In this document: piece by piece, positions 1 to 64,000 of the stretch | Position numbering within the stretch: position 1 is the first letter of the stretch | Layout: each line of letters starts with the position of its first letter | From: an uncultured Myxococcales bacterium | Lineage (GTDB): Bacteria; Myxococcota_A; UBA9042 | Length of the DNA stretch: 64,000 nt | Reading direction: 5' to 3' | Assembly: GCA_903955385.1 (NCBI GenBank) | Contig: CAJBNH010000131.1 | Location: forward strand, 1-64,000 | The notes under the pieces: generated by a model | What the model was told of the DNA's origin: nothing | The model's input: the letters and a program-made list of their open reading frames with translations, nothing else | Database searches by the model: none | Translations under genes and position numbers: made by a program

Positions 1-748
1 AGAGATGCAAACGTCGCGTACGGGCTCAGGTCCGGCGTGCCGCTCAGGTCGCCGTAGGACCCGGTCGTCGCCACCGATGCGAGAGATGCAAACGTCGCGT
101 ACGGGCTCAGGTCCGGCGCGCCGCTCAGGTCACCGTAGGAACCCGTGGTCGCCACCGACGCAAGAGAGGCGATGGTGGCGTACGGGCTCAAGTCCGGCGT
201 GCCGCTGAGGTCACCGTAGGAGCCGGTGGTCGCGACCGACGCGAGCGAGGCGATGGTCGCGTACGGGCTCAAGTCCGGCGTGTCGCTCAGGTCACCGTAG
301 GAGCCCGTGGTCGCCACCGACGCAAGAGAAGCGATGGTCGCAAACGGGCTCAGGTCCGGCGTGCCCTCGAGGTCGCCATACGTGCCGCTGGTCGCCACCT
401 TCGCCAACGCGGCCAACTCTGCAAAGGAACTGAGGTCTGGCTTTCCGGCGAGGTCACCGTACTTGCCGCTGGTTGCTACCTTGGCCAGCTCCGCCGACTT
501 GGCAAACGGGGTCAGGTCTGGCTGTCCTGCCAAGTCACCGTAGGCACCGCTGGTCGCCACCTTCGCCAACGATGCCGCCTTGGCAAACGAGGTCAGGTCC
601 GGCCTTCCAGCCAGGTCGCCGTACGCACCGCTGGTCGCCACCTTCGCCAATACAGACAACCTGGCGTAAACATTCAGGTCTGGCAATCCATAGAGATCAA
701 CGTACTCTCCTGTGGTCGCCACCGTCGACAGCTCGTCCAGCACAGCAA
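1..748 (-). repeat. 81-bp in-frame tandem repeat array (at least nine units)
   Basis: The motif gggctcaggtccggc and its variants recur at 22, 103, 184, 265, 346, 427, 508, 589 and 670, an exact 81-bp period. On the minus strand each unit encodes 27 residues. The units nearest the window edge (1-345) are almost identical in DNA, while those from about 346 to 748 have diverged. This points to recent expansion at the C-terminal side. The array continues past position 1. Confidence 0.95.
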
Positions 749-1232
749 AGGGCGCCAGCACCGCCGGGTCGATCTGGCCCAACCGGATGCATCCCGAACA
801 GTCCGTGGCCTCGGCCACCGCCGCCCGCAGCGAGAACGGCACCGACCGCAACGGCTGGCGTGGCAGGGCGGGGTCCGACTCGATCTGCAAAGAGAGCCAC
901 GGCGTGCCCAGCTTGCCCAAGACCGCGACATCCAGCGCCGTCTTGGAACCCAGCCCATGCTGGAACTGGCCGTTGGACACCTGAACCGCGACGGGGCCCT
1001 CAGTCCAAGCAGCAACACCGCCGGACTCGCTGGCGTACAACTGGAACGTGAGGACGTAGGAACCGTCGGACACCGGCCCGCCGCCAGTTGCGCTCAGGAA
1101 GCCCTCCACCAGTGTCACGGTAGGCACTGAGGCCTCGGCGCGACCAGACGACACGGTAAGCGCCGCCGCAAGAGCCGAGACTACAAAGGGTAAAGCGCGG
1201 CAACTTGCCTTGCGCTGGGAATGAACGGCCAT
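1..1232 (-). CDS. Secreted repeat-rich surface protein, C-terminus beyond window
   Basis: A minus-strand frame stays open from an ATG at 1232 to the window edge, so the gene is partial at its C-terminus. GGAGG sits about 5 nt before the ATG. The product starts with a signal peptide (AALTVSSGRAEA). An approximately 110-residue domain follows (VTLVEGFLSATGGGPVSDGSY...) with a CSGCI motif, then at least nine 27-residue repeats of the type LASVATTGSYGDLSGTPDLS. The same N-terminal domain, CSGC motif and repeats recur in the genes at 31692 and 34110, which suggests that P-domain, DUF4215 and fibrinogen-like modules may lie beyond the edge. The 'SYxDLxxxP' repeat is known from phage tail fibres and bacterial surface proteins. 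Role as an adhesin or stalk is inferred. No enzyme motif is visible. Confidence 0.85.
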   Translation of the reverse strand, partial: MAVHSQRKASCRALPFVVSALAAALTVSSGRAEASVPTVTLVEGFLSATGGGPVSDGSYVLTFQLYASESGGVAAWTEGPVAVQVSNGQFQHGLGSKTALDVAVLGKLGTPWLSLQIESDPALPRQPLRSVPFSLRAAVAEATDCSGCIRLGQIDPAVLAPFAVLDELSTVATTGEYVDLYGLPDLNVYARLSVLAKVATSGAYGDLAGRPDLTSFAKAASLAKVATSGAYGDLAGQPDLTPFAKSAELAKVATSGKYGDLAGKPDLSSFAELAALAKVATSGTYGDLEGTPDLSPFATIASLASVATTGSYGDLSDTPDLSPYATIASLASVATTGSYGDLSGTPDLSPYATIASLASVATTGSYGDLSGAPDLSPYATFASLASVATTGSYGDLSGTPDLSPYATFAS

Positions 1233-1306
1233 CTCGTCCTCCGACTGTCCCCCCCGTGTCGCGAAACTAGGGACATGGCATCTTAGAGGCCGTCTCACAC
1301 GAATTC

Positions 1307-1338
1307 CAAGTGTAAGGCCACATGAGTCTAAACACTTG
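1307..1338. promoter_or_regulatory. Inverted repeat upstream of the repeat protein
   Basis: CAAGTGT (1307-1313) and ACACTTG (1332-1338) form a perfect 7-bp inverted repeat with an 18-nt spacer. It lies in the AT-richer 245-bp gap that precedes the gene starting at 1232. Position and symmetry fit an operator or a leader hairpin. No convincing -35/-10 pair was found. Confidence 0.3.
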
Positions 1339-1477
1339 TTTGCAGATCTTCGCAAAGTTTCAGAAAGAATGGTGCAAATTCCAAGGCGTATCCCCATGGA
1401 CGACCGTTCGTGGCGATGATCGCACTTGGGTTGCGTGAGCGTGGTTTGGGGCTGATCGGATGCGGGCGATGGTCGAT

Positions 1478-1849
1478 TCAAATGCCTTGACCAAACAGCG
1501 ACACACACCAGAAGGCCAGGAATCCCGCGAAGATGATGAGGGTGGCGAAGGGCGGCTCCTTCTCCTCGCGGTGGGCCTCGACCAGCAGCTCTTCCGTGAC
1601 CAGTGACAACAACGCGGCTGCGGAGAACGCGATGATGCGCCAGCCGCCGGTCGTCTCGGACGTGAGCGACAGCCCCAGAAACGGCAGCTCGACCGCCAGC
1701 GCCGCAAACACCAGACCCGCCGCAAAGTGCTGGATCAGGCTGCGCGCACCATTGGACGGGCGCCACACCGCCGCCAGCACGCCCCCCGGCAAGGCGACGG
1801 CCGCGGGGTCGACATCAAGAGCAACTCGTGGCGAGTCATCGGTGGGCAA
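1478..1849 (-). CDS. Small membrane protein resembling part of a ZIP metal transporter
   Basis: This 123-residue product has three hydrophobic stretches (about 18-30, 40-62 and 101-118). The segment SLIQHFAAGLVFAALAVELPFLGLS resembles the HFAAG...VELLP region of ZIP-family metal permeases, and TEELLVEAH resembles the next ZIP helix. Canonical ZIP proteins have eight helices, so this would be a fragment or a reduced relative; substrate and activity cannot be stated. It starts 30 nt after the stop of the large gene at 1880-6157 and may be cotranscribed with it. The start is not fixed by a strong ribosome-binding site. Confidence 0.55.
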   Translation of the reverse strand: MPTDDSPRVALDVDPAAVALPGGVLAAVWRPSNGARSLIQHFAAGLVFAALAVELPFLGLSLTSETTGGWRIIAFSAAALLSLVTEELLVEAHREEKEPPFATLIIFAGFLAFWCVSLFGQGI

Positions 1850-1879
1850 GCCTTTGTGAGTGCTGGTGAAAGAAGCTTG

Positions 1880-4800
1880 TCAGCCCGCTGCTGGCGGCGG
1901 CGGAATGATCTTGGGCCGCGGCGGCGACTTGCGCCACAGCCCGCCGGTCGAGAACGCCCGCCAGGCCCATGGCAGCCACCGCAGCAGCGCCCAGACCAGC
2001 CACAGCGCCCACAACAGCATCGCAATTCGCCAGGCCAACAGCGGTAGCGAAGCCGCCCACGCCTGCGGGGTCAGGCCGTCCACACGGTCCAGATACCAGC
2101 GCAGGTCCTGCCCGCTGGAGCCTCCGCCCGCGACCTGCATGTCCACATCTAGCAACAGGTTGTGGTGGATGGCCCCGTACAGCACCCCCATGGCCGCCAG
2201 CGTCAGCAACGCCAGACCCACCTGCGCCGCGTCAAACCGCAGCACCGGCAGCGGCGGCTCTGCCTGCCCGCGCGCACGGCGCCACGTCAGGGCCAGGAAC
2301 CAGCCGACCACGACCAGGACCAGCGGCACCGGCAGCCACGCCAGACCCAGCGTCAGCAGCAGCCAGTCGCGCGTCTTCAGCGGCGGCCCCTGCACCTGCC
2401 CCAGCAGCCCGGCGAAGACCAGCAGGGCCAGCAGGTGACTCCAGAACAGCACCGCCGGACCCCAGTCGGGTCCGCGCGTCCACACCAGCCAGCGGTCGGG
2501 CCCCAAGTCGAGGCTGACCTGCACGTTGGCGGCGGGGCCACCCAGATCGACGACGGGGACCGACTCCCGCAGCGACCTCTGCCACGGTTGCTGCCACTTG
2601 ACCGTGAAGACCTGCTCGCCGGGCTCCAGCGGCAGGCGCAGCTCGCGGCCCTGCGGACGAATCGACGCGGGCGAGCCGCCGACCAGCACCGCCTGAACCT
2701 CGGCCCCCTGCGGCAGCGTCAGCTTGCGCCAACCGCCTTGCGACGACCGCACCGTCAGCCCCAGCTCGGCCTGTAGCAGCCGCTGGCCGGGGGTCACGCG
2801 GTACTCGACGCGGTCGACCGTCACGGCTTGGCCCGCCGCACCTTCTGGCCGCACGACGGCCACTTGCAACGACTCGCCCGGCCACGGCTGCCACATCGGC
2901 CGCAGCGCCGCGTCGCCGGGGTCCCGGGTGTGCACGGGGGGCAGCCCCTGGAACGAGCAGCGCCAAATCGGGCTGCACGACACGCGCCACGTCTCTGTCC
3001 AAGGCTCGTCGATGGGGGCGGAAAGCGTCAGGGTCGGCGACACCGGCAATTCACTGGCAAAGCCGGCCTGCGCCTCGTCTCGGCCAAAGGGAACCAGCGC
3101 AAAACGCTTGCCATCGGGGCCATTCTCGACCCTGACGCCGTCGGTGATCACACGCTCGCCCTGCAACAGCGGCACCTTGACCAGCGTGGACTGACCAGTC
3201 GTCTCGCGGCCGACCAACGTCTCGGTCTGCCACGGCAGGCCCAGCTGCAGGTGGCGGTCGATGGCGAACCAGGGCGGCAGTTCAGGCGCCAAGTCCGCGT
3301 CGCCCTTGCCGTTCTCTCCCGCCGCGGTGGCCTTGCGGGTCAGCTGCAGCGCGGCGTCGGGCACGCCGTTCGGGTCCAAGCCGTCGATGGACCAGTCGCC
3401 GTCGGGGCTCTCGAACCGCACCAGACGCGGCAGGCTGTTGCTGTCGAGCTGCAGCGTCACGGAATTGCGGCGGACCATCGTGCCCTCCACCGTCACGACG
3501 TGACGACCCTGGGGCACGCGCACGACGACCAGGCCCCCCGCTTGCCGCCGCAGCTGCCAGGTCGGCACACCGTCGATGCGAACTTCGCGGATCTGCAACG
3601 GATCCTGTGGACCGGGCAGCGCCCATCCGGCGTCGCGCTGGGCGTGGACTTCGGCCTCCAGCGCCACGTTCTGGCCCGCGATCTTCAGGTCGAGGCGGCT
3701 GACGACCACGCACGGACCCTCGCACTGCTGCGCCTGCAACAGCCGGGTCTGCAGCTTGTCGAGCAGGTCTGGCGAGGGCGACGGATCGGCCGCGCGCACG
3801 GTCGCGGGCGCCAGCACCAGGGTCGCCAGCACGGCCAACAACAGCGTGACGGCAGCGGCAGACGGGGTCGGGGCCGCCGGTGTGTTCCCCAAGGACTGCG
3901 ACCACTTGCGCAGCCGAGCCGGGTCCAGCAGCCTCAGACCCAGCGCCAGCAGCAGCGCCACCCGCAGCAGCGCAAGCACCAGATTCCAGGTGGGCGAGAT
4001 CAGCCACAGCGAGATGCGGTGGTCGCGCGACACAGGGCCGCTCCAGCCCAGCTCAAGCGCCGTCCACGTCCATGACGGCACGCCCGGACCGGTCTGCACC
4101 ACCGCGTTCGGGTCAACTTGCTGCAGCTGCTTCTTGGCCAGCATCGTGTCCGAGACCCGCCGGCTGTACTCCGCCTGGGCCTCTGCCGCCTGCGCCACCG
4201 CCTGCTCGGCCCGGTCGGCAAAACCCTTCGACTCTGCTTCGGGTTCTGAAGCTGCCGCCACGCCGGCTTTGGCTCCCATCACGACCGGTACGGGCGCAGC
4301 GTCGGCTGCGGGAGCCTCCATCGGCGCGGGCGCGGGTGGGGCTTCGGCCTTCGCGCCGCCGTCCAACGCGAGGAACGTCTCCTCCTGCGGCGGCTGCCAC
4401 GACTGCAGCGCACCGTGACCGCCCTGGGCGACCTGCGGGTGCAGCCCCTGCCGCAGCTGGTCGCGGGCAAACGGCACCAGCGCGAGCACCAGCAGCACAA
4501 TCGCTGCGAAATGCCATGCTTGCACCACACGCCGGAACCAGCCGACCGGCAGCACGCGCACCAGCGCCAGCGCCGCCAGCGCCTGCAGCCACAGCCACTC
4601 GGGTGCGTCGGACTCGCCGTGCGACAGCGCCAGACCGACCAGCGCGACCAGCCCCCAGCGCCAGCCCAACAGCTTGGCGGTGCCCAACGCCAGCATCAGC
4701 ACGAAAAAGAAGTCGAACAAGGTCCAAGAGTTCAGCCAAGTCTCCGGCATCTGGTCCACGCCCGACGCGGCCAGCAGCTGCCAGCCCGGCGGCAAGTGCA

Positions 4801-6157
4801 GCGTCGTCTTCAGGCTGTTGGCGTCGTGGTCCCAGCCGACGGCGTGCAGCTCGCCCGACCGGTCGGCCAGACGCGAGTCCGCCTGCAGCGACAGCCGGCC
4901 CTCCCGCAGCTCGACACCCGCGCGGCCGGTCTTGGGGTCCTTGGTGATCAGGTGCGCCGACCCGGAGTTGGGATCGCCCACCCGACCCAGCACGCCGGGC
5001 GCCGCCAGATCCAGCCGCCAGCCCTGGTGCAGCTCGCCCGTCAGTGTGTCGCGCGCCGTCACGCCCTTGCCGTCCAGGTCGAGCCACAGCTGCCGCACCA
5101 CGTCGATCTTGTCGGGCGCCGGGTCGGTCTCGCCGCGGCGGGTGGCCTTGAGCTGCAGCGTCTGCCCGGGCTCAGCCAGGAAGGTGCGGCCGGTCTTCCA
5201 GTCGCCCTCGAGTGTCGTGCGCTCGGGGTCCACCGGCGTCAGACCCGAGAGCTCGACCGACCGCAGCGCCTCTTGCGGCACCCACACCCAAGTCTCCTGT
5301 TTCTCAAAGAAATCGCCTTGCAACACGGGAACCTGCACCTGCGTCGCCTCTGCCGCCAGCACCGCCTCGATGTCCACCGTGTGCTGCCCCGGCCTTGCGT
5401 GCAGGCGCACCGCACCATCGGCCCCGACCTGCACCGGCAGCCCGTCCGACACCGACACCGGCCGCGCACCGGCCAGCAGCACCGGCCCCAGCACCACGTC
5501 GCGCGCGCGCCCGGACACGCGCAGCGTCAGGCGCGTCGTCACCCGCAGTGGCACGGTGTCCCGCAGGCGTCGCGCCACCGATACAGTCAAGGTATCGACT
5601 TCATTGGCCTCGCCCACACCATCCTTGCGCAGGAACAGCCGCCCCCCGCCGTCGCGCCGCACGGGTTCCACCCCTTGCCCGTCCAGCAACAGCCGCACGA
5701 CGCCGACGGGATCGGGAACGGCCAGTACCTCAGGCGCAGTAGCCCAAGGCCAGCGGCCGGTGACACGGTGCAGCCCTGCGCCGACCTGAACGCCCGGCAC
5801 CTCGCCGATGGCCTGGACCAGACCCGGCACGCCGTCGACCGACACCTCTTGCGGCCACGCCGTCCTGTCACCCGGCAGGGGCACGGCCAGCGCCCGGTCC
5901 ACCCAGACGAGCAGCGTGAATTCCCCTTGTTTCGCAGAGATGCGCACCTCGAGTTGTCCCGGCCACACGCAGGCATTCTGGTTGTCGTCGGCGCTTGCGC
6001 ACACCTCGTTCGGAAAGTCGTACAGCACCCACGGCACCCACGGCGCCAACACCTCGGGCACGGCGGGCGGCGGCGGCAGCGCGTGGGCGGACCCAAGCGT
6101 TCCCAGCAGCAGGACGATGGCGAGCAGCGACACGCGAAGGAAACGTGGGGCAGACAT
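1880..6157 (-). CDS. Large two-part envelope protein with signal peptide and about ten membrane segments
   Basis: The longest open frame begins far upstream, but ATG at 6157 is preferred. It is preceded by AGGAG and begins a clean signal peptide (LLAIVLLLGTLGSAHA). That gives 1425 residues. Visible layout: a beta-rich soluble region to about 475; several membrane segments about 475-575; an Ala/Glu-rich stretch about 590-690; a Trp-rich VPSWTWTALELGWSGP motif; helices about 715-790; a second beta-rich region about 790-1230; and membrane segments about 1232-1400. Both soluble parts contain a similar 'EV.(V/I)DGVP ... G.H.VT' stretch, so the protein may be an internal duplication. I recognise no named family. 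It is divergent from the CorC-type gene and could act as a periplasm-facing sensor or transport component, which is a guess. Confidence 0.75.
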   Translation of the reverse strand: MSAPRFLRVSLLAIVLLLGTLGSAHALPPPPAVPEVLAPWVPWVLYDFPNEVCASADDNQNACVWPGQLEVRISAKQGEFTLLVWVDRALAVPLPGDRTAWPQEVSVDGVPGLVQAIGEVPGVQVGAGLHRVTGRWPWATAPEVLAVPDPVGVVRLLLDGQGVEPVRRDGGGRLFLRKDGVGEANEVDTLTVSVARRLRDTVPLRVTTRLTLRVSGRARDVVLGPVLLAGARPVSVSDGLPVQVGADGAVRLHARPGQHTVDIEAVLAAEATQVQVPVLQGDFFEKQETWVWVPQEALRSVELSGLTPVDPERTTLEGDWKTGRTFLAEPGQTLQLKATRRGETDPAPDKIDVVRQLWLDLDGKGVTARDTLTGELHQGWRLDLAAPGVLGRVGDPNSGSAHLITKDPKTGRAGVELREGRLSLQADSRLADRSGELHAVGWDHDANSLKTTLHLPPGWQLLAASGVDQMPETWLNSWTLFDFFFVLMLALGTAKLLGWRWGLVALVGLALSHGESDAPEWLWLQALAALALVRVLPVGWFRRVVQAWHFAAIVLLVLALVPFARDQLRQGLHPQVAQGGHGALQSWQPPQEETFLALDGGAKAEAPPAPAPMEAPAADAAPVPVVMGAKAGVAAASEPEAESKGFADRAEQAVAQAAEAQAEYSRRVSDTMLAKKQLQQVDPNAVVQTGPGVPSWTWTALELGWSGPVSRDHRISLWLISPTWNLVLALLRVALLLALGLRLLDPARLRKWSQSLGNTPAAPTPSAAAVTLLLAVLATLVLAPATVRAADPSPSPDLLDKLQTRLLQAQQCEGPCVVVSRLDLKIAGQNVALEAEVHAQRDAGWALPGPQDPLQIREVRIDGVPTWQLRRQAGGLVVVRVPQGRHVVTVEGTMVRRNSVTLQLDSNSLPRLVRFESPDGDWSIDGLDPNGVPDAALQLTRKATAAGENGKGDADLAPELPPWFAIDRHLQLGLPWQTETLVGRETTGQSTLVKVPLLQGERVITDGVRVENGPDGKRFALVPFGRDEAQAGFASELPVSPTLTLSAPIDEPWTETWRVSCSPIWRCSFQGLPPVHTRDPGDAALRPMWQPWPGESLQVAVVRPEGAAGQAVTVDRVEYRVTPGQRLLQAELGLTVRSSQGGWRKLTLPQGAEVQAVLVGGSPASIRPQGRELRLPLEPGEQVFTVKWQQPWQRSLRESVPVVDLGGPAANVQVSLDLGPDRWLVWTRGPDWGPAVLFWSHLLALLVFAGLLGQVQGPPLKTRDWLLLTLGLAWLPVPLVLVVVGWFLALTWRRARGQAEPPLPVLRFDAAQVGLALLTLAAMGVLYGAIHHNLLLDVDMQVAGGGSSGQDLRWYLDRVDGLTPQAWAASLPLLAWRIAMLLWALWLVWALLRWLPWAWRAFSTGGLWRKSPPRPKIIPPPPAAG

Positions 6158-6290
6158 GGCGTGGCTCCTGAGGCGGGTGGGCGAACTGCATGGACTTTCC
6201 GACGGATGCGGGGGCTTGGCAAGACGCGGATTGGCCGGTGCGAGCTTCCCGGTGTAGGCTCTGTGGACCCCTTCCTCCGCGAGGCCCGTC

Positions 6291-7601
6291 CTGACCGAGT
6301 TGCTCGTCATCCTGTTGCTGGTCCTTGCCAACGGCATCTTCTCTGGCGCCGAGATCGCCGTGATCACGATGCGAAAGACGAGGTTGCGCGAGCTGGCGGA
6401 GGAAGGCAGCACCCGCGCCAAGGCCCTGCTGTGGCTGCGGTCGCACCCAGAGCGGTTTCTGGCGACGGTGCAGGTGGCGATCACCGTCATCAGCGCGTCT
6501 GCGGCGGCGTTCGGCGGCGCGTCGGTGGCGGCGCGGCTCACGCCGGTCATCGCGCACATCCCGGGTCTGGAGAAGCACGCGGAAGACGTGTCGCTGGCGC
6601 TGGTCATCGCGCTGGTGTCCTATCTGTCGCTGGTGCTGGGCGAGCTGGTGCCGAAGTCGCTGGCCTTGCGGTCCAGCGAGGCGTACGCGATGGCGGTGGG
6701 CCGACCGCTGCGCTTCATCAGCTCAGTGGCGCGGCCGCTTGCGTGGTTCCTGACGGCGAGCTCCAACGTGGTCCTGCGCCCCTTCGGCGACCGCACCAAC
6801 TTCACGGAATCGCGTGTCTCGACAGAGGAATTGCAGCAGCTGGTCGACGAGGCCACCCGCGCCGGTGCGCTGGACAGCCACTCGGGCGAGATCGCTTCGC
6901 GCGCGCTGGAGTTCGGCGACCTGACCGCCGGTGCCGTGATGGTCCCGCGCAACAAGGTCGACGCCATCGCCCGCGACGCCAACCTGGTCGAGCTGAAGAA
7001 GCTGATCATCGACAGCGGCCGCTCGCGCCTGCCGGTATACGAAGATACGCTCGACAACATCGTGGGTTACGTGACGGCGCGGGACCTTGTTGCCGCGATC
7101 CTCGACGGCCGTCCCGTCGACGTGGACCACCTGCTGCGCCCGACGCACTTCGTGCCCCGCAGCACCCGCGCCATCGATGTGCTCAAGGACCTGCAGAAGC
7201 GGCAGATGCAGCTGGCCATCGTGGTCGACGAGCACGGCGGCGTGTCCGGCATCCTGACGCTGGAGGATCTGGTCGAAGAGCTGGTGGGCGAGATCTTTGC
7301 CGAGGACGAAAAGCCCGAGGAGCAGATCCACATGGAAGCCGAAGGGTTGGCGCTGGTCGCCGGCTCGACGCCGATCCGCGACCTGAACCGCGCGCTGGAT
7401 CTCGACCTGCCTGAGAACGACGAGTGGACGACGCTGGCCGGCCTGTGCACCTCGCTGGCCGGAGGGATCCCGCGCAAGGGCGACCGGCTGCGGGACGAGA
7501 GCGGCATCACCTACGAGATCACGTCCGCCACACCGCGCGCCGTGGGCCAGGTGCGGCTGATTCTTCCGGAGCGTGAGAAGCCGGAGAATGGCAGGGCGTG
7601 A
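6291..7601 (+). CDS. CNNM/CorC (HlyC/CorC) family membrane transporter
   Basis: The product has the family's full order: a DUF21 (CNNM) transmembrane domain at about 1-190, two CBS domains (about 205-330), and a C-terminal CorC_HlyC domain (about 345-430). The hallmark LANGIFSGAEIAV is at the N-terminus and MVPRNKVDAI opens the CBS region. Members are linked to Mg2+/Co2+ efflux or regulation and were long misnamed hemolysins. An in-frame stop at 6255-6257 limits the start. The usual family N-terminus 'MTELL' matches CTG ACC GAG TTG CTC at 6291, with GAGG 6 nt upstream. The alternative start is TTG at 6300, which has poor spacing. No ATG or GTG is available, so the start is non-standard. Confidence 0.93.
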   Translation: MTELLVILLLVLANGIFSGAEIAVITMRKTRLRELAEEGSTRAKALLWLRSHPERFLATVQVAITVISASAAAFGGASVAARLTPVIAHIPGLEKHAEDVSLALVIALVSYLSLVLGELVPKSLALRSSEAYAMAVGRPLRFISSVARPLAWFLTASSNVVLRPFGDRTNFTESRVSTEELQQLVDEATRAGALDSHSGEIASRALEFGDLTAGAVMVPRNKVDAIARDANLVELKKLIIDSGRSRLPVYEDTLDNIVGYVTARDLVAAILDGRPVDVDHLLRPTHFVPRSTRAIDVLKDLQKRQMQLAIVVDEHGGVSGILTLEDLVEELVGEIFAEDEKPEEQIHMEAEGLALVAGSTPIRDLNRALDLDLPENDEWTTLAGLCTSLAGGIPRKGDRLRDESGITYEITSATPRAVGQVRLILPEREKPENGRA

Positions 7602-7615
7602 TGCGGGTGGATGCG

Positions 7616-7643
7616 GGTGTCCGGACTTGACACTTGACACCTT
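7616..7643 (-). repeat. Third copy of the 28-bp dispersed repeat
   Basis: This 28-nt stretch, just after the CorC-type stop, matches 27 of 28 bases of the reverse complement of 45811-45838 and resembles 45693-45720. It contains the heptad TTGACAC twice (core ACTTGACACTTGACACC). No second arm is visible nearby, so it is a solitary copy here. Confidence 0.85.
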
Positions 7644-7647
7644 TCAG

Positions 7648-7773
7648 CGCCCCTCCCCAGCGCTGCCGCGCGTCGCCCATGCACATTCCGTAGTGTTCTC
7701 GAAGCGTTCAATGCTTTCGTTGGCGGAATGTGGAGGGGAACTCTCCCGACCGGGCGGCAGCCGGGGAGGGGCG
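7648..7773. repeat. 126-bp nested inverted-repeat (foldback) element
   Basis: CGCCCCTCCCC (7648-7658) pairs with GGGGAGGGGCG (7763-7773), then GCTGCCGC (7662-7669) with GCGGCAGC (7754-7761). An inner pair CACATTCCG (7682-7690) with CGGAATGTG (7724-7732) follows, and a weaker CGAAGC/GCTTTCG lies at the centre. It occupies most of the space between the convergent genes ending at 7601 and 7798. It may serve as a bidirectional terminator, or be a REP-like or MITE-like element. Confidence 0.8.
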
Positions 7774-7797
7774 TCGGGGCGGCCCTTCAGCACCTTG

Positions 7798-8985
7798 CTA
7801 CTGCACCATGCGCCGCCAAGACCACGCCGGAACGCCATGTGCGCTGCCTTCCGCCTCGCCGCCGTGAATGACGCGCAGGGCCACGTCCATCCCGCGCTGG
7901 CGCATCCGTTCGCCCAGCTTGAGCAGCGGGTTGCTCCATTCCGGCTGGACCGTCGCGCCGGACTTCACCTCGACCGCCAAGTGGCGCAGCCCTTCGGTTT
8001 GCAGCAGGTCGGCCTCCAACCCCTTGCCATCGCGATAGAACCACCAGCTCGGGCGCACGCCACGGTGCAGGTCGCGCTTGAGCAGTTGGACCGCGACGAA
8101 GTTCTCAAACACGGCGCCACGCAGCGGGTGCAGGTCGAGGTCGGCGGCACGGCGCAGGCCCAGAAGCCAGCACAGCAGGCCGGTGTCCCAGAAATAGAGC
8201 TTGGGCGACTTCACCTCGCGTGACGTCAGGTTGGCCGCCCAGGGCTGCAATGTGAAGGCGACGTAGGTGGTTTCGAGCACCGACAACCAAGCGCGCGCCG
8301 TGTTGTGGGCGATGCCGGCGTCAGCGCCCAGGGCCGAGAGGTTCAGGATCTGCCCGCACCGACCGGCACAGAGGCGCACGAACCGCTCGAAGCCGAACAG
8401 GTCGCCGACCCGCAGCACATCGCGCACGTCGCGGTCCAGGTAGGTCGCCACGTAGTCCCCCAGCCACACGTCGGCCGGGATACCGCGGTGCAGCGGGGCC
8501 GGGTAACCGCCTTGCAGGGCGAGGTCAAGCCAGCTGCGTGACGCGACCCACTGCGGCGGCAGCTCGTCCAGACCCAGCGGCAGCAGATTGAGCGGCGCCG
8601 TCCGTCCGGCAAGCGTTTGCGACACATTCTGCAGAAGCAAGACGTTGTGCGAACCCGTGAGCACCCAGCGGCCGCGCGCCTCGGGGCGGCGGTCGACATC
8701 GTCCTGAAGGTAGCTCAGCAGGTCGGGAGCGCGTTGCACCTCATCGAGGATGGCGCCTTCCGGGTATCGGCTCAGCAGTCCCCGAGGGTCGTCGATGGCC
8801 TGACGTCGCACGTCCGGGCTCTCCAGCGAGACCCAGGGCAGCTCGGGAAAGGTCATGCGACACAGCGTCGTTTTGCCCGACTGCCGCGGCCCCGTGAGCG
8901 TGACGATGGGATACTGCCGGGCGCGCTCGAGCAGCACGGACCGCATCGCCCGAGGCAGGATCGGCAGCGGAGCGCGGTCGGACAC
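7798..8985 (-). CDS. AAA-type ATPase with DUF4143 and nuclease-like C-terminus
   Basis: The 395-residue product matches the AAA_14/DUF4143 family of orphan ATPases. Walker A (GPRQSGKTT) is at 32-40, Walker B (AILDE) at 78-82, and LTGS lies near 113. DUF4143 follows at about 175-340 (LRVGDLFGFERFVRL...GI..NTARAWL). A PD-(D/E)xK-like end has EADLLQ...AVEVKSG at about 335-355. Start is GTG at 8985 with GAGGTG about 6 nt upstream. The family is common, patchily distributed and often laterally acquired; its cellular role is unknown. No toxin, transposase or partner gene is adjacent. A GCCGATCGGC palindrome lies just upstream of the gene. Confidence 0.93.
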   Translation of the reverse strand: MSDRAPLPILPRAMRSVLLERARQYPIVTLTGPRQSGKTTLCRMTFPELPWVSLESPDVRRQAIDDPRGLLSRYPEGAILDEVQRAPDLLSYLQDDVDRRPEARGRWVLTGSHNVLLLQNVSQTLAGRTAPLNLLPLGLDELPPQWVASRSWLDLALQGGYPAPLHRGIPADVWLGDYVATYLDRDVRDVLRVGDLFGFERFVRLCAGRCGQILNLSALGADAGIAHNTARAWLSVLETTYVAFTLQPWAANLTSREVKSPKLYFWDTGLLCWLLGLRRAADLDLHPLRGAVFENFVAVQLLKRDLHRGVRPSWWFYRDGKGLEADLLQTEGLRHLAVEVKSGATVQPEWSNPLLKLGERMRQRGMDVALRVIHGGEAEGSAHGVPAWSWRRMVQ

Positions 8986-9152
8986 GGGGCACCTCGCAAC
9001 GCCGATCGGCGTTTGGAGTCGTGAGGTTGCGCGTAATGGTGCAATTTGTCAATGCGATTGCCCAAATGCACCGACCCGCGCGGCATCGTCGGCGAATCCA
9101 GAGCCCCGCCCTATTGCGCCAACGAAATCACCCACGGCCGCGAAAACCCGCG

Positions 9153-9959
9153 TCAGGTCTCGATCGCGACCGTCGCGAGTCCCGTCAGCGTTCCGCACGC
9201 CGTGCGCCCGACCACGTAGACGCCGATCTGGATGGTGCCCACGCGGAGGACGATGACGTCGGTCAGGTGCGCCGCCAGGATCTTCTTCATCTGCGCGTAC
9301 TTCACCTGGTCATCGCCCTTCAGCAGCGGCTGGAACCACGTCGTCAGCGTGCGCACCTCGACCGGCGTGCCGGCCGGCAGCTTCAGCAGCGCCAGCAGCT
9401 CCGCGGGCGCGACGGCACCCTGGGTCGCAGACGGCCACGAGACGACCTCGAACGGGCGGTCGCTTTCGCTCATGTACAGCAGGCCTTGCAGCGTGGGCGC
9501 GATGGCCTGCTGGAAGGCCGCCTGGCAGTCCACGGGCTTGGGGGGCGGCTGGCACTTGCCCAGCTTGCACGTCAGCGTCACCTGGATGGGCTGGGCGATG
9601 GGCGCCGACACCGTGACGCGGTAGTTGGGACCCAGCGCGGGAACCAGCAGGATCTTCACGCCCTTGCCGGTCTGCGACGACACCGACTTCCAGCTGCCGC
9701 CGAACTGCCGCGTGATGTTGACCGTGAACTTCTGCGACGCCTTGGCGACCACTTGGAAGGTGCCGCCGCCGCTCGCGGCAAACGTCCACGCCACCCCGGT
9801 CTTGCCCGCCTTGGCGATGGCCGTCTGGCCGAACGCAAGCGAGGCGGTCAGGGCGCCCGACGTGGTCTCCCACTCGCTCGAGGCACCGGATTCGGGGGGC
9901 AGATCGGCGGCGCAGGCGGTCGTCAGCAGCAGAGCGAGCACCAGGACGCGGCAGAGCAT
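9153..9959 (-). CDS. Lipoprotein with a nuclease A inhibitor (NuiA)-like domain
   Basis: ATG at 9959 is preceded by GGAGG and opens a lipoprotein signal (ALLLTTAC), giving 268 residues. Residues about 20-135 form a beta-rich domain of no family I know (ASGGGTFQVVAKASQKFTV...). Residues about 143-268 resemble NuiA, the Anabaena inhibitor of the non-specific nuclease NucA. The stretch GLLYMSESDRPFEV matches NuiA's GLLFMSESEYPFEV, and VLRVGTIQIGVYVVG...T matches its C-terminal strand region, including the ending VAIET (NuiA ends VVET). Known NuiA is cytoplasmic; here the domain would be anchored in the envelope. Whether it still inhibits a nuclease is unknown. The gene stands alone. Confidence 0.85.
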   Translation of the reverse strand: MLCRVLVLALLLTTACAADLPPESGASSEWETTSGALTASLAFGQTAIAKAGKTGVAWTFAASGGGTFQVVAKASQKFTVNITRQFGGSWKSVSSQTGKGVKILLVPALGPNYRVTVSAPIAQPIQVTLTCKLGKCQPPPKPVDCQAAFQQAIAPTLQGLLYMSESDRPFEVVSWPSATQGAVAPAELLALLKLPAGTPVEVRTLTTWFQPLLKGDDQVKYAQMKKILAAHLTDVIVLRVGTIQIGVYVVGRTACGTLTGLATVAIET

Positions 9960-10264
9960 GGGAACCTCCGGGGGCGCGGGGGATAGCAGAAAATGGGGGC
10001 GACCAGCCAGGGCCGCAGCGAGATCCGCGCAGCGAGGTGGGGTTGCATGGCCCGTGCCAACATTCAGGTGCTTGAATCTATGGATGTTCTTGCAATGGTG
10101 CCGGTCTCGGCGCCGGTCTCGAGACGGGGGTGAGACCGGTCTCGAGATGCTGGCAAGGCGGGCAACCCCACACGCGACGTTGCTTCCGCACCCACTTCTG
10201 CGGGATGCTTCGCCTCGCCCCCCCCAATCGACCGACCCGCTGGCCCTGTTTCCGAGGAGGCCCG
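9960..10264. other. Divergent intergenic region, 305 bp
   Basis: This space separates two divergent genes, the NuiA-like lipoprotein and the HEAT-repeat membrane protein, so it should hold promoters for both. The part near 10060-10100 is relatively AT-rich. It contains the GGTCTC palindrome cluster described separately. No small gene is supported. Confidence 0.6.
10101..10147. promoter_or_regulatory. Cluster of GGTCTC palindromes, probable operator
   Basis: CCGGTCTC occurs at 10101, 10113 and 10136. GTCTCGAGAC (10116-10125) and GAGACCGGTCTC (10132-10143) are perfect palindromes 6 nt apart, and TCTCGAGA (10140-10147) overlaps the second. Two dyads in the middle of a divergent promoter region suggest a dimeric repressor site. 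The bound protein is unknown. Confidence 0.5.
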
Positions 10265-12409
10265 ATGCCCCGCTTTGCCGCCGCCGCCCTGACCCTTCTT
10301 CTGCTGCACGTCTGGACGCGGCCCGCGCTGGCTGAGACGCCTGCCGCCGACCTGCCTGCTGCCGCAACAGCGACGGCTGCGACGCCTGAAAGCGACCGTG
10401 CGCTGCTGCTTCCCCTGTTGGACACGCTTGGGGCCGCTCCCCGTGACCGCGCTGCACGGGTGGCGCACCTTCTGGACAGCCACGACGTGCGAGCCGTTGG
10501 CCCCTTGCGTTATGCGGCCTTGCACGACCCGATGGACGACGTCGTCGACGCCGCCGTCCGCGCGCTGGGCGCCATCGAGGCCCCCGCCGCGCTGCGCGCC
10601 CTGCGGGATATCGCTGTCGGAACAGAGGGTTCGACCCCTCGCGATCTGGCCCTGGACGTGATGAGCCGCAGCAAGCTCACGCTTGGTCGCGACCTGGTGT
10701 ACGAGATCGCGCGCTCGACCGACCACCCCGACGAGGTCCGCCGCACGGCACTGGAGGTCCTGACACGCGACCACCCCGACTTTCTGGCCACCAAGCCGTC
10801 GCTGCAGCTGGGCGGGTCGGCGCTGGTGTCCACGTTGGGCGGTGCGTACTTCGGCGGCTTCGCGCTCGCCTCGGTCGGCGACTTGGCCGGCAGCAACGGG
10901 GCGGGGGCCATCGGCTGGGTCGCGGGGTCGATCGCCGGGGCCGGGGCCGGCTACATCTTCGGTCGCCAGCTGTCGAATGCGAGGCAGCAGTACTACATGA
11001 GCGCGATGGGCTGGGGCGCGCTGTCGGGCACGCTGGCCGCCCGCGCGCTGGTGCAGCCCCAGTACATCACGGACGCGTGGGGCAACCGAGTCCCGCAGGA
11101 CAGCCCGTCGCTGCAGCGCACCGAGGCAGGTCTGTCGCTGGTGGGCGAGCTTGGCGGTCTGGCGCTGGCCGGGCTGGCCGTCGACCGGCTGAACTTCACG
11201 AGCTCGGACGTGCTGGTGGCCGACCTGACCGGCGTGGCGATGACGGTGGGCACGGCGGGTGCGCTGCTGCTGATGGACCCGACCGAGGACGACCGGCCGG
11301 GCTACGGCATCGCCTTGGCGGGCGCGCTGATGGGCGTGGGCCTGGGCGTGACCACGGCACAGCAGCTGCGGTTCGACTCGGGCGACGTGGCGCTGACGCT
11401 GCTGGGCACCGGCGAGGGCATGTACTTCGGCTCCTTCCTTGCGGATCGCTTCGTCAGCGGGCGGGCCAACGGCGGGCTGTGGTTGGGGGCCGGTCTGGGC
11501 GCGCTGGGCACCGGCGTGGCGGCGCAGTTTACCGACGTGACGGTGTCCAACGCCTTCGAGATGCTGCTGTTTTCCAGCTATGCCAAGACCCTGGGCGCAG
11601 GCGCGGCGATCCTAGCCGATGCCGAAGGCGACACGGTGACCGACGTACATCTGGCGGTGGGCGCGGCCGGCCTGCTGGCGGGCGGGTGGCTGTCGAGCCA
11701 GACGGACTATCAGGGCGGCGACCGCGCCATCGTTCCCATCGCGACGGCGCTGGGTGCGTGGCATGGCGCGCTGGTGGGTGGTCTCCTGGCCCAAAACGAC
11801 TGGACCGACGATGGCAACGGCGTGGGCGGCCTGACGCTGACCAGCCTATCCGTGTTTGGCTTGAGCGGACTCGCCCTTGCGCAAGTGACGGACTTCGACA
11901 ATCTGCAGGTGACCATGGGCAGTTCCGGCGCAGTCTGGGGCGCTTGGCTGGCCGGTTGGGGTTTGACTGTGCCGGGCGAGCACGTCGACTTCAACACGGC
12001 GATGGTGACGCTGCTCGTCGGCACCGACGTCGGTCTGGCCGCGACGTCGCTGCTGATCTCGCCGGTGGGCGGCATGGACCCGCGCGTGCTGGCCGGCGCG
12101 AACTTCGGCGGGTTGACCGGTGCCGCGATGTTCTCGTTGGTGGGCGCGATGTTCTCGACCGATACAACCACCGTGATCAAGGCCAATCTGGCGGGTACGG
12201 TGATCGGTCTGGTGACCGGTGGCATCCTGGCCCACGCAGTGATGAAGGACGAGCCGCCCACCGCGGCCGACGCCGACGGTCCCACGTGGCTGCCCGCCTG
12301 GGTGCGCAACCCCATCAAGACCGTGCAGTTTGCGCCGCGCTTGGACCCCGCCGGTCGCTTCGACGGCATGACGATGAACGCGGTGCTGGACGTGTTCGAC
12401 GCGCGCTGA
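10265..12409 (+). CDS. HEAT-repeat protein with long glycine-rich hydrophobic C-terminal region
   Basis: ATG at 10265 follows GAGGAGG and starts a signal peptide (LLLLHVWTRPALA), giving 714 residues. Residues about 40-175 look like HEAT repeats (VVDAAVRALGAIEAPAALRALRDIA). From about 180 on, Gly/Ala-rich hydrophobic blocks recur every 45-60 residues (for example SALVSTLGGAYFGG, ALAGALMGVGLGVTTAQQL, GANFGGLTGAAMFSLVGA). They carry GxxxG-like spacing reminiscent of glycine-zipper membrane proteins. No named family is recognised. It is probably an envelope protein; HEAT repeats usually bind partners. It is convergent with the VIT/vWA gene, with only 9 nt between the stops. Confidence 0.8.
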   Translation: MPRFAAAALTLLLLHVWTRPALAETPAADLPAAATATAATPESDRALLLPLLDTLGAAPRDRAARVAHLLDSHDVRAVGPLRYAALHDPMDDVVDAAVRALGAIEAPAALRALRDIAVGTEGSTPRDLALDVMSRSKLTLGRDLVYEIARSTDHPDEVRRTALEVLTRDHPDFLATKPSLQLGGSALVSTLGGAYFGGFALASVGDLAGSNGAGAIGWVAGSIAGAGAGYIFGRQLSNARQQYYMSAMGWGALSGTLAARALVQPQYITDAWGNRVPQDSPSLQRTEAGLSLVGELGGLALAGLAVDRLNFTSSDVLVADLTGVAMTVGTAGALLLMDPTEDDRPGYGIALAGALMGVGLGVTTAQQLRFDSGDVALTLLGTGEGMYFGSFLADRFVSGRANGGLWLGAGLGALGTGVAAQFTDVTVSNAFEMLLFSSYAKTLGAGAAILADAEGDTVTDVHLAVGAAGLLAGGWLSSQTDYQGGDRAIVPIATALGAWHGALVGGLLAQNDWTDDGNGVGGLTLTSLSVFGLSGLALAQVTDFDNLQVTMGSSGAVWGAWLAGWGLTVPGEHVDFNTAMVTLLVGTDVGLAATSLLISPVGGMDPRVLAGANFGGLTGAAMFSLVGAMFSTDTTTVIKANLAGTVIGLVTGGILAHAVMKDEPPTAADADGPTWLPAWVRNPIKTVQFAPRLDPAGRFDGMTMNAVLDVFDAR

Positions 12410-12418
12410 CTTGCGGCG

Positions 12419-15400
12419 CTACCGACCGACCTCGCCCAGCTCGACCCACGCGTGGTCGTTCTGGATGATGAAGGGGCGACCCTCGAAGCGCAGCCCTCCC
12501 TTGCCGTCGTGGCGCACGATCAGCACCCGGCCCATGCCCCAGCCCATCGGTCCACGGCTGTAGTAGTTGGCAAACAGCTTGTACGGGAAGGCCTTGGGCG
12601 ACTCGACGGTAAAGCACTCGGGGCCATAGCCGGTCGTGACGTCGGCATAGAGCTCGCCGCCTGAGGGCATCTGCTTGCTGCGGAAGCTGGCGTGGCCGTT
12701 CCTGGCGTCGAACAGGTGGAAGTCCACGTCGTTGGCGTCCGTCTCCCACGTCAGCAGGAAGCGCAAGCTGGTCTCGGTCGGGACCTGAATGCCGTTTTGC
12801 GACAGGCGCTGGCGAATCTCGGCGTCGCGCTTGGGCTCTTGGGCCAGCCACGCGGCCGCGATCAACCCAGCCTGTTCCTTGAGGATTCGCTCGATCTCCG
12901 GGAAGTTGCCCTCGCGGCGGTGCTCGCCCACGCCCTTGATCAGCAGGTCCACCGCCTCGCCGTACTGCCCCGCGCGGGCCAGCGCCCAACCGGCCATCAC
13001 GAACACCGACGGGTTGTCCGGGCGCTGCTTCAACGCCTTGCGATAGGTGTCCAACGCCAGCACCGAGCCGTCCTTGCCCAGACCTTCCAGCAAGTTGCCG
13101 GCGAACCGCCGCAGGTCGGCGCGCGACGGGAACAGGTCGATGATCGCACCGTACGCCCGCGCCGCCTGCTGCGGCTGCCCCGATGCCAGCAGCGCCCGGC
13201 CCAGGGCCGCCAGCGCCAGCACGTCGCCCGGGTCTTCCGTCCGCCACTTCCACGCCTCGGCCAGCGCCGCGGCCGTGCGCTTCTCCCTGAGATCGGTCGA
13301 GATCTTCAGCAGCCGCCCCGACAGCGCCGGGTTGTCCTTCAGCGCTTTGCGGATCTCGGCCAGGCCCTCGCCGTCGTTGCGGTCGTCGTCGCCCAGGATG
13401 GCCAGCACGCCGTTTTGCTCGACGTCGCGTCGCGCAACCGCTCGACGCCGGTCGGCCAGCTCCTGACCGCCGCCGCCAAAGCCAGCGCGTCCCGATCCGA
13501 GGCCGATGCGCCCGGCGCCTCCCGACGGCACTGTGCCCAGCTGGTCCGCCAGCCCACCCCCGCCGCCGCCCGGGCCGGTGCCGCGGAAGCCCATCGCGTT
13601 GCCGATCTCTCCGGCGGCGGTGGGCTCGGGCATCGCCTCTTCGGCAAACAGGCGGCTGACGGAAGGCGCCGACTTGGCCATCGGTGCGGCGGCTTCTGGT
13701 GCGGGCGCCGCCGGAGCCTCGCTCGGCATCGGCTGGTCGGCCGCCACGGCTCGGTCCTCAGGGGCTTCGTCACGCTTGCCTTCATCGCCGTCGCCCCCGA
13801 ACGCCTTCTCCTCCTTCTCCGCAGTCTCTGCCGTCTTGTCGCCGGTCGAATTCGCCATCTGCAGCGCGGCAAACGAGTCGGTGCGCGGCGACAGCACGGC
13901 CGCGCCTTCGGGCGACACGGTCAGGATCTCGGCCAGCGCCTTGCGGTCGATGCCGTAACGCTCGTAGTCGTATTCGGTTTCCAGCACCAGCAACGCCGTT
14001 CCGGGCGACAGCACCCGGTGCTTGACCGACAGGTCGATCGCCTGCTTCTCGAACGCCGCGCGCAGGTCGGGGTCGCCTTCCGCGCTCCTTGCCGTCAGCA
14101 GGCCGATGCGCGCGCCGATCCACGCCCGCTCGAGCAACGGCCGCGCCGCGGTCGTCACGTTGGGCTTGACGGTCTGCTGCACGCCGCCCGACAGCAGGAT
14201 CTCGAAGGGCTTGCCCTCCGGCAGATCCGCATACACCAGCCGCGCCTGCCCCGGCTGCAACCCCTCGATCCTGTTCGGCCACACCCACGCCGCGCCGGGC
14301 ACCTGCACGTCGATCGCCTTCCAGACCGCCAGACCCAGCGGCTCGAGATCCTCGACCGAATCGAACGCGCCAACGGCCACGCCATCGCTCGCAAGTCCGC
14401 CCCGCGTCACCGCTTCCAGCACGTTCGCGTCGCGCGCCGCCATGGTCGCCACCGAGTCCAGGCGCACCACGCCCGCCGCTCCCAACGCCGCCACGCGCTT
14501 GCGCAGGCCGTCCAGCTCCTCGTCACCCGCAGTGACCACGCCGTCGCCAACCAGCACCACGCGCGCCGCACCCTTGCCGCCCTGCAGCAGCGCCGGCACC
14601 GCGTCGAGGGCCGAACCCAGGTCCGACGCACCCAACGCCGCACGCGTCAACAGCTTCTGAACCTGCACTGGACCCCAGCCGGCCGGCGCACCGCGAAAGA
14701 TGACCTCGGTCGTCTGGTCAAACGCCACCACCGCCACTTCCTGCGCACCGTGGGCCGCGGCAAAGCGCACCAGCTCGGCCAACCGCTCGATCCGCTTCGT
14801 GAACCCGGGAGCCTGCGACGCCGACGTGTCGAACAGCACCACCAACCGCTCGAACCCCTGCGCGGCCGCCTGGCTGCCCAGCTGCACGCGCGCCAGAGCC
14901 AGATTGCCGTTGCGCAGACCGGTCCACGGCGACTTCAGGAAGGCGGGGTGCACCAGAAAGTCGACGGCGGGCTGAAAGTCGCGCTGCTCGACCTCGACCA
15001 CCTGCACGTTGCCCACCTTGGCGCCCAGCGAACCGGCCGCCACCTGCGGACCGGCCGCATCGCCCGCCCGCAGGTACACGCGAATCGACAGCTCGCCCAG
15101 CTGCGGCAACCCCGCCAACGGCAAGGCGTAACTGGCGCGCGGGTCGACCAGCTCTTGCGAGAACGACAGGATCAGCTCCTTGTCCGCGTTGGGCTCGATG
15201 GGAAACACGCGGGCGGCAAAGGTGTTGCCGGCATCCTGCTCCAGCAGCGCGGGGTCCTGGCGGCGGTGCAGAAAGTCCTCGTACACCTGTTGCGCCTTGC
15301 GGCGTTCGACGACCTCGCCCTCCATCCAGCCGCCCGGATTCTTCATGGCAAAGCGCGACACCGCCGCGCCCGTCGGCAGCGTGATCGAGAACCGCCCTTC

Positions 15401-15769
15401 GCGCCTGCGGTCTTCGGGGTTGTGGAAGGTCAGGTGCAGCTCGGTAAAGGCCAGCGGCCCCTCCAGCACCGCCCGCGCCGACAGCTTCTGCAGCACCAGA
15501 CCTGAGCCGTCGCTGCCCGTCAGGGCGATGGGCACCGGCAAGTCGCGAGCCACCTGGGCGCGGGGGGATTTCTCCTGGAAGGCCGAGGCGTTGGACAGCT
15601 CGGTCGGCGCCGCCGCCTGGGTCGCCGTCACGCCGTCGGGCAGTGGAGCGGCGGGGGCGAGCGCGGACGGCGTGCCCGCGTCAGGACCCGGGGCAGGCGT
15701 GCGGTTGCAGCCCCAGCACGCGGCGGCAACCAGGACAGACAGGGCGATGGGGGCGATCCGGGCACGCAT
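12419..15769 (-). CDS. VIT-vWA lipoprotein with TPR-like region and DUF2135
   Basis: ATG at 15769 with AGGAG upstream starts a lipoprotein signal (LSVLVAAAC), giving 1116 residues. Order: VIT domain about 80-205 (ARVFPIEPNADKELILSFSQEL); vWA about 275-430 with a MIDAS motif DTSAS; a Gly-rich low-complexity stretch about 690-750 (GPGGGGGG, GLGSGRAGFGGGG); TPR-like helices about 790-930; and C-terminal DUF2135 about 1000-1116 (TWETDANDVDFHLFD ... GGELYADVTTGYGPE). VIT/vWA proteins bind ligands through metal, and DUF2135 occurs in YfaP-like proteins. Function is likely protein binding at the envelope. The Ala/Glu-rich linker (about 600-680) is disordered. Confidence 0.9.
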   Translation of the reverse strand: MRARIAPIALSVLVAAACWGCNRTPAPGPDAGTPSALAPAAPLPDGVTATQAAAPTELSNASAFQEKSPRAQVARDLPVPIALTGSDGSGLVLQKLSARAVLEGPLAFTELHLTFHNPEDRRREGRFSITLPTGAAVSRFAMKNPGGWMEGEVVERRKAQQVYEDFLHRRQDPALLEQDAGNTFAARVFPIEPNADKELILSFSQELVDPRASYALPLAGLPQLGELSIRVYLRAGDAAGPQVAAGSLGAKVGNVQVVEVEQRDFQPAVDFLVHPAFLKSPWTGLRNGNLALARVQLGSQAAAQGFERLVVLFDTSASQAPGFTKRIERLAELVRFAAAHGAQEVAVVAFDQTTEVIFRGAPAGWGPVQVQKLLTRAALGASDLGSALDAVPALLQGGKGAARVVLVGDGVVTAGDEELDGLRKRVAALGAAGVVRLDSVATMAARDANVLEAVTRGGLASDGVAVGAFDSVEDLEPLGLAVWKAIDVQVPGAAWVWPNRIEGLQPGQARLVYADLPEGKPFEILLSGGVQQTVKPNVTTAARPLLERAWIGARIGLLTARSAEGDPDLRAAFEKQAIDLSVKHRVLSPGTALLVLETEYDYERYGIDRKALAEILTVSPEGAAVLSPRTDSFAALQMANSTGDKTAETAEKEEKAFGGDGDEGKRDEAPEDRAVAADQPMPSEAPAAPAPEAAAPMAKSAPSVSRLFAEEAMPEPTAAGEIGNAMGFRGTGPGGGGGGLADQLGTVPSGGAGRIGLGSGRAGFGGGGQELADRRRAVARRDVEQNGVLAILGDDDRNDGEGLAEIRKALKDNPALSGRLLKISTDLREKRTAAALAEAWKWRTEDPGDVLALAALGRALLASGQPQQAARAYGAIIDLFPSRADLRRFAGNLLEGLGKDGSVLALDTYRKALKQRPDNPSVFVMAGWALARAGQYGEAVDLLIKGVGEHRREGNFPEIERILKEQAGLIAAAWLAQEPKRDAEIRQRLSQNGIQVPTETSLRFLLTWETDANDVDFHLFDARNGHASFRSKQMPSGGELYADVTTGYGPECFTVESPKAFPYKLFANYYSRGPMGWGMGRVLIVRHDGKGGLRFEGRPFIIQNDHAWVELGEVGR

Positions 15770-15984
15770 GACGCACTCCTTGAGCCGCAACAACAGGCGG
15801 CACGAGCAGAAGCTGGGACGCGGCAAGTCGGAATTCGATCTGGCGCAGACGGTGCAAAGGCGGGTGTGCCTCTGCTGCCATTCGCAGTCAAGCCCGCCTT
15901 GACGGGGGGTTGGCGCAGGCGTAGAGGGTCGTGCAGGCCCGTCGCGCGCTCCCAAGGCTGCAGACGGTACAACGGGGGACAGCC

Positions 15985-16404
15985 ATGAAGCAGATGAAGA
16001 TGCTGTACGAGACGCAGCACGTGAAGTTCTACATCGATGAGAGTGTTCCCTGTCTGGTCAACGAGTGGCGCGGCTACATCACGAGCACGTTGTTTCGGGA
16101 GTACATCCTCCAGCTTGTCGAATTGTTGAAGGACAACCGCACCAAGTACCTGCAGCTCAACTTGCTGGCCGACACCCTCAAGTTGGAGGTGCTCTCTCCC
16201 CTGGACGTCGAGTGGGTGACCCAGAACGTCAACCCGCTGTATCTCGAGAATGGCGCCGCATTTGAGGCTTTTCTCGTCCCGAGCGACAAGTTCGGCGAGA
16301 TGTCGGTCGATCGCTACATTCGCCAAACGACGAAGCACGGTGAGTTTGCGGTCCAGATGTTCGACTCGCTGGACAACGCCAAAGCTTGGTTGAGAAGTCT
16401 CTGA
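15985..16404 (+). CDS. Small STAS-like protein of unknown function
   Basis: The 139-residue product starts at ATG 15985 with GGGGGA about 6 nt before it. It has no signal peptide. Pattern FYIDESVPCLVNEWRGYITSTLFREYILQLVELLKDNRTKYLQLNL and the closing FDSLDNAKAWL resemble STAS/SpoIIAA-like proteins, where an alpha/beta domain ends with '..AL.WL'. Family assignment is tentative. Its codon use looks visibly less GC-rich than that of neighbouring genes, which would fit recent acquisition. It lies between the divergent VIT/vWA gene and a long repeat-containing gap. Confidence 0.7.
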   Translation: MKQMKMLYETQHVKFYIDESVPCLVNEWRGYITSTLFREYILQLVELLKDNRTKYLQLNLLADTLKLEVLSPLDVEWVTQNVNPLYLENGAAFEAFLVPSDKFGEMSVDRYIRQTTKHGEFAVQMFDSLDNAKAWLRSL

Positions 16405-16925
16405 CCGTTCGACCGGTCGTGCATCGCGGGGTCGACCACTCGGCGGGCTGCGCAACGGCGGGTTCGACAGCCGGCTGGAGGGTGCCAAGGCGATGGCGGC
16501 GCTGGCACGGTCGAGGTGCTGGCGGTCGAGGTACCCTGAGGGGGCGGTCCCGACGGATGGGTCGCACCTCCTCCGGGCTGGGCGCGAGCGGTATCTGATG
16601 TCGGTATTGCGTGTCGGTATGGCGTGTTCGTGTGTCGCGTCGGAAACCGGGACACCGGCCACTGGAATGCGCCTCACCCCGTCGCTTCGCGACACCCCTC
16701 TCCATGCTCGTCCGTTGGACGACATGGAGAGGGGCCGGGCAACGCGAGGCTGGATTCGAGCTCAGCACGGCCCACAGCCAATTCCCCTCTCTACGACGTC
16801 CGACGTGCTGCGCCAAGCAGCACAGGGCGAGCGTGGAGGGGTGGCGCCGTCAGGCGACGGGGTGAGGCGCGCCGTTGCCGCCCCGCACCACGCAGGCTAC
16901 GCTCGTGTTGCCAAAGGAGGATCCC
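16405..16925. other. 521-bp intergenic region with repeats
   Basis: I see no supported gene here. The stretch holds a 13-bp tandem duplication (TGTCGGTATTGCG at 16599-16611 and TGTCGGTATGGCG at 16612-16624), the long foldback element at 16669-16870, and the promoter and ribosome-binding region of the FAD oxidoreductase at 16926. Confidence 0.7.
16669..16870. repeat. 202-bp foldback element with perfect 17-bp arms
   Basis: GCGCCTCACCCCGTCGC (16669-16685) is the exact reverse complement of 16854-16870. Just inside, CACCCCTC...GCTCG on the left resembles the complement of the right flank. The centre-left holds an 18-bp hairpin with one bulge: CCCCTCTCCATG (16695-16706) with CATGGAGAGGGG (16723-16734), and TCGTCC/GGACGA closed by a 3-nt loop. 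A second inner hairpin is GTGCTG(C)...GCAGCAC near 16805-16823. It looks like a REP-like or non-autonomous mobile repeat. Confidence 0.85.
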
Positions 16926-18023
16926 GTGGCGCGCGTGCTGGTCATCGGAGCCGGGGTGGTGGGACTGGCGGTCGCCGACGCGCTGGCAACGCGCGGGCAC
17001 GACGTCGTCCTGTGCGAACGGCACGCGGCGGTGGGGCAAGAGACGTCCAGTCGCAACAGTGAGGTCCTGCACGCCGGCCTGTACTACCCGCCCGGCAGCC
17101 TGAAGGCCCTGCTGTGCGTCGAAGGGCGCGAGCGGCTGGTCTCGTTCTGCCGCACCGAAGGGGTCGCCCACCAGTGGATCGGCAAGGCCATCGTCGCCAC
17201 CGACACCGAAGAACTTCCCGAATTGGCGGCGATTCAGACCCGCGCCGTTGCCTGCGGGGCGGTGCCGCTGCAGCCGATGACCCGGGCCGAGTTGGCGCGC
17301 CGCCTGCCCCAGGTCCGCGCGGTGGCCGGGCTGTGGTCGCCGGGGACGGGCATCGTCGACAGCCACGGTCTGATGCAGCGGCTGCTGGCCCGCTTGCTGC
17401 GCCAGGACGGTGTGTTGCTGCTGGGGCGCGAGGTGGTCGAGGCCGAGCTGGTGCCAAGCGGCGGCTTCCGCGTGACGCTGCAGGGCGCCGCCGGGCGTGA
17501 GGTCGACCGCTTTGACGCCGTGGTCAACGCTGCAGGACTGCTAGCGGATCGCGTGGCCCGGCTGATGGCCCCCGACCCGAAGGCGGTGCCGGACGTGATC
17601 CCGGTCAAGGGCAGCTGGTTCGCGCTCGCGGGTCCGACACCGGCCGACGCGCTGGTCTATCCCGTGCCCGCGCCGCACCTGCTGGGGCTGGGCGTGCACC
17701 TGACGGTCGATCGGACGGGCCGGGCGCGGCTGGGGCCCGACACGCAACCTGCTACGTCGTTGGAGGATTTGCGCGTGGATCCCAGCCGGGCGGCGGCCTT
17801 CCTGGCGTCGGCCCAGCGCTACCTGCCCGGTCTGCGGCTGCAGGACCTGCGCCCCGACACGGCCGGCCTGCGCCCCAAGCTCGCGGTGGACCGTTTTGCC
17901 GATTTCGTCGTCGACGAGCGCACTTCCTGGGGACGTCCGGGGTGGATCGACCTGCTGGGCATCGAGTCGCCGGGGCTGACCGCGAGTCTGGCGATCGGCG
18001 CGCGCGTGTCGGCGATGGTGTAG
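16926..18023 (+). CDS. FAD-dependent oxidoreductase, L-2-hydroxyglutarate oxidase-like
   Basis: GTG at 16926 follows a strong AAAGGAGG, giving 365 residues. The N-terminus has the Rossmann FAD motif VLVIGAGVVG (4-13) and an ERH at the end of beta2. The next conserved block SRNSEVLHAGLYYPPGSLKA is typical of the L-2-hydroxyglutarate oxidase/dehydrogenase (LhgO, YgaF) branch of the DAO superfamily. GIVDSHGLMQRL, VVNAAGL and the C-terminal GIESPGLTASLAIGARV also fit. It should oxidise a short 2-hydroxy acid, L-2-hydroxyglutarate being the best guess. A glycerol-3-phosphate-like or amino acid substrate is less likely. No partner gene is adjacent. Confidence 0.9.
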   Translation: MARVLVIGAGVVGLAVADALATRGHDVVLCERHAAVGQETSSRNSEVLHAGLYYPPGSLKALLCVEGRERLVSFCRTEGVAHQWIGKAIVATDTEELPELAAIQTRAVACGAVPLQPMTRAELARRLPQVRAVAGLWSPGTGIVDSHGLMQRLLARLLRQDGVLLLGREVVEAELVPSGGFRVTLQGAAGREVDRFDAVVNAAGLLADRVARLMAPDPKAVPDVIPVKGSWFALAGPTPADALVYPVPAPHLLGLGVHLTVDRTGRARLGPDTQPATSLEDLRVDPSRAAAFLASAQRYLPGLRLQDLRPDTAGLRPKLAVDRFADFVVDERTSWGRPGWIDLLGIESPGLTASLAIGARVSAMV

Positions 18024-18095
18024 GTCGCCGTCCGTTGCGCGAAACGGCAGCAACTCGGGCGGCGGCGTGAGCATTCGGGCCGCCGCACGCGATCG

Positions 18096-19043
18096 CTACG
18101 GCTTGATGAAGAGCTCGACCCGACGGTTCTTGGCCCGCCCCGACTCCGTTTCGTTCTTGGCCACGGGCCGCGAGCTGCCGAACCCGGCCGCCTGGAACTT
18201 CACGTCCGCGCCCACGCCCGCCTTGCCGAGCGCCGTGACCACCGAGTCCGCCCGCTGCTTCGACAATTTGTTGTTGGCTTCGTCCGCGCCGACGTTGTCC
18301 GTGTGGCCTTCGACGCGCACCGTGCAGCCGGGATAGGCCTTGATGACCTCGGCCAGCGCGGTCATCGCGCCCTTGGCGGCGGGCTTCAGGTCCCACTTGG
18401 CGCTGTCGAACAGGATGGCCGCGTCCAGCTCGACCTTGATGCCTTCAGGCGTCGCCACCGCCTTGACCTTGTTCAGCGCGGCCGACAGGCCCGATGCGAA
18501 GTCGCCCATCGCGAAGATGCGCTCGTCCTTGCCCGCCGGCGTGACCCACAACTGGATGCCCAGCTGCTGCGCGGGTCCTTGGAAGAACCAGACCTTCATC
18601 GTGTGGGGGCCGGCCTTCAGGTCAGTGTCGCCCTGTACGCTTTGGGTCGCGTGCACGCCGTCGTTGGCGATGACTTCCTTGCCGTCGATCCACAGCATCG
18701 AGCCGTCGTCCGACTCCATGCGCCACGTGAAAGCGCCGTCCTTGGGCACCTGAAACGTGCCGGTGTACACCAGACCGAACCACTCGAAGCGGTCCGAAAC
18801 CCCGGGGAAGCCCTCCGTGAAGTCGCGAATGGGCACGTCGAAACGGTCGGTGTACAGCGTCCCTTGGATCTTGCGCTGGGCCAGATCCGCCGGCATCCCT
18901 TCGTCCTCCTCGGTCAGGTAGTACAGCGACCCCTTGAGGTTGAAGAGGCCCGGTTCCTTGCTGCCAAGACCCGCCTGGGGCGGTGCGGCGAACACGGAAC
19001 CGGCAAACAGCAGCATCGACAAGAACAGCATCAGGACTCGCAT
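18096..19043 (-). CDS. PA14 domain - OmpA family outer-membrane protein
   Basis: The 315-residue product starts with a signal peptide (MLLFAGSVFA|APP). A PA14-like carbohydrate-binding domain at about 30-175 shows GLVYTGTFQVPKDGAFTWRMESDDGSMLWIDGKEV. An OmpA peptidoglycan-binding domain at about 200-315 shows ILFDSAKWDLKP, VEGHTDNVG and SGRAKNRRVEL. It likely anchors to peptidoglycan while the PA14 part binds glycan at the surface. Its ATG (19041-19043) overlaps the stop of the exonuclease III gene in TGATG, which implies translational coupling. Confidence 0.92.
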   Translation of the reverse strand: MRVLMLFLSMLLFAGSVFAAPPQAGLGSKEPGLFNLKGSLYYLTEEDEGMPADLAQRKIQGTLYTDRFDVPIRDFTEGFPGVSDRFEWFGLVYTGTFQVPKDGAFTWRMESDDGSMLWIDGKEVIANDGVHATQSVQGDTDLKAGPHTMKVWFFQGPAQQLGIQLWVTPAGKDERIFAMGDFASGLSAALNKVKAVATPEGIKVELDAAILFDSAKWDLKPAAKGAMTALAEVIKAYPGCTVRVEGHTDNVGADEANNKLSKQRADSVVTALGKAGVGADVKFQAAGFGSSRPVAKNETESGRAKNRRVELFIKP

Positions 19044-19870
19044 CACGGCTTCCCCCCTTGTAGAAAAATGCCATCGCCAAACGTTGCGCCGACCGGACAG
19101 TGGTCTGACCCTGTCACACTTGCGGCGATGAAAGCGCGCTGGAGATGCGGCATCGCGCCTTGCGAGGCAAGGACATAGTCCAAACGCCAACCGATGTTCT
19201 TGGCCCTGACGCCAAAGCGCTGGCTCCACCACGAGTAATGCCCCGATTCATCGGGGTGCTGGTGGCGGAAGGTGTCGGTCCAGCCGTTGCCCAGCCAGCG
19301 ATCGAGTTCGGCGCGCTCGTGGGGCAGAAAGCCGCTGGTGCCGACGTTGGCCTTGGGGCGCGCCAAGTCGATCTCGCGGTGCGCGGTGTTGAAGTCGCCC
19401 ACCACCAGCACCGGCTCGCCGGCCGCCCGCAGCGGTTCCAGCCGGTCGAACAACCGCTGGTAGAACGCAAGCTTGTACGGCACCCGGTCGTTGCTGCGCT
19501 TGCCGTCGGGCAGCGTGCTGCCGTTGCCGTTGGGAAAGTAGCCGTTGGCGACGGTCAGGCGCCCCAAGCGGACCGTCAGCAGCCGCCCCTCGTCATCGAA
19601 CTCCGCAGCGTCCATGCCGATGTGCACGTGATCTGGGGCACGGCGAGCAAAGATGCCGACGCCGCTGTAGCCGGGGCGCTGCGCGGGCGCGAAGTGGGCG
19701 TGCCAGCCGGGGGGCTCGCGCAGGGTCGGCTCCAGCTGGTGGGGGTAGGCGCGGACCTCTTGCACCGCCACGAGGTCACCGCCGCAGTCCTGCAGCCAAC
19801 GCTCGAACCCCTTGGTACCGCACGCGCGCAGGCCGTTGACGTTCCAGGACCAAATCGTGAATTCGCTCAT
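19043..19870 (-). CDS. xth: Exodeoxyribonuclease III
   Basis: The 275-residue protein shows the full exonuclease III/AP-endonuclease (EEP) signature: SWNVNGLRA with Asn10 and Asn12, VAVQEVRA with the metal-binding Glu, GDFNTAHREIDLA, and the C-terminal SDHCPV with catalytic His. WRLDYVLAS also fits. It should cleave abasic sites and remove 3'-blocked nucleotides from duplex DNA in base excision repair. It lies 17 nt after the Ser/Thr kinase gene and is coupled to the PA14/OmpA gene. A SMUG1-type glycosylase, which makes abasic sites, is encoded in the same window at 30772-31512 but is not in this operon. Confidence 0.96.
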   Translation of the reverse strand: MSEFTIWSWNVNGLRACGTKGFERWLQDCGGDLVAVQEVRAYPHQLEPTLREPPGWHAHFAPAQRPGYSGVGIFARRAPDHVHIGMDAAEFDDEGRLLTVRLGRLTVANGYFPNGNGSTLPDGKRSNDRVPYKLAFYQRLFDRLEPLRAAGEPVLVVGDFNTAHREIDLARPKANVGTSGFLPHERAELDRWLGNGWTDTFRHQHPDESGHYSWWSQRFGVRAKNIGWRLDYVLASQGAMPHLQRAFIAASVTGSDHCPVGATFGDGIFLQGGKP

Positions 19871-19887
19871 GGTGCAGGGACTTCCGT

Positions 19888-22035
19888 TCAGGGTCGCGGT
19901 GTGGGCGGACGCGGGCGGTGGCGGGTCGCCGCTCCGGCCGCCTCGATCAACGCGCGCTTCTGCGCGACCTGCGCTTGGGCGTCGGCTTGGGCCTTGGCCT
20001 CTTCCTGCGTCGATGGCCGCCAGACCGAGGCGACCTGTGCCAGCGCCAGGAAGTTGGCCGCCCCCATCAGGATGTACGCCCAGGACGGGAACTGGACCGC
20101 CAGCATCGCGGCCGTGAAGTAAATCAGCGCGCCCCAGAGCATCCTCGCGTTGATGGTCGCGGCCAGCGCGGCAAGGATCAGAAAGAGGATCAGCAGGTCA
20201 TCGGCCAACGCCTGCGGCAACGGCACCTGCTGCCACCACGCCATCGACCGGTGCGCCGCCAGCACGAACACGCCGGTTGCCAGCAGCTGCACGAACGAGC
20301 GATTGGCGCGGTTCTGCAGCAGCACGCGCCGCCCGATCCACACACCGGCGCCGACAAACGCGGCCAGAAAGACGATCGACAGCAAATAGCCCGTGTAGTT
20401 CGGGCGGTACAGGCCCATCAGGTCCAGCACGCCAAAGCCCGCAGGCAGCAGCGCCCACACCACGCCAATCGCCACCACGAACTCGGACCGCAGCTTGCCG
20501 CCGACCTTGAAGTCCATCTCGTGCTGCAGCTTCTTCAGCTGGACGAACTGCGCCTCATGCTGCTTGAGTCGCTGGGCCAGATTCTCGAGCTCGCGCAACA
20601 GGTCCACCGGAGGGTGGCGCATGTCGCCCACCAGCAGCGACGCCGCCCGCAGCTCGCCGTGGTGGATCTCGTAGCGGGCCATGCGCCCCAGCACCGACTC
20701 GAGCCCCGCCTCAGCCAGCGCGTTCTGCGGCCACGTGCGCAGCGCCTGCTGGTAGCCGAACCGACACTCGCCGAACAGGTTGTAGACCAGCCCCGCGACC
20801 TCGGCAGCCAGACTGACATTGGTCTTTTCGTCCAGCAGCGGGTCGCCCATCGGCCCCAGACCGTCGATCACCTGCGCCAAGGTCTCCTCACGCGAGGCAG
20901 CCTCGTGGGCCAGCTGGATCGAGCTGCGGTGGCGCAGAAAGTCGGCCAGCGCCTCACGAAATGCCCGTGCCGTCTGCGGACGCTGGCGCGGGTCGCGGTG
21001 GCAGGTGCGGTTGCACAGCTCGGCCAGCTCAGTCGGCACTGACAGGTCGTAGGTCGCCGGCTGCGACTGGAAGGCCAGGTACATCACGGCGAACACGTCT
21101 TCGCCCCGGTGGCGCGGCAGACCGGTCAGGATCGTGTGCAGCAGCCCTCCCAGCAGGTAGACGTCGGTGCGCTCGTCCAGACCGTCCAAGGTGCCGGAAA
21201 TCATCTCTGGGGCCATGTAGGCAGGCGTACCGGCCACACCGCGGAATTCGACGCCCGCAAGGCGCTGGGCCTCGTTGAGATGCAGCGCCACGCCCCAGTC
21301 GACGACGTAAACCTCGCCAAAATGGCCGACCATCACATTGTCCGGCTTCAGATCGCGGTGCACGACGCCCTGACTGTGGGCAAACGACATGGCGTTGCAC
21401 ACCTGCATCAGCACGTCCAGCTGCCGCTCCAGCTCGTCGCCGTCCAAACAGGTCGCGCCGGGGGTGCGGTGACCGTAGAGCTGCCCGCTCCAGACCGTGC
21501 CCTCGATGCGCTTCATCACCAACACCGGAGAGCCGTCGCGATCCACGCCCAGATCGTACACCGGCACGATATTGGGGTGTTGCAGGACGCCCGTCAGCCT
21601 GGCCTCTCGCAGCAGCTCGCGCTGGGTCTCGACGCTGAGCTGGTCGGCCCGCACGGTCTTGACCGCCACCGGACGCGCCAACGCCACCTGGGTCGCCGCG
21701 CGCACCACGCCCATGCCGCCGCGGCCAATCTCCTCACCCAATTCGAGCTCGGTGTGCGCCGACGACGACCCCACCGCGATGATCGGCAGCGTCTTCAGGG
21801 CGTTCCACTCGGGCGCGCTGACCGGGAGGCTCAGGGGCATTCGCGTCGCGAGCGCCGGCAATCGAACGGTCTCGTCGCTGGCGATGGTCTCCCAGACCTT
21901 GGCAAAGGCGGGATCGGGCGCGGCAGGGCGGGGGGAGGAGGTCAAGGCGCGGCTCCAATCAGGACCGGCAAGGATCCCGGGCAATTGCCAACAGGGTAAA
22001 CCAGCGTCGGCGCGTGGGGAAGCTGATCCGGGCAT
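19888..22035 (-). CDS. Membrane-anchored serine/threonine protein kinase
   Basis: Up to 715 residues. The kinase domain spans about 95-370: Gly-loop GRGGMGVV (about 104-111), VAVKTVRAD with the catalytic Lys, HRDLKPDN near 223-230, DWG in place of DFG, and GTPAYMAPE. A coiled-coil-like stretch (LLRELENLAQRLKQHE...LKKLQHE) lies at about 475-510, and about six transmembrane helices at about 515-690. A short charged tail is rich in Ala/Gln. The kinase is thus N-terminal and cytosolic. Start is uncertain: ATG at 22035 lacks a clear ribosome site, and TTG at 21945 is an alternative. First gene of the probable operon with xth and the PA14/OmpA gene. Confidence 0.92.
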   Translation of the reverse strand: MPGSASPRADAGLPCWQLPGILAGPDWSRALTSSPRPAAPDPAFAKVWETIASDETVRLPALATRMPLSLPVSAPEWNALKTLPIIAVGSSSAHTELELGEEIGRGGMGVVRAATQVALARPVAVKTVRADQLSVETQRELLREARLTGVLQHPNIVPVYDLGVDRDGSPVLVMKRIEGTVWSGQLYGHRTPGATCLDGDELERQLDVLMQVCNAMSFAHSQGVVHRDLKPDNVMVGHFGEVYVVDWGVALHLNEAQRLAGVEFRGVAGTPAYMAPEMISGTLDGLDERTDVYLLGGLLHTILTGLPRHRGEDVFAVMYLAFQSQPATYDLSVPTELAELCNRTCHRDPRQRPQTARAFREALADFLRHRSSIQLAHEAASREETLAQVIDGLGPMGDPLLDEKTNVSLAAEVAGLVYNLFGECRFGYQQALRTWPQNALAEAGLESVLGRMARYEIHHGELRAASLLVGDMRHPPVDLLRELENLAQRLKQHEAQFVQLKKLQHEMDFKVGGKLRSEFVVAIGVVWALLPAGFGVLDLMGLYRPNYTGYLLSIVFLAAFVGAGVWIGRRVLLQNRANRSFVQLLATGVFVLAAHRSMAWWQQVPLPQALADDLLILFLILAALAATINARMLWGALIYFTAAMLAVQFPSWAYILMGAANFLALAQVASVWRPSTQEEAKAQADAQAQVAQKRALIEAAGAATRHRPRPPTPRP

Positions 22036-22100
22036 GGCGGGTTCGCTTCGGGTGCTCTAGGCTCCGCCCGCTGTCCCCCTGCAGGCAAAGGAAAGTCCCC

Positions 22101-23288
22101 ATGTCCGTCTGTCCCCTCAAGTTCGCCCTCGTGCTCGCGCCCCTGCTTGCCATCGTCCTGGTTACCCCGGCCGCCGCGCTGCCACCGGCTGCGGCCAAGC
22201 AGCAGGTCACGTTCGCCTTTACAGGCAACGGCTTGGGCGAGGTCGACCCCTGCGGCTGCGCCAACAAGCCGATGGGCGGTCTGGCCCGCCGTGCGCAGAC
22301 CTGGCAGGACCGCCAGCGCAACCGCTATGCCGCGCTGCTGCTGGACACCGGGGCGACGCTGGCCCCCGGCGCCGACGGCCTGCCCGAGCGGCCGGGCGAG
22401 GGCCCTGCGCGCGCCGCGCTGCTGATGGAGACGATGGGCTACATGGGCTACACGGCCCTGCACGTCGCCGCCGTGGATATCTCGATCGGCATGGATCGCC
22501 TGAGGAAGTTGGGCAAGCAGCAGAGGGTTCCCCTGTTGTCGACCAACCTGCTGCTGGGCGGCAAGCCGGCGTTCCTGCCAACCCTTGTCAAGCAGGCGGG
22601 GCCGTTGAAGGTGGGGGTCTTGGGCCTGTCGCCGCAAAACCCGCCCGGCGCCAAGTACTTGAAGGCCGCCGGTCTGACGGTGCAGGACCCGACGACCGCC
22701 GCGCGCAAGGCGGTGGCCGACCTGCGCGGCCAGGGCTGCACGTTCGTGGTGTTGCTGAGCCAGCTGAGCCGTGCCGAAGCCGACAAGCTGGCACGGCAGG
22801 TGCCGGGCATCGACCTGGTGCTGGGCTCGAGCGCGATGGAGATGTCCAGCGATCTCGCAGAGCTGGGGCCGACCCTGTTCGCCGACGCCTACCAGAAGGG
22901 CCGCACGCTGAACGAGGCGGTGGTCCATGTGCGCGGCAAGGCTCCGCGCTTCGTGGCGGGCGACCGGCGCGGCGGTCTGCAGAAGGAGCAGAAAGAGGTC
23001 ACGGCCCAGGTGGCCGCCCTGCAGCGCCAGCTCGACGCCCTGCGCACCCAGCCCGCGGCAAAGGCGCAGGCAGCCCGCCCGGCCCTGGAGCAGCAGTTGG
23101 CCGCCAAGCGGGCGAAACTGCAGAGGTTGACGCTGGATCTCGACAGCGCACCGCCACTGGCGGCCGACGCGAACACGGTGTCGCTGGAAGTGGTGGGGCT
23201 GGAGGTCGGGCTGCCGGACGACCCCGAAGTGGCCAGTCTGGTGACGGCGTACCACAAGAAGTTTCCGAAGCTGGACGGGGGCGAATAG
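22101..23288 (+). CDS. Secreted 5'-nucleotidase/metallophosphoesterase-like protein
   Basis: ATG at 22101 follows AAAGGAAAG and starts a signal peptide (LAIVLVTPAAA), giving 395 residues. EVDPCGCANKPMGGLARRAQ, LLLDTGATLAP, MGYTALHVAAVDI and VGVLGLSPQN line up with a UshA-like family in which the first block normally reads '.ND.HG.l.PCGC'. Here it reads FTGNGLGEVDPCGC, so the usual Asp-x-His metal ligands are absent, and the GNH motif is replaced too. Residues about 290-350 form a coiled coil (QKEQKEVTAQVAALQRQLDAL). It may be a catalytically dead relative that binds ligand. Divergent from the kinase gene. Confidence 0.75.
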   Translation: MSVCPLKFALVLAPLLAIVLVTPAAALPPAAAKQQVTFAFTGNGLGEVDPCGCANKPMGGLARRAQTWQDRQRNRYAALLLDTGATLAPGADGLPERPGEGPARAALLMETMGYMGYTALHVAAVDISIGMDRLRKLGKQQRVPLLSTNLLLGGKPAFLPTLVKQAGPLKVGVLGLSPQNPPGAKYLKAAGLTVQDPTTAARKAVADLRGQGCTFVVLLSQLSRAEADKLARQVPGIDLVLGSSAMEMSSDLAELGPTLFADAYQKGRTLNEAVVHVRGKAPRFVAGDRRGGLQKEQKEVTAQVAALQRQLDALRTQPAAKAQAARPALEQQLAAKRAKLQRLTLDLDSAPPLAADANTVSLEVVGLEVGLPDDPEVASLVTAYHKKFPKLDGGE

Positions 23289-23292
23289 TCGT

Positions 23293-23305
23293 GAAGCGAG
23301 GGTCA
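23293..23305 (+). repeat. 13-bp direct repeat flanking the KirBac gene, left copy
   Basis: GAAGCGAGGGTCA at 23293-23305 occurs again in the same orientation at 24341-24353, on the other side of the potassium channel gene. It could be a footprint of insertion, or chance. Confidence 0.4.
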
Positions 23306-23321
23306 AGCAGCCATCAGGCCG

Positions 23322-24263
23322 CTAGTCGACCTTCGGACCCGCGCCGACCACCACGTGCCCTTGCTCGTCCAGCGGCAAAGTATCGTCGAACCGCGCGTAA
23401 TCCAGGATGCGCCCGCCGTCCTCGGTCACCGTGATGACGTCGGCGAAGCGCGCGTTCCACACGAGGTCGCGCCAGCTGTAGCCCCAGCGGGCGTGCACCG
23501 TCTGCGAGAACGAGTCGTCGATGCCGGTCAGCGACACGAAGAACTCGGCGTTGCAGGCCTCGAGATCCTCGGGCGTCTTGCCCAGCATCGGGCTCCTGTC
23601 GTCGATCGGGTGGATGCAGGTGAGCGAAAGCGCGAAGATCGGCGTGTGGTTGCGCACGAGCCCCAAGTCGATGAGCCGCCGCACCCGCTCGCCCTCGTGC
23701 GTGGTGTCCCAGACCAGCATCACGACGTGAATGCGCGCCTCGACGATCTGGTTGCCGCGGGCATTGGCGACCCGGAAGATCAGGGAATTCACGCCGTCGC
23801 GCCGGCCGATGACCGCCACCTTGGAAAAGACCACGCGCGACGTCGGCTTGGAGAACTTGGCGAACATCAGGCCGGTCGCCATCGAGAAGCCGAGCAAGCC
23901 GATGAAGGCCTCGACCGTCACCAGTGTGTTCGCCCACGGACCGACGGGCACGAGCTGGCCGTAGCCGATGGTCGCCATGGTCTGCACGCTGAAGAAGAAG
24001 GCGTCGACGAACGACCCGGGGCGCGCGTTTTGAAGATTGGCCCCGCCGACCACGTACAGCGTGGCGAAAAACAGGTTTGCGCCGATGTACGCGGTGCCCA
24101 GAGCGCCGACCAGTCTGGGCCACGTCGTCGACAGCAGCAGGTGGTAGAAGTCGGTAAACGGACCCGCGGCCAGGCCGACCCGGCGCACGGTCATGGTGCC
24201 GCGGCTGGCCAATCCGGTGCCGCGCGGTGGCTCGGTCTGTCGGTCGGGCGTGGTGGAAGCCAT
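23322..24263 (-). CDS. Inward-rectifier potassium channel (KirBac family)
   Basis: The 313-residue product has two transmembrane helices (about 50-72 and 111-133) around a pore loop. The K+ selectivity filter is TIGYG (98-102), followed by GQLVPVGPWAN. The C-terminal beta-rich cytoplasmic domain (about 145-305) has the Kir signatures NSLIFRVANARGNQIVEARIHV and LTCIHPIDDRSP. KirBac channels conduct K+ and are gated through the cytoplasmic domain. The ATG start is at 24263. The gene is flanked by 13-bp direct repeats and by an inverted repeat, which may indicate insertion as a unit. Confidence 0.96.
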   Translation of the reverse strand: MASTTPDRQTEPPRGTGLASRGTMTVRRVGLAAGPFTDFYHLLLSTTWPRLVGALGTAYIGANLFFATLYVVGGANLQNARPGSFVDAFFFSVQTMATIGYGQLVPVGPWANTLVTVEAFIGLLGFSMATGLMFAKFSKPTSRVVFSKVAVIGRRDGVNSLIFRVANARGNQIVEARIHVVMLVWDTTHEGERVRRLIDLGLVRNHTPIFALSLTCIHPIDDRSPMLGKTPEDLEACNAEFFVSLTGIDDSFSQTVHARWGYSWRDLVWNARFADVITVTEDGGRILDYARFDDTLPLDEQGHVVVGAGPKVD

Positions 24264-24559
24264 GGCGGTGAGCTCTCGCGCGGCGCAAAAGGGGCGCCGA
24301 AGCAGCGAGTTTGTGCGGTGGGGGCTGGCCGGGTCAACCGGAAGCGAGGGTCAGGTATTCACCGTTCACCGTTTCCGGTGACGCGGGAAATGGGAGAAGG
24401 TTCATTCCTGACCCTCTCCACACCGCAGAAGTGCCTTGCTGGCGAATCACGCCTCCGGTATGGTCGCGGCCGCGCGATTCTCAGGCGTTGCGCGGGCCCG
24501 GCCGGATTCCGGCCGAGGCAACAGGCCCCGCGCACCTCGCCCCAGACGATGCAGGCAGG
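24264..24559. other. Divergent intergenic region, 296 bp
   Basis: This region lies between the divergent KirBac and permease genes. It holds the second 13-bp repeat copy (24341-24353) and the inverted repeat at 24346-24416. No open frame within it is convincing. Confidence 0.6.
24346..24416. repeat. 71-bp inverted-repeat element
   Basis: GAGGGTCAGG (24346-24355) pairs perfectly with CCTGACCCTC (24407-24416). Inside, TCACCG (24366-24371) and CGGTGA (24376-24381) form a hairpin with a TTTC loop. It resembles a small REP-like foldback and sits in a promoter region. Confidence 0.7.
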
Positions 24560-25846
24560 ATGGATTCGGCACTCGCCTACTCGACCTTCGCCATGACGAT
24601 TGCGCTGGCCGTCTCCCGGCCACGCATCGGTCTGGGCGAACTGCGGATGACTCCTGGCCTCGCTGCGGTGCTGGGGGTGTTCATCCTGCTCGCCACGGGT
24701 CTGCTGCCGTTCGGCGAACTGTGGACTTCGGCGCAGGTGCAGTGGCGACCCTTGCTGGCGCTCACCAGTGTCATGGTGATGACAGGTGTGGTCCGCGAAG
24801 TCGGCGCTTTCGATCGCGTGGCCCTCAAGCTCGAAGCCCACGCCAGAGGCACCGCGGCCACGCGCGCTTTCGACTTGATCTTCGTCGCCGCCGTGGTGAC
24901 GCCCACGCTGCTGAACAACGACGCCGCGATCCTGCTGTTGACGCCGATCGCCGTGGTGCTGGCGCGCAAGCTCTACCCGGGCAACGACAAGGTGCTCGAG
25001 GCCTTCGTGTTCGCCGTGTTCCTGGCCCCTGGCGTCGCGCCGCTCGTCGTCTCGAACCCGATGAATCTGATCGTCGCCGAGTTCGTCGGGCTTGGCTTCA
25101 ACGACTATGCCAGGGTGATGGTGCCCATCTCGATCGCCGGAGCGCTCCTCACGTTCGCCATCCTTCGCTTCCACTACCGCCATGCGCTCACCGCTCAGGC
25201 GGCGCCCAGCGAGCCGGTGCTGATGCCGGCGCGACATCCCGCTGAGCTTCCGGCGCTGGGAGTTCTGCTCGCCGTCTTCCTGTGCTACCCCATCATGGCG
25301 GCACTGGGTGGGCCGATCTGGTCGGTCGCCGCCGTCGGCGCCCTGAGCGCGCTGATCATCGCCAAGCGCCATGCCGTCGCCTCGCCGCGCAAGCTCGCGA
25401 GTCACGTCTCTCTCGACATCCTTGCGTTTTTGTGGGGGATCTACCTGGTCGTCGCCGGACTGCGCGGCGTCGGGGTCGTCGAACGCCTGACGAGCCTGTA
25501 CGACGCGTACGAGGGCGGCCACGGCCTGCACCTGGCCGTCGTCGGCGTGGTTTCAGCCCTTGGATCGGCCATCGCCGACAATCATCCGATGTCGGTGCTG
25601 AACATGATGGCCCTGGGCAACCACGAGGGCACCCGGCCGCTGCTTGCCGCGCTCATCGGCGGCGACATCGGCCCTCGGCTGCTGCCCATCGGGTCGCTGG
25701 CCGGGCTGCTGTGGCTCGACGTCCTGCGCCGCAAAGGCATCGAGATCGGCATCGGCCGGTTCGCGCGGCTCGGAACGCTGCTGGTGCTCCCCACGCTGGC
25801 GTTGTCGCTCTGGATGCTCTGGGTGTCGGATTATATCTGGCATTGA
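24560..25846 (+). CDS. ArsB/NhaD-type anion permease
   Basis: The 428-residue integral membrane protein has about ten to eleven hydrophobic segments. It shows the family's two pseudo-repeats: first PTLLNNDAAILLLTPIAVVLA with APLVVSNPMNLIVAEF, then ALGSAIADNHPMSVLNMMAL with GGDIGPRLLPIGSLAGLLWL. These match the ion transporter (IT) superfamily that includes ArsB and NhaD. Arsenite efflux is possible, but no arsR, arsC or arsA lies nearby, so the substrate is open. Start ATG at 24560 has AGGCAGG next to it, and there is no better upstream ATG. Confidence 0.88.
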   Translation: MDSALAYSTFAMTIALAVSRPRIGLGELRMTPGLAAVLGVFILLATGLLPFGELWTSAQVQWRPLLALTSVMVMTGVVREVGAFDRVALKLEAHARGTAATRAFDLIFVAAVVTPTLLNNDAAILLLTPIAVVLARKLYPGNDKVLEAFVFAVFLAPGVAPLVVSNPMNLIVAEFVGLGFNDYARVMVPISIAGALLTFAILRFHYRHALTAQAAPSEPVLMPARHPAELPALGVLLAVFLCYPIMAALGGPIWSVAAVGALSALIIAKRHAVASPRKLASHVSLDILAFLWGIYLVVAGLRGVGVVERLTSLYDAYEGGHGLHLAVVGVVSALGSAIADNHPMSVLNMMALGNHEGTRPLLAALIGGDIGPRLLPIGSLAGLLWLDVLRRKGIEIGIGRFARLGTLLVLPTLALSLWMLWVSDYIWH

Positions 25847-26114
25847 CGCCTGACCGGTCGGGTCACTGCTCCCGGTTGCCGACGCTCACACAGGCGTGCC
25901 GACTACCTGCCGACGGGTAGACGCAAGCCGCCAAGCCCATCCATCACCACCCTCGCCACCAGCCCCGCCGCGCCCCCCACCTGCCGAAGCCTCGGTGCGC
26001 GCTCGACAGTTCACGCACGATTCACACCGCGTCCACACCGCACCGCACCGCTCGCCGCGTGGTCGGGCGACCCTGCCGAGTGTCGGCCACCGCTGGCTGA
26101 CAGGGGAGGCAAGG
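25847..26114. other. Intergenic region, 268 bp
   Basis: Both flanking genes are on the plus strand. I see no gene, strong hairpin or repeat. The 3' end carries the ribosome-binding site (GGGGAGGCAAGG) of the gene at 26115, and a promoter is expected here. Confidence 0.4.
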
Positions 26115-27842
26115 ATGCGCACGTCGCCCATGGTGCTTGGTATTCAAGGGTTGTGTTGCTTGATGCTGGTGTGCGCCCTGGCAGCGCCGGGTCATGCCCA
26201 GGCGGTCGCTGCGGCACGCGTTGTTCGCGGCCTGGTCGTCCGCATCGACGGGCCCGAGTTCGTCGTTGACCTGGGCGCGGCCGCCGGGTTGTCGCCGGGG
26301 ACACCGCTCGTGCTGTACCGGACGATCCGCGCGCGCCATCCGGTGACGGGCAAAGAGGTGCTGGATCGCTTTCCCATCGGGCAGGCGGTCGCGGCAGAGG
26401 TGGCGGAACGGCTGGCAATCCTGCGGCCCGACGCAGCCCTTGCGCGCCTGCTGCAGGTGGGAGACCGCGTCGAGTTCACGATCCAGCCGGTGGTCGCGCC
26501 TCAGGTTGTGTCTGGGGGTGAACCGGACGCTGCTGCCCCATCCTCGGGGTCCGATGCCGCCTGTCCTGCCTGCCCGGCTGCCTCGGCGAGCTGCACCCCG
26601 GGCGAGGTCCGCCAACCCGACCTGGTCGACGCCGAGGCGACCTATCTGCGCACGCTGGGCAAGCCGCCGGAAGAGCGTGTCCAGCTGTGGCAGCAGTACT
26701 TGAAGCGCAACCCTTCGACCTCGCTGCGCAAGGCGGTCGAGACCGAGATCGACGCCATGTCCGTGCTGGTCGCCGACGTCGAGATCTCGCGCGGCGTGTC
26801 GGCCGAGTCGGGCGAAGCGAGGCGGCTGGCGCAGACCGTCCACCATGCCGAGCTGCCGCGGTTGAGGGCCGGCGAGTCCGCGTGGCTGGTGTTTGCCGCG
26901 GCAGACTGGTCCCAAGTCCAAGACCTGCGGGTGCACTTTCGACGCCAGGGCGAGGGTCCCTATCGCATGAGCCGACCCGAGCCGAGCGGTCGCCTGGCGC
27001 GGCGGCTGCGGGTGCCTGCCGACGTCGCGATCGCGCCGGGGTTCGAGTACTTCGTCGAGTTGACGAACCCTCAGGGCAAGGAAATCCGATTGTTCGCGAG
27101 CGCTGCCCTGCCGACCGTCGTGGCCATCCACCCCCCCTTGGGCCGCCGACCGACACCGGCCAACCAGCTCACGACCCTGCGCGTCACGGCCGAGCACGTC
27201 GACTTCAACCGCTACCGAGGCGACGACGCGCTGTTTGCCGCGGCCATGGACGTGACGTTCCGGTTGGGGACCGACAGCGTGCTGTACGCATTCTCGATGG
27301 GATACGGCCTGTTGTCGGGCAGGGGTGGCCGCGTGGCTGAGGTCGACCTGCCTGACACCTTGCACACCAACGGTCCCGACAAGGGCAAGCCGATCCGCAA
27401 GGGCGACACCATCGACCCACGGCCGGCGACCTTCAAGCACGCGTTTCTGGGCGGCGAGTGGGCGTTGTCTGAGAACCTGCACGCCCTGACCCGGGTGGTC
27501 GTGGGTCTGGACGAGCAGGGGCTGGACACCGGGGTCGAGGTCGCCGCACGCATCGGACCTGAGACGGCGACGAACCTGCAAGTGGGCGCCTCGACCCTGG
27601 GCGACATGGGCCGCGCCGCCTTCGTGGCCCTGACGACCAACGTCGTCGACCGCGTGCCGATGACCGGCCTGTTCGAAGTCACCGACCGGCCCGTGGGTGA
27701 GGACCTGGGGATCCGCCTGATCTACGAGGCGAATTGGCGGGCCACCGACAACCTTGGCATCACCGGCCGCGTCGGCTACGACCTGCGCACCATCGACCAT
27801 GCCGGCCCCAGCTTGGGCGGCGGCATCGCGCTGTACTGGTGA
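26115..27842 (+). CDS. Secreted FlgT-C-like / beta-barrel protein of unknown function
   Basis: ATG at 26115 follows AGGCAAGG and starts a signal peptide (VCALAAPGHAQA), giving 575 residues. Residues about 35-120 (RVVRGLVVRIDGPEFVVDLGAAAGLSPGTPLVLYR) resemble the C-terminal domain of FlgT-like proteins. A Cys-containing linker (CPACPAASASC) follows. An Ig-like sandwich lies at about 255-335 and ends in EYFVELTNPQGKEIRLFAS. A C-terminal region of amphipathic strands, about 350-575, ends with GIALYW, as outer-membrane barrels do. The next gene shares the Ig-like and barrel parts. Likely an outer-membrane protein; ligand unknown. Confidence 0.72.
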   Translation: MRTSPMVLGIQGLCCLMLVCALAAPGHAQAVAAARVVRGLVVRIDGPEFVVDLGAAAGLSPGTPLVLYRTIRARHPVTGKEVLDRFPIGQAVAAEVAERLAILRPDAALARLLQVGDRVEFTIQPVVAPQVVSGGEPDAAAPSSGSDAACPACPAASASCTPGEVRQPDLVDAEATYLRTLGKPPEERVQLWQQYLKRNPSTSLRKAVETEIDAMSVLVADVEISRGVSAESGEARRLAQTVHHAELPRLRAGESAWLVFAAADWSQVQDLRVHFRRQGEGPYRMSRPEPSGRLARRLRVPADVAIAPGFEYFVELTNPQGKEIRLFASAALPTVVAIHPPLGRRPTPANQLTTLRVTAEHVDFNRYRGDDALFAAAMDVTFRLGTDSVLYAFSMGYGLLSGRGGRVAEVDLPDTLHTNGPDKGKPIRKGDTIDPRPATFKHAFLGGEWALSENLHALTRVVVGLDEQGLDTGVEVAARIGPETATNLQVGASTLGDMGRAAFVALTTNVVDRVPMTGLFEVTDRPVGEDLGIRLIYEANWRATDNLGITGRVGYDLRTIDHAGPSLGGGIALYW

Positions 27843-27910
27843 TCTGCGCCTGGAAACAACAGCCAGGAGCCCGACGGATGCATGGTCCGACAGGCTCCCC
27901 GGAGGAACCC

Positions 27911-28987
27911 ATGAAACGAGTACTTCTGCTGGGCGTGTGCTTTCTGGTCGCGACCCCTGCCTGGGCTCAGGAGGTCGAGCTGACCTTGGGCCACCAGCCC
28001 CCCGCGACGGCCAAGGCAGACCAACCTCTGCACCTTGACTTCCGGGTCGAGCCGGTCAGCGCGCTCGGGTCGGCCGCGGTCCTGTACCGGGCGCTCAGCG
28101 CGACCGAGTGGCAGCGTGCGCCGGTCGAGATGAGCAGCACCGGCACCTGGAGCGCCACCTTGCCTGCCGCCGCGATGGACGACCCCGGCATCGAGTACTG
28201 CGTGGTGGCCACCAACACCCAAGGCATCGAATCGCTTCAGTTCGCCAGCCTCGACGCGCCCCACCCGGTGATCGTCCGCGGCGACTTGGCCCGAGAGCGC
28301 GAGCGGTCGACGTTGGCCGAGCTCGACGGCTTGCGGTCCGAGCTGCAGGTCGGCGGCGCGTGGGTCGACTACCGTGTGTTCGGCGCGACCGCTGGCAAGG
28401 CCGATGACGTGGGCCCGCGCTACACGGACTATCAGGTTCGCTATCGGTACTGGCTGTTGCGCGGAGTCGAGTACATCGAGGCGGGCGTCGGTCGGCTCGA
28501 CGGTACCGCGGCGTCCGTCCCTGTCGCGTCCTACTTGCCCCCAGTCGAGCCTGCCAAGGCCACGCACGTCGGCTTCCAGCGTGGTTGGACCGAAGTCGGC
28601 TTCCGACCTGGCGATTCGGTGGGGCTTGCGGCACGGCTGCTGCTTGGCGCTGACGAGGAGGGGTTTCGCGCCGGTTTGGCGGGCATCCTGCGTCTGGGGC
28701 GGCCGCGGCAGACCCGGCTCGAGTTCGAGGCGGGCACAGTGGGCGGCGTGGGCTGGCACTTCGCGACGGCCTTCCACCTGACCACGATCCCGCGGCTACC
28801 CGCTTCGTTCGAGGTCGTGCTGAACAACGAGCCGAACGCCGGGTCCGAAGCAGGCGAGATGGCTCGGCTGCGCGTGGGCTGGGAGGCGACGCGCAAGCTG
28901 ACCTTGGGCGTGGTCGGCAGCTACCAGGGGCGCGACGGCAACGACCACGGTCTGGGCGCCGGGGCCGATGCACTGCTGAGGTTCTGA
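27911..28987 (+). CDS. Probable outer-membrane barrel protein with Ig-like domain
   Basis: ATG at 27911 is preceded by GGAGGAACCC and begins a signal peptide (VCFLVATPAWAQ), giving 358 residues. Residues about 25-115 are Ig-like (VLYRALSATEWQRAPVEM...IEYCVVATNTQG) and resemble the middle domain of the preceding product. The rest shows repeated amphipathic strands (DYQVRYRYWLLRGVEYIEAGVGRL, AARLLLGADEEGFRAGL) and ends ...GAGADALLRF, with a terminal Phe as in barrels. It lies 68 nt after the preceding gene and just before the two-component genes, so the four may form one transcription unit. Confidence 0.72.
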   Translation: MKRVLLLGVCFLVATPAWAQEVELTLGHQPPATAKADQPLHLDFRVEPVSALGSAAVLYRALSATEWQRAPVEMSSTGTWSATLPAAAMDDPGIEYCVVATNTQGIESLQFASLDAPHPVIVRGDLARERERSTLAELDGLRSELQVGGAWVDYRVFGATAGKADDVGPRYTDYQVRYRYWLLRGVEYIEAGVGRLDGTAASVPVASYLPPVEPAKATHVGFQRGWTEVGFRPGDSVGLAARLLLGADEEGFRAGLAGILRLGRPRQTRLEFEAGTVGGVGWHFATAFHLTTIPRLPASFEVVLNNEPNAGSEAGEMARLRVGWEATRKLTLGVVGSYQGRDGNDHGLGAGADALLRF

Positions 28988-29065
28988 GCGATGCAGCACC
29001 GTGACGTTCGCGGCGGCTCGGGCTATCCTGCCGTGCAGACGACGGTTCTGCCGCAGCTGGACGCC

Positions 29066-29761
29066 ATGCCCACGGTTCTGCTCATCGACGACGACCCGAC
29101 GCTGCTCGACGCGCTGACGCTTGCCTTCGAGGACGCCGGCTATCGGGTCGAGCTGGCCCACGACGGTCGCGAGGGGCTGCAGCGCGTCGTCGACCGGATG
29201 CCCGACGCGGTCGTCAGCGACGTCAACATGCCGGGTCTCGACGGTTTTTCGCTGTGCCGCAAGCTGCGCGAGGCGGGCAACGCCGTTCCCGTGCTGCTGC
29301 TGACCGCCCGCAATCACGAGATCGATGAGGCGCTTGGGCTCGAGCTTGGCGCCGACGACTACCTGTCCAAGCCCTTCTCGACGCGCTTGCTGCTGGCCCG
29401 GGTGGCGGCCTTGCTGCGTCGCGACCAGATGCGCCGTCGCCAGGAGCCCGAGGCAAGCCCCCTGCTGCAGCAGTCGCTCGAGATCCGCAGCGAGCGTCTG
29501 GAGATCCGTTACCGTGGCGAGGCCGTGCCCATGACCGTGTCCGAGTTTCGGCTGGTCGAGGCCATGGCCCGCCGGCCCGGCATCGTCCTGACGCGCGACC
29601 GGCTGCTGGATCTGGTGCGGGGCGACGACTCGGTCGTGGCCGAGCGCATCATCGATACCTACGTGCGGCGCGTGAGGCGCAAATTCGAGCTGATCGACGC
29701 ACAGTTCGACCGCATCGAGACGGTGGTCGGCGCGGGCTATCGCTGGCGGCCCGATGCCTGA
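29066..29761 (+). CDS. OmpR-family response regulator
   Basis: The receiver domain (about 1-115) has the acidic pair DDD, the phosphoacceptor Asp near residue 51 in VVSDVNMPGLDG, and Lys in SKPF near 101. The winged-helix DNA-binding domain (about 135-230) shows MTVSEFRLVEAMARRPGIVLTRDRLLDLV and DTYVRRVRRKF. ATG at 29066 gives the canonical start MPTVLLIDDD (231 residues). A longer frame from ATG at 28991, 3 nt after the previous stop, adds an atypical 25-residue leader and cannot be excluded. It overlaps the kinase gene by 8 nt and forms a two-component system with it. Confidence 0.95.
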   Translation: MPTVLLIDDDPTLLDALTLAFEDAGYRVELAHDGREGLQRVVDRMPDAVVSDVNMPGLDGFSLCRKLREAGNAVPVLLLTARNHEIDEALGLELGADDYLSKPFSTRLLLARVAALLRRDQMRRRQEPEASPLLQQSLEIRSERLEIRYRGEAVPMTVSEFRLVEAMARRPGIVLTRDRLLDLVRGDDSVVAERIIDTYVRRVRRKFELIDAQFDRIETVVGAGYRWRPDA

Positions 29762-30791
29762 CCCGACCCGCCCACTGCCCCAGCCGCGGCGCCGAACGCT
29801 CGGGATGCTGCGGTCGCTGCGGCTGCGGGCAGTTCTGGTGGTGCTGCTGACTGCGCTGTGGCCGGTGTTTGTGCTGCAGGTCTGGCAAGCGCAAGCGGAT
29901 CAGGTCGACGTGGGCCGGACGCTGCTGCTTGTGCTGCCCGTGGCGCTCGTCTTGGCGTGGTGGCTCGGGTGGCGCATGGTCCGCCCGGTCGAAAAGCTGC
30001 GCGATCAGGTGCTTGCCAAGCTCGACCACGGTCTGGTGGCCGGCGACCTGGACCTGGGCCGTGGCGACGAGTTCGGCGAGCTGGCCGACGCCTTCAACGA
30101 GCTGCTGGCCCGCCTGGACGAGCGCGGGCGCGCCAATGAGCGGTTCGCCGCCGAAATCGCCCACGAGATGAAGAATCCCCTGGCGGCCCTGCGCGCAACC
30201 GGCGACTCGCTCAGCGCCGGAGCGCAGGACGCCGCGCGTGCCGCTCGCCTGGCCCGGGTGATCCACGACAGCAGCCGACGCTTGGACCAGCTTGTCACCG
30301 AGGTGCTGGAGCTCGCCCACGCCGAAGCCACGATGGTCGATGAGCCAAGAGAACCCTTTGATCTCGCGCAGTTGGTCAATGGGTTACTCGACAGTCACGC
30401 TCAGGACGAACGCTGGGCCGGCTGCCGGTTCGACTACGCGGGCCCCGTTGCCGCACCCGTTGTCGCGGTGCCGCAGCGGATCGAGACGGCACTGCGCAAC
30501 CTGCTGGCCAACGCGGCGTCGTTCGCGGGGCCTGCCGGCACGGTGCGGGTGCGCGTCGAGTGGGGCGAGCGCGTGGTGGTTGCGGTCGAGGACGACGGCC
30601 CCGGCATCGCAGACGAGCACCTGCCCAAGCTGTTCGACCGCTTCTTCACGACGCGAACGGGCAGGGGCACTGGCTTGGGGCTGACGATGGTGCGCGCGAT
30701 CGCTGAGGCCCACGGCGGCCAAGTCGAGGCGCAGAACATAGTGCCTCACGGTGCGCGGTTTTCGTTGACGCTCACCCCGATGCACGGGTAG
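29754..30791 (+). CDS. Sensor histidine kinase
   Basis: The 345-residue protein has two hydrophobic segments (about 25-45 and 56-74) with only a short periplasmic loop. A HAMP domain (about 75-128, RPVEKLRDQV...ELADAFNELL) follows, then a HisKA domain with the phosphoacceptor in EIAHEMKNPLAAL near residue 137. The HATPase_c domain has LRNLLANAASFA (N-box), DDGPGIAD (G1) and GRGTGLGLTMV (G2). The small sensing loop suggests detection within the membrane or through a partner. Its last 20 nt overlap the convergent SMUG1-like gene. Confidence 0.96.
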   Translation: MPDPTRPLPQPRRRTLGMLRSLRLRAVLVVLLTALWPVFVLQVWQAQADQVDVGRTLLLVLPVALVLAWWLGWRMVRPVEKLRDQVLAKLDHGLVAGDLDLGRGDEFGELADAFNELLARLDERGRANERFAAEIAHEMKNPLAALRATGDSLSAGAQDAARAARLARVIHDSSRRLDQLVTEVLELAHAEATMVDEPREPFDLAQLVNGLLDSHAQDERWAGCRFDYAGPVAAPVVAVPQRIETALRNLLANAASFAGPAGTVRVRVEWGERVVVAVEDDGPGIADEHLPKLFDRFFTTRTGRGTGLGLTMVRAIAEAHGGQVEAQNIVPHGARFSLTLTPMHG

Positions 30792-31512
30792 CCCATACCC
30801 CCATCGCGCGAAGCTGCGCCGTCACCTCGTCGGCCCACCCGCGATTCGCCAATGGACTCGCGGGGCTGGGGTGCAGCACCTGACCGATCGGCACGTCCAG
30901 ACCTTGCAGGGCAACCCGCGCGCGCTCCTCTGCGAACCGGCCCACGCCCACCACGCGACTGGGCCGCAGCAGCTCGACCGACTGGCGCAGGGCGTGGTCA
31001 CAGGCGGCGAACAGCGGCTCTCGCTCTGCCCGCGGCAGCTTGTCCGGTGTCAGGTTGGCGCCACTGTCGACCATGAAGCACAGCGGGCAGTAGTTCGCGA
31101 CGAAGAACTGCGCGAAGAAGGCCTCGGGCGTGCCGAACCGCTGCTGGGCCCAGCCCCAGACCCGCGCGCCGCTGACCTCGCTGCGCGGGCAGGCCAGCCC
31201 CTGAATCGGTCGCTTCGGGTGCTCGATCGCGGGTTTGCCGATCGGCACGTCGCGAATTCCCAGCCAATCGCGCACCGCCGCCACCTCGCCGAACGGCACG
31301 CCGGTCTGCGCCATCCCCCACGGCCCCGGATTCATCCCGACCAGCAGCACCCTGCCCTCGCCGCTGCCGTACAGCTCGGCATAGCGTGCAAACGAGGCGA
31401 AGGCGTACTGCAGCGGGTCGTAGACGCAAGCGGTGGGAGGACCAAAGCGCAGCGTCTTCAGGTGCTTGCTGAGCTCGGCGGCCGCTGCGGCAATCGGGTG
31501 GACCGGGGACAT
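30772..31512 (-). CDS. SMUG1-family uracil-DNA glycosylase
   Basis: LVGMNPGPWGMAQTGVPFGEV (about 57-77) is the SMUG1 active-site block, with Asn in GMNPG. The second motif, HPSPASPLAN, is at about 215-224, and FVANYCPLCFM also fits. The enzyme should excise uracil and oxidised pyrimidines from DNA. ATG at 31512 with AGGAA upstream gives 246 residues; a longer frame to 31569 adds no conserved sequence. Its 3' end overlaps the 3' end of the histidine kinase gene by 20 nt. Confidence 0.94.
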   Translation of the reverse strand: MSPVHPIAAAAAELSKHLKTLRFGPPTACVYDPLQYAFASFARYAELYGSGEGRVLLVGMNPGPWGMAQTGVPFGEVAAVRDWLGIRDVPIGKPAIEHPKRPIQGLACPRSEVSGARVWGWAQQRFGTPEAFFAQFFVANYCPLCFMVDSGANLTPDKLPRAEREPLFAACDHALRQSVELLRPSRVVGVGRFAEERARVALQGLDVPIGQVLHPSPASPLANRGWADEVTAQLRAMGVWATRASG

Positions 31513-31691
31513 GGCGGGTTCCTGCGTGCGAGAAAGGCAACCGTGCGGGGGGCGAGTCTGCCACGGCACCGCTGGGGGCTGAAGGGGTCAGCGCGGCGAA
31601 TGGCGGGCGGCATGGGACTCGACGCAGCGACCCATGCAACCTACAGTCTCGCCTGCACAGTTGGGCCCGACTTGGGCAACGGAGAACGCAG

Positions 31692-33980
31692 ATGAAGCAC
31701 ACGACGTGGCTGGCACTCGCGGGGACCGTGACCCTCGCGATGGGACTGTCGGCGGGCAGAGAGGCCGTTGCGGCGATCCCGAACACCGTGCTGGTGGAGG
31801 GCGTGCTGCACGCGACGGGAGGCGGAGCCGCGGCGGACGGCGACTACGCCATGACGTTCTCGCTGGTCAAGGGAGCGAACGACACGACGGTGTGGTCTGA
31901 GGGGCCGGTGCAAATCAAGGTGGCCAGTGCGGTTTTTGTTCACGCGCTGGGGTCGGCCAAGGCCCTGGACGCCGCGCTGCTGGCCGGCACCGACGCCCTA
32001 TCGCTGCAGATCCGCATCGGTGAGGACCCCGCCCTGCCCAAGCAACCCCTGAACAGCGCCCTGTTCGCCCTGCGCGCCGGACTGTCCGAGGGGCTCGCTT
32101 GCTCCGGCTGCATTACGGCCGCCCAGCTGAACGCAACCGTCATCGACGACCTGATCAAGTCCGGGGCCCTGTCCAAGGCCGCGAAGTCCGGCGACTTTTC
32201 CGACCTGATCGGAGGCCCGGACCTGACCCCCTACGCGCTGACGGCCAAGCTGGCCAAGGTCGCTTCGTCGGGTGCCTACGCCGACCTGTTGGGCGTGCCG
32301 GACCTGTCCCTCTATGCCAAGGCCACCGCGCTGGCCACCGTGGCCACCAGCGGCAGCTACGCCGACCTCGAAAACCTGCCCATGCTGCCCAAGCTGGGCG
32401 CCTCGTGCGGGACCGGTCTGGTGATCAAGGGGCTGAAGGCCGATGGCAGCTACGAGTGCGTGGTCGCCATGGACCCGGCGGCACTGCCCAAGGACGGCCT
32501 GGACGAGATCTCGAACGGCTTGCTGTTCAACCAGTTCAACGAAGTCGCGGTCAGCACCAAGACCCCGACCGCCATCCCCGACAACAACCCGGTGGGCATC
32601 AGCGACCTGATCGACGTCCCCGATTTCGGCGTCGCTCAGGCCCTCTCGATCACCGCCGAAGTCACCAACAGCGACACCGCCAATCTGGTGATCAACGTCA
32701 TCGACCCGACCGGCTCCAAGTTCGTGCTGTGGAGCAAGACCGCCAAGGGCACCGCCGTCAAGACCACCTGGCCCACCGACACCAAGACCGCGTCGGGCGA
32801 CCTGACGACCTGGATCGGCAAGAACCCCAAGGGAAAGTGGTACATCGAGGTCATCGACACGGCGTTTCTGACCAATACCACCGATGGCGAGCTGAAGTCC
32901 TGGAGCGTCAACGTCAAGGTGCTCTCGTCGGGCAAGGTCGGACTGAGCGGCGCGCTGCAGCTGAAGAACGCAACCGAGCCGCCGTTTACCTGCACGACCT
33001 CGACCACGGGGTCGATCTACTTCGACACCAAGACCAACGCGATCCGCTACTGCTCCGGAGGCTTGTGGCGCAGCGTGGCCGACAGCTGCGGCAACGGCAT
33101 CCTGGAGTCGTCTGAGGAGTGCGACGACGGCAACAACACCGAGGGCGACACCTGCAGCGCGACGTGCATCGCGGCGGTCGGCTACCTGAAGTCCAAGCCG
33201 GGAGCCTCGTGCCTCGACATCCTGACCAAGGGCGCCGCGGCGGGCCTGACGTTGAAGGACGGCGTGGCGTGGATCGACCCCAACGGCGGCGCCGCGACCG
33301 ATGCCTTCCAGGTGTACTGCGACATGACGACGGACGGCGGCGGCTGGACGCTGGTCGGCAAGGTCCCGGGCCAGGCCTTCAACGGCGACAACGGCGTGCT
33401 GGACGGCGCCGACACCGCGCGATGGAAGAACAAGCAGTATGTGGGCAGCATCGCCGACCTGTCCGTCGAACCCGCGCTGGGCCAGACCTACGAGCTGGTG
33501 CCGTTCAAGGACTTCCTGCTGCAGGGCCTCAACGACAAGTCCAAGAAGCTGGCGTGGCGCATGGGCGAGACCTTCACCAGCTTGTACACCGTGTTCAACG
33601 GCAACGTGCAGCGGCGGGCGACGTCTTTGCTGGTCGGGTCACACAAGACGCTGGACTGGCGCCCCGGATGCGGTACGGGCAACGGCCCGGACGCGACCGG
33701 ACCGCAGTTCTACGGCTTCAACATCAACTCGGACCTCGACGTGCAGTCCACGCTGTTCAACGGCTACAGCAAGGGCTGGTGCATGGCGCTGGCCGGCTGG
33801 GGCCGCGACAACAACGCCACCGACTACACGGGGGGCGGCTTGGGCGTCTCTTGCTACAACAACCACACCCACCAGATGGGCCGCCATTATTGGGGCTACG
33901 GCGACGGCTGTGACGCCACCGGGTGGAATGCCCAGAACAACTTCAACAGCTTCTACGGCCACGCGTTCTTCGTTCGCTGA
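31692..33980 (+). CDS. Secreted repeat/P-domain/DUF4215/fibrinogen-like surface protein A
   Basis: 762 residues with a signal peptide ending near AGREAVAA. Order: the N-terminal domain shared with the gene at the left edge (VLVEGVLHATGGG..., CSGCI); three degenerate 27-residue repeats, about 150-235; a proprotein-convertase P-domain, about 297-420 ([35 protein letters not shown]); DUF4215, about 464-495 (CGNGILESSEECDDGNN); and a fibrinogen-like C-terminal domain, about 504-762 (SCLDIL...AFQVYCDMTTDGGGWTLVG). GGAGA precedes the ATG. No protease domain accompanies the P-domain. Adhesion or glycan binding at the cell surface is inferred. First of a tandem pair. Confidence 0.9.
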   Translation: MKHTTWLALAGTVTLAMGLSAGREAVAAIPNTVLVEGVLHATGGGAAADGDYAMTFSLVKGANDTTVWSEGPVQIKVASAVFVHALGSAKALDAALLAGTDALSLQIRIGEDPALPKQPLNSALFALRAGLSEGLACSGCITAAQLNATVIDDLIKSGALSKAAKSGDFSDLIGGPDLTPYALTAKLAKVASSGAYADLLGVPDLSLYAKATALATVATSGSYADLENLPMLPKLGASCGTGLVIKGLKADGSYECVVAMDPAALPKDGLDEISNGLLFNQFNEVAVSTKTPTAIPDNNPVGISDLIDVPDFGVAQALSITAEVTNSDTANLVINVIDPTGSKFVLWSKTAKGTAVKTTWPTDTKTASGDLTTWIGKNPKGKWYIEVIDTAFLTNTTDGELKSWSVNVKVLSSGKVGLSGALQLKNATEPPFTCTTSTTGSIYFDTKTNAIRYCSGGLWRSVADSCGNGILESSEECDDGNNTEGDTCSATCIAAVGYLKSKPGASCLDILTKGAAAGLTLKDGVAWIDPNGGAATDAFQVYCDMTTDGGGWTLVGKVPGQAFNGDNGVLDGADTARWKNKQYVGSIADLSVEPALGQTYELVPFKDFLLQGLNDKSKKLAWRMGETFTSLYTVFNGNVQRRATSLLVGSHKTLDWRPGCGTGNGPDATGPQFYGFNINSDLDVQSTLFNGYSKGWCMALAGWGRDNNATDYTGGGLGVSCYNNHTHQMGRHYWGYGDGCDATGWNAQNNFNSFYGHAFFVR

Positions 33981-34109
33981 CCTCGACCGCGATGTCGGGG
34001 CCGGACACGCCCTGCCGAAAACCCGCGGAAATCCGCTCGACGGCCGGGCCGCCGGGATCGTACCCTTTGCTGAAGGAAGCAATTGCCCGTGCGGGCTTGG
34101 AGAATCGCG

Positions 34110-36392
34110 ATGAAGCTCGACCTGGGTCGAATCTCTGTCGGACTGTCGGCTTTGACGCTGGCGCTGCTGTTGCCGTCGCTTTCCCAAGCGTCCATCCCGA
34201 ACACCGTGATCGTCGAGGGCGTGCTGCTCTCGTCGGGTGGCGGGCCGGTGGCAGACGGCGACTATGCCGTGACCTGGTCGCTGACCAAGGGCAAGGGCGG
34301 AGCGACGTTGTGGAGCGAGGGCCCGACAACCTCGTCAATCGCCGGCGGCCGATTCGTGCACGTGCTGGGCAGCGACAACGCGTTCACCCCGGCCGTGGTC
34401 GCCACCATCGTCGACCACACGAACACGCTGTGGCTCTCGTTCAAGATCGGCAGCGACCCGGCCCTGACACAGCCGTTGCACAGCGTGTTCTTCGCGATGC
34501 GCGCTGGGCTGGCCGAGGCGCTGTCGTGTTCGGGCTGCGTGACCGCCGCGCACATGAACGCCAAGTTCGTCGATGATCTTGTCGCCGGCGGCAGCCTGTC
34601 CAAGGTCGCCAAGTCGGGCGCGTTCGCCGACCTGTCGGGCGGCCCGGACCTCGGCGGCTATGCCCAGCTGTCCAAGCTGGCGACCGTCGCAACTTCGGGA
34701 GATTACGCAGACCTGTTGGGCCTGCCCGACTTGACCGCGTATGCCAAGGTCGTCGCGCTGGCGACCGTCGCCACCAGCAACAGCTACAAGGACCTGGACG
34801 ACCTGCCCGTGCTGGCCAAGCTGAACGACTCGTGCGGCACCGGTCTGGTCATCAAGGGCCTGAAGGCCGACGGCAGCTATGAATGCGTTGTGGCGATGGA
34901 TCCCAGCGCGCTGCCCAGCGACGGTCTGGACGAGATCTCGGGCGGTTTGCTGTTCAACCAGTTCCAGGAGGCCGCAGCCAGCACCAAGACCCCCATCGCC
35001 GTGCCGGACAACAACCCCGTGGGCATCAGCGACGTGATCGACCTGCCGGACTTCGGCCTGGCGCAGACGTTCAGCATCACGGCAGAGGTGACCAACAGCG
35101 ACACGGCCAACCTGAAAATTACCGCCATCGACCCCACGGGCACCAAGTTCGTGCTGTGGGACAAGACGGCCAAGGGCTCTGTCGTCAAGACCACTTGGCC
35201 TGCGCCGACCAAGACGGTGTCGGGCGACCTGTCGACCTGGATTGGCAAGAACCCCAAAGGAAAATGGTACTTGCAGGTCGTCGACACGGCGTTCCTGAAC
35301 AACGGCTTCGACGGCCAAATCAAGTCCTGGAGCATTCAGGCGCAAGTGCAGGCGTCGAACAAAGTGGGCGTGGGTGGCAGTCTGGTGCTGAAGAACGCCA
35401 CCGACCCGCCGCAAGCGTGCACTGCCGCGAATTCGGGTGCGATCTACTTCGACACCAAGGCCCAGGCGATCCGCTACTGCGCGGGCGGCGTGTGGCGCAA
35501 GATCGCGGACTCGTGCGGCAACGGCATCCTTGAGCCGACTGAAGAATGCGATGACGGCAACATCCTGGACGGCGACGGCTGCAGCACGACCTGCGTCGCC
35601 GCAATCGGCTATGGCAAGACGGTGCCGGGTGCCAGCTGTGCCGACATCCTCACCAAGGCCAAGGCGGCGAGCATCACCCCCAAGGACGGCCTGTTCTGGG
35701 TCGACTTGACGGGCGGCGACGTGGTCGACGCGTTCCAGGTGCACTGCGACATGACCCGCGACGGCGGCGGCTGGATGTTGGCGTTGCAGATCGCACCCAG
35801 CGGCAGCGTCGACGCAACACTCGGCTTCAACGCTGGCTACTGGACGAACGGGTCGCTGCTCAACCCCACGCTGCCGACGCTGTCGGACATCAACGCCGTC
35901 TACGCGACCTTCACCACCTACGCCTCCAGCGACGGCAAGGTCCTGATCGTCGACAAGAAGACCAGCAAGTTCACAACCTTGTCGGTTCCGACGCTGCAGG
36001 GCAAGTCGCTGCGCGATCGGTTCGCCACCTTGGGCAAGACCAACTTGACCGTCACCGCCGGCGAGCCCTCGCCGCAAGTGCTGATGGGCTTCCCCGCCGT
36101 GTCGGGCCTGTGCGGCTCGAACGCGCCGTGGATGATGAACATGCTCGTCAGTCACTCCGGTACGCGTCTGGGCAATGACGTCGCATCGAACACGCAGACG
36201 ACGAACAACGTCAGCACTTGGCCTTGCTACAACGGTGAGGCCAGCAACCTGTCGTACAGCGGCTTGGGCGGCACGCTCGAGTCCGGTCGGCAGTGGCAGG
36301 ACGGCTACGGCTCTGAGGCGCTGAACCGCTACCGCGACGTCGGCGGCAGCGGCGCGGGTTCGCACAACGGCGCGGCGCTGTTCGTACGCTAA
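34110..36392 (+). CDS. Secreted repeat/P-domain/DUF4215/fibrinogen-like surface protein B
   Basis: ATG at 34110 (GGAG upstream) starts a signal peptide ([11 protein letters not shown]), giving 760 residues. Architecture equals that of the preceding gene: shared N-domain with CSGCV; repeats, about 150-235; P-domain, about 300-425; DUF4215, about 465-497 ([16 protein letters not shown]); and a fibrinogen-like end ([19 protein letters not shown]). The two proteins are closely alike up to about residue 570 and then diverge strongly. The C-terminal 190 residues here have different cysteine and glycine patterns. This is a tandem duplication with a changed binding end. Confidence 0.9.
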
Positions 36393-36431
36393 CCGTCTCG
36401 CTCGACGAAATCCCGGCACGCGGAGGTCGCC

Positions 36432-37436
36432 ATGAGGTCGCTGGTCGCCCGTCTGGTCGTGGTCCTTTCTGCTCTGGTCTGGACCGGCTGCTCGTCGTCG
36501 AACGGGCAGGCAGGGCTGGCGGCGCCGATCGTGCAGGACGCCCAAGACCTGACGCCCAGCTTTGGCGACACCAAGGACACGGCGGACACCAAGGACGTCG
36601 TCGACTCGGTGGAGGTCGCAGACACGGCCGATGGGTCAGACGCGCAAGCGCTGGACCTTGCCCCGGACGTGGCCGAGGTGGATGCCGAGCTCGACGTGCC
36701 CAGCGTCGATACGACCCCCTCGATCACGGGCAATCCCATGACGGTGCAGGAGGTTCGCCAGCTCCCCGCGACGGCCGGCTGCACCCAGGACGGCACGCTG
36801 ACGGTGCTGGAGGGCGTGCTGCTGACGGAGCTGGTCGTCACCGCACCCGCAGAGACCAAGGCAAGTTTGGTCGCCGTGTTCGCGCAGGCCAAGGGCGCAG
36901 GACCGTGGAGCGGGCTGCAGCTGGTCAAGATGAAGAAGGACGGCGACGACCCGGCATTCGCGGCGCTGAAGCCCGGCGACGTGATCCACGCCAACGGCAA
37001 GGTGCAGACGTACTACTGCATGACCCAGCTGACGGTGGACAAGTGGCAGGCGACCGGGGCAACGCTGAAGCCGGTGGCCGACGTGGTGGCGTTGAACCAG
37101 ATCGGCGACCAAGCCGCGGCAGCGACGGCCGAGCAGTGGGAAGGCGGTCGCGTCAAAGTGCTGGACGTCGTCGCCAGCGAGACCAACGTGCTGGGCACCG
37201 ACGGCAAGGGGCATGGCGAGATCTATGTCGGCAAGACGCCTGACGATCTCGCGCTGATGGTGGCGCCGGGCTTCTACAGCACGCCGTTCTCCAGCTACGA
37301 CACGGTGACCTCGACATGGACCGTCAACATCGCCAAGGGCAAGGCGTGGACCTCGATCGAGGGCGTGGTCGCCTGGTCGTTCGACAAGTCACGGCTGCGG
37401 CCGATGGGTGCGCTGGGGATGATCGACGCGCCGTAG
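36432..37436 (+). CDS. Lipoprotein with Asp-rich linker, unknown function
   Basis: 334 residues; GGAGG precedes the ATG. Lipobox LVWTGC places the acylated Cys near residue 20. Residues about 45-90 are an Asp/Thr/Lys-rich linker (DTKDTADTKDVVDSVEVADT), typical of predicted surface lipoproteins in this bacterial group. Residues about 100-330 form a beta-rich domain (VLEGVLLTELVV, GDVIHANGKVQTYYC, GRVKVLDVVASETN) that resembles OB-fold-like or 'DUF' domains seen in such lipoproteins; I cannot name it. Its gene follows the two surface proteins after 39 nt and may be cotranscribed with them. Confidence 0.75.
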   Translation: MRSLVARLVVVLSALVWTGCSSSNGQAGLAAPIVQDAQDLTPSFGDTKDTADTKDVVDSVEVADTADGSDAQALDLAPDVAEVDAELDVPSVDTTPSITGNPMTVQEVRQLPATAGCTQDGTLTVLEGVLLTELVVTAPAETKASLVAVFAQAKGAGPWSGLQLVKMKKDGDDPAFAALKPGDVIHANGKVQTYYCMTQLTVDKWQATGATLKPVADVVALNQIGDQAAAATAEQWEGGRVKVLDVVASETNVLGTDGKGHGEIYVGKTPDDLALMVAPGFYSTPFSSYDTVTSTWTVNIAKGKAWTSIEGVVAWSFDKSRLRPMGALGMIDAP

Positions 37437-37532
37437 GTCGGCGGGGCCGCGAGTGGGGCTTCGGCGACTGCGCCGGCCTCCGACACCCGACAACCCAAGT
37501 CAGCTGCGGACGGGCCAACTTCCCTTCCACCG

Positions 37533-39872
37533 CTATCCGCAAGGGCATCCGCACGGCCGCGGCTCAGTCACGCCGGGATGTGCCGCCAGCCGCGATGCCA
37601 CGTAGCGCCCCAGCAGACGCACTGCACGGTCGCTCGAGCGAAACACAGGTATCCCGCCCCGCTCGATGCAACGGACCAGCGGGTCGTACAGGGCGCCCGA
37701 GTCGACGACGACGACGATGGGTTTGTCGGTCGCCGCGGCCAGTTCCGGCAGGCCCAGGGCCAGACTGTCCGGCCAGGTCAGGCACTCTTGCGGGTCGTCC
37801 GAGACCTCGACCGTCGACATGGCGGGTGACAGCGGCACGATGCCCATCACCAGCGCGTCGATGCAGGGGTCGTCCAGCAGCGCCCGGGCACACTCCAGAT
37901 GCACAACGTCGGGTGCAACCGGCGTGACGTCGAGCGGATTGTGGATCGAGACCAGCGCGTCGATGCGGTGGCGGGCCAGCGAAACCCGCACCTTTTCGCG
38001 GGTATGGGCACAGATGCCGGCTGGGGCCAGACGACCGTCTTCGCCGCGCAGGGCGTCGGCCATGCCCACGGCCTCGTAGCCCGCGTTCGACATCATCATC
38101 ACGCGGTCGCCGCGGACGGTGCGCGAGGCAAAGTGGGCGGCGAGCTCGACCAGCCCCTCGAAGTCCTCGAACGTCTCGGCCACCAGAACACCGGCCGCGC
38201 GTGCCAGCTGCCAGGCCACCCGGTAATCGCCCGCGATGGAAGCCGTGTGGCCCGCCGTGGCGCCCTGGCCCTCGGGCGACCGACCACCTTTGTAGAGTAC
38301 GACCGTCTTGCCGCGCGAGATGGCCGACCGTGCCGCCGCCAGGAAACGCGCTCCGTCGCCCGCGGCAAATCCTTCGGCGTAGACGGCGATGACGTGCACG
38401 TCCGCGTCCTGCTGGAAGAATTCGACGTAGTCGCCCAGCGTCAGGTCCATCTGGTTGCCGACGCTGACCAGATAGCGGGCGCCGACCGTGCGGCTCTTGC
38501 TCAACCGACTGATGGCGAACGCACCGCTTTGGCTCACCCACGCGACGTTGCGCACGACGGCGTCGATGGCGGGCAACTTGCTCGCGGGGATGAAGGTGGT
38601 GTCGTAGTGACCCGGCACGCTCGCGATGCCCAGACTGTTGGGACCGCAAACGACGGGGCCTAGCCACGGGGTGTGGCGCGCTTCCTCGATGCTGTCGACA
38701 ACCCGCTGCTGCAGGGCCTTGCCGCCCTCTGTCTCGCCCATGCCGCCCGGAATCACGATGATCGACTCGGCCTTGCGCGTGGCCATCAGCTTCTCGAACA
38801 GCTCGGGCACCTGCGGCGCCGCCACCGCCAGCACCGCCAGATCCACCGCCTTGGGCAGGTCGGCGGGCTCGGCATAGCACTTCACGCCGTCGATCGACGC
38901 GTCGTCGGGCTTCAGCACGCTCAACCTGGACTTGTCCCAGCCGTCGCGCAGCAGGTTGCGCAGGATCACGCGCCCCATGTTCACGTTCTTGGACGACACG
39001 CCGGCGACCGCCACCGTCTTGGGCCTGAACATCTTGGCCAGCTTCTGCACGGGACGCGGCGAGGGAGCGGCCGTCGCCGTGGTCAGGCGCGCCAGTCCGT
39101 CGACGGGCACCAAGCGACCGGCCGGGTCGACCAGCACGGGATTTAGCTCCAGCTCTTCCAGGGCCACTTCGCCGCCGCCGGCCGTCACGGGCGGAAAGGC
39201 CTCGGCCGCCTCGCGCAGAAAGCGCACGACGGGATACCACGCCGACGCATCCAACAGCGCCGTGCTGCCTCGCAATTCTCCCGCCAGGTCGCGGTGGCCC
39301 AGCGTGCGCAGGATCTCGCGCACGGCGACCTCTTCGCAGCCCGCACCCAGGGCAAACAGCGCCGTCGACTCGCCGCGCGGCAGCCGGTCGGCCCACAGCT
39401 CGGCCTTGACGCCACCCAGACCGACCACGCCGACGAAGCCGAATTCCCGGCTCCACTTCATGCCCACCAACACCTCGGTGCCCAAGCGCGCGCGGTCGTA
39501 GACCACCCGGCGTGACAGCAGAACGCCGCGGATGTCAGGCCAGCCGCCGTGCTGGGCAGAGTAGCGCGCGGCCACTTCCCCAGCGAAGGCCTGCAGCCGC
39601 GGGCCGTCCAGGGTCGCGCCGTCCAGAAACTGGATGCCCCCCAACTCGGTCTTGTGCAGGATGTCGGGCGACACGATCTTGACGACGACCGGACCCTCGC
39701 GAAACGACGCAGGCACCACGAACCGGTCCGTGCTCGGCAGGAACACGTGGTCGGGAGGCTCCAGACCGGCCGGCGTCAGGGCAGCGTAGATCTCGTGCTC
39801 GAGCAGGACCTTGCGACCCTCGGCGTGGGCGGCGTGCAGGGCCTCGGTCAGCTTGGCGATGGGGGAGTTCAT
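37533..39872 (-). CDS. ADP-forming acyl-CoA synthetase (acetate--CoA ligase), fused
   Basis: ATG at 39872 with GGAGG upstream gives 779 residues. The ATP-grasp (beta-type) part comes first (about 1-240, VVKIVSPDILHKTELGGIQF). The CoA-binding domain starts near 305 (FRPKTVAVAGVSSKNVNMG), followed by succinyl-CoA-ligase-like domains with the phospho-His loop GATAGHTASIAGD (His near 542). The enzyme converts acyl-CoA + ADP + Pi to free acid + CoA + ATP. It lies 58 nt after iorB on the same strand, which suggests it uses aryl- or acyl-CoA made by IorAB. The C-terminal tail (PRPCGCPCG) is unusual. Confidence 0.93.
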   Translation of the reverse strand: MNSPIAKLTEALHAAHAEGRKVLLEHEIYAALTPAGLEPPDHVFLPSTDRFVVPASFREGPVVVKIVSPDILHKTELGGIQFLDGATLDGPRLQAFAGEVAARYSAQHGGWPDIRGVLLSRRVVYDRARLGTEVLVGMKWSREFGFVGVVGLGGVKAELWADRLPRGESTALFALGAGCEEVAVREILRTLGHRDLAGELRGSTALLDASAWYPVVRFLREAAEAFPPVTAGGGEVALEELELNPVLVDPAGRLVPVDGLARLTTATAAPSPRPVQKLAKMFRPKTVAVAGVSSKNVNMGRVILRNLLRDGWDKSRLSVLKPDDASIDGVKCYAEPADLPKAVDLAVLAVAAPQVPELFEKLMATRKAESIIVIPGGMGETEGGKALQQRVVDSIEEARHTPWLGPVVCGPNSLGIASVPGHYDTTFIPASKLPAIDAVVRNVAWVSQSGAFAISRLSKSRTVGARYLVSVGNQMDLTLGDYVEFFQQDADVHVIAVYAEGFAAGDGARFLAAARSAISRGKTVVLYKGGRSPEGQGATAGHTASIAGDYRVAWQLARAAGVLVAETFEDFEGLVELAAHFASRTVRGDRVMMMSNAGYEAVGMADALRGEDGRLAPAGICAHTREKVRVSLARHRIDALVSIHNPLDVTPVAPDVVHLECARALLDDPCIDALVMGIVPLSPAMSTVEVSDDPQECLTWPDSLALGLPELAAATDKPIVVVVDSGALYDPLVRCIERGGIPVFRSSDRAVRLLGRYVASRLAAHPGVTEPRPCGCPCG

Positions 39873-39930
39873 GCGGCCTCCTGGGGGGGCTTGGGACCGG
39901 TCACGGCGCGGGCGGCGGACCGGGGGGCGG

Positions 39931-40749
39931 TCACGCAGGTGTCGCGACGCGGGACAGGCAGGGCTCGGCGAGCTTCGACAACGCCGCGGCATCCAACGGC
40001 ATCGCCGCTGTGGCGCCGACCGCCTCATCGATCCGGGCGATGGCGTCGGGGCAGCTGGCGAGTGCCATGCAGGCGATCAGGACAGCTCCGTCCACAGGCT
40101 CCGGCCCGAGGTCCAGACGGGCGACGACGCGAGCGGCGTGCAGCGGCACGACCCCGGCATCCACCAGCCGGGCCAGCAGAGCGGCTGCCGTGCGCCCCAT
40201 GCGAAACGCGACCAGATTGGTATGGACGGTGGCCTCGCCCTTACGCGCGAACAGCTCGGCGATGTGGTGCTCGATGCGCTCGGGCTCCAGCGGCAGCAGC
40301 GCGGCGGCGGCCCCCAGCACGACCATGTTCTGGGCGCGGGGCGAGCCGGCTTTGCGGGCCAGTCGCGTGGCGTCCACGCCGATCACGCGGGGCAGCGAGT
40401 ACAGGGCCTCGTAAAGCCGGTCGGAGTCTGGGTAATTCTTCAGGTTCGCCACGGGCGTCAGGTCGGTGACGATCACGCCAGCGGGCGCCAGCCAGTTGAC
40501 GTACCGCAGCGCTTCCAGCGGCTCGACCGACAGGATCGCTTCTGCCGCGCCGTCCGGCGGCAGGTCGCACGCGATCTCGCCGTCGGACATCCGCACGAAC
40601 GCGTGCACCGCGCCGCCGCGCTGCGACATGCCGTGGACCTCGGGTTGCTTGACCTGAAAGCCCGCCGCCACGGCCGCCTGGTCGACCACCGCCGCGATCG
40701 ACAGAATCCCCTGACCGCCCACCCCGCACAGGACCAGATCGCGCTTCAT
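39931..40749 (-). CDS. iorB: Indolepyruvate ferredoxin oxidoreductase, beta subunit
   Basis: 272 residues. The gamma-type domain of 2-oxoacid:ferredoxin oxidoreductases starts at the N-terminus with LVLCGVGGQGILSIAAVVDQAA and continues with EVHGMSQRGGAVHAFVRMSD, both diagnostic of IorB. Together with IorA it should oxidise aryl pyruvates (from Trp, Phe, Tyr) to aryl-acetyl-CoA with ferredoxin as acceptor. A C-terminal helical extension of about 80 residues (LARLVDAGVVPLHAARVVARL...) is present in some homologues. The ATG overlaps the iorA stop in ATGA. Confidence 0.93.
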   Translation of the reverse strand: MKRDLVLCGVGGQGILSIAAVVDQAAVAAGFQVKQPEVHGMSQRGGAVHAFVRMSDGEIACDLPPDGAAEAILSVEPLEALRYVNWLAPAGVIVTDLTPVANLKNYPDSDRLYEALYSLPRVIGVDATRLARKAGSPRAQNMVVLGAAAALLPLEPERIEHHIAELFARKGEATVHTNLVAFRMGRTAAALLARLVDAGVVPLHAARVVARLDLGPEPVDGAVLIACMALASCPDAIARIDEAVGATAAMPLDAAALSKLAEPCLSRVATPA

Positions 40750-42407
40750 GGCTTGCCCTCCAGGTTCGCGACCATCCCGGGCAGACCCTGGTGACGTCGA
40801 TTCTCCTTGATCTGCTTGGCATACGTGACGCAGGCGCGGCTTGCCACGATGACCGACAGGCCCCGGTGCGCCACTTCCTGCCGCAGCAGGGCCACGTTCT
40901 GCTCGTGCGCCTTGGGCAGCGGCGACAGCACGTGGATGTGGTCGGGGTTCGCGCCCAAGCCCTTGACCAGCTTGACGATCTTGTCGGTCTCGCCCACCAG
41001 CGTCTCTTGCCCGCCCGTCATGGCGACGATGCTGTTGTCCAGGATCATCACCGTCATGTCGGTGTCTTCGCGAATCGCGTCGAGCAGCGGCGGCAGGCCC
41101 GAGTGGGTAAACGTCGAGTCGCCCAACACGCACACCACCGGCCACAGCCCGGCGTGCACCACGCCCGACGCCATGCCGATGCTCGCGCCCATGCAGACGC
41201 ACGACTGGATGCCATTGTGCGGAGCGTAGTAACCCAGCGTATAGCAACCGATATCGCCCATCACCCGTGATCCGGGGTGCTCGGCCATCACCTCGTTCAG
41301 GAAGCGGTAGCTGTCGGTGTGCGGGCAACCTTCGCACAGCACCGGGGCCCGCGGCTGCATCACGTTCGCCACGGCAGCCGGCACGTGAACCTTGGCGGCC
41401 AGCGGCAATCCGAAAGCGCGCTTGACCTTGTCGGCGTTCAACTCGCCCGCGCGCGGCACCAGACCCGACAGGCGGCCATACACCGGCACCGAGGGGTCGC
41501 GACCGATGCCGACCAGCAGGCGCTCGATCAGCGGATAGCCCTCCTCGAACACATACAGCGCGCTGGACGACGCCACCAGCGACCGCAAACTCGCTTCAGG
41601 AATCGGATACGCACCGATGTGCAACAGGTTGTAGTCGTTCAGCTTCTCTGCCAGCGCCGCCTTCACGTAGCCGATCGCGATGCCGCTCGCCACGATGCCC
41701 GGCCGGCCCTGACCCGTGACGGTCAGTTGGTTGGCGGGGTGCGCCTGGCTCCACGCCTGAAAGTCGACCTGGTGCGCCAGCAGCTCGTCGAAGGCCTTGC
41801 GCGCGTTCGAGGGCAGCAGCGTCCACTTCCACGATTCGTCAGTAAACTTCGCCACGTTCTGCGCGCGGCGGGGGCGGGGCGTGACGACGGCGCGGCTGTG
41901 GGCCAGACGCGTGGTCAGGCGCAGCATCACGGGCATCTTCAGCCGTTCGGACACGTCGAAGGCGTCGACGGCCATCTCGTACGCCTCTTGCTGGCTCGAC
42001 GGCTCCAGGCAGGGCACGTTGGCAAAGTCGGCGTAGAACCTCGAGTCCTGCTCGTTCTGCGAGCTATGCATCGACGGGTCGTCCGCCACGGCGATGACAA
42101 GCCCACCGTGCGCCCCGGTCAGGGCCGAGTTCAGGAACGGGTCGGCGGCGACGTTCAAGCCCACGTGCTTGAACGACACCAGCGCCCGGCGGCCGGCATA
42201 CGACATGCCCAACGCCTCTTCCAGCGCGACCTTCTCGTTGGCGGACCAGCGGGCGTGCAGGTGCAGGCCGTCCCTGCGGTCCAACTCGAGGATGGTCTCG
42301 AAGATTTCCGTCGACGGCGTGCCGGGATACGCATAGGCAGCGCTGATACCGGCGTCGACTGCGCCGCGCGCCACCGCTTCGGCGCCGAGCAGGATGTCGT
42401 GGTTCAT
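40746..42407 (-). CDS. iorA: Indolepyruvate ferredoxin oxidoreductase, alpha subunit, lacking the ferredoxin domain
   Basis: 553 residues. The pyrimidine-binding domain opens the protein (LGAEAVARGAVDAGISAAYAYPGTPSTE; KHVGLNVAADPF). Then come VLCEGCPHTDSY and the TPP-binding domain with GDIGCYTLG, VLGDSTFTHSG and DNSIVAMTGGQ, all canonical. IorA normally continues with a C-terminal domain carrying two [4Fe-4S] CxxCxxC clusters. Here the protein ends soon after VIVASRACVTY, with no such cysteines, so electrons must leave by another route or a separate ferredoxin. The start at 42407 has AGGGAG upstream. First gene of iorA-iorB-acyl-CoA synthetase. Confidence 0.93.
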   Translation of the reverse strand: MNHDILLGAEAVARGAVDAGISAAYAYPGTPSTEIFETILELDRRDGLHLHARWSANEKVALEEALGMSYAGRRALVSFKHVGLNVAADPFLNSALTGAHGGLVIAVADDPSMHSSQNEQDSRFYADFANVPCLEPSSQQEAYEMAVDAFDVSERLKMPVMLRLTTRLAHSRAVVTPRPRRAQNVAKFTDESWKWTLLPSNARKAFDELLAHQVDFQAWSQAHPANQLTVTGQGRPGIVASGIAIGYVKAALAEKLNDYNLLHIGAYPIPEASLRSLVASSSALYVFEEGYPLIERLLVGIGRDPSVPVYGRLSGLVPRAGELNADKVKRAFGLPLAAKVHVPAAVANVMQPRAPVLCEGCPHTDSYRFLNEVMAEHPGSRVMGDIGCYTLGYYAPHNGIQSCVCMGASIGMASGVVHAGLWPVVCVLGDSTFTHSGLPPLLDAIREDTDMTVMILDNSIVAMTGGQETLVGETDKIVKLVKGLGANPDHIHVLSPLPKAHEQNVALLRQEVAHRGLSVIVASRACVTYAKQIKENRRHQGLPGMVANLEGKP

Positions 42408-42713
42408 GGAACTCCCTGGGGCGCCCTGCGCGCGGTCGCGATGGACCGCCCGGGCATCGGAAGTGGGGGTGTGCGCGCCGACGGGACCTGGGGGAAAGCC
42501 CCGGGCGCAAGCGCCCATCCGGCTGCGATCGGCGCGCTGCAAGCCTACGCTGCCGCACCGGTCGTGACAAGGCGCAGCCCCTTGCACGCACTCGTCTTGC
42601 GACGTCTGCCGTTGCACGAAAGGCCGCGCAAGTGCTTCAATCCGGCCCCGGCGCCAACCCACTACCGACCGCTGAATTCTCCTCCCCCTCGCGTCCACTT
42701 CAGGAGCCTTGCG
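42408..42713. other. Divergent intergenic region with tandem hairpins, 306 bp
   Basis: This region should hold promoters for the iorA operon (minus) and the permease (plus). GGGGAAAGCCCC (42491-42502) and GGGCGCAAGCGCCC (42503-42516) are two adjacent perfect hairpins in what would be the iorA leader, about 85-110 nt before its start. No U-tract follows, so an attenuator is only possible. No gene is supported. Confidence 0.5.
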
Positions 42714-44150
42714 ATGCCCACCCGCTCCCCGCTCGTCGCCCCAATCGTCGGCACGGTTGGCGTCGCCTTGGCGCTGACCCTGATGTGGTGGCTGTCCGGC
42801 GTGTTCGTGCCGCTGGGGCTGGGGTTGCTGGTGGCGTTTCTGGTCGCTCCCGCCGTCGAGCGGCTGCAGCGTCTGGTCCGCAGCCGGTCGGTCGCCGCCG
42901 CCGTGATCCTGGTGGGGGCGTTTGCTGCGGCGGCCATCGGCGTCACCGCCTCGATTCCCGTTCTGGTGGGCGAGGCTCGGCACCTGCGCCACGCCATCAC
43001 CGGCGAGACCGTCCGAGGCATCCGTCTGGGCACCGAGACCATCGACTACCGCGACTGGGCGGACCCGGACGGCATCGGCTGGGACAAGGCCGCGCTGCTG
43101 ACCCAAGCCAAGGACCGGCAAGCCCCCAAGGGCGTGCTGCTGCTGCTGGGCGCACTGCCCGCGCCGGACAAGGACGACCCGGAGCAGACGCTGGCCGACG
43201 CGCTGGGCGACCTGGACGGCGACGGCCGCATCGACCCCGGCTACGTCAAGCGAATCCGGGTGTGGGCCGCAGACCGCTCCAGCTGGCTGGGCAACGCGTG
43301 GCACAGTCTGGATCGCTCAGGTGTCGTGCGCGAGGCCGAGCGCGCTTGGCGCAAGTCGATGTCACGGGACCAGATTCGCAAGATCCTCAGCGGTTCCGAG
43401 ACATTGTCAACGGCAAGCGACTACGGCTGGCGCCTGCTCGAGTCGCTGGGCGACCTGTTCTCGACGGCCTTCAGCGTCGCCTTGGGCGTGGTGCTGGTGC
43501 CCGTCTACGCCTTCTTCTTCCTGTCCGCGATGCCGCGGTGGCGCGAACGACTGCCCGAGTACCTGCCCTTGCGGCACCGTGAGAAAGGGCTGCGGATCCT
43601 GCGCAAGATCCTGCGCGTCATCGCGGGGTTCGTGCGCGGGCGGTTGGTGGTGTGCTCGATCGTGGGTCTGGTCACCGCAATTGGCTGGGCGGCCATGGAC
43701 GTGCGGGCGGGCTTTCTGTTCGGTCTGCTGGTCGGACTGCTGACCGTCATCCCGTTTGCCAACGTGCTGGCCTTCGTGCCCGTCGTGCTGGTGGCGCTGC
43801 TGGACTTTGGCGCCGGCTTGCACGGCGTGGGCTGGCTGGTCGGCGTCGTGGCGGTCTATGTGCTCGGGCAGGCGCTCGAGTCGGTGCTGAACCCGATCAT
43901 CGTGGGCGATGCGGTGCAGATCGATGTGGTGACGCTGATCGTCGCCCTGCTGATCGGCGGCTCGCTGGCGGGCTTCTTCGGCCTGCTGGTCGCCGTGCCG
44001 GTCGCAGCCACACTGCGGATCCTCGCGGACGAACTGGCTTTGCCGGCCTGGCGGGCCTGGGCGGCAGACGGGGCGGTGGCGGTCGAAGTCACGCCGGACG
44101 CAGCCCCCGCAGAACACTTGCCTGAGTCGCCGGAAGGGCCCTCTGCGTGA
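42714..44150 (+). CDS. AI-2E family transporter with EF-hand-like insertion
   Basis: ATG at 42714 (CAGGAG upstream) gives 478 residues. It has two N-terminal helices (about 8-48), a helix near 62-82, and a C-terminal block of helices (about 245-450) with the PerM/AI-2E motifs VLVPVYAFFFLSAMP, VIAGFVRGRLVV and LTVIPFANVLAFVP. The central soluble region (about 95-235) is larger than usual and contains DLDGDGRIDPGY near 160-171. This fits the EF-hand/dockerin calcium-loop pattern DxDxDGxI but has Tyr at position 12. Such permeases export signals or act as ion antiporters. The next gene starts close by or overlaps by 4 nt. Confidence 0.9.
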   Translation: MPTRSPLVAPIVGTVGVALALTLMWWLSGVFVPLGLGLLVAFLVAPAVERLQRLVRSRSVAAAVILVGAFAAAAIGVTASIPVLVGEARHLRHAITGETVRGIRLGTETIDYRDWADPDGIGWDKAALLTQAKDRQAPKGVLLLLGALPAPDKDDPEQTLADALGDLDGDGRIDPGYVKRIRVWAADRSSWLGNAWHSLDRSGVVREAERAWRKSMSRDQIRKILSGSETLSTASDYGWRLLESLGDLFSTAFSVALGVVLVPVYAFFFLSAMPRWRERLPEYLPLRHREKGLRILRKILRVIAGFVRGRLVVCSIVGLVTAIGWAAMDVRAGFLFGLLVGLLTVIPFANVLAFVPVVLVALLDFGAGLHGVGWLVGVVAVYVLGQALESVLNPIIVGDAVQIDVVTLIVALLIGGSLAGFFGLLVAVPVAATLRILADELALPAWRAWAADGAVAVEVTPDAAPAEHLPESPEGPSA

Positions 44151-44185
44151 CGCCCTCCGGTCCCCCTATTTCTCACAAGGTATTC

Positions 44186-45706
44186 ATGCACTTTCGCACC
44201 CTCTGCACCTCGCCGCTGGCCGTTCTGGTGGACGACTTCGCCAGCCCTGACGAGCTGGCCGCCCTGCGCCGTTGGTTCGACGACCCCGCCTTGCGCACCA
44301 CGGCGGTGGAAGGCGAACACCACAACGAGACCGGCTTTGCCTTCGAGCTGCCCGTCGCCGCCGACCCGGTGGCGCGCGCGCTGACCGACCGGATCGAGGC
44401 TCTGGTCGGCTTTCCCGACGCACTGAACCCGGTCGACGGCGGCACACTGCGGATGCGCCGGTACCACCCCGGCGAGCACCACCCACGCCACGACGACGCC
44501 TACGACATCGCCGAGCTGCGGCTGTGCGTGACGGCGCTGCTGGTGCTCGATGCGCCCGAGGCGGGGGGCGAGACGCTGTTCCCCGACGCCTCGCCCGGCC
44601 CGCTGCGCCTGCAACCCAAGCCCGGGCGGCTGTACCTGTGGCGCAACACGACCGAAGACGGCGAACCCTGGCCGGCGGCCGAGCACTTGGCGTTGCCCGT
44701 GGTGCAGGGTCTGAAGACGACGGCCACGCGCTTTCTCTACGCACCCATCACAACCCCGCTGCCCGCTTGGGAGTTTCCGCTGGCTGCGGCGACCGAGCGG
44801 CGCGATGCCCACTTGGCGACGCCGGCAGACCGGGGCACGCCGCTGCGCGGGTTGGGGCGTCGGCTGGTGGTGGTCGACGACGGCGTGCCGGCCGAGACGG
44901 TGCTGGCCCTGCGCGACGCCGCAGACCTTCGGGGCTTGGCGTGCGTGGTCGTCGACGCCGCCCGCTTCGACTTTGCCGAGCACCGCCGCACCCGCCCGGG
45001 CGACCTGCTCTACCGGCCCGCTGTCAGTCAGACCGCCTCGCGCGTCGAGCAGTTCTTGTGGTCACCCGGCGTAGCCGACCTGTACGCGCGGCCGATGGGC
45101 GTGTTCTTCGACCCCAACAACGCCTCGATGCTGTTCGACCGCGTGGGGTTGCCGGTGGCGCGCACGTATTGGCCCACCAAAGAGACGTTGCACCTACTGG
45201 ACCGCTGGGTCGCCGACCTGGGGGGGCTGCCCGTCGTCGTCAAGATCCTGGGCTTTTCCGGCGGCCAAGGGGTGATTCGCGTGGACTCATTGGTCACGCT
45301 GCGGTCGCTGCTGGGAGCGTTTCTGGCGCAAGGCAACGCGCCGTTGGTGTGCGCGTACGTGCCAGACGCGGTGCACTGGCGGGTGTTCGTCGTGGGCGAG
45401 CGTGCAGTGGGTGGCTATCGCAATGTGCCGGATCAAGGGGACTTTCGCACGTCGGCTAGTGACGACCCCAACGATTACCGGGCCGAGCTGCCGATCGAGG
45501 CGTGCGAGATTGCCGTTCGGGCGACCCGTGCGCTGGAATTCGAGCTGGCGGGCGTGGACGTGCTGCAGCATCCCAGCGGGCGGTTCTATCTGCTCGAGGC
45601 GAACTTTCCCTGCTATTTCGGGCATGCGCAGGAGAATGGGCAGGACATCGCGGGGGCGATCGTCGACCACCTCTTGGACAAGAGCTTGCGAGGGTGTCAG
45701 GACTAG
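44186..45706 (+). CDS. Fusion of 2OG-Fe(II) prolyl-4-hydroxylase-type oxygenase and ATP-grasp ligase
   Basis: 506 residues from ATG 44186 (AAGG upstream). GTG at 44147, overlapping the permease stop in GTGA, would add 13 residues. N-terminal part (about 1-185): P4H-type dioxygenase with RMRRYHPGEHHPRHDDAYD (Fe ligands His and Asp), GGETLFPDAS, PGRLYLWRNT, a distal AEH as third ligand, and GLKTTATRF with a 2OG-binding Lys. C-terminal part (about 215-500): RimK-like ATP-grasp with FDPNNASMLFDRVGLPVART, VVVKILGFSGGQGV, RVFVVGERAVGGYR, GVDVLQ and LEANFP (metal-binding Asp, Glu, Asn). Both active sites look intact. The substrate is unknown; such pairs modify peptides or amino acids. The last codons lie in the left arm of the 45693-45838 element. 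Confidence 0.88.
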   Translation: MHFRTLCTSPLAVLVDDFASPDELAALRRWFDDPALRTTAVEGEHHNETGFAFELPVAADPVARALTDRIEALVGFPDALNPVDGGTLRMRRYHPGEHHPRHDDAYDIAELRLCVTALLVLDAPEAGGETLFPDASPGPLRLQPKPGRLYLWRNTTEDGEPWPAAEHLALPVVQGLKTTATRFLYAPITTPLPAWEFPLAAATERRDAHLATPADRGTPLRGLGRRLVVVDDGVPAETVLALRDAADLRGLACVVVDAARFDFAEHRRTRPGDLLYRPAVSQTASRVEQFLWSPGVADLYARPMGVFFDPNNASMLFDRVGLPVARTYWPTKETLHLLDRWVADLGGLPVVVKILGFSGGQGVIRVDSLVTLRSLLGAFLAQGNAPLVCAYVPDAVHWRVFVVGERAVGGYRNVPDQGDFRTSASDDPNDYRAELPIEACEIAVRATRALEFELAGVDVLQHPSGRFYLLEANFPCYFGHAQENGQDIAGAIVDHLLDKSLRGCQD

Positions 45707-45838
45707 ACACCTGACATCTTCACCAGGGACAGACCGAGTGGATGCGAGTGGCCCTTTCCAAATAGCAGCAACGACTTAGACCTTGCCAGCGGCGCCCGAT
45801 TCCCCGACAAAAGGTGTCAAGTGTCAAGTCCTGACACC
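45693..45838. mobile_element. MITE-like element, 146 bp with 28-bp terminal inverted repeats
   Basis: 45693-45720 and the reverse complement of 45811-45838 agree at 25 of 28 positions (core GGTGTCAGGACT.GACAC.TGACA.CTT in short form). A third copy is at 7616-7643. The interior (about 90 bp) has no gene. The left arm contains the stop TAG of the oxygenase/ATP-grasp gene (45704-45706), and the right arm contains the stop TGA of the alcohol dehydrogenase gene (45817-45819). No target-site duplication is obvious. Confidence 0.75.
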
Positions 45839-46803
45839 CGGCGCTCCCGGCGTCCCGGCGTCACCCGCACCACCACCTTGCCTGGCACGCCGCCCTTCTC
45901 TTGCAGCGCAAACGCCTCATGTGCCTGGTCGAGGGAAAATTCCCTTGCGATGTGAGGATGTACAGCACCCGACGCGACCAGACCCTCGATCTCGGCGTAG
46001 TCCTGCGGTTCACTGCGCACGTTGCCGATCAGGAGCTTGCGTCGGCCGAACAGGTTCTGGACCAGCGACCGCAGCAGCACCCGCGGCTCGCCCAGCGGCG
46101 TCACGTAGCACCCGCGCGTTGCCAGCACCCGACACGCCACGCCAAACCCCAGGTGGCCGTGGGCGTCGAAGACCACGTCGAACTTGTCGTCCCGTTTTGT
46201 CACGTCATCCACACGGTAGTCCAACACGGCATCGGCACCCAGCTCGCGCGCAAACGGCGCATTGGCCGCGCTGCAAACGGCCGTCACCCGCGCACCCTTG
46301 GCCTTGGCGATCTGCACCGCGAAGTGGCCCACGCCACCGGTGGCTCCGTTGACCAACACGGACTTGCCCGCCAAGTCTCCGCACAGCCGCAGCCCGTTCA
46401 GGGCCGTCAGCGCCGCCACCGTCAACGTCGCGGCGTCGTCGTGGGACAGCGCTTCGGGCTTGCGCCGCAAGGCACTCGCCGGCACCGCCACCCGCTCGGC
46501 GTGGGAACCCTGACGCCCAAGCGCGGTGACACTGATGCCGTAGACGGGGTCGCCGACCGCCCAGCCCTGTACTCCGGGCCCCAGTTCGTGAATCACGCCT
46601 GAGAATTCCGTCCCGAAGGCGCGGGGAAAGCGTGCCCCGGGCAGAAACCGCAACATGCCCGCGCGCAACTTCCAGTCGATGGGATTGATCGAGGTGGCGA
46701 TGACGGCGACCACGACTTCCCCCTTGCCAGCCACGGGTTCCGGCAGTTCGCCCAGTCGCATCACCTCGAGACCACCGTATCGGTCCGCCAAATACGCTTT
46801 CAT
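45817..46803 (-). CDS. Zinc-independent MDR alcohol dehydrogenase / quinone oxidoreductase-like
   Basis: 328 residues with the medium-chain dehydrogenase layout. The N-terminal GroES-like domain has VIATSINPIDWKLRAGML and FGTEFSGVIHELGPGVQGWAVGDPVYG. The NAD(P)-binding Rossmann domain has LVNGATGGVGHFAVQIAKAKGARVTAVCS. The catalytic and structural zinc cysteines of classical ADHs are missing, which fits the NADPH:quinone/enone reductase branch. The C-terminal residues VSGLDT are read from the right arm of the repeat element, so the original end may have been replaced. No functional partner is adjacent. Confidence 0.92.
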   Translation of the reverse strand: MKAYLADRYGGLEVMRLGELPEPVAGKGEVVVAVIATSINPIDWKLRAGMLRFLPGARFPRAFGTEFSGVIHELGPGVQGWAVGDPVYGISVTALGRQGSHAERVAVPASALRRKPEALSHDDAATLTVAALTALNGLRLCGDLAGKSVLVNGATGGVGHFAVQIAKAKGARVTAVCSAANAPFARELGADAVLDYRVDDVTKRDDKFDVVFDAHGHLGFGVACRVLATRGCYVTPLGEPRVLLRSLVQNLFGRRKLLIGNVRSEPQDYAEIEGLVASGAVHPHIAREFSLDQAHEAFALQEKGGVPGKVVVRVTPGRRERRVSGLDT

Positions 46804-46947
46804 GTCGACCCCTGTTCTGCCGGAGCGCCGGCGTCTGCGCTGGCTCTACGACGTGCGCCGGGGACCGTCAAGACCGCAACGGCGCACTGAAACCTCGAAA
46901 CGCTCTGGACCTTGACGCAACGTTCGGCCTGTAGGACACCAGCCACC

Positions 46948-47868
46948 ATGTTGAAGCACGCCCCCCGAGCCGCCGCCGCCCGCCGTTGGTCCCGTTGGAT
47001 GTTCGCCGGGGGCGCCGCCTTGCTCTTTTCGCTTGCCCTGTGGACCCCGGCACTGGCGCAGTCTGCCGCCGATCTCGAGCGTGCGGAAGCCAAAGCCTTG
47101 GAGGCACAGGCGTTCTTTCGCTCTGGCCTGTTCCCCCAAGCGGCCACCGGCTTCATGCACGCTTACGGCATTTCGCGACGCCCGGAGATGATGTTCAACG
47201 CCGCGCGCGCCTACGAAGAGGCCAAGCTGCACGCCGAGTCGATCGCGCTGTTCGAACACTACGTCAACCTTGCCGATGCCCCCGAGGACGGCAAGCGCGA
47301 CGCAAGGGCCCGCATCGAACGGCAGCGGGCGCTGCTGGCACGACCCGTGTCGTCCCCAGCCCCTTTGCCCACGCCAACGCCGGGGACCGCTCCGGCTCCT
47401 GCCCCCACCCCGGCCCCCGCAACTCCTGCGCCGCCTGCGGCACCGGCCCCAGTCCACGCACCCGTCCAGGCACCTGCCCCGGCAATCACCCCCGCAACGG
47501 CCGCGGCCCCGCGCAACCCCTGGGTCACCGCCGCGATCTGGACGGGCACCGGTGTGCTCGAGCTGGCCGCCCTGGTCACCTGGGCTGCCGCCTCCAACCG
47601 TGTCACTCAGGCGGGCAAGGCCGACTTCTCGGCCGCCGATGCCGAGACGACCTACCGCGATGAGATCGCCGCCGCGGGCCAAGAACGCAACGGCGCGGTC
47701 GCAATCGCATTGCTGGGAGGCGGCCTGGCCGGCTGGGGCGTCTGGCGCCTGGTCACCGCCGACCCGGGAAAGCCCGTGCCAACGCACGCGGGAGTCCAGA
47801 CGAACTGGCGGCCGATGTGGGTGCCGGGCCAAGGTCTGGCAGGATTCGCGTGGGAGGGCACATTCTGA
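46948..47868 (+). CDS. TPR protein with Pro/Ala-rich linker and C-terminal membrane segments
   Basis: 306 residues from ATG 46948. A signal-like segment ends at TPALA|QS, preceded by a basic stretch. TPR-like helices span about 50-125 (AEAKALEAQAFFRSGLFPQAATGFMHAYGISRRPEMMFNAARAYEEAK). A Pro/Ala-rich linker (PTPTPGTAPAPAP...) spans about 130-195. Hydrophobic helices (VTAAIWTGTGVLELAALVTWAA, GAVAIALLGGGLAGWGVWRLV) follow. This layout is frequent in myxobacterial envelope proteins with no assigned role. Its stop overlaps the next start by one base (TGATG), so the two are coupled. Confidence 0.75.
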   Translation: MLKHAPRAAAARRWSRWMFAGGAALLFSLALWTPALAQSAADLERAEAKALEAQAFFRSGLFPQAATGFMHAYGISRRPEMMFNAARAYEEAKLHAESIALFEHYVNLADAPEDGKRDARARIERQRALLARPVSSPAPLPTPTPGTAPAPAPTPAPATPAPPAAPAPVHAPVQAPAPAITPATAAAPRNPWVTAAIWTGTGVLELAALVTWAAASNRVTQAGKADFSAADAETTYRDEIAAAGQERNGAVAIALLGGGLAGWGVWRLVTADPGKPVPTHAGVQTNWRPMWVPGQGLAGFAWEGTF

Positions 47869-48827
47869 TGCGAAACCAAGCCTTCCGACTCCTGCCCCCT
47901 CTTGCGGTCGTGCTCGCGTTGCTGCCTGCCTGCCTGCCCGGCGGCTTCACCGACGAGGAGTTGGTGGGGCGCGTTGCGTGCGGGACGGGCGGAAGCCGCT
48001 TTGCGCTCGACGTGAACGGTCCGCTGGTTCTGGCCAAGGCCGAGGGCGAGAAGTTTTCGTTCGACGCCGCACAGAGTTACTCGTACTCGGTCTGGTTCCA
48101 GGCCCACACGCTTCCGCCGGCGGAGAAGTCCGCTCCGTTCGTGGCCACGGTGTCGGCTTTGACGGTCGGGGGCGTGACCACCGAGACGGCCTTTCTGATG
48201 GGGCTGCTGGGACCGACCGGCGCCACGAACTACACGCGACCGATCTGCGTGCTGGCCAAGACCGGCAAGGCTGTCGGCAAGGACGAGAAGCTGGGTGGGG
48301 GCGCGGTCGAGTGGCGCGAGGCCGTCACGGCGGGCACCTGGCATCACCTGCGCTGTTGGTACGACGCCGCAACCAAAGACATGTACATGTCGGTCGATGG
48401 AGCGGGCCCCGAAGAGTCGCTCGTCACCCTGATCGGCAAGCAGGTGCCGACCGTGGCCGTTCTGCTTGTGGGTGCGGTGCCCTACGAGGCACTCGGCGGC
48501 GTCGCGTACGACGGCCTGCTGGACGAACTGCACATCGCCAAGGGCATCGCGCCCTCGACCGTCAACTTCGTGCCGACGCAAACGCCCGACGACGACGCGA
48601 AGACCGTGGCGTTGTTCCACATGGACGGCGACGTGGGACGGGGAACGCTGACGGACACGAGCGTCAAGCCGTCTGTCGCCGTGCAGGTCACGTCTGAGAA
48701 CAAGGTGCTGATGGAGACGGGCAACGTCCTGCCGTTCGTGGAGCAAGACTGTTACGGCTACAGCTTCGCTCAGGCCGCGTGCACTGTCGGTGTCACTGGC
48801 CGCGCGCCTTGGTGCAAGACCCTGTAG
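47868..48827 (+). CDS. LamG-like (concanavalin A-type) lipoprotein
   Basis: 319 residues from ATG 47868, which overlaps the previous stop in TGATG. The lipoprotein signal ends LALLPAC. The body has the jelly-roll pattern of LamG/Laminin_G_3 domains: YSYSVWFQAHTLP, TAGTWHHLRCWYDAATKDMYMSVDG, YDGLLDELHIAKGIAPS and VALFHMDGD. These domains bind glycans or proteins, often on the cell surface. A Cys-rich end (CYGYSFAQAAC...WCKTL) may form disulfides. Likely works with the TPR protein before it. Confidence 0.85.
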   Translation: MRNQAFRLLPPLAVVLALLPACLPGGFTDEELVGRVACGTGGSRFALDVNGPLVLAKAEGEKFSFDAAQSYSYSVWFQAHTLPPAEKSAPFVATVSALTVGGVTTETAFLMGLLGPTGATNYTRPICVLAKTGKAVGKDEKLGGGAVEWREAVTAGTWHHLRCWYDAATKDMYMSVDGAGPEESLVTLIGKQVPTVAVLLVGAVPYEALGGVAYDGLLDELHIAKGIAPSTVNFVPTQTPDDDAKTVALFHMDGDVGRGTLTDTSVKPSVAVQVTSENKVLMETGNVLPFVEQDCYGYSFAQAACTVGVTGRAPWCKTL

Positions 48828-48860
48828 TGTAAGGTCTTTCCAACGTCGACCGCCTGACAG

Positions 48861-50159
48861 CTAGGCTTGGGCTTGCGCCTGCTGCTGCTTCTTCTGCATT
48901 TCGCTCGCCTTCTTCTTCGCCTGCTGCGACAACTGCTTCTCTCGCAGAGCCACGTCCTTTTCCGCGCGCTTGGCCAACGCCTCGCTGGTGCCGCGGTCCA
49001 GTTCGCGCTTCAACGTCTGGCGAACGGACTGCTTGCAGTTCTGCTCCTCCAGGCGGCGCTTGAGTTCCAGCGGCGCGGTCGCCCACTCGAAGGCCCCCGT
49101 GAGCTGCCGGCTGTCCAGGGCGTCGCCGCTCGACTGCAGCTTCTTGGTGGCCTCTTCGACCCGACCCGAGAAATACGCGATCTTCTCCTTGCCGGCGGTA
49201 TCGTCGAACAGCGGCGTCATCATCTTCTTCTGGTTCATCTCTTCGGCCATGCGGTCCTTCTTCCGGGCTGCCTCGAGCGCGGGATAGACCTTCTTGGCAT
49301 AGAGGACCGATTCCATCTGCATCTTCTTGTGCTGCTTCTCCGACGCCCCCACCCTCTCGGGGTACGTCATCGCCTTTTCGGTCTCCTCCTTGGCTCCCTC
49401 GCGCTTGTCGAACGTCTTGCACGCTTGCTCGTCGTGGGCGGCCAGCGAGTCCTTGCGCTTGGCCTCGGACCCGCGCTGCTTGGCCTCCTGCTCGCGGAAG
49501 CGGCGCGACGAGTCGGCGATGCGGGTGTAGACGTCGCCTTCGCGTCCCAACGGCCCCGAGTCTCCCAATGCCGCCGCAGCCGTGTACTCCAGGTAGCCGT
49601 CAGCGGCCGCCTCCAGCAGCAGGCTCGCGTGGGCGTCGGCCAGGTCTGCCAGCTGCTCGGTCGCGTTCTTCAGCTCCAGCGCCGCGGCATCGCCCGTGTC
49701 GATCGAGGCTTCCAGCGCGCCGAACTCGAGCTTGGACGCGATCCGCAGCAAGTCCGCAGGGTCCTGACCGGCCAGCAGGTCCGAAGGCAGCGCAAGACCC
49801 AGACCCAGAGCGTTGGGCTCGTAGCACATGGCGGGCAAGGGATCCTGGTCCGCGGGCTTGGCCTGCGCCACACGGGGCAGCGCGGCGCCGGCGGCCAGCA
49901 CGGCCGAGGCCCCCATCAGGCCGCCCAGCAAACCACGGCGAGACACCCCGGTCGGCGGCGCGACGCGGGCGGTCAGCATCCCGGCGTCGGCAAGCGCGTC
50001 CAGACGGTCCAGCAGCGTCGGGCGGTCCATGACCAGCGCCCCGGACAGGGCGGTCAGGTCGTGGTGCCCATCACAGAGGGACACCAGCGCGGCATCCGCG
50101 GCGGCGAGGCGCCCGGAAGTGGCGGCGGCAAGGGCGGAAGGCGTTGCAGTCGGTTTCAT
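48861..50159 (-). CDS. Protein with HTH-like N-terminus, internal Tat signal and coiled-coil tail
   Basis: ATG at 50159 gives 432 residues. Residues about 15-65 (LVSLCDGHHDLTALSGALVMDRPTLLDRLDALADAGML) look like a small winged-helix domain. Only then comes a twin-arginine-type signal SRRGLLGGLMGASAVLAAGA ending at VAQA (about residues 74-100). The mature part is helical. After about 250 it is strongly Lys/Glu/Gln-rich with coiled-coil character and ends KKKASEMQKKQQQAQAQA. An N-terminal domain ahead of a Tat signal is unusual, although similar leaders occur in Myxococcota proteins. The export route and function are unproven. Confidence 0.75.
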   Translation of the reverse strand: MKPTATPSALAAATSGRLAAADAALVSLCDGHHDLTALSGALVMDRPTLLDRLDALADAGMLTARVAPPTGVSRRGLLGGLMGASAVLAAGAALPRVAQAKPADQDPLPAMCYEPNALGLGLALPSDLLAGQDPADLLRIASKLEFGALEASIDTGDAAALELKNATEQLADLADAHASLLLEAAADGYLEYTAAAALGDSGPLGREGDVYTRIADSSRRFREQEAKQRGSEAKRKDSLAAHDEQACKTFDKREGAKEETEKAMTYPERVGASEKQHKKMQMESVLYAKKVYPALEAARKKDRMAEEMNQKKMMTPLFDDTAGKEKIAYFSGRVEEATKKLQSSGDALDSRQLTGAFEWATAPLELKRRLEEQNCKQSVRQTLKRELDRGTSEALAKRAEKDVALREKQLSQQAKKKASEMQKKQQQAQAQA

Positions 50160-50243
50160 GTTCGGCGCTCCATCGGCTGAAAGTGGAAAGGCCCCTTCTT
50201 GGGACGAGGAGCGTACCATTTTCTGACGCAGCGCAAAATAGTT

Positions 50244-50262
50244 TCGGACCATAATTGTCCGA
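50244..50262. promoter_or_regulatory. Palindromic operator candidate TCGGAC-N7-GTCCGA
   Basis: TCGGAC (50244-50249) and GTCCGA (50257-50262) form a perfect 6-bp inverted repeat around CATAATT. It sits in an AT-rich patch of the divergent region between the Tat-signal protein (minus) and galT (plus). The shape fits a dimeric regulator such as an Rrf2- or GntR-type protein; the regulator is unknown. Confidence 0.45.
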
Positions 50263-50384
50263 TTTGTTTTCTCCGGCCCCCAACGGGTCCGCGACCGCCC
50301 CGTTCTCCCTGCCCTCCCTTGTCGATCCGCGACTTCGGCCCTACGCTCCCTCTGGCGCTGCCGCCCCCGCTGCGAGGCGTTTTC

Positions 50385-51488
50385 ATGACGACGGTTCCGT
50401 CCGCGCTCCCCGTCTCACCGGCCTCTGCGCCGCCCCCGCACACGTTGCCGTTTCGGCGCGAACACCTGCGCGCCGACGGTCGCAAGCTCACGCTGTACGG
50501 CACTCGCCCCCACGATCTGCCCGCCGGTCCCGATCTGCCGCCGGTGCCGCCGCCCACGCCGCATCTGCGTTGGCATCCGCTGCGGCGCGAGTGGGTAGCC
50601 TATGCAGCGCACCGTCAGGACCGCACCTTCATGCCGCCGGCCGAGTACTGCCCGCTGTGCCCGGTGCAGCCCGGCGGCCTGGCGGGCGAGGTGCCGTTTG
50701 CCGAGTTCGAGATCGCCGTCTTCGACAACCGCTTTCCCGGCCTGCACTTCCAAGCGCCGGTCCCGGGTCCGTTGCCGGTCGAGGCGCGCGCGGCGGTGGG
50801 GCATTGCGAGGTCGTGGTCTTCACGTCAGCGCATCAGGGCAGCCTGGCCGGCCTGACGCCTGAGCGGCGCGAGCTGCTGGTGCGGGTGTGGGCCGATCGC
50901 TATCGGACGCTGTACGCGCATCCCGACGTCAAGTTCGTGCTTCCGTTCGAGAACCGTGGCGAAGAGGTCGGCGTCACGCTGCACCATCCGCACGGCCAGA
51001 TCTACGCGTTCTCGTTCCTGCCGCCGCTGCTCGAAAAGCCGGTGCAGGCGTTTCGCGAGGGGCCGGTGCTGCAGCAGCTGCGGCAGCGGGTGGGCGATGC
51101 GTATGACATCTGCGGCGACGCGCACTCGGTCGCGTTCGTGCCGCCGTTTGCCCGGTACCCGTACGAAGTGTGGGTCGCGCCGCGGCAATTTCACCCGGGA
51201 CCGTGGACCTTCGACGACGCCCAAGTGCGGTCGTTCGCCGAGGTGCTGGGGCAGGCGGTGGCGCGGCTGGACAAGCTGTTCGACCGGCCGATGCCCTACA
51301 TCCTGGCCCTGTACGCGGCACCCAAGGGCGAGGAGGCGACCTTTGCCTTCCACGCCCAGCTGTACCCGGCGCTGCGGACCGCGCAGAAGCTGAAGTTCCT
51401 GGCCGGATGCGAGATCGCCGCCGGCACGTTCCTGGTCGACGCGCTGCCCGAAGACGCCGCTGCCAAGCTGCGCGGGGTGTTGCCATGA
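50385..51488 (+). CDS. galT: Galactose-1-phosphate uridylyltransferase
   Basis: 367 residues from ATG 50385 (GCGAGG upstream). The HIT-fold active site [10 protein letters not shown] (about 201-210) contains the uridylylated His of the HPHGQ motif. CPLCP near residue 88 is a zinc ligand pair, and [18 protein letters not shown] and [11 protein letters not shown] fit GalT. It transfers UMP between UDP-glucose and galactose-1-phosphate in the Leloir pathway. Its stop overlaps the galK start (ATGA). No galE is seen in the window. Confidence 0.95.
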
Positions 51489-52630
51489 CCCGTCCCGACG
51501 TCGCCCGAGCTGACGTGACCGACGCCGCCGCGCGCGCTTTTGCCGAGACGTGGGGCGTACTTCCCGAAGCCGTCGGGGTCGCGCCAGCCCGCGCCAACCT
51601 GCTGGGAGAGCACACGGACTACAACGACGGCTTCGTGCTGCCGACGCCGCTGGGTCTGTGGACGGCGGTGGCGGTGGGTCGGGCCGAGCGCGACGGCGGA
51701 ATCGAGGCGCTGGCCTGCCGACTCGGCGAGAAAAAGTCGCGTGCGTACGGCGAGTTGCGACAGGGCGACTGGCTGGACTACGTGGCGGGCTGTGCCGCGG
51801 CCTTGCAGGCGCGCGGGGTCGAGCTGCCGGGGCTGCGGCTGGCAATCGACAGTCAAGTGCCCATCGGTGCAGGGATTTCCAGCTCGGCGGCGCTAGAGGT
51901 CGCCACCCTGCGGGCCCTGCGCTCGCTGCTGGACCTGCCACTGGGCGACGAGACGCTGGCCCGCACCGCACAAGAGGCCGAGCGCGGCTATGCCGGGATG
52001 CCGTGCGGGATCATGGACCAGATGGTGTGCGCGCTGGGGACGCCGGGCGAGGCGCTGTTCCTCGACACCCGCACGCTGGGCCGCCAGCTGCTGCCGCTGC
52101 CGCAGGGCGCCACGTTTGCGGTCGTGCACTGCGGTGTGCCGCACAAGCTGACCGACGGCGGCTATCGCCAGCGGCGCGCGGAGTGCGAGAAGGCGGCGGA
52201 GTTGTTGGGCGTTCGAGCGCTGCGCGACGTGGGCGTCGATGAACTGAACCGACTGGACGCCTTGCCAGAGCCGCTGCGGAGCCGCGCGCGGCACGTGGTG
52301 ACGGAAAACGAGCGGGTCGAGCGCGCGGTCGAGGACCTGCGCTCAGGGGACGTGAAGGCTTTTGGCCGACGGATGGTGGAGAGCCACCGGTCGCAGCGCG
52401 ACGACTTCCGGGTCTCGATCGACGAGATCGACACCTTGGTCGAGGCGGCGCTTGCCTGTGGGGCTTGGGGCGCGCGGCTGACCGGCGGCGGCTTCGGCGG
52501 CTCGATGGTGGCGCTCGTGGCGACAGAAACCTTGGATGACTGGTGGCAGCGCGTGTCGGCCCTGGTGCCGCGCGCGAAGTGGCTGGGACGCGCCGACGCG
52601 CGGCCGGCCGAGATCGAGGTGAACCGATGA
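51485..52630 (+). CDS. galK: Galactokinase
   Basis: 381 residues. GHMP-kinase motifs are complete: the galactokinase signature APARANLLGEHTDYNDGFVLP (about 31-51), the ATP-binding PIGAGISSSAALEVA (about 122-136), and the C-terminal LTGGGFGGSMVALV. It phosphorylates galactose at C1, supplying GalT. It is coupled by ATGA overlaps to galT upstream and to the GH5 gene downstream, so all three are likely made from one message. Confidence 0.95.
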   Translation: MTRPDVARADVTDAAARAFAETWGVLPEAVGVAPARANLLGEHTDYNDGFVLPTPLGLWTAVAVGRAERDGGIEALACRLGEKKSRAYGELRQGDWLDYVAGCAAALQARGVELPGLRLAIDSQVPIGAGISSSAALEVATLRALRSLLDLPLGDETLARTAQEAERGYAGMPCGIMDQMVCALGTPGEALFLDTRTLGRQLLPLPQGATFAVVHCGVPHKLTDGGYRQRRAECEKAAELLGVRALRDVGVDELNRLDALPEPLRSRARHVVTENERVERAVEDLRSGDVKAFGRRMVESHRSQRDDFRVSIDEIDTLVEAALACGAWGARLTGGGFGGSMVALVATETLDDWWQRVSALVPRAKWLGRADARPAEIEVNR

Positions 52631-54999
52631 ACAACAACTTCCGCAATCGCAACAGGGCCTTGCTGGCTCTGGCGGCCACGCTGCTGCTGCTGCCGACGTG
52701 TCAGGGCGAGCCGCCGAACGACGCGCCGCTGCCGCCGTCCAAGGTGACGACCGACCGCGATTACCTGCGCGACGCGCACGGCCGCTACCTGTTTGTGCAT
52801 GGCATCAACGTGTCGGGCAGCACCAAGGTGCCGGCGTCGATCGACGGCAAGCCGTTGACGATCGCTGACTTGAGCGTGCCGAACACCAAGGGCGTGCCCA
52901 GCTACGTCGGCAAGCCGTTTCCCGCGGGCGAGCTGGACGCCGAGATGCGCAAGCTGCAGAGCGCCGGCTTCAACGTGATCCGCCTGCTGGTGAACTGGGA
53001 GGGGCTGGAGCCTGTGCGCAAGGGCGTGTACGACCAGGACTATCTGAAGTCGATCCGCGCCACCGTCGAGTCGGCGAACCGCCACGGCATGTACGTGCTG
53101 CTCGACATGCACCAGGACATGTTCAGCCGCCATCTGGTCGTGCGCTACAACGAGAAGCCGTCGTTCACCGACCCCAAGACTGGGCTGAAGGTCGAGCCGG
53201 CCAAGGGCTCGCTCGAGAACACGATCCTGTCGCTGGTGCCGCCGTACACCGACGCGGTGCGGGGCGAGGGAGCGCCGCGCTGGGTGGTCGAGGCGTGCCT
53301 GCAAGAGAAGAACCTGGACGCACCGACGTGGGGAACGCCGCGCATCCTCTCGGGTCTGGATGCGGTGGGCTTGTCGCGGATCTGGGAGCTGTACCAGAAG
53401 CTGCTGGGCAAGGAAGCCGGCCCGGCGGCGCTGGAGCCCTGGGTCGTGTACCTGCTGACCCACCTGCCCGGCCAGTTTCCCGTGACGGACACCAGCGACG
53501 TGCTGCCGTTTACCAACTGGGGCGTGGCCGCGTCGCTGTCGCTGGACGTCGAGCGCTGCTTCGGCTGCCTGCTGGCGGGCGACGTGGCTTTTCCCGGGCT
53601 GACGGTCGACGAGTGTCAGGACGTGCCGTTGCCCGCCGACCCGTCCGCGTGCCAGGCCAAGCAGACGGTGACGGTGCAGACCCACCTGCAGGACGCGTTT
53701 GCCGACGCATGGGTCGAAGTTGCCAAGCAGGTCAAGGACTTGCCCAACGTCATCGGCTATGACCTGATCAATGAGCCGATCGGCAATTTCCTGGTGCTGA
53801 CGGCAGTCGGCGGCCTGTTGCAGACAGGGACGCTGGACGGCGCGCAGCAAACGCTGGTGGCGTTGCTGGGCAAGGAAAACGGCGAGCTGGTGTTCGACGT
53901 GCTGAACAGCCTGCGTCTGCTGCCGCCGATCCCGCCCAAGCCCACCGACCCTGCGCTGGTCGACGCGTGGCAGGCACAGAAGCAGGCAACCCTGCACGAG
54001 TGGGGTCTGGACAAGCTGGACCTGCTGGCCATCGCCGGGCTGAACGTCGGCTTTGACCGCAACCACCTCAAGCCGTTCTACGAGAAGGTGGGCAAGGCGA
54101 TCCTGACGGTGGATCCGCAAGCGGTGTTCTTCCTGGAACCCACGATGAACATCTCGGCGCTGCTGGGCGGCAAGCTCGGCAGCATGTGGGACCAGTCGAT
54201 GAACCGCCCCGACGGCTTGGAGCGGGTCGTGTGGGCGCCGCACTACTACGCCGATATCTATCCGTTCCTGGGCTTCAACGCGGCGTCGCGGGTGTTCACG
54301 GCAGACGAAGTGCAGTACCGCAACTACCAGCCATTCCTGGAAGGGGTGGCCGAGCTGGCGACATTTGCGCTGGGCAACGCCCCGGTGGTGTTCGGCGAGT
54401 TCGGCACCTACTTCAACTTTGGCGGGATCGAGGCCTCGGTCGCGCAGAACTACCTGATCTCCGAGCACATCCTGGACAACTACTTCGAGGCCTTCGAGCG
54501 CATGTTCGAAAACCACATGCTGTGGTGCTACACGCCCGACAACGACAAGCAGTATGGCGACTTGTGGAACAAGGAAGACTTCTCGATCCAAGGCTTCGAC
54601 GGCAAATTCCGCGGCGCCCGCGCGTGGGCGCGCCCGTACGCGAAGGCCATGGCCGGCAAGCCGATCTCGACGCACTTCTGGTCACCCCTGCACTACTTCG
54701 ACCCCAAGAAGGGCACGCCGAATCCGCAGCGCGAGTTCGAGGTGACCTACGAGTCGAAGGAGACCGACGCGCCCACCGAGATCTTCGTGCCGACGCTGCA
54801 GTACCCCGACGGCTTCCATGTCTGGCTGTCCGACGGCCGCGCTTGGTACGACCCCGAGACGCAGACGCTGTCGCACCTGCCCGCTGCCGACCAACCCGAC
54901 GCCGTGCACTCGGTGCGGATCTTGCCGCCGCTGCCCGACCGCGAGGCGACCGGCTGGCAGTACTTCTTCCGCGACCACCTTGTGCTGACCGGCGACTGA
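52627..54999 (+). CDS. GH5-family glycosidase lipoprotein, endoglycoceramidase-like
   Basis: 790 residues; ATG overlaps the galK stop (ATGA). The lipoprotein signal ends LLLLPTC. The catalytic (beta/alpha)8 domain shows FVHGINVSGSTKV, GFNVIRLLVNWEGLEP, VLLDMHQDMFSR, the acid/base Glu in YDLINEP (about 382) and the nucleophile Glu in FGEFGTY (about 590). Order and the DMHQD motif match the endoglycoceramidase-related GH5 group. A large insertion (about 195-370) and a C-terminal beta domain (about 690-790) are present. It likely cleaves a glycolipid or other galactose-containing glycoconjugate outside the cell, feeding galT/galK. The actual substrate is not proven. Confidence 0.88.
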   Translation: MNNNFRNRNRALLALAATLLLLPTCQGEPPNDAPLPPSKVTTDRDYLRDAHGRYLFVHGINVSGSTKVPASIDGKPLTIADLSVPNTKGVPSYVGKPFPAGELDAEMRKLQSAGFNVIRLLVNWEGLEPVRKGVYDQDYLKSIRATVESANRHGMYVLLDMHQDMFSRHLVVRYNEKPSFTDPKTGLKVEPAKGSLENTILSLVPPYTDAVRGEGAPRWVVEACLQEKNLDAPTWGTPRILSGLDAVGLSRIWELYQKLLGKEAGPAALEPWVVYLLTHLPGQFPVTDTSDVLPFTNWGVAASLSLDVERCFGCLLAGDVAFPGLTVDECQDVPLPADPSACQAKQTVTVQTHLQDAFADAWVEVAKQVKDLPNVIGYDLINEPIGNFLVLTAVGGLLQTGTLDGAQQTLVALLGKENGELVFDVLNSLRLLPPIPPKPTDPALVDAWQAQKQATLHEWGLDKLDLLAIAGLNVGFDRNHLKPFYEKVGKAILTVDPQAVFFLEPTMNISALLGGKLGSMWDQSMNRPDGLERVVWAPHYYADIYPFLGFNAASRVFTADEVQYRNYQPFLEGVAELATFALGNAPVVFGEFGTYFNFGGIEASVAQNYLISEHILDNYFEAFERMFENHMLWCYTPDNDKQYGDLWNKEDFSIQGFDGKFRGARAWARPYAKAMAGKPISTHFWSPLHYFDPKKGTPNPQREFEVTYESKETDAPTEIFVPTLQYPDGFHVWLSDGRAWYDPETQTLSHLPAADQPDAVHSVRILPPLPDREATGWQYFFRDHLVLTGD

Positions 55000-55033
55000 T
55001 CGCGCTGCACGACCGCCCGCCAGGAGACGCGAC

Positions 55034-56464
55034 ATGCGACGTTCTACCCTGCTGTTCCCCCTGTTGCTGACCGCCCTTTGCGCGGCCTCGGCACTGGCCC
55101 AAACCCCGGCGCCCCTGCCCGCCAACCCCACGGCCGACGCGGTGGACCCGACGCCGGGCTGCGCGGGCTTCTGCGACACCGACAGGATCTCGCGGCCGTC
55201 CCGATTGGGCCGGGGCGTGCAGTTCGGCGTGCAGCTGCAGAATCTGGTGGTGCTGCGGTCGGATACCGACTTCGACCCGACCGCGCCGGCGTGGAATCCG
55301 GACGGCCAGACCTCCGGGGCACACGCCACGGTCCTGCAGCCGACGATCACCTGGCACGCAGCTCGCGACCTGCGGATCTACTACGAGACCGAAGTCGGCC
55401 TGAACTACTGGAGCAAGAGCGACCCCAACCAGGAGGACATGACCGCCCCTTCGGCGTTTATGCTCAAGCAGCGGCAGATCTTCGCGGAGGGCGAGCTGGG
55501 CGACGAGGACGACTGGGGTTTCCGCGTGGGCTATCAGTACCTGTCCGACCCCACCGGGCTGTTCCTGGGCCACTGGCTGGGCGCGGCGGGGCTGTGGCAC
55601 CAGATCGATGGCGACCTGCGCGTGGGTCTGGTCGCGGGACAGGTGCCGGATGCGACGTATGAGGGCCTGACGATCCAGGACAACAACTTCCGCCACGACA
55701 TCTTTGTGGGAGGGCTGCGCGCCGACCTGGGACTGGCCGCGCAAGACCGCATTTCCGCTGGCGTTTATGGCCTCTACGACAACTCCGAGATCGGCCGACC
55801 GCGCTGGCTGGTGGCGCCGGCCGTGCACGTGCGAGGCGACATGGGCGTGCTGTCCGGCAGTCTGGACGGCGTGCTGCAGGTGGGCAGTTCCGCCAACACG
55901 GCGGCCGACGGTGGCGACCAGACGATTCTGGCGTGGGCGGCCCAGGCGCACGGCGACATGGATCTGGCGCCGTTTGCGTTGTCCTTGAATGTGCTGGCGT
56001 TGTCGGGCGACGACGGCTACTCGGGCAACGACCGCGAGGGGGCGTTCCTGTCCTCCAGCAGGTCAAGCAGCCGGACCGTGATGCTGACCGAAGACGAGCA
56101 CCGCAACTGGTACGACCAGCTGGACCGGCGGATGGCCCGATTCCAGGGCGGTTTCTGGCAGCACGATGCGGGTTTTGCCGTGGCCGACCTGACCGCGGCG
56201 ATGCAGATCGGCGAGGGCTTCCGGCCAGCGATCATCCTGGGCGGTGCGGCGGTGCTGGAGCCGAAGCACGCGCTGAACGAGCGCTGGACCGGGTTCGAAG
56301 CCGACGTGGATCTGGGCTTCCGTACTGGAGAAAGCCTGACCGCGCATCTGGTGGGCAGCGTCCTGCTGCCGGGCAAGGCGGCGGCGGCGCTGGTGAACCG
56401 GATTGACCTCGCGAGCACCGAGCCGATCTGGTCGATGTCCGCGACGGTAGGGGTCGGGTACTGA
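55034..56464 (+). CDS. Outer-membrane porin-like barrel protein
   Basis: 476 residues from ATG 55034 (AGGAGACG upstream), with a signal peptide ending ASALAQ. CAGFCDTD is a possible N-terminal disulfide. The rest alternates amphipathic strands (DLRIYYETEVGLNYW, DDWGFRVGYQYL, RADLGLAAQDRISAGVYGLYDN) and ends with aromatic VGVGY, as outer-membrane barrels do. It lies 34 nt after the GH5 gene and could be the uptake channel for the sugar released. A porin of phosphate-selective (OprP) type is an alternative. Confidence 0.8.
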   Translation: MRRSTLLFPLLLTALCAASALAQTPAPLPANPTADAVDPTPGCAGFCDTDRISRPSRLGRGVQFGVQLQNLVVLRSDTDFDPTAPAWNPDGQTSGAHATVLQPTITWHAARDLRIYYETEVGLNYWSKSDPNQEDMTAPSAFMLKQRQIFAEGELGDEDDWGFRVGYQYLSDPTGLFLGHWLGAAGLWHQIDGDLRVGLVAGQVPDATYEGLTIQDNNFRHDIFVGGLRADLGLAAQDRISAGVYGLYDNSEIGRPRWLVAPAVHVRGDMGVLSGSLDGVLQVGSSANTAADGGDQTILAWAAQAHGDMDLAPFALSLNVLALSGDDGYSGNDREGAFLSSSRSSSRTVMLTEDEHRNWYDQLDRRMARFQGGFWQHDAGFAVADLTAAMQIGEGFRPAIILGGAAVLEPKHALNERWTGFEADVDLGFRTGESLTAHLVGSVLLPGKAAAALVNRIDLASTEPIWSMSATVGVGY

Positions 56465-56649
56465 GACTGCGGGAGCGCGCAACGTAGCCATCCGGGCATC
56501 GTCCATCCATCAAACGACCTACAAAACAACTGCTTGCGCGGTTTGACCAAAGGATTTGGCCAGCGCAAACTCCGCCGTCACTGCGTGCATCGGTCCAACA
56601 GGGGATGGCTCGGACGCAAGCAGTCTCCGCAACCGTTTCTGGAGGGAAC

Positions 56650-57513
56650 ATGCGCGTGTCGTCTCGTGCTGCAGTCTTGGTCGCCGTTTTCGTCGTCGGT
56701 GCCTGTGGCAAGGGAGGATCGACCGGACAGGCGGGGTTCGTCCTTGCGGGGGGAGTTCCGAAGGTCGGTCAGAAGACCGAGTCGGTTGAGCAGTCCCGTT
56801 CGCCAGAGATGAAGCTCACCTTCACCGTGCCGGGCAAGACCGTTCCAGGCTCGATGTCCTTGGACTTGGACAGCTTGTCTGAGAGTGAAGTGCTTGCCGT
56901 TCAAGACGGTCGCGTCACCAAGTACCGCCTGCTGGCAAAGCGGGACTCGACACGGACGACGATGCGTGTGCCGGGCGCCTCTGACGAGCCGACGGTTACA
57001 GAGGACCCGCTTTCCGGGTTGCCCATCGTCGCCGAGTGGACCAACGGCAAGTGGACCCGGCGATTGGAAGCGGGCGCCCCCACGGCGGAACAGACCGAGA
57101 AGCTGAACGAGGCTTGGTCAGACGCCGACATGTACACGTCCAAGCCGATCGCGGTCGGCGAGTCGTGGGCGGTCGAGGGAGCAGCGCTGCAGTCCCTGGC
57201 CGGCGCCGAGTGCATCGGGACGACCGGTGAGGTGACGGCCAACCTGCAATCCGTTGGCGCGTGCGGCAGCGACCAGTGCGCGACCATCACCTACTCAGGC
57301 AAGATCGCGTGTAAAATGACCATTGGCGGGTCGGTGATGGACGTCAAGATGTCCGTCACGGGCAACCTACAGCGTTCGCTGCAGAAGTTCATCGACCTCC
57401 GCTCGAACTTGCGTCAGGTCATTGAGATGACTGGTGATATTCCGGACACTCCGGGGGCGCGCATGGAGATCTCTGGTGTTTCGGAGAGCGAGACGACGAC
57501 CTCGGTGAAGTAG
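56650..57513 (+). CDS. Lipoprotein of unknown function
   Basis: ATG at 56650 with GGAGGGAAC upstream gives 287 residues; ATG at 56605 is too early for the signal peptide. Lipobox VFVVGAC puts the lipid on Cys near residue 20. Residues about 40-260 are beta-rich (MKLTFTVPGKTVPGSMSLDL, VTKYRLLAKRDSTRTTMRV, YTSKPIAVGESWAVEGAAL), a pattern seen in periplasmic lipoproteins of this lineage, without a name. Two internal Cys pairs may be disulfides. A 185-nt gap separates it from the barrel gene, and it seems to have its own promoter. Confidence 0.72.
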   Translation: MRVSSRAAVLVAVFVVGACGKGGSTGQAGFVLAGGVPKVGQKTESVEQSRSPEMKLTFTVPGKTVPGSMSLDLDSLSESEVLAVQDGRVTKYRLLAKRDSTRTTMRVPGASDEPTVTEDPLSGLPIVAEWTNGKWTRRLEAGAPTAEQTEKLNEAWSDADMYTSKPIAVGESWAVEGAALQSLAGAECIGTTGEVTANLQSVGACGSDQCATITYSGKIACKMTIGGSVMDVKMSVTGNLQRSLQKFIDLRSNLRQVIEMTGDIPDTPGARMEISGVSESETTTSVK

Positions 57514-57560
57514 CTCCGGCGCCGCAGAGGCCTTCGCCCACCGCGGCGACTACCCCCGGC

Positions 57561-58523
57561 TCACTGACACGCTGGCGTCATCGCGACCCGCCGCAAGACC
57601 CGCGCGATCGCGTCGGTATCGTGGGAACCGCCGATCACCAGTGCGGCGGCCTTGGCCCCGGGCACGCCGTTGCCCATCGCGACGCCCAGCCCCACCTGCC
57701 CCAGCATCTCCAGATCGTTGTCCCCGTCACCGAAGGCCAGCACGTCGGCCATGGCGATTCCCAAGGGCGCAAGGGCGGCTGCGATCGCCATGCCCTTGTT
57801 GACGCGCAGCGGCACGATGTCGATGGTGGCGTCCTCAGGGCTCGCCAGATACGCCAGCGCCTCGCCGCCCAGCGCGACCTCGAGCCGACTGCGCACGGTT
57901 TCGGCCTTGGCTCGGGTCGACACGACCAGGATCTTCAGGGCCTGTTCTTCCGCAGGCAGGGACTCCCGCGAGAAGTCGCACGCCGGGGCAGCGCACACCT
58001 TGCGCTCGCGCTTGTCGAACTCGCCGAAGTAACCGTCCAGCATGGGCAATGCCCGGTCCTGCACCATGCGGTGCGAGAACCCGACGACGATGCCCTCGAT
58101 GCCGTCCAGACCCTGCGCGGCGCCCAGAAAGCGGCGCACGGCCTCTGCCGACAAGGGACGCACCGCCAGTGCGGTCTTGGCGTCCGGCGTCAGCGTCAGC
58201 GCGCCGTTCATCACGATGAAAGGCAGGTCGGGGCGCAGGGCGGCTCGGGTGGCCTCTGCCCCTTCCGAGCTGCGACCCGTGGCGATGCCGAACCGACCGC
58301 CGCAGCGGCGAAACGCCTCCAGCGCCGCCAAGGTCTCGGGCCGCACCCGGTTGGCGGGGTCGAGGGCGGTTCCATCCAAGTCACTGTAAACGACGGGAAA
58401 CCGCAGACGCGGCGAGGAAGCTTCGCGTGGCACGGTCTGGCCCGCCGGACCACACGCCGAAAGCAGCAGGGACGCGATGAGCAGCGAGCCAAGGCCAAGC
58501 CGGCTCGAAAGTACCATGGACAC
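57561..58523 (-). CDS. Cof-type HAD phosphatase with a lipoprotein signal
   Basis: 320 residues. HAD motifs are intact: YSDLDGTAL (Asp nucleophile and Asp +2, about 46-54), GIATGRSSEG, the Lys in RVNKGMAI, and FGDGDNDLEML. The Cof/IIB cap lies between. These phosphatases normally work in the cytosol on sugar phosphates or flavin phosphates. Here the N-terminus is a lipoprotein signal with lipobox LLLSAC, so export is predicted. The start may be GTG at 58523 or ATG at 58517, both next to AGGAGG. Convergent with the preceding lipoprotein gene. Confidence 0.9.
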   Translation of the reverse strand: MSMVLSSRLGLGSLLIASLLLSACGPAGQTVPREASSPRLRFPVVYSDLDGTALDPANRVRPETLAALEAFRRCGGRFGIATGRSSEGAEATRAALRPDLPFIVMNGALTLTPDAKTALAVRPLSAEAVRRFLGAAQGLDGIEGIVVGFSHRMVQDRALPMLDGYFGEFDKRERKVCAAPACDFSRESLPAEEQALKILVVSTRAKAETVRSRLEVALGGEALAYLASPEDATIDIVPLRVNKGMAIAAALAPLGIAMADVLAFGDGDNDLEMLGQVGLGVAMGNGVPGAKAAALVIGGSHDTDAIARVLRRVAMTPACQ

Positions 58524-58692
58524 AGAGGCCTCCTGCGGGGGACAAGGGGGCGCGGACCGTACACCGGGGGTGCCGCGTGCAGCAAGGGCGCGGGTCCACC
58601 CTCTGGCGCACTTCGACGCTCCGCTTCACAATACGGCCCCGTCCGCGGCCGCTGCGCCGCCCCTGCTCTCCCCCAAGACCCCTGAGGTGTCC

Positions 58693-59994
58693 ATGTCTGC
58701 TGCCCGCACCGTGTCGCTTGCCGTTCCAGCCTCTGAGCGCGTCATCGCCGACCTGTACGAGCTCGCCGCCCGCACTGCGACCGACGGCTCGATTCACGGA
58801 GGTGGCCAGCGGGTCGCCTGGGGTCCGATCTGGCGCGAAGCGCGGGCCTGGTTCACCGAGAAGGTGAAGACCGATCTGGGGTTGCCAGTGCACGTCGATC
58901 CGGCCGGCAACGCCTGGGTGACGCTGCAGGGCGAGTCGGACGACAGCGTGGTCTTCGGCAGCCACTTGGACTGCGTGCCCAGCGGCGGCTGGCTGGACGG
59001 CTGCTTGGGCGTGGTCGCCGGCATCGAGGTCCTGCGCCGACACGCCGCCGGGGGCAAGTCGCCCGTCACGCTGCACCTGATCGACTGGGCCGACGAGGAA
59101 GGCGCGCGCTTTGGCCGCAGTCTGGCCGGCTCGTCGTCGTCGGCCGGAACGCTGGACCCGCACAAGGAACTGGCCCATCTGGTGGACCGCGCCGGCGTCA
59201 AGCTGCCCGACGCGCTGCGCGAAAACGGCGTGGAGCTGGACCACATGCTCGACGCACACGCCTACCTGCTGGCCCGCAAGCCCAAGGCGTATCTGGAGTT
59301 GCACATCGAACAGGGACCGGTGCTCGAGTCGCTGCAAGAGCCTACCGGCGTGGTGCTGGGCACCATGGGCGTCGAGCGGCACATGATTCGCTTCAAGGGT
59401 CAGGCCGTTCACGCCGGCGCCACGCCCATCCCGCTGCGTCAGGACGCGTTCCTGTCCGCCGCCGAGTTCGCACTGGCGTGCCGCGACATCGGGCTGAAGT
59501 TCTCAGGCGATACGCCGCGCACCCGCGTGGTGGCCACCTGCGGCGTCGTCAAGGTCGAGCCGGGCTTCGTGACGGCCGTGCCGGGCTTCACCGAGATCTC
59601 GCTCGACATGCGCGCGCTGGACGCCGGCGTGCTGGCGCAAATGAAGGCCGCGGCTGAGGAAGCTTCGCACATCGCCGCCGACCGCAACGGCTGCTCGGTC
59701 GCGTGGGAGTACATCTGGCAGATCGAGCCCCGGCCATTCGACCCCAAGCTGCTCGAGTTCTGCGGCGAGGCCGTCCAGCAGATCGTCGGCCGCGCGCCGC
59801 AGCTGCCGTCGGGGCCGCTGCACGACGCCGCAGAGATGGCCGGCATCATGCCCACCGTCATGATGTTCGCGCAGTCGTCGCCGGGCATCTCCCACACCAA
59901 GCTCGAGGACACGCCGATCCCGCACCTGGACAAGTCGATCCGCGCCTTCCAGCTGCTGGTCGAGAAGACCGTCGCCCACGTCGCCGGGATCTGA
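58693..59994 (+). CDS. M20-family Zn amidohydrolase (carbamoylase / allantoate amidohydrolase type)
   Basis: 433 residues from ATG 58693 (GAGGTG upstream). The metal-binding blocks are GSHLDCVPSGGWLDGCLGVVAG (about 89-110), DWADEEGARFG and LHIEQGPVLE, typical of the hydantoinase/carbamoylase branch of M20. IRFKGQAVHAGATPIPLRQDAF marks the dimerisation domain, and the C-terminal GPLHDAAEM carries the last metal ligand. It should hydrolyse an N-carbamoyl amino acid or ureido compound. Allantoate is one option. No hydantoinase or purine-degradation gene is nearby. Confidence 0.93.
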   Translation: MSAARTVSLAVPASERVIADLYELAARTATDGSIHGGGQRVAWGPIWREARAWFTEKVKTDLGLPVHVDPAGNAWVTLQGESDDSVVFGSHLDCVPSGGWLDGCLGVVAGIEVLRRHAAGGKSPVTLHLIDWADEEGARFGRSLAGSSSSAGTLDPHKELAHLVDRAGVKLPDALRENGVELDHMLDAHAYLLARKPKAYLELHIEQGPVLESLQEPTGVVLGTMGVERHMIRFKGQAVHAGATPIPLRQDAFLSAAEFALACRDIGLKFSGDTPRTRVVATCGVVKVEPGFVTAVPGFTEISLDMRALDAGVLAQMKAAAEEASHIAADRNGCSVAWEYIWQIEPRPFDPKLLEFCGEAVQQIVGRAPQLPSGPLHDAAEMAGIMPTVMMFAQSSPGISHTKLEDTPIPHLDKSIRAFQLLVEKTVAHVAGI

Positions 59995-60136
59995 CCCGCG
60001 CAATCGCTGCCCCCTTCGGACGCAACGCACCACGATTCTTCACGGATCGCGGACGGCACCCACGCGTCCAAGAGGCACGAGGCACGCACGACCTTGGCAC
60101 ACAGCCGGGCGCGCTGGGCCGTCATGGAGGGCAATC

Positions 60137-60484
60137 ATGGTGAACTTCTATCTCGAGGGCGGCTGGGGCATGTACCCCGTCACGGTCTTCGGCCTCGTGC
60201 TGCTGGCGGCGGCGGTCGGCTTTGTGGTGCGACCGAATCGCAACGGACTCAAGCGCTTGCAGTGGCTGATGGCCGTGGTGCTGGGCGCTGGGTTGCTCGG
60301 GACCGTCACCGGCTTCATCGCCACGTTTCAGTACGTCGCGCAGATGCCCGCGCCCAAGGACGCCTTCGTGGTGCTGGTCGGGCTTGCAGAGTCCCTGCAC
60401 AACCTGTCGCTCTCGCTGATGTTCGCGGTGCTCGGCGGCATCCTTGTGGCCGTCGGCACGGGACGGTTGCCCAAAGACGGCTAG
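60137..60484 (+). CDS. Small MotA/TolQ/ExbB-like membrane protein
   Basis: 115 residues; GGAGGGCAATC precedes the ATG. Three hydrophobic segments lie at about 14-32, 43-63 and 92-107. The opening FYLEGGWGMYPVTVFGLVLL and the third segment resemble the MotA/TolQ/ExbB proton-channel family, but the protein is only half that size and no ExbD/TolR partner follows. Identity is tentative; it could be a reduced or accessory form. Confidence 0.7.
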   Translation: MVNFYLEGGWGMYPVTVFGLVLLAAAVGFVVRPNRNGLKRLQWLMAVVLGAGLLGTVTGFIATFQYVAQMPAPKDAFVVLVGLAESLHNLSLSLMFAVLGGILVAVGTGRLPKDG

Positions 60485-60571
60485 CCGAGCGCCTTGCGCA
60501 CACGCCTGGCCCCGGTAGTGACGCTCCAACGCCCGCAGGAACGCGTCGCGCAGGCAGGAGGTCCGCGAGGG

Positions 60572-62659
60572 CTACTCGGGATCGGTCTTGAGGTCGACGA
60601 GGCTCCAGCAATCGTGAGCGGGCGTGGTGAGGGTCGTGTGGATCTGGCGTCCATCGGGCGCCCTCAGATCGACCGGGCGCTGCCACGTCTGGCCCTTGCG
60701 GCACAGCGTGTTCTGGACGGTCATCGGCTTGGTCAGGTCGTACTCCGCGTCGGTATAGTAGCGCATGATGCACGCAGGCATGCCGCTCGCTCGCCCCACG
60801 TCGTTTTCGTCGCCTTTGATGTCGGTGTGATGGTAGACCTCGAGCGCGTGCATCATCTCGTGCATCACGGCGACCTCGAGTTGCGCCTGGATGACGTTGG
60901 TGCGTAACGGCTCGGGCAGCGACGCCGTGGCCACCGCCGCCTTGCTGGTGTCGATCTCGACGGACCAGGTGTTCTTCAACGCCTGGCGCGACAGCGTCTC
61001 GCTCCAACTGCAATCGGCGCCGATCAGCCTGGCGCAGCCGATCGAATCCCCGGGGCGACTGCCGATCCGCACCGCCATCGCGTACTGCCGCGCGTACCAG
61101 TCTTCCTGGCGGCTGTTGAAGTTGACCCACCGGTCATCGGGCCGGCTCCCGCTCTCCGAGAACTCCATCATCGTGGGGTCGATGTAGCGAAGCACCAGTG
61201 AGGCCGGGTTGGTGTCCTCGTAGTAGGTCGCGACCAGGCCATCGACGTCGTACACGAACAGGTCCTTTTCGTCAGGCGAGGTCCGGACATAGCCGGCCTT
61301 CGTCATGAACCCCCGGTATTCCTCGTACAGCGTGTAGCCGTCGCCCAGGCGCTTCTGCAGCGGCCGGTCCTCGTCCCACGTGACAGACCGCCCCTGCGCC
61401 ACCTTGTTCTCCTTCTGCCATTCGTCGGCGACCTGGTTGTTGTCGTCGTCCAGGGGCACGCGCAGCTCCGTCACACCGGGTTTGCCATCGAGGTAGGCCT
61501 CCAAGCGTGCACCCGAGGCCATCTTCACCCTGACCCGCAGCCGGGCGTGGGCCCCCATGTCGAACGAGCTGAGCCAGAGCGTGGCCCCGGCAACGTCTTC
61601 CTTGGTCTCGGCCCGGTAGGGTTCGGGCACGTTCATCCCGGTGTTCATGGCCGCCTCGATGCGCAGATCGGCCTCGGTGTCGCCTTCACGCGGAAAGTTG
61701 GTGCACCAGCCCGGGGCGTGCGACACGTCAAGCAGCTCGAATTCGAAGCGTCCCTTTTCGCCCGCCGGCTCATTGGGCTTGTCCTTGCGCCGCAGCTTGA
61801 CCTCGACCGCCACGGCGCTGCCCGCTACGGTCGGCGTCTTCTTGTTGGCCTCGGGAATCCACTTGCGAAACGTCTCGTTGGTCACGATGACGGCCTCGTA
61901 CGGCAGCGGCTTGCCCGGGCTCAGCGACCAGGTCAGGTCGGCCTCCAACTCCTTGCCATTCAGCATCGTCTCGTTCGTCTTCACGCGTCTGGTGCCCGTC
62001 AGGGTCATCTTCTTGGCATCGAAGACCGGATCCTTGCCGTCGAGGTCGTCCGTGGACACCGAAACGGAGAACGTCAGTTTCTCCTTCTCAAACTTCTCTT
62101 GTTGCTCCTTCATCAGCGCACAGAGCATCGCTGCAGGCAGGGCAGCCTCGTCGTTGCTGGCACCCGCCGCGCAAAGCGCCTCCATCCCCGCGGGCATCTT
62201 CACGCGTCGCTTGATCAAGAAGCGGCCTGTGTGGATGTTCAGGCGGTACTCGCCCCGATCGCAATTCAGCGAAAGATGAGCAGAATTGTCGTTCTCGTCG
62301 AGTTTGCTGGCCTCCAACGTGACCGAGATGTCGCCGCCAAGCTGGCCATCGACGTCGTTCATGGACGCGGTGAAATTCTGTTCCTCGCCGTGCCAAGTGG
62401 CCTCGCTGCGCTCGCTGTCTTCGTAGTGGGGCAGCAGGTCGATCGCGCCGCCCGCCTGCCAGTGGTACTTGTGGAAGAGCCCCCCGCCTCCGGCCCCTGC
62501 TGGCTCGTACTTCACGTCCGCGTTCGCCGTCAGCGTGAAGTTGCCCTGCCAGCGTTCGATGGTGGCCAGCTTGCCGCACTTGTCGGCGGCGTGAGCGAAA
62601 GCGGGCGTGCAAACGCAAAAGAGCGCTGCAAGGAGCAGTGTCGTACGAGTCGCAGTCAT
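60572..62659 (-). CDS. Secreted protein with metzincin-like zinc site
   Basis: ATG at 62659 (AGGAA upstream) starts a signal peptide (LFCVCTPAFAHA), giving 695 residues. Residues about 25-400 are beta-rich and of unknown family. PLDDDNNQVADEWQKEN (about 408-424) is a calcium-loop-like segment of the 'DxDxDGxxDxWE' type. Near the C-terminus MHEMMHALEVYHH (about 596-608) gives HExxHxxxxxH, the metzincin spacing, with Glu where the usual Gly stands. CIMRY lies further on. Zinc protease activity is plausible but unproven. Possible alternative: an inactive matrix protein. The nearest upstream gene on the same strand is the OmpA-type gene at 62869. Confidence 0.8.
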   Translation of the reverse strand: MTATRTTLLLAALFCVCTPAFAHAADKCGKLATIERWQGNFTLTANADVKYEPAGAGGGGLFHKYHWQAGGAIDLLPHYEDSERSEATWHGEEQNFTASMNDVDGQLGGDISVTLEASKLDENDNSAHLSLNCDRGEYRLNIHTGRFLIKRRVKMPAGMEALCAAGASNDEAALPAAMLCALMKEQQEKFEKEKLTFSVSVSTDDLDGKDPVFDAKKMTLTGTRRVKTNETMLNGKELEADLTWSLSPGKPLPYEAVIVTNETFRKWIPEANKKTPTVAGSAVAVEVKLRRKDKPNEPAGEKGRFEFELLDVSHAPGWCTNFPREGDTEADLRIEAAMNTGMNVPEPYRAETKEDVAGATLWLSSFDMGAHARLRVRVKMASGARLEAYLDGKPGVTELRVPLDDDNNQVADEWQKENKVAQGRSVTWDEDRPLQKRLGDGYTLYEEYRGFMTKAGYVRTSPDEKDLFVYDVDGLVATYYEDTNPASLVLRYIDPTMMEFSESGSRPDDRWVNFNSRQEDWYARQYAMAVRIGSRPGDSIGCARLIGADCSWSETLSRQALKNTWSVEIDTSKAAVATASLPEPLRTNVIQAQLEVAVMHEMMHALEVYHHTDIKGDENDVGRASGMPACIMRYYTDAEYDLTKPMTVQNTLCRKGQTWQRPVDLRAPDGRQIHTTLTTPAHDCWSLVDLKTDPE

Positions 62660-62868
62660 GAGCGGTATTCCTGGTGCGATGAAAGCGGGACGGGGCCGGC
62701 TGTCAGTTGGACCGCGCAGCCCAAACCTGCGAGGGAGTCTGGCCCGAAGCGAGGTCGCGGTGGGCATCGCTGCGAGAGGCGCTCGGCGGTGCCGTTCGCT
62801 TCCTGGTCCGCGGCCCGAAGGCGACCTCCAGCTACCGCGCGAGGTTGACCCCCAAACCAGCGGCCTCG

Positions 62869-63735
62869 TCACAGCTTGACCAGCTCCACGCGGCGGTTCT
62901 TCGCCCGGCCCGCGTCAGTGCCGTTGTCGCCGACGGGGCGCGTGTCGCCAAAGCCGTCCGTGACCAGACGCGTGGCCGTAGCCTTGCCTTTGGCGACCAG
63001 CCAATCGCGAACGCTGGCGGCGCGCTTGCGCGACAAGTCCAGGTTCGTCGCCGCTTTGCCCTCGTTGTCGGTGTGACCTTCGATGCGCAAGCGCAAGGTT
63101 GGATGGGCCGCGAGCAGCTTGGCGACTTCCCCCAAGACCGCGGCGGATTCCGGGCGGATGCTGGCCTTGGCCGTGTCGAACTGGATGCCATAGATGGCGA
63201 CCTTTCCGCCGGCGTTCAGCTCTGCGAGCATGCCGGCGGCGTCCATCTCGATCTTCTGCTCCATCGCCTTGCCTTCGACGATGTACAAGTCGACGCGAAT
63301 CGCGTTGTTCTCATTCGTCGTCGCAATGTACACCCACGCCGGAGTGGTCCCCGTGCGCTCCGCCGAGAGGTAGCGCTTGTCAGGCGAGTCCTTCATCTCG
63401 AGCAGGATCGCGAATCCGGCCTTGGTCAGCGCGTTCTTGTAGTTTCCGACAATCTCGGCGGCGCTGACCTTGGTGAAGTTGTCGTACACCAGTCGGGTGT
63501 AGCGCCCCTCGACGCGGCGCGTGACCCATTCGCCGGTTTCGGCATCCCAACGGAGCGGCAGCGCGTACTCGTCGAACTCCTTCGACTCCGAGTCGGTGAT
63601 GAAAGACTTGGGAAAGCGCGGTACGGTCGGATGGTCTTTGGCACCTTCGACGTCCGACGGCGTGTCTCCTTCCTGCCAAGCGAAGGCCGGAACGGCAGAG
63701 AGGAGCAGGACGAGGCTCAGGAGCAAGCAGCGCAT
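62869..63735 (-). CDS. OmpA family protein with DUF4892-like N-terminal domain
   Basis: 288 residues with a signal peptide (LLLSAVPAFA|WQ). The N-terminal region (about 30-155; DHPTVPRFPKSFITDSESKEFDEYALPL, VYIATTNENNAIRVDLYIVEGKAMEQKIE) resembles DUF4892. The OmpA domain (about 175-288) has IQFDTAKASIRPES, IEGHTDNEG, LSRKRAASVRDWL and AGRAKNRRVEL, so it should bind peptidoglycan. It is the second OmpA-type protein of the window; the other carries a PA14 domain. GAGG stands about 8 nt before the ATG. Confidence 0.92.
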   Translation of the reverse strand: MRCLLLSLVLLLSAVPAFAWQEGDTPSDVEGAKDHPTVPRFPKSFITDSESKEFDEYALPLRWDAETGEWVTRRVEGRYTRLVYDNFTKVSAAEIVGNYKNALTKAGFAILLEMKDSPDKRYLSAERTGTTPAWVYIATTNENNAIRVDLYIVEGKAMEQKIEMDAAGMLAELNAGGKVAIYGIQFDTAKASIRPESAAVLGEVAKLLAAHPTLRLRIEGHTDNEGKAATNLDLSRKRAASVRDWLVAKGKATATRLVTDGFGDTRPVGDNGTDAGRAKNRRVELVKL

Positions 63736-64000
63736 GGGGAAAACCTCAGGAAATGGTAGATCAATGCCAAGGCCAACCGATCAACAGCAGGTGCACCATA
63801 GCGCACCCAGCGCGACGGCGAAACAGCCGTGGGCGCGCCGGACACTTCGATCCTGGAAGCACCTTGGCAGGGCATGGGCACGGGAACCGCAAACACGGTA
63901 CCCCCGCAAGACCTGGCACGCACACCGACCGACTGCACCCCTCCTGCGCAACGCCGGTGGCGACCCACGCAGGTGCGGCCGACCGAATCTGTTCGGCCGC
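63736..64000. other. Window-end intergenic stretch
   Basis: These 265 bp upstream of the OmpA-type gene should hold its promoter. I found no gene, no strong hairpin and no copy of the repeats seen elsewhere in the window. Confidence 0.4.

Follow-up and report, generated by a model that had tools for sequence, protein, structure and literature searches.

The locus examined here lies in a stretch of 64,000 nucleotides from an uncultured Myxococcales bacterium, referred to below as the window. Positions 44147 to 45706 of its plus strand form a single uninterrupted open reading frame that encodes a two-domain enzyme. The ATG at 44186 agrees better with the start of the closest relative than the GTG at 44147, and it is the likely start because this relative (L001) begins at about the same position. 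The features of the gene are as follows.

44186-45706, plus strand: fused 2OG-Fe(II) oxygenase / ATP-grasp ligase gene, 506 amino acids from the ATG or 519 from the GTG at 44147
44186-44830, plus strand: oxygenase half, 2OG-FeII_Oxy_3 by Pfam domain and conserved residues
Codons 44489, 44495 and 44684, plus strand: oxygenase metal ligands H102, D104 and H167
Codon 44714, plus strand: K177 of the oxygenase half, probably binding 2OG
44861-45703, plus strand: ATP-grasp half with the RimK/graspetide-synthetase fold
Codons 45242, 45254, 45380 and 45557, plus strand: ATP-grasp residue K353, the FSGGQGV glycine loop, R399 and D458
Codons 45596 and 45602, plus strand: E471 and N473 of the ATP-grasp half

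An initial annotation had described this gene as an oxygenase joined to an ATP-grasp ligase and had named catalytic residues for both halves. Pfam matches above the gathering cut-offs bear out the two domains, with 6.3e-14 for RimK (PF08443) and 1.4e-06 (29.6 bits against a cut-off of 27) for 2OG-FeII_Oxy_3 (PF13640), and every residue named is present and conserved among relatives. The metal-binding HxD...H residues H102, D104 and H167 are unchanged across nine relatives; K177 is mostly kept, with Arg in some. Across 20 relatives the ligase half keeps the VVVK Lys, the HWR Arg and both Glu and Asn of LEAN without change, and the GVD Asp almost without exception. Structure prediction, proposed in the annotation as a check, gave an AlphaFold2 model (19-row alignment, mean pLDDT 88.8, pTM 0.75) in which the oxygenase and ligase halves are both folded. 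Foldseek comparison of the ligase half returned RimK, LysX/ArgX, Ddl and the graspetide synthetase PsnB. The best of these fold matches are RimK-like glutamate ligases and not only graspetide synthetases, which weighs against the cross-linking role proposed below. Joining of both domains in one chain, as annotated, also holds: fused homologues occur in Myxococcota and Hydrogenedentota, with identities over the full length from 65% (L001) down to about 39%, and since full-length fused homologues are found in other genomes the fusion is no assembly artefact.

The 4-nt overlap with an AI-2E-type permease gene that had been reported for this locus exists if translation starts at GTG 44147, but not with ATG 44186. 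The idea that enzyme and permease are coupled had to be abandoned, as no other family locus has a homologue of the permease. Several other genes of the window deserve mention in their own right. Positions 37533-42539 encode indolepyruvate ferredoxin oxidoreductase-like subunits (POR_N/TPP and POR) beside an ADP-forming acyl-CoA synthetase-like gene, a pathway of the aryl-acid type with no relation to the fused enzyme. A tandem pair of paralogous secreted proteins of about 765 amino acids that resemble each other closely over long stretches lies at 31692-36392, and a GH5 glycosidase with a GH5 C-terminal domain at 52627-54996.

A family profile was built from the ligase half and run on 284 genomes of the window's phylum. 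Full-length members scored 265-445 bits and generic RimK-like proteins at most 112 bits; by sequence, the ligase family is a clade distinct from the latter. It is mostly myxococcotal and rare elsewhere, with members in 4 of 198 Planctomycetota genomes, and in the samples from Acidobacteriota, Pseudomonadota and the phylum of L005 the one starting genome of each was the only one with members. The window genome has a single family ligase. Among the 38 family genes placed in a maximum-likelihood tree, 17 are fused to the oxygenase and 3 have it split from the ligase. Oxygenase and ligase are separate genes in L005 and L009, where the stop of the former overlaps the start of the latter by 4 nt, and in L099 (Acidobacteriota) oxygenase, precursor and ligase are three adjacent genes. 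Many relatives, including those of Nannocystis and Planctomycetota, possess the ligase without the family oxygenase, and a search of the whole ligase-only genomes of Nannocystis, Planctomycetota and Myxococcaceae for a separate copy gave unrelated oxygenases or none. The fused state requires eight changes on the tree, at least five of which are forced by well-supported branches. The oxygenase is thus a dispensable accessory that is fused, split or absent across the tree. Separate and unlinked halves in homologues had been put forward as grounds for rejecting a joint function. This applies in part to the oxygenase, which is split or absent in relatives, but where the family oxygenase is not fused it is still linked to the ligase.

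The annotation had suggested looking for a short precursor peptide nearby. What the locus contains is a different kind of candidate substrate that had been overlooked, a repeat protein typically of 230-460 amino acids in which a Glu is followed four residues later by a Lys (ExxxK). Its features in the window are the following.

48861-50159, minus strand: predicted precursor (substrate) protein, about 432 amino acids from Met 50159, in a reading frame open to 50252
49947-50159, minus strand: PqqD-like RiPP recognition element (RRE), the N-terminal domain of the precursor, assigned by profile matches
49860-49943, minus strand: twin-arginine signal SRRGLLGGLMGASAVLAAGAALPRVAQA, predicted cleavage of which would leave the RRE domain behind
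48888-49493, minus strand: helical core region with 12 E-x-x-x-K motifs

The 12 core motifs are EQEAK, EAKRK, EQACK, EETEK, EKQHK and EAARK, followed by EMNQK, EEATK, EATKK, EQNCK, EALAK and EMQKK. The precursor gene lies 3.2 kb downstream of the enzyme gene on the opposite strand, which counts against a functional connection of the kind proposed here; L001, the closest relative, has its homologue of the precursor gene immediately after the enzyme gene. The N-terminal domain of the window precursor is found in no other protein of the window genome (next match E 0.013). The RRE of the window precursor is short and has no Pfam match alone, with a score of 58 bits against the family profile. Used as a profile, the N-terminal domain matches PqqD and lasso peptide RREs in the PDB (3g2b at E 3.8e-4, 5sxy and others), and 13 of 19 single sequences match PF05402. 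A structure search with the precursor gave generic winged-helix matches alone, none with a significant E-value. All RRE-bearing precursors that were read, except that of L003, have the twin-arginine motif, hydrophobic stretch and AxA sequence of Tat substrates, from which export by this route is predicted. The tail that follows is predicted to consist of long helices. In the Planctomycetota loci L006, L008 and L014 and in the myxococcotal L067/L068 the RRE and twin-arginine parts are missing and the motif is kept; these ExxxK proteins (L067:5092-5439, L068:4890-5408 and those of L006, L008 and L014) are encoded directly upstream of the ligase gene and have neither RRE nor Tat signal, which speaks against the model given below. 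The precursor of L007 ends in a PEP-CTERM-like signal (PF07589, 20.6 bits against a cut-off of 20.7), and a similar sorting signal is recognizable by eye at the end of the L099 precursor. These ends suggest surface anchoring. Both loci belong to one Acidobacteriota genome with two copies of the system (L099:1474-3558 and L007:5962-7631).

An ExxxK protein lies beside or near the ligase gene, usually adjacent to it, at 31 of 34 family loci, the count being taken over distinct loci with assessable flanks. Left out were L015, L020, L021, L064 and L069, situated at contig ends, and L066 with its broken frame, in which the RRE and twin-arginine parts are still visible. No ExxxK neighbour was present at three family loci (L018/L061, L019 and L071), which weighs against the proposal; the substrate of the L018, L019, L061 and L071 ligases may lie elsewhere or use another motif. 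At 20 control loci of generic RimK-like ligases, drawn from one search together with the family loci, no ExxxK partner was present (0/20, best z 2.0), and L137, a locus found after the hypothesis had been formed, has the predicted partner. Ligase and ExxxK protein are the constant pair, and therefore the ligase would carry out the core reaction while the oxygenase, where present, would decorate the product.

The strength and selectivity of the motif were quantified over 24 non-redundant tails (4753 residues), with expected counts obtained by shuffling. Glu with Lys at +4 occurred 275 times against 65.3 expected (z 26.6), which ranks at the top of 4800 residue-pair/spacing tests. The reverse order K-E +4 was near chance (82 vs 65 expected), D-K +4 was not enriched (24 vs 28), and E-R +4 was depleted (24 vs 45). 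The spacing K-D +4, corresponding to the KxxxD motif discussed below, was not enriched either (30 vs 28). Ordinary E/K-rich proteins of the same loci served as background; in these E-K +4 and E-R +4 were favoured equally (1.57-fold and 1.49-fold), as expected of helix salt bridges, whereas in the tails the values were 4.25-fold and 0.53-fold. In several tails every Lys is part of an ExxxK, while in many others roughly half of the Lys residues fall outside the motif, which counts against Glu-Lys bonding as the purpose of the repeats. In alignments of related precursors the two motif residues were kept jointly in 454 of 586 cases and lost jointly in 89. The odds ratio for co-retention was 92 at +4 and 0.2-1.6 at other spacings; as the sequences are related, these counts do not represent independent events, but the other spacings share this relatedness and form the control. 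Conservation of Glu and Lys was 80% and 79% inside the motifs, against 38% and 28% outside. That Asp does not stand in for Glu, nor Arg for Lys, is indicative of a covalent reaction involving both side chains.

A precedent for such chemistry is the corallotide pathway of Corallococcus, graspetide group 15, with the genes CorA/CorB/CorC/CorD (Carter et al. 2026, PMC13097080), so that a pathway of this kind, of which the annotation knew no fused example, is now known for separate ligase and oxygenase enzymes. According to that paper, the ATP-grasp enzyme CorB forms an isopeptide between Lys(i) and Asp(i+4), after which the 2OG enzyme CorC hydroxylates that Lys at C5 to give a 5-hydroxyisopeptide; CorB depends on CorC and the two form a complex (PMC13097080). 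The systems resemble each other in their myxobacterial setting, in a large precursor with repeated i,i+4 motifs of Lys and an acid, and in the pairing of an ATP-grasp ligase with a 2OG-Fe(II) oxygenase of PF13640, present as a complex in corallotide biosynthesis as described. In contrast, the corallotide motif is KxxxD and that of the tails is ExxxK, with reversed order and Glu in place of Asp, and the corallotide enzymes are separate where those of the window are fused. The window precursor has an RRE and a Tat signal, whereas CorA has neither in the published description or as read here, and the described corallotide cluster includes a beta-lactamase homologue, CorD. A cor cluster was found in related, Corallococcus-like genomes and compared by profile. 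CorB and CorC gave no HMM match to the window families, and hhalign gave 63% for CorB, a weak value, and 1.4% for CorC; CorB is at best weakly alignable with the window ligase and CorC is not alignable with the window oxygenase. Membership of group 15 is ruled out by this comparison and by the lack of KxxxD enrichment. By analogy, the window system would nevertheless work like corallotide biosynthesis. Part of the family may fall in one of the groups 34, 35 and 41 of the same paper, which have long repetitive precursors (PMC13097080). Another genome contains a corallotide cluster of its own, with a CorA homologue at L128:3387-4727 that carries KIIAD, KIVAD and VKVMMDDP repeats.

Comparison with other graspetides, such as microviridin and plesiocin (PsnB), reveals the same use of an ATP-grasp enzyme, donor and acceptor side chains and repeated cores in one chain, and PsnB is among the fold matches of the ligase half. 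Most known graspetide precursors are short leader-bearing peptides, whereas here the precursor is a protein of 115-460 amino acids, typically 230-460, that in most cases starts with a PqqD-like domain of its own followed by a Tat signal and has 4-23 repeats at a spacing of one helical turn. The window ligase scores 25.8 bits with the graspetide-synthetase model TIGR04187, the cut-off of which (350) does not define the class because Corallococcus-type CorB genes themselves score about 85-95. Myxococcaceae relatives (96 genomes, the family of G288) contain up to eight TIGR04187-like ATP-grasp genes each, often in tandem and all scoring under the curated cut-off; they form a store of graspetide-like systems still to be explored. 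The glutamate and amino-group ligases RimK, LysX and ArgX share fold and ATP-grasp residues with the window ligase, but the latter belongs to a separate clade and its partner protein differs from theirs; with RimK proper (TIGR00768) it scores 58.2 bits, below the cut-off of 143.4. The GAK system (TIGR04356) and glutathione synthetase were also considered and rejected, as they gave weak matches below cut-off only. The N-terminal domain of the precursor belongs by profile to the PqqD/RRE group, members of which are described as stand-alone proteins or as domains of enzyme fusions (PMC12710340). In the present system, in contrast, the RRE is part of the substrate. We know of no described case of such a location.

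In view of the above, we consider it likely that the locus represents a new family of graspetide-type RiPP systems, in which helices are stapled by Glu(i)-Lys(i+4) lactams and the oxygenase probably hydroxylates a cross-linked residue. An ATP-grasp enzyme with a precursor that has conserved and repeated donor and acceptor residues, the combination that characterizes graspetides, is present at the level of sequence. The annotation had guessed at hydroxylation of a peptide and ligation driven by ATP, serving a natural product or the cell envelope, and this agrees with the proposal, in which the chemistry is predicted. The RRE of the precursor would first guide binding to the enzyme, the simplest guess being that it binds a strand of the enzyme. 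Acting in the cytoplasm, the ligase half would then phosphorylate the side chain of the Glu in every motif, and attack by the Lys four residues further on would give an isopeptide (lactam) across one helix turn. Subsequently the oxygenase half of the same chain would probably hydroxylate a cross-linked residue, which by analogy with corallotide could be Lys at C5. The stapled protein would be exported in folded form via the Tat route, with cleavage of the signal separating the RRE domain from the exported cross-linked protein. The fuller version, stapling at the scale of a whole protein with up to about 20 helix turns, a substrate-borne RRE that stays in the cell and an optional oxygenase, appears to us somewhat more probable than not. 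Size, predicted export and PEP-CTERM anchors suggest that the product is an envelope or matrix protein.

Other explanations of the pairing should be considered. The ligase could act as a RimK-like tagging enzyme that attaches free amino acids such as Glu to Glu or Lys side chains of the repeat protein, with ExxxK as a recognition motif and an oxygenase that acts independently. RimK is the top match by both structure and sequence, and proteins are substrates of RimK-family enzymes. However, for tagging a single acceptor would suffice, whereas here Glu and Lys are both needed, at one spacing and in one direction, Asp and Arg do not substitute, and the inheritance of Glu and Lys as a pair fits two reaction partners. 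We therefore regard tagging as unlikely. If instead ExxxK were the salt-bridge pattern of a single alpha-helix or coiled coil, the target of the enzyme would lie elsewhere in the protein or be a different substrate altogether. The stabilization of helices by E(i)-K(i+4) pairs, the 1.6-fold preference in E/K-rich background proteins and the predicted helicity of the tail all agree with such a pattern. Yet salt bridges normally tolerate Arg, as the ordinary proteins demonstrate, and the tails avoid it; their enrichment far exceeds that of the background and is confined to +4; and the motif adjoins this ligase family, not the 20 other RimK-like ligases. The depletion of Arg and the background control disfavour a plain salt-bridge helix, to which we assign a very small probability.

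Bonding of Glu and Lys between chains, rather than within a helix turn, would produce a cross-linked fibre or matrix. The precursors are large repeat proteins with predicted export, two from Acidobacteria carry PEP-CTERM anchors, and corallotide is described as aggregating (PMC13097080). However, bonds between chains would explain neither the constant i,i+4 spacing nor the joint inheritance of the two residues, and an ATP-dependent enzyme that works in the cytoplasm, ahead of Tat export, is more readily reconciled with bonds inside one chain. Inter-chain cross-linking seems to us the most improbable of these options, and lactam formation within the helix is preferred.

The literature searched contained no paper on a 2OG/ATP-grasp fusion, nor one on the combination of ATP-grasp, PqqD and twin-arginine elements, older surveys of ATP-grasp amidoligases in subscription journals being outside the scope of both searches. 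As far as this literature extends, four features are new within the graspetide RiPPs: the ExxxK connectivity repeated along a helical precursor of protein size, the oxygenase-ligase fusion, the RRE on the precursor, and a Tat signal between this RRE and the core. Equally undescribed there are a recognition domain borne by the substrate and the predicted loss of the leader at the moment of Tat export. Chemists routinely stiffen designed peptides with lactam staples between a Glu and a Lys separated by one helix turn, and the proposed product would be the natural counterpart. Since members from Nannocystis are culturable, the system is directly testable. Since the kinds of enzyme linked by the fusion also work as a complex in an unrelated family, ligase and oxygenase seem to have been paired on more than one occasion. 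If the proposal is true, an enzyme family that staples whole proteins would represent both a new protein modification and a new tool.
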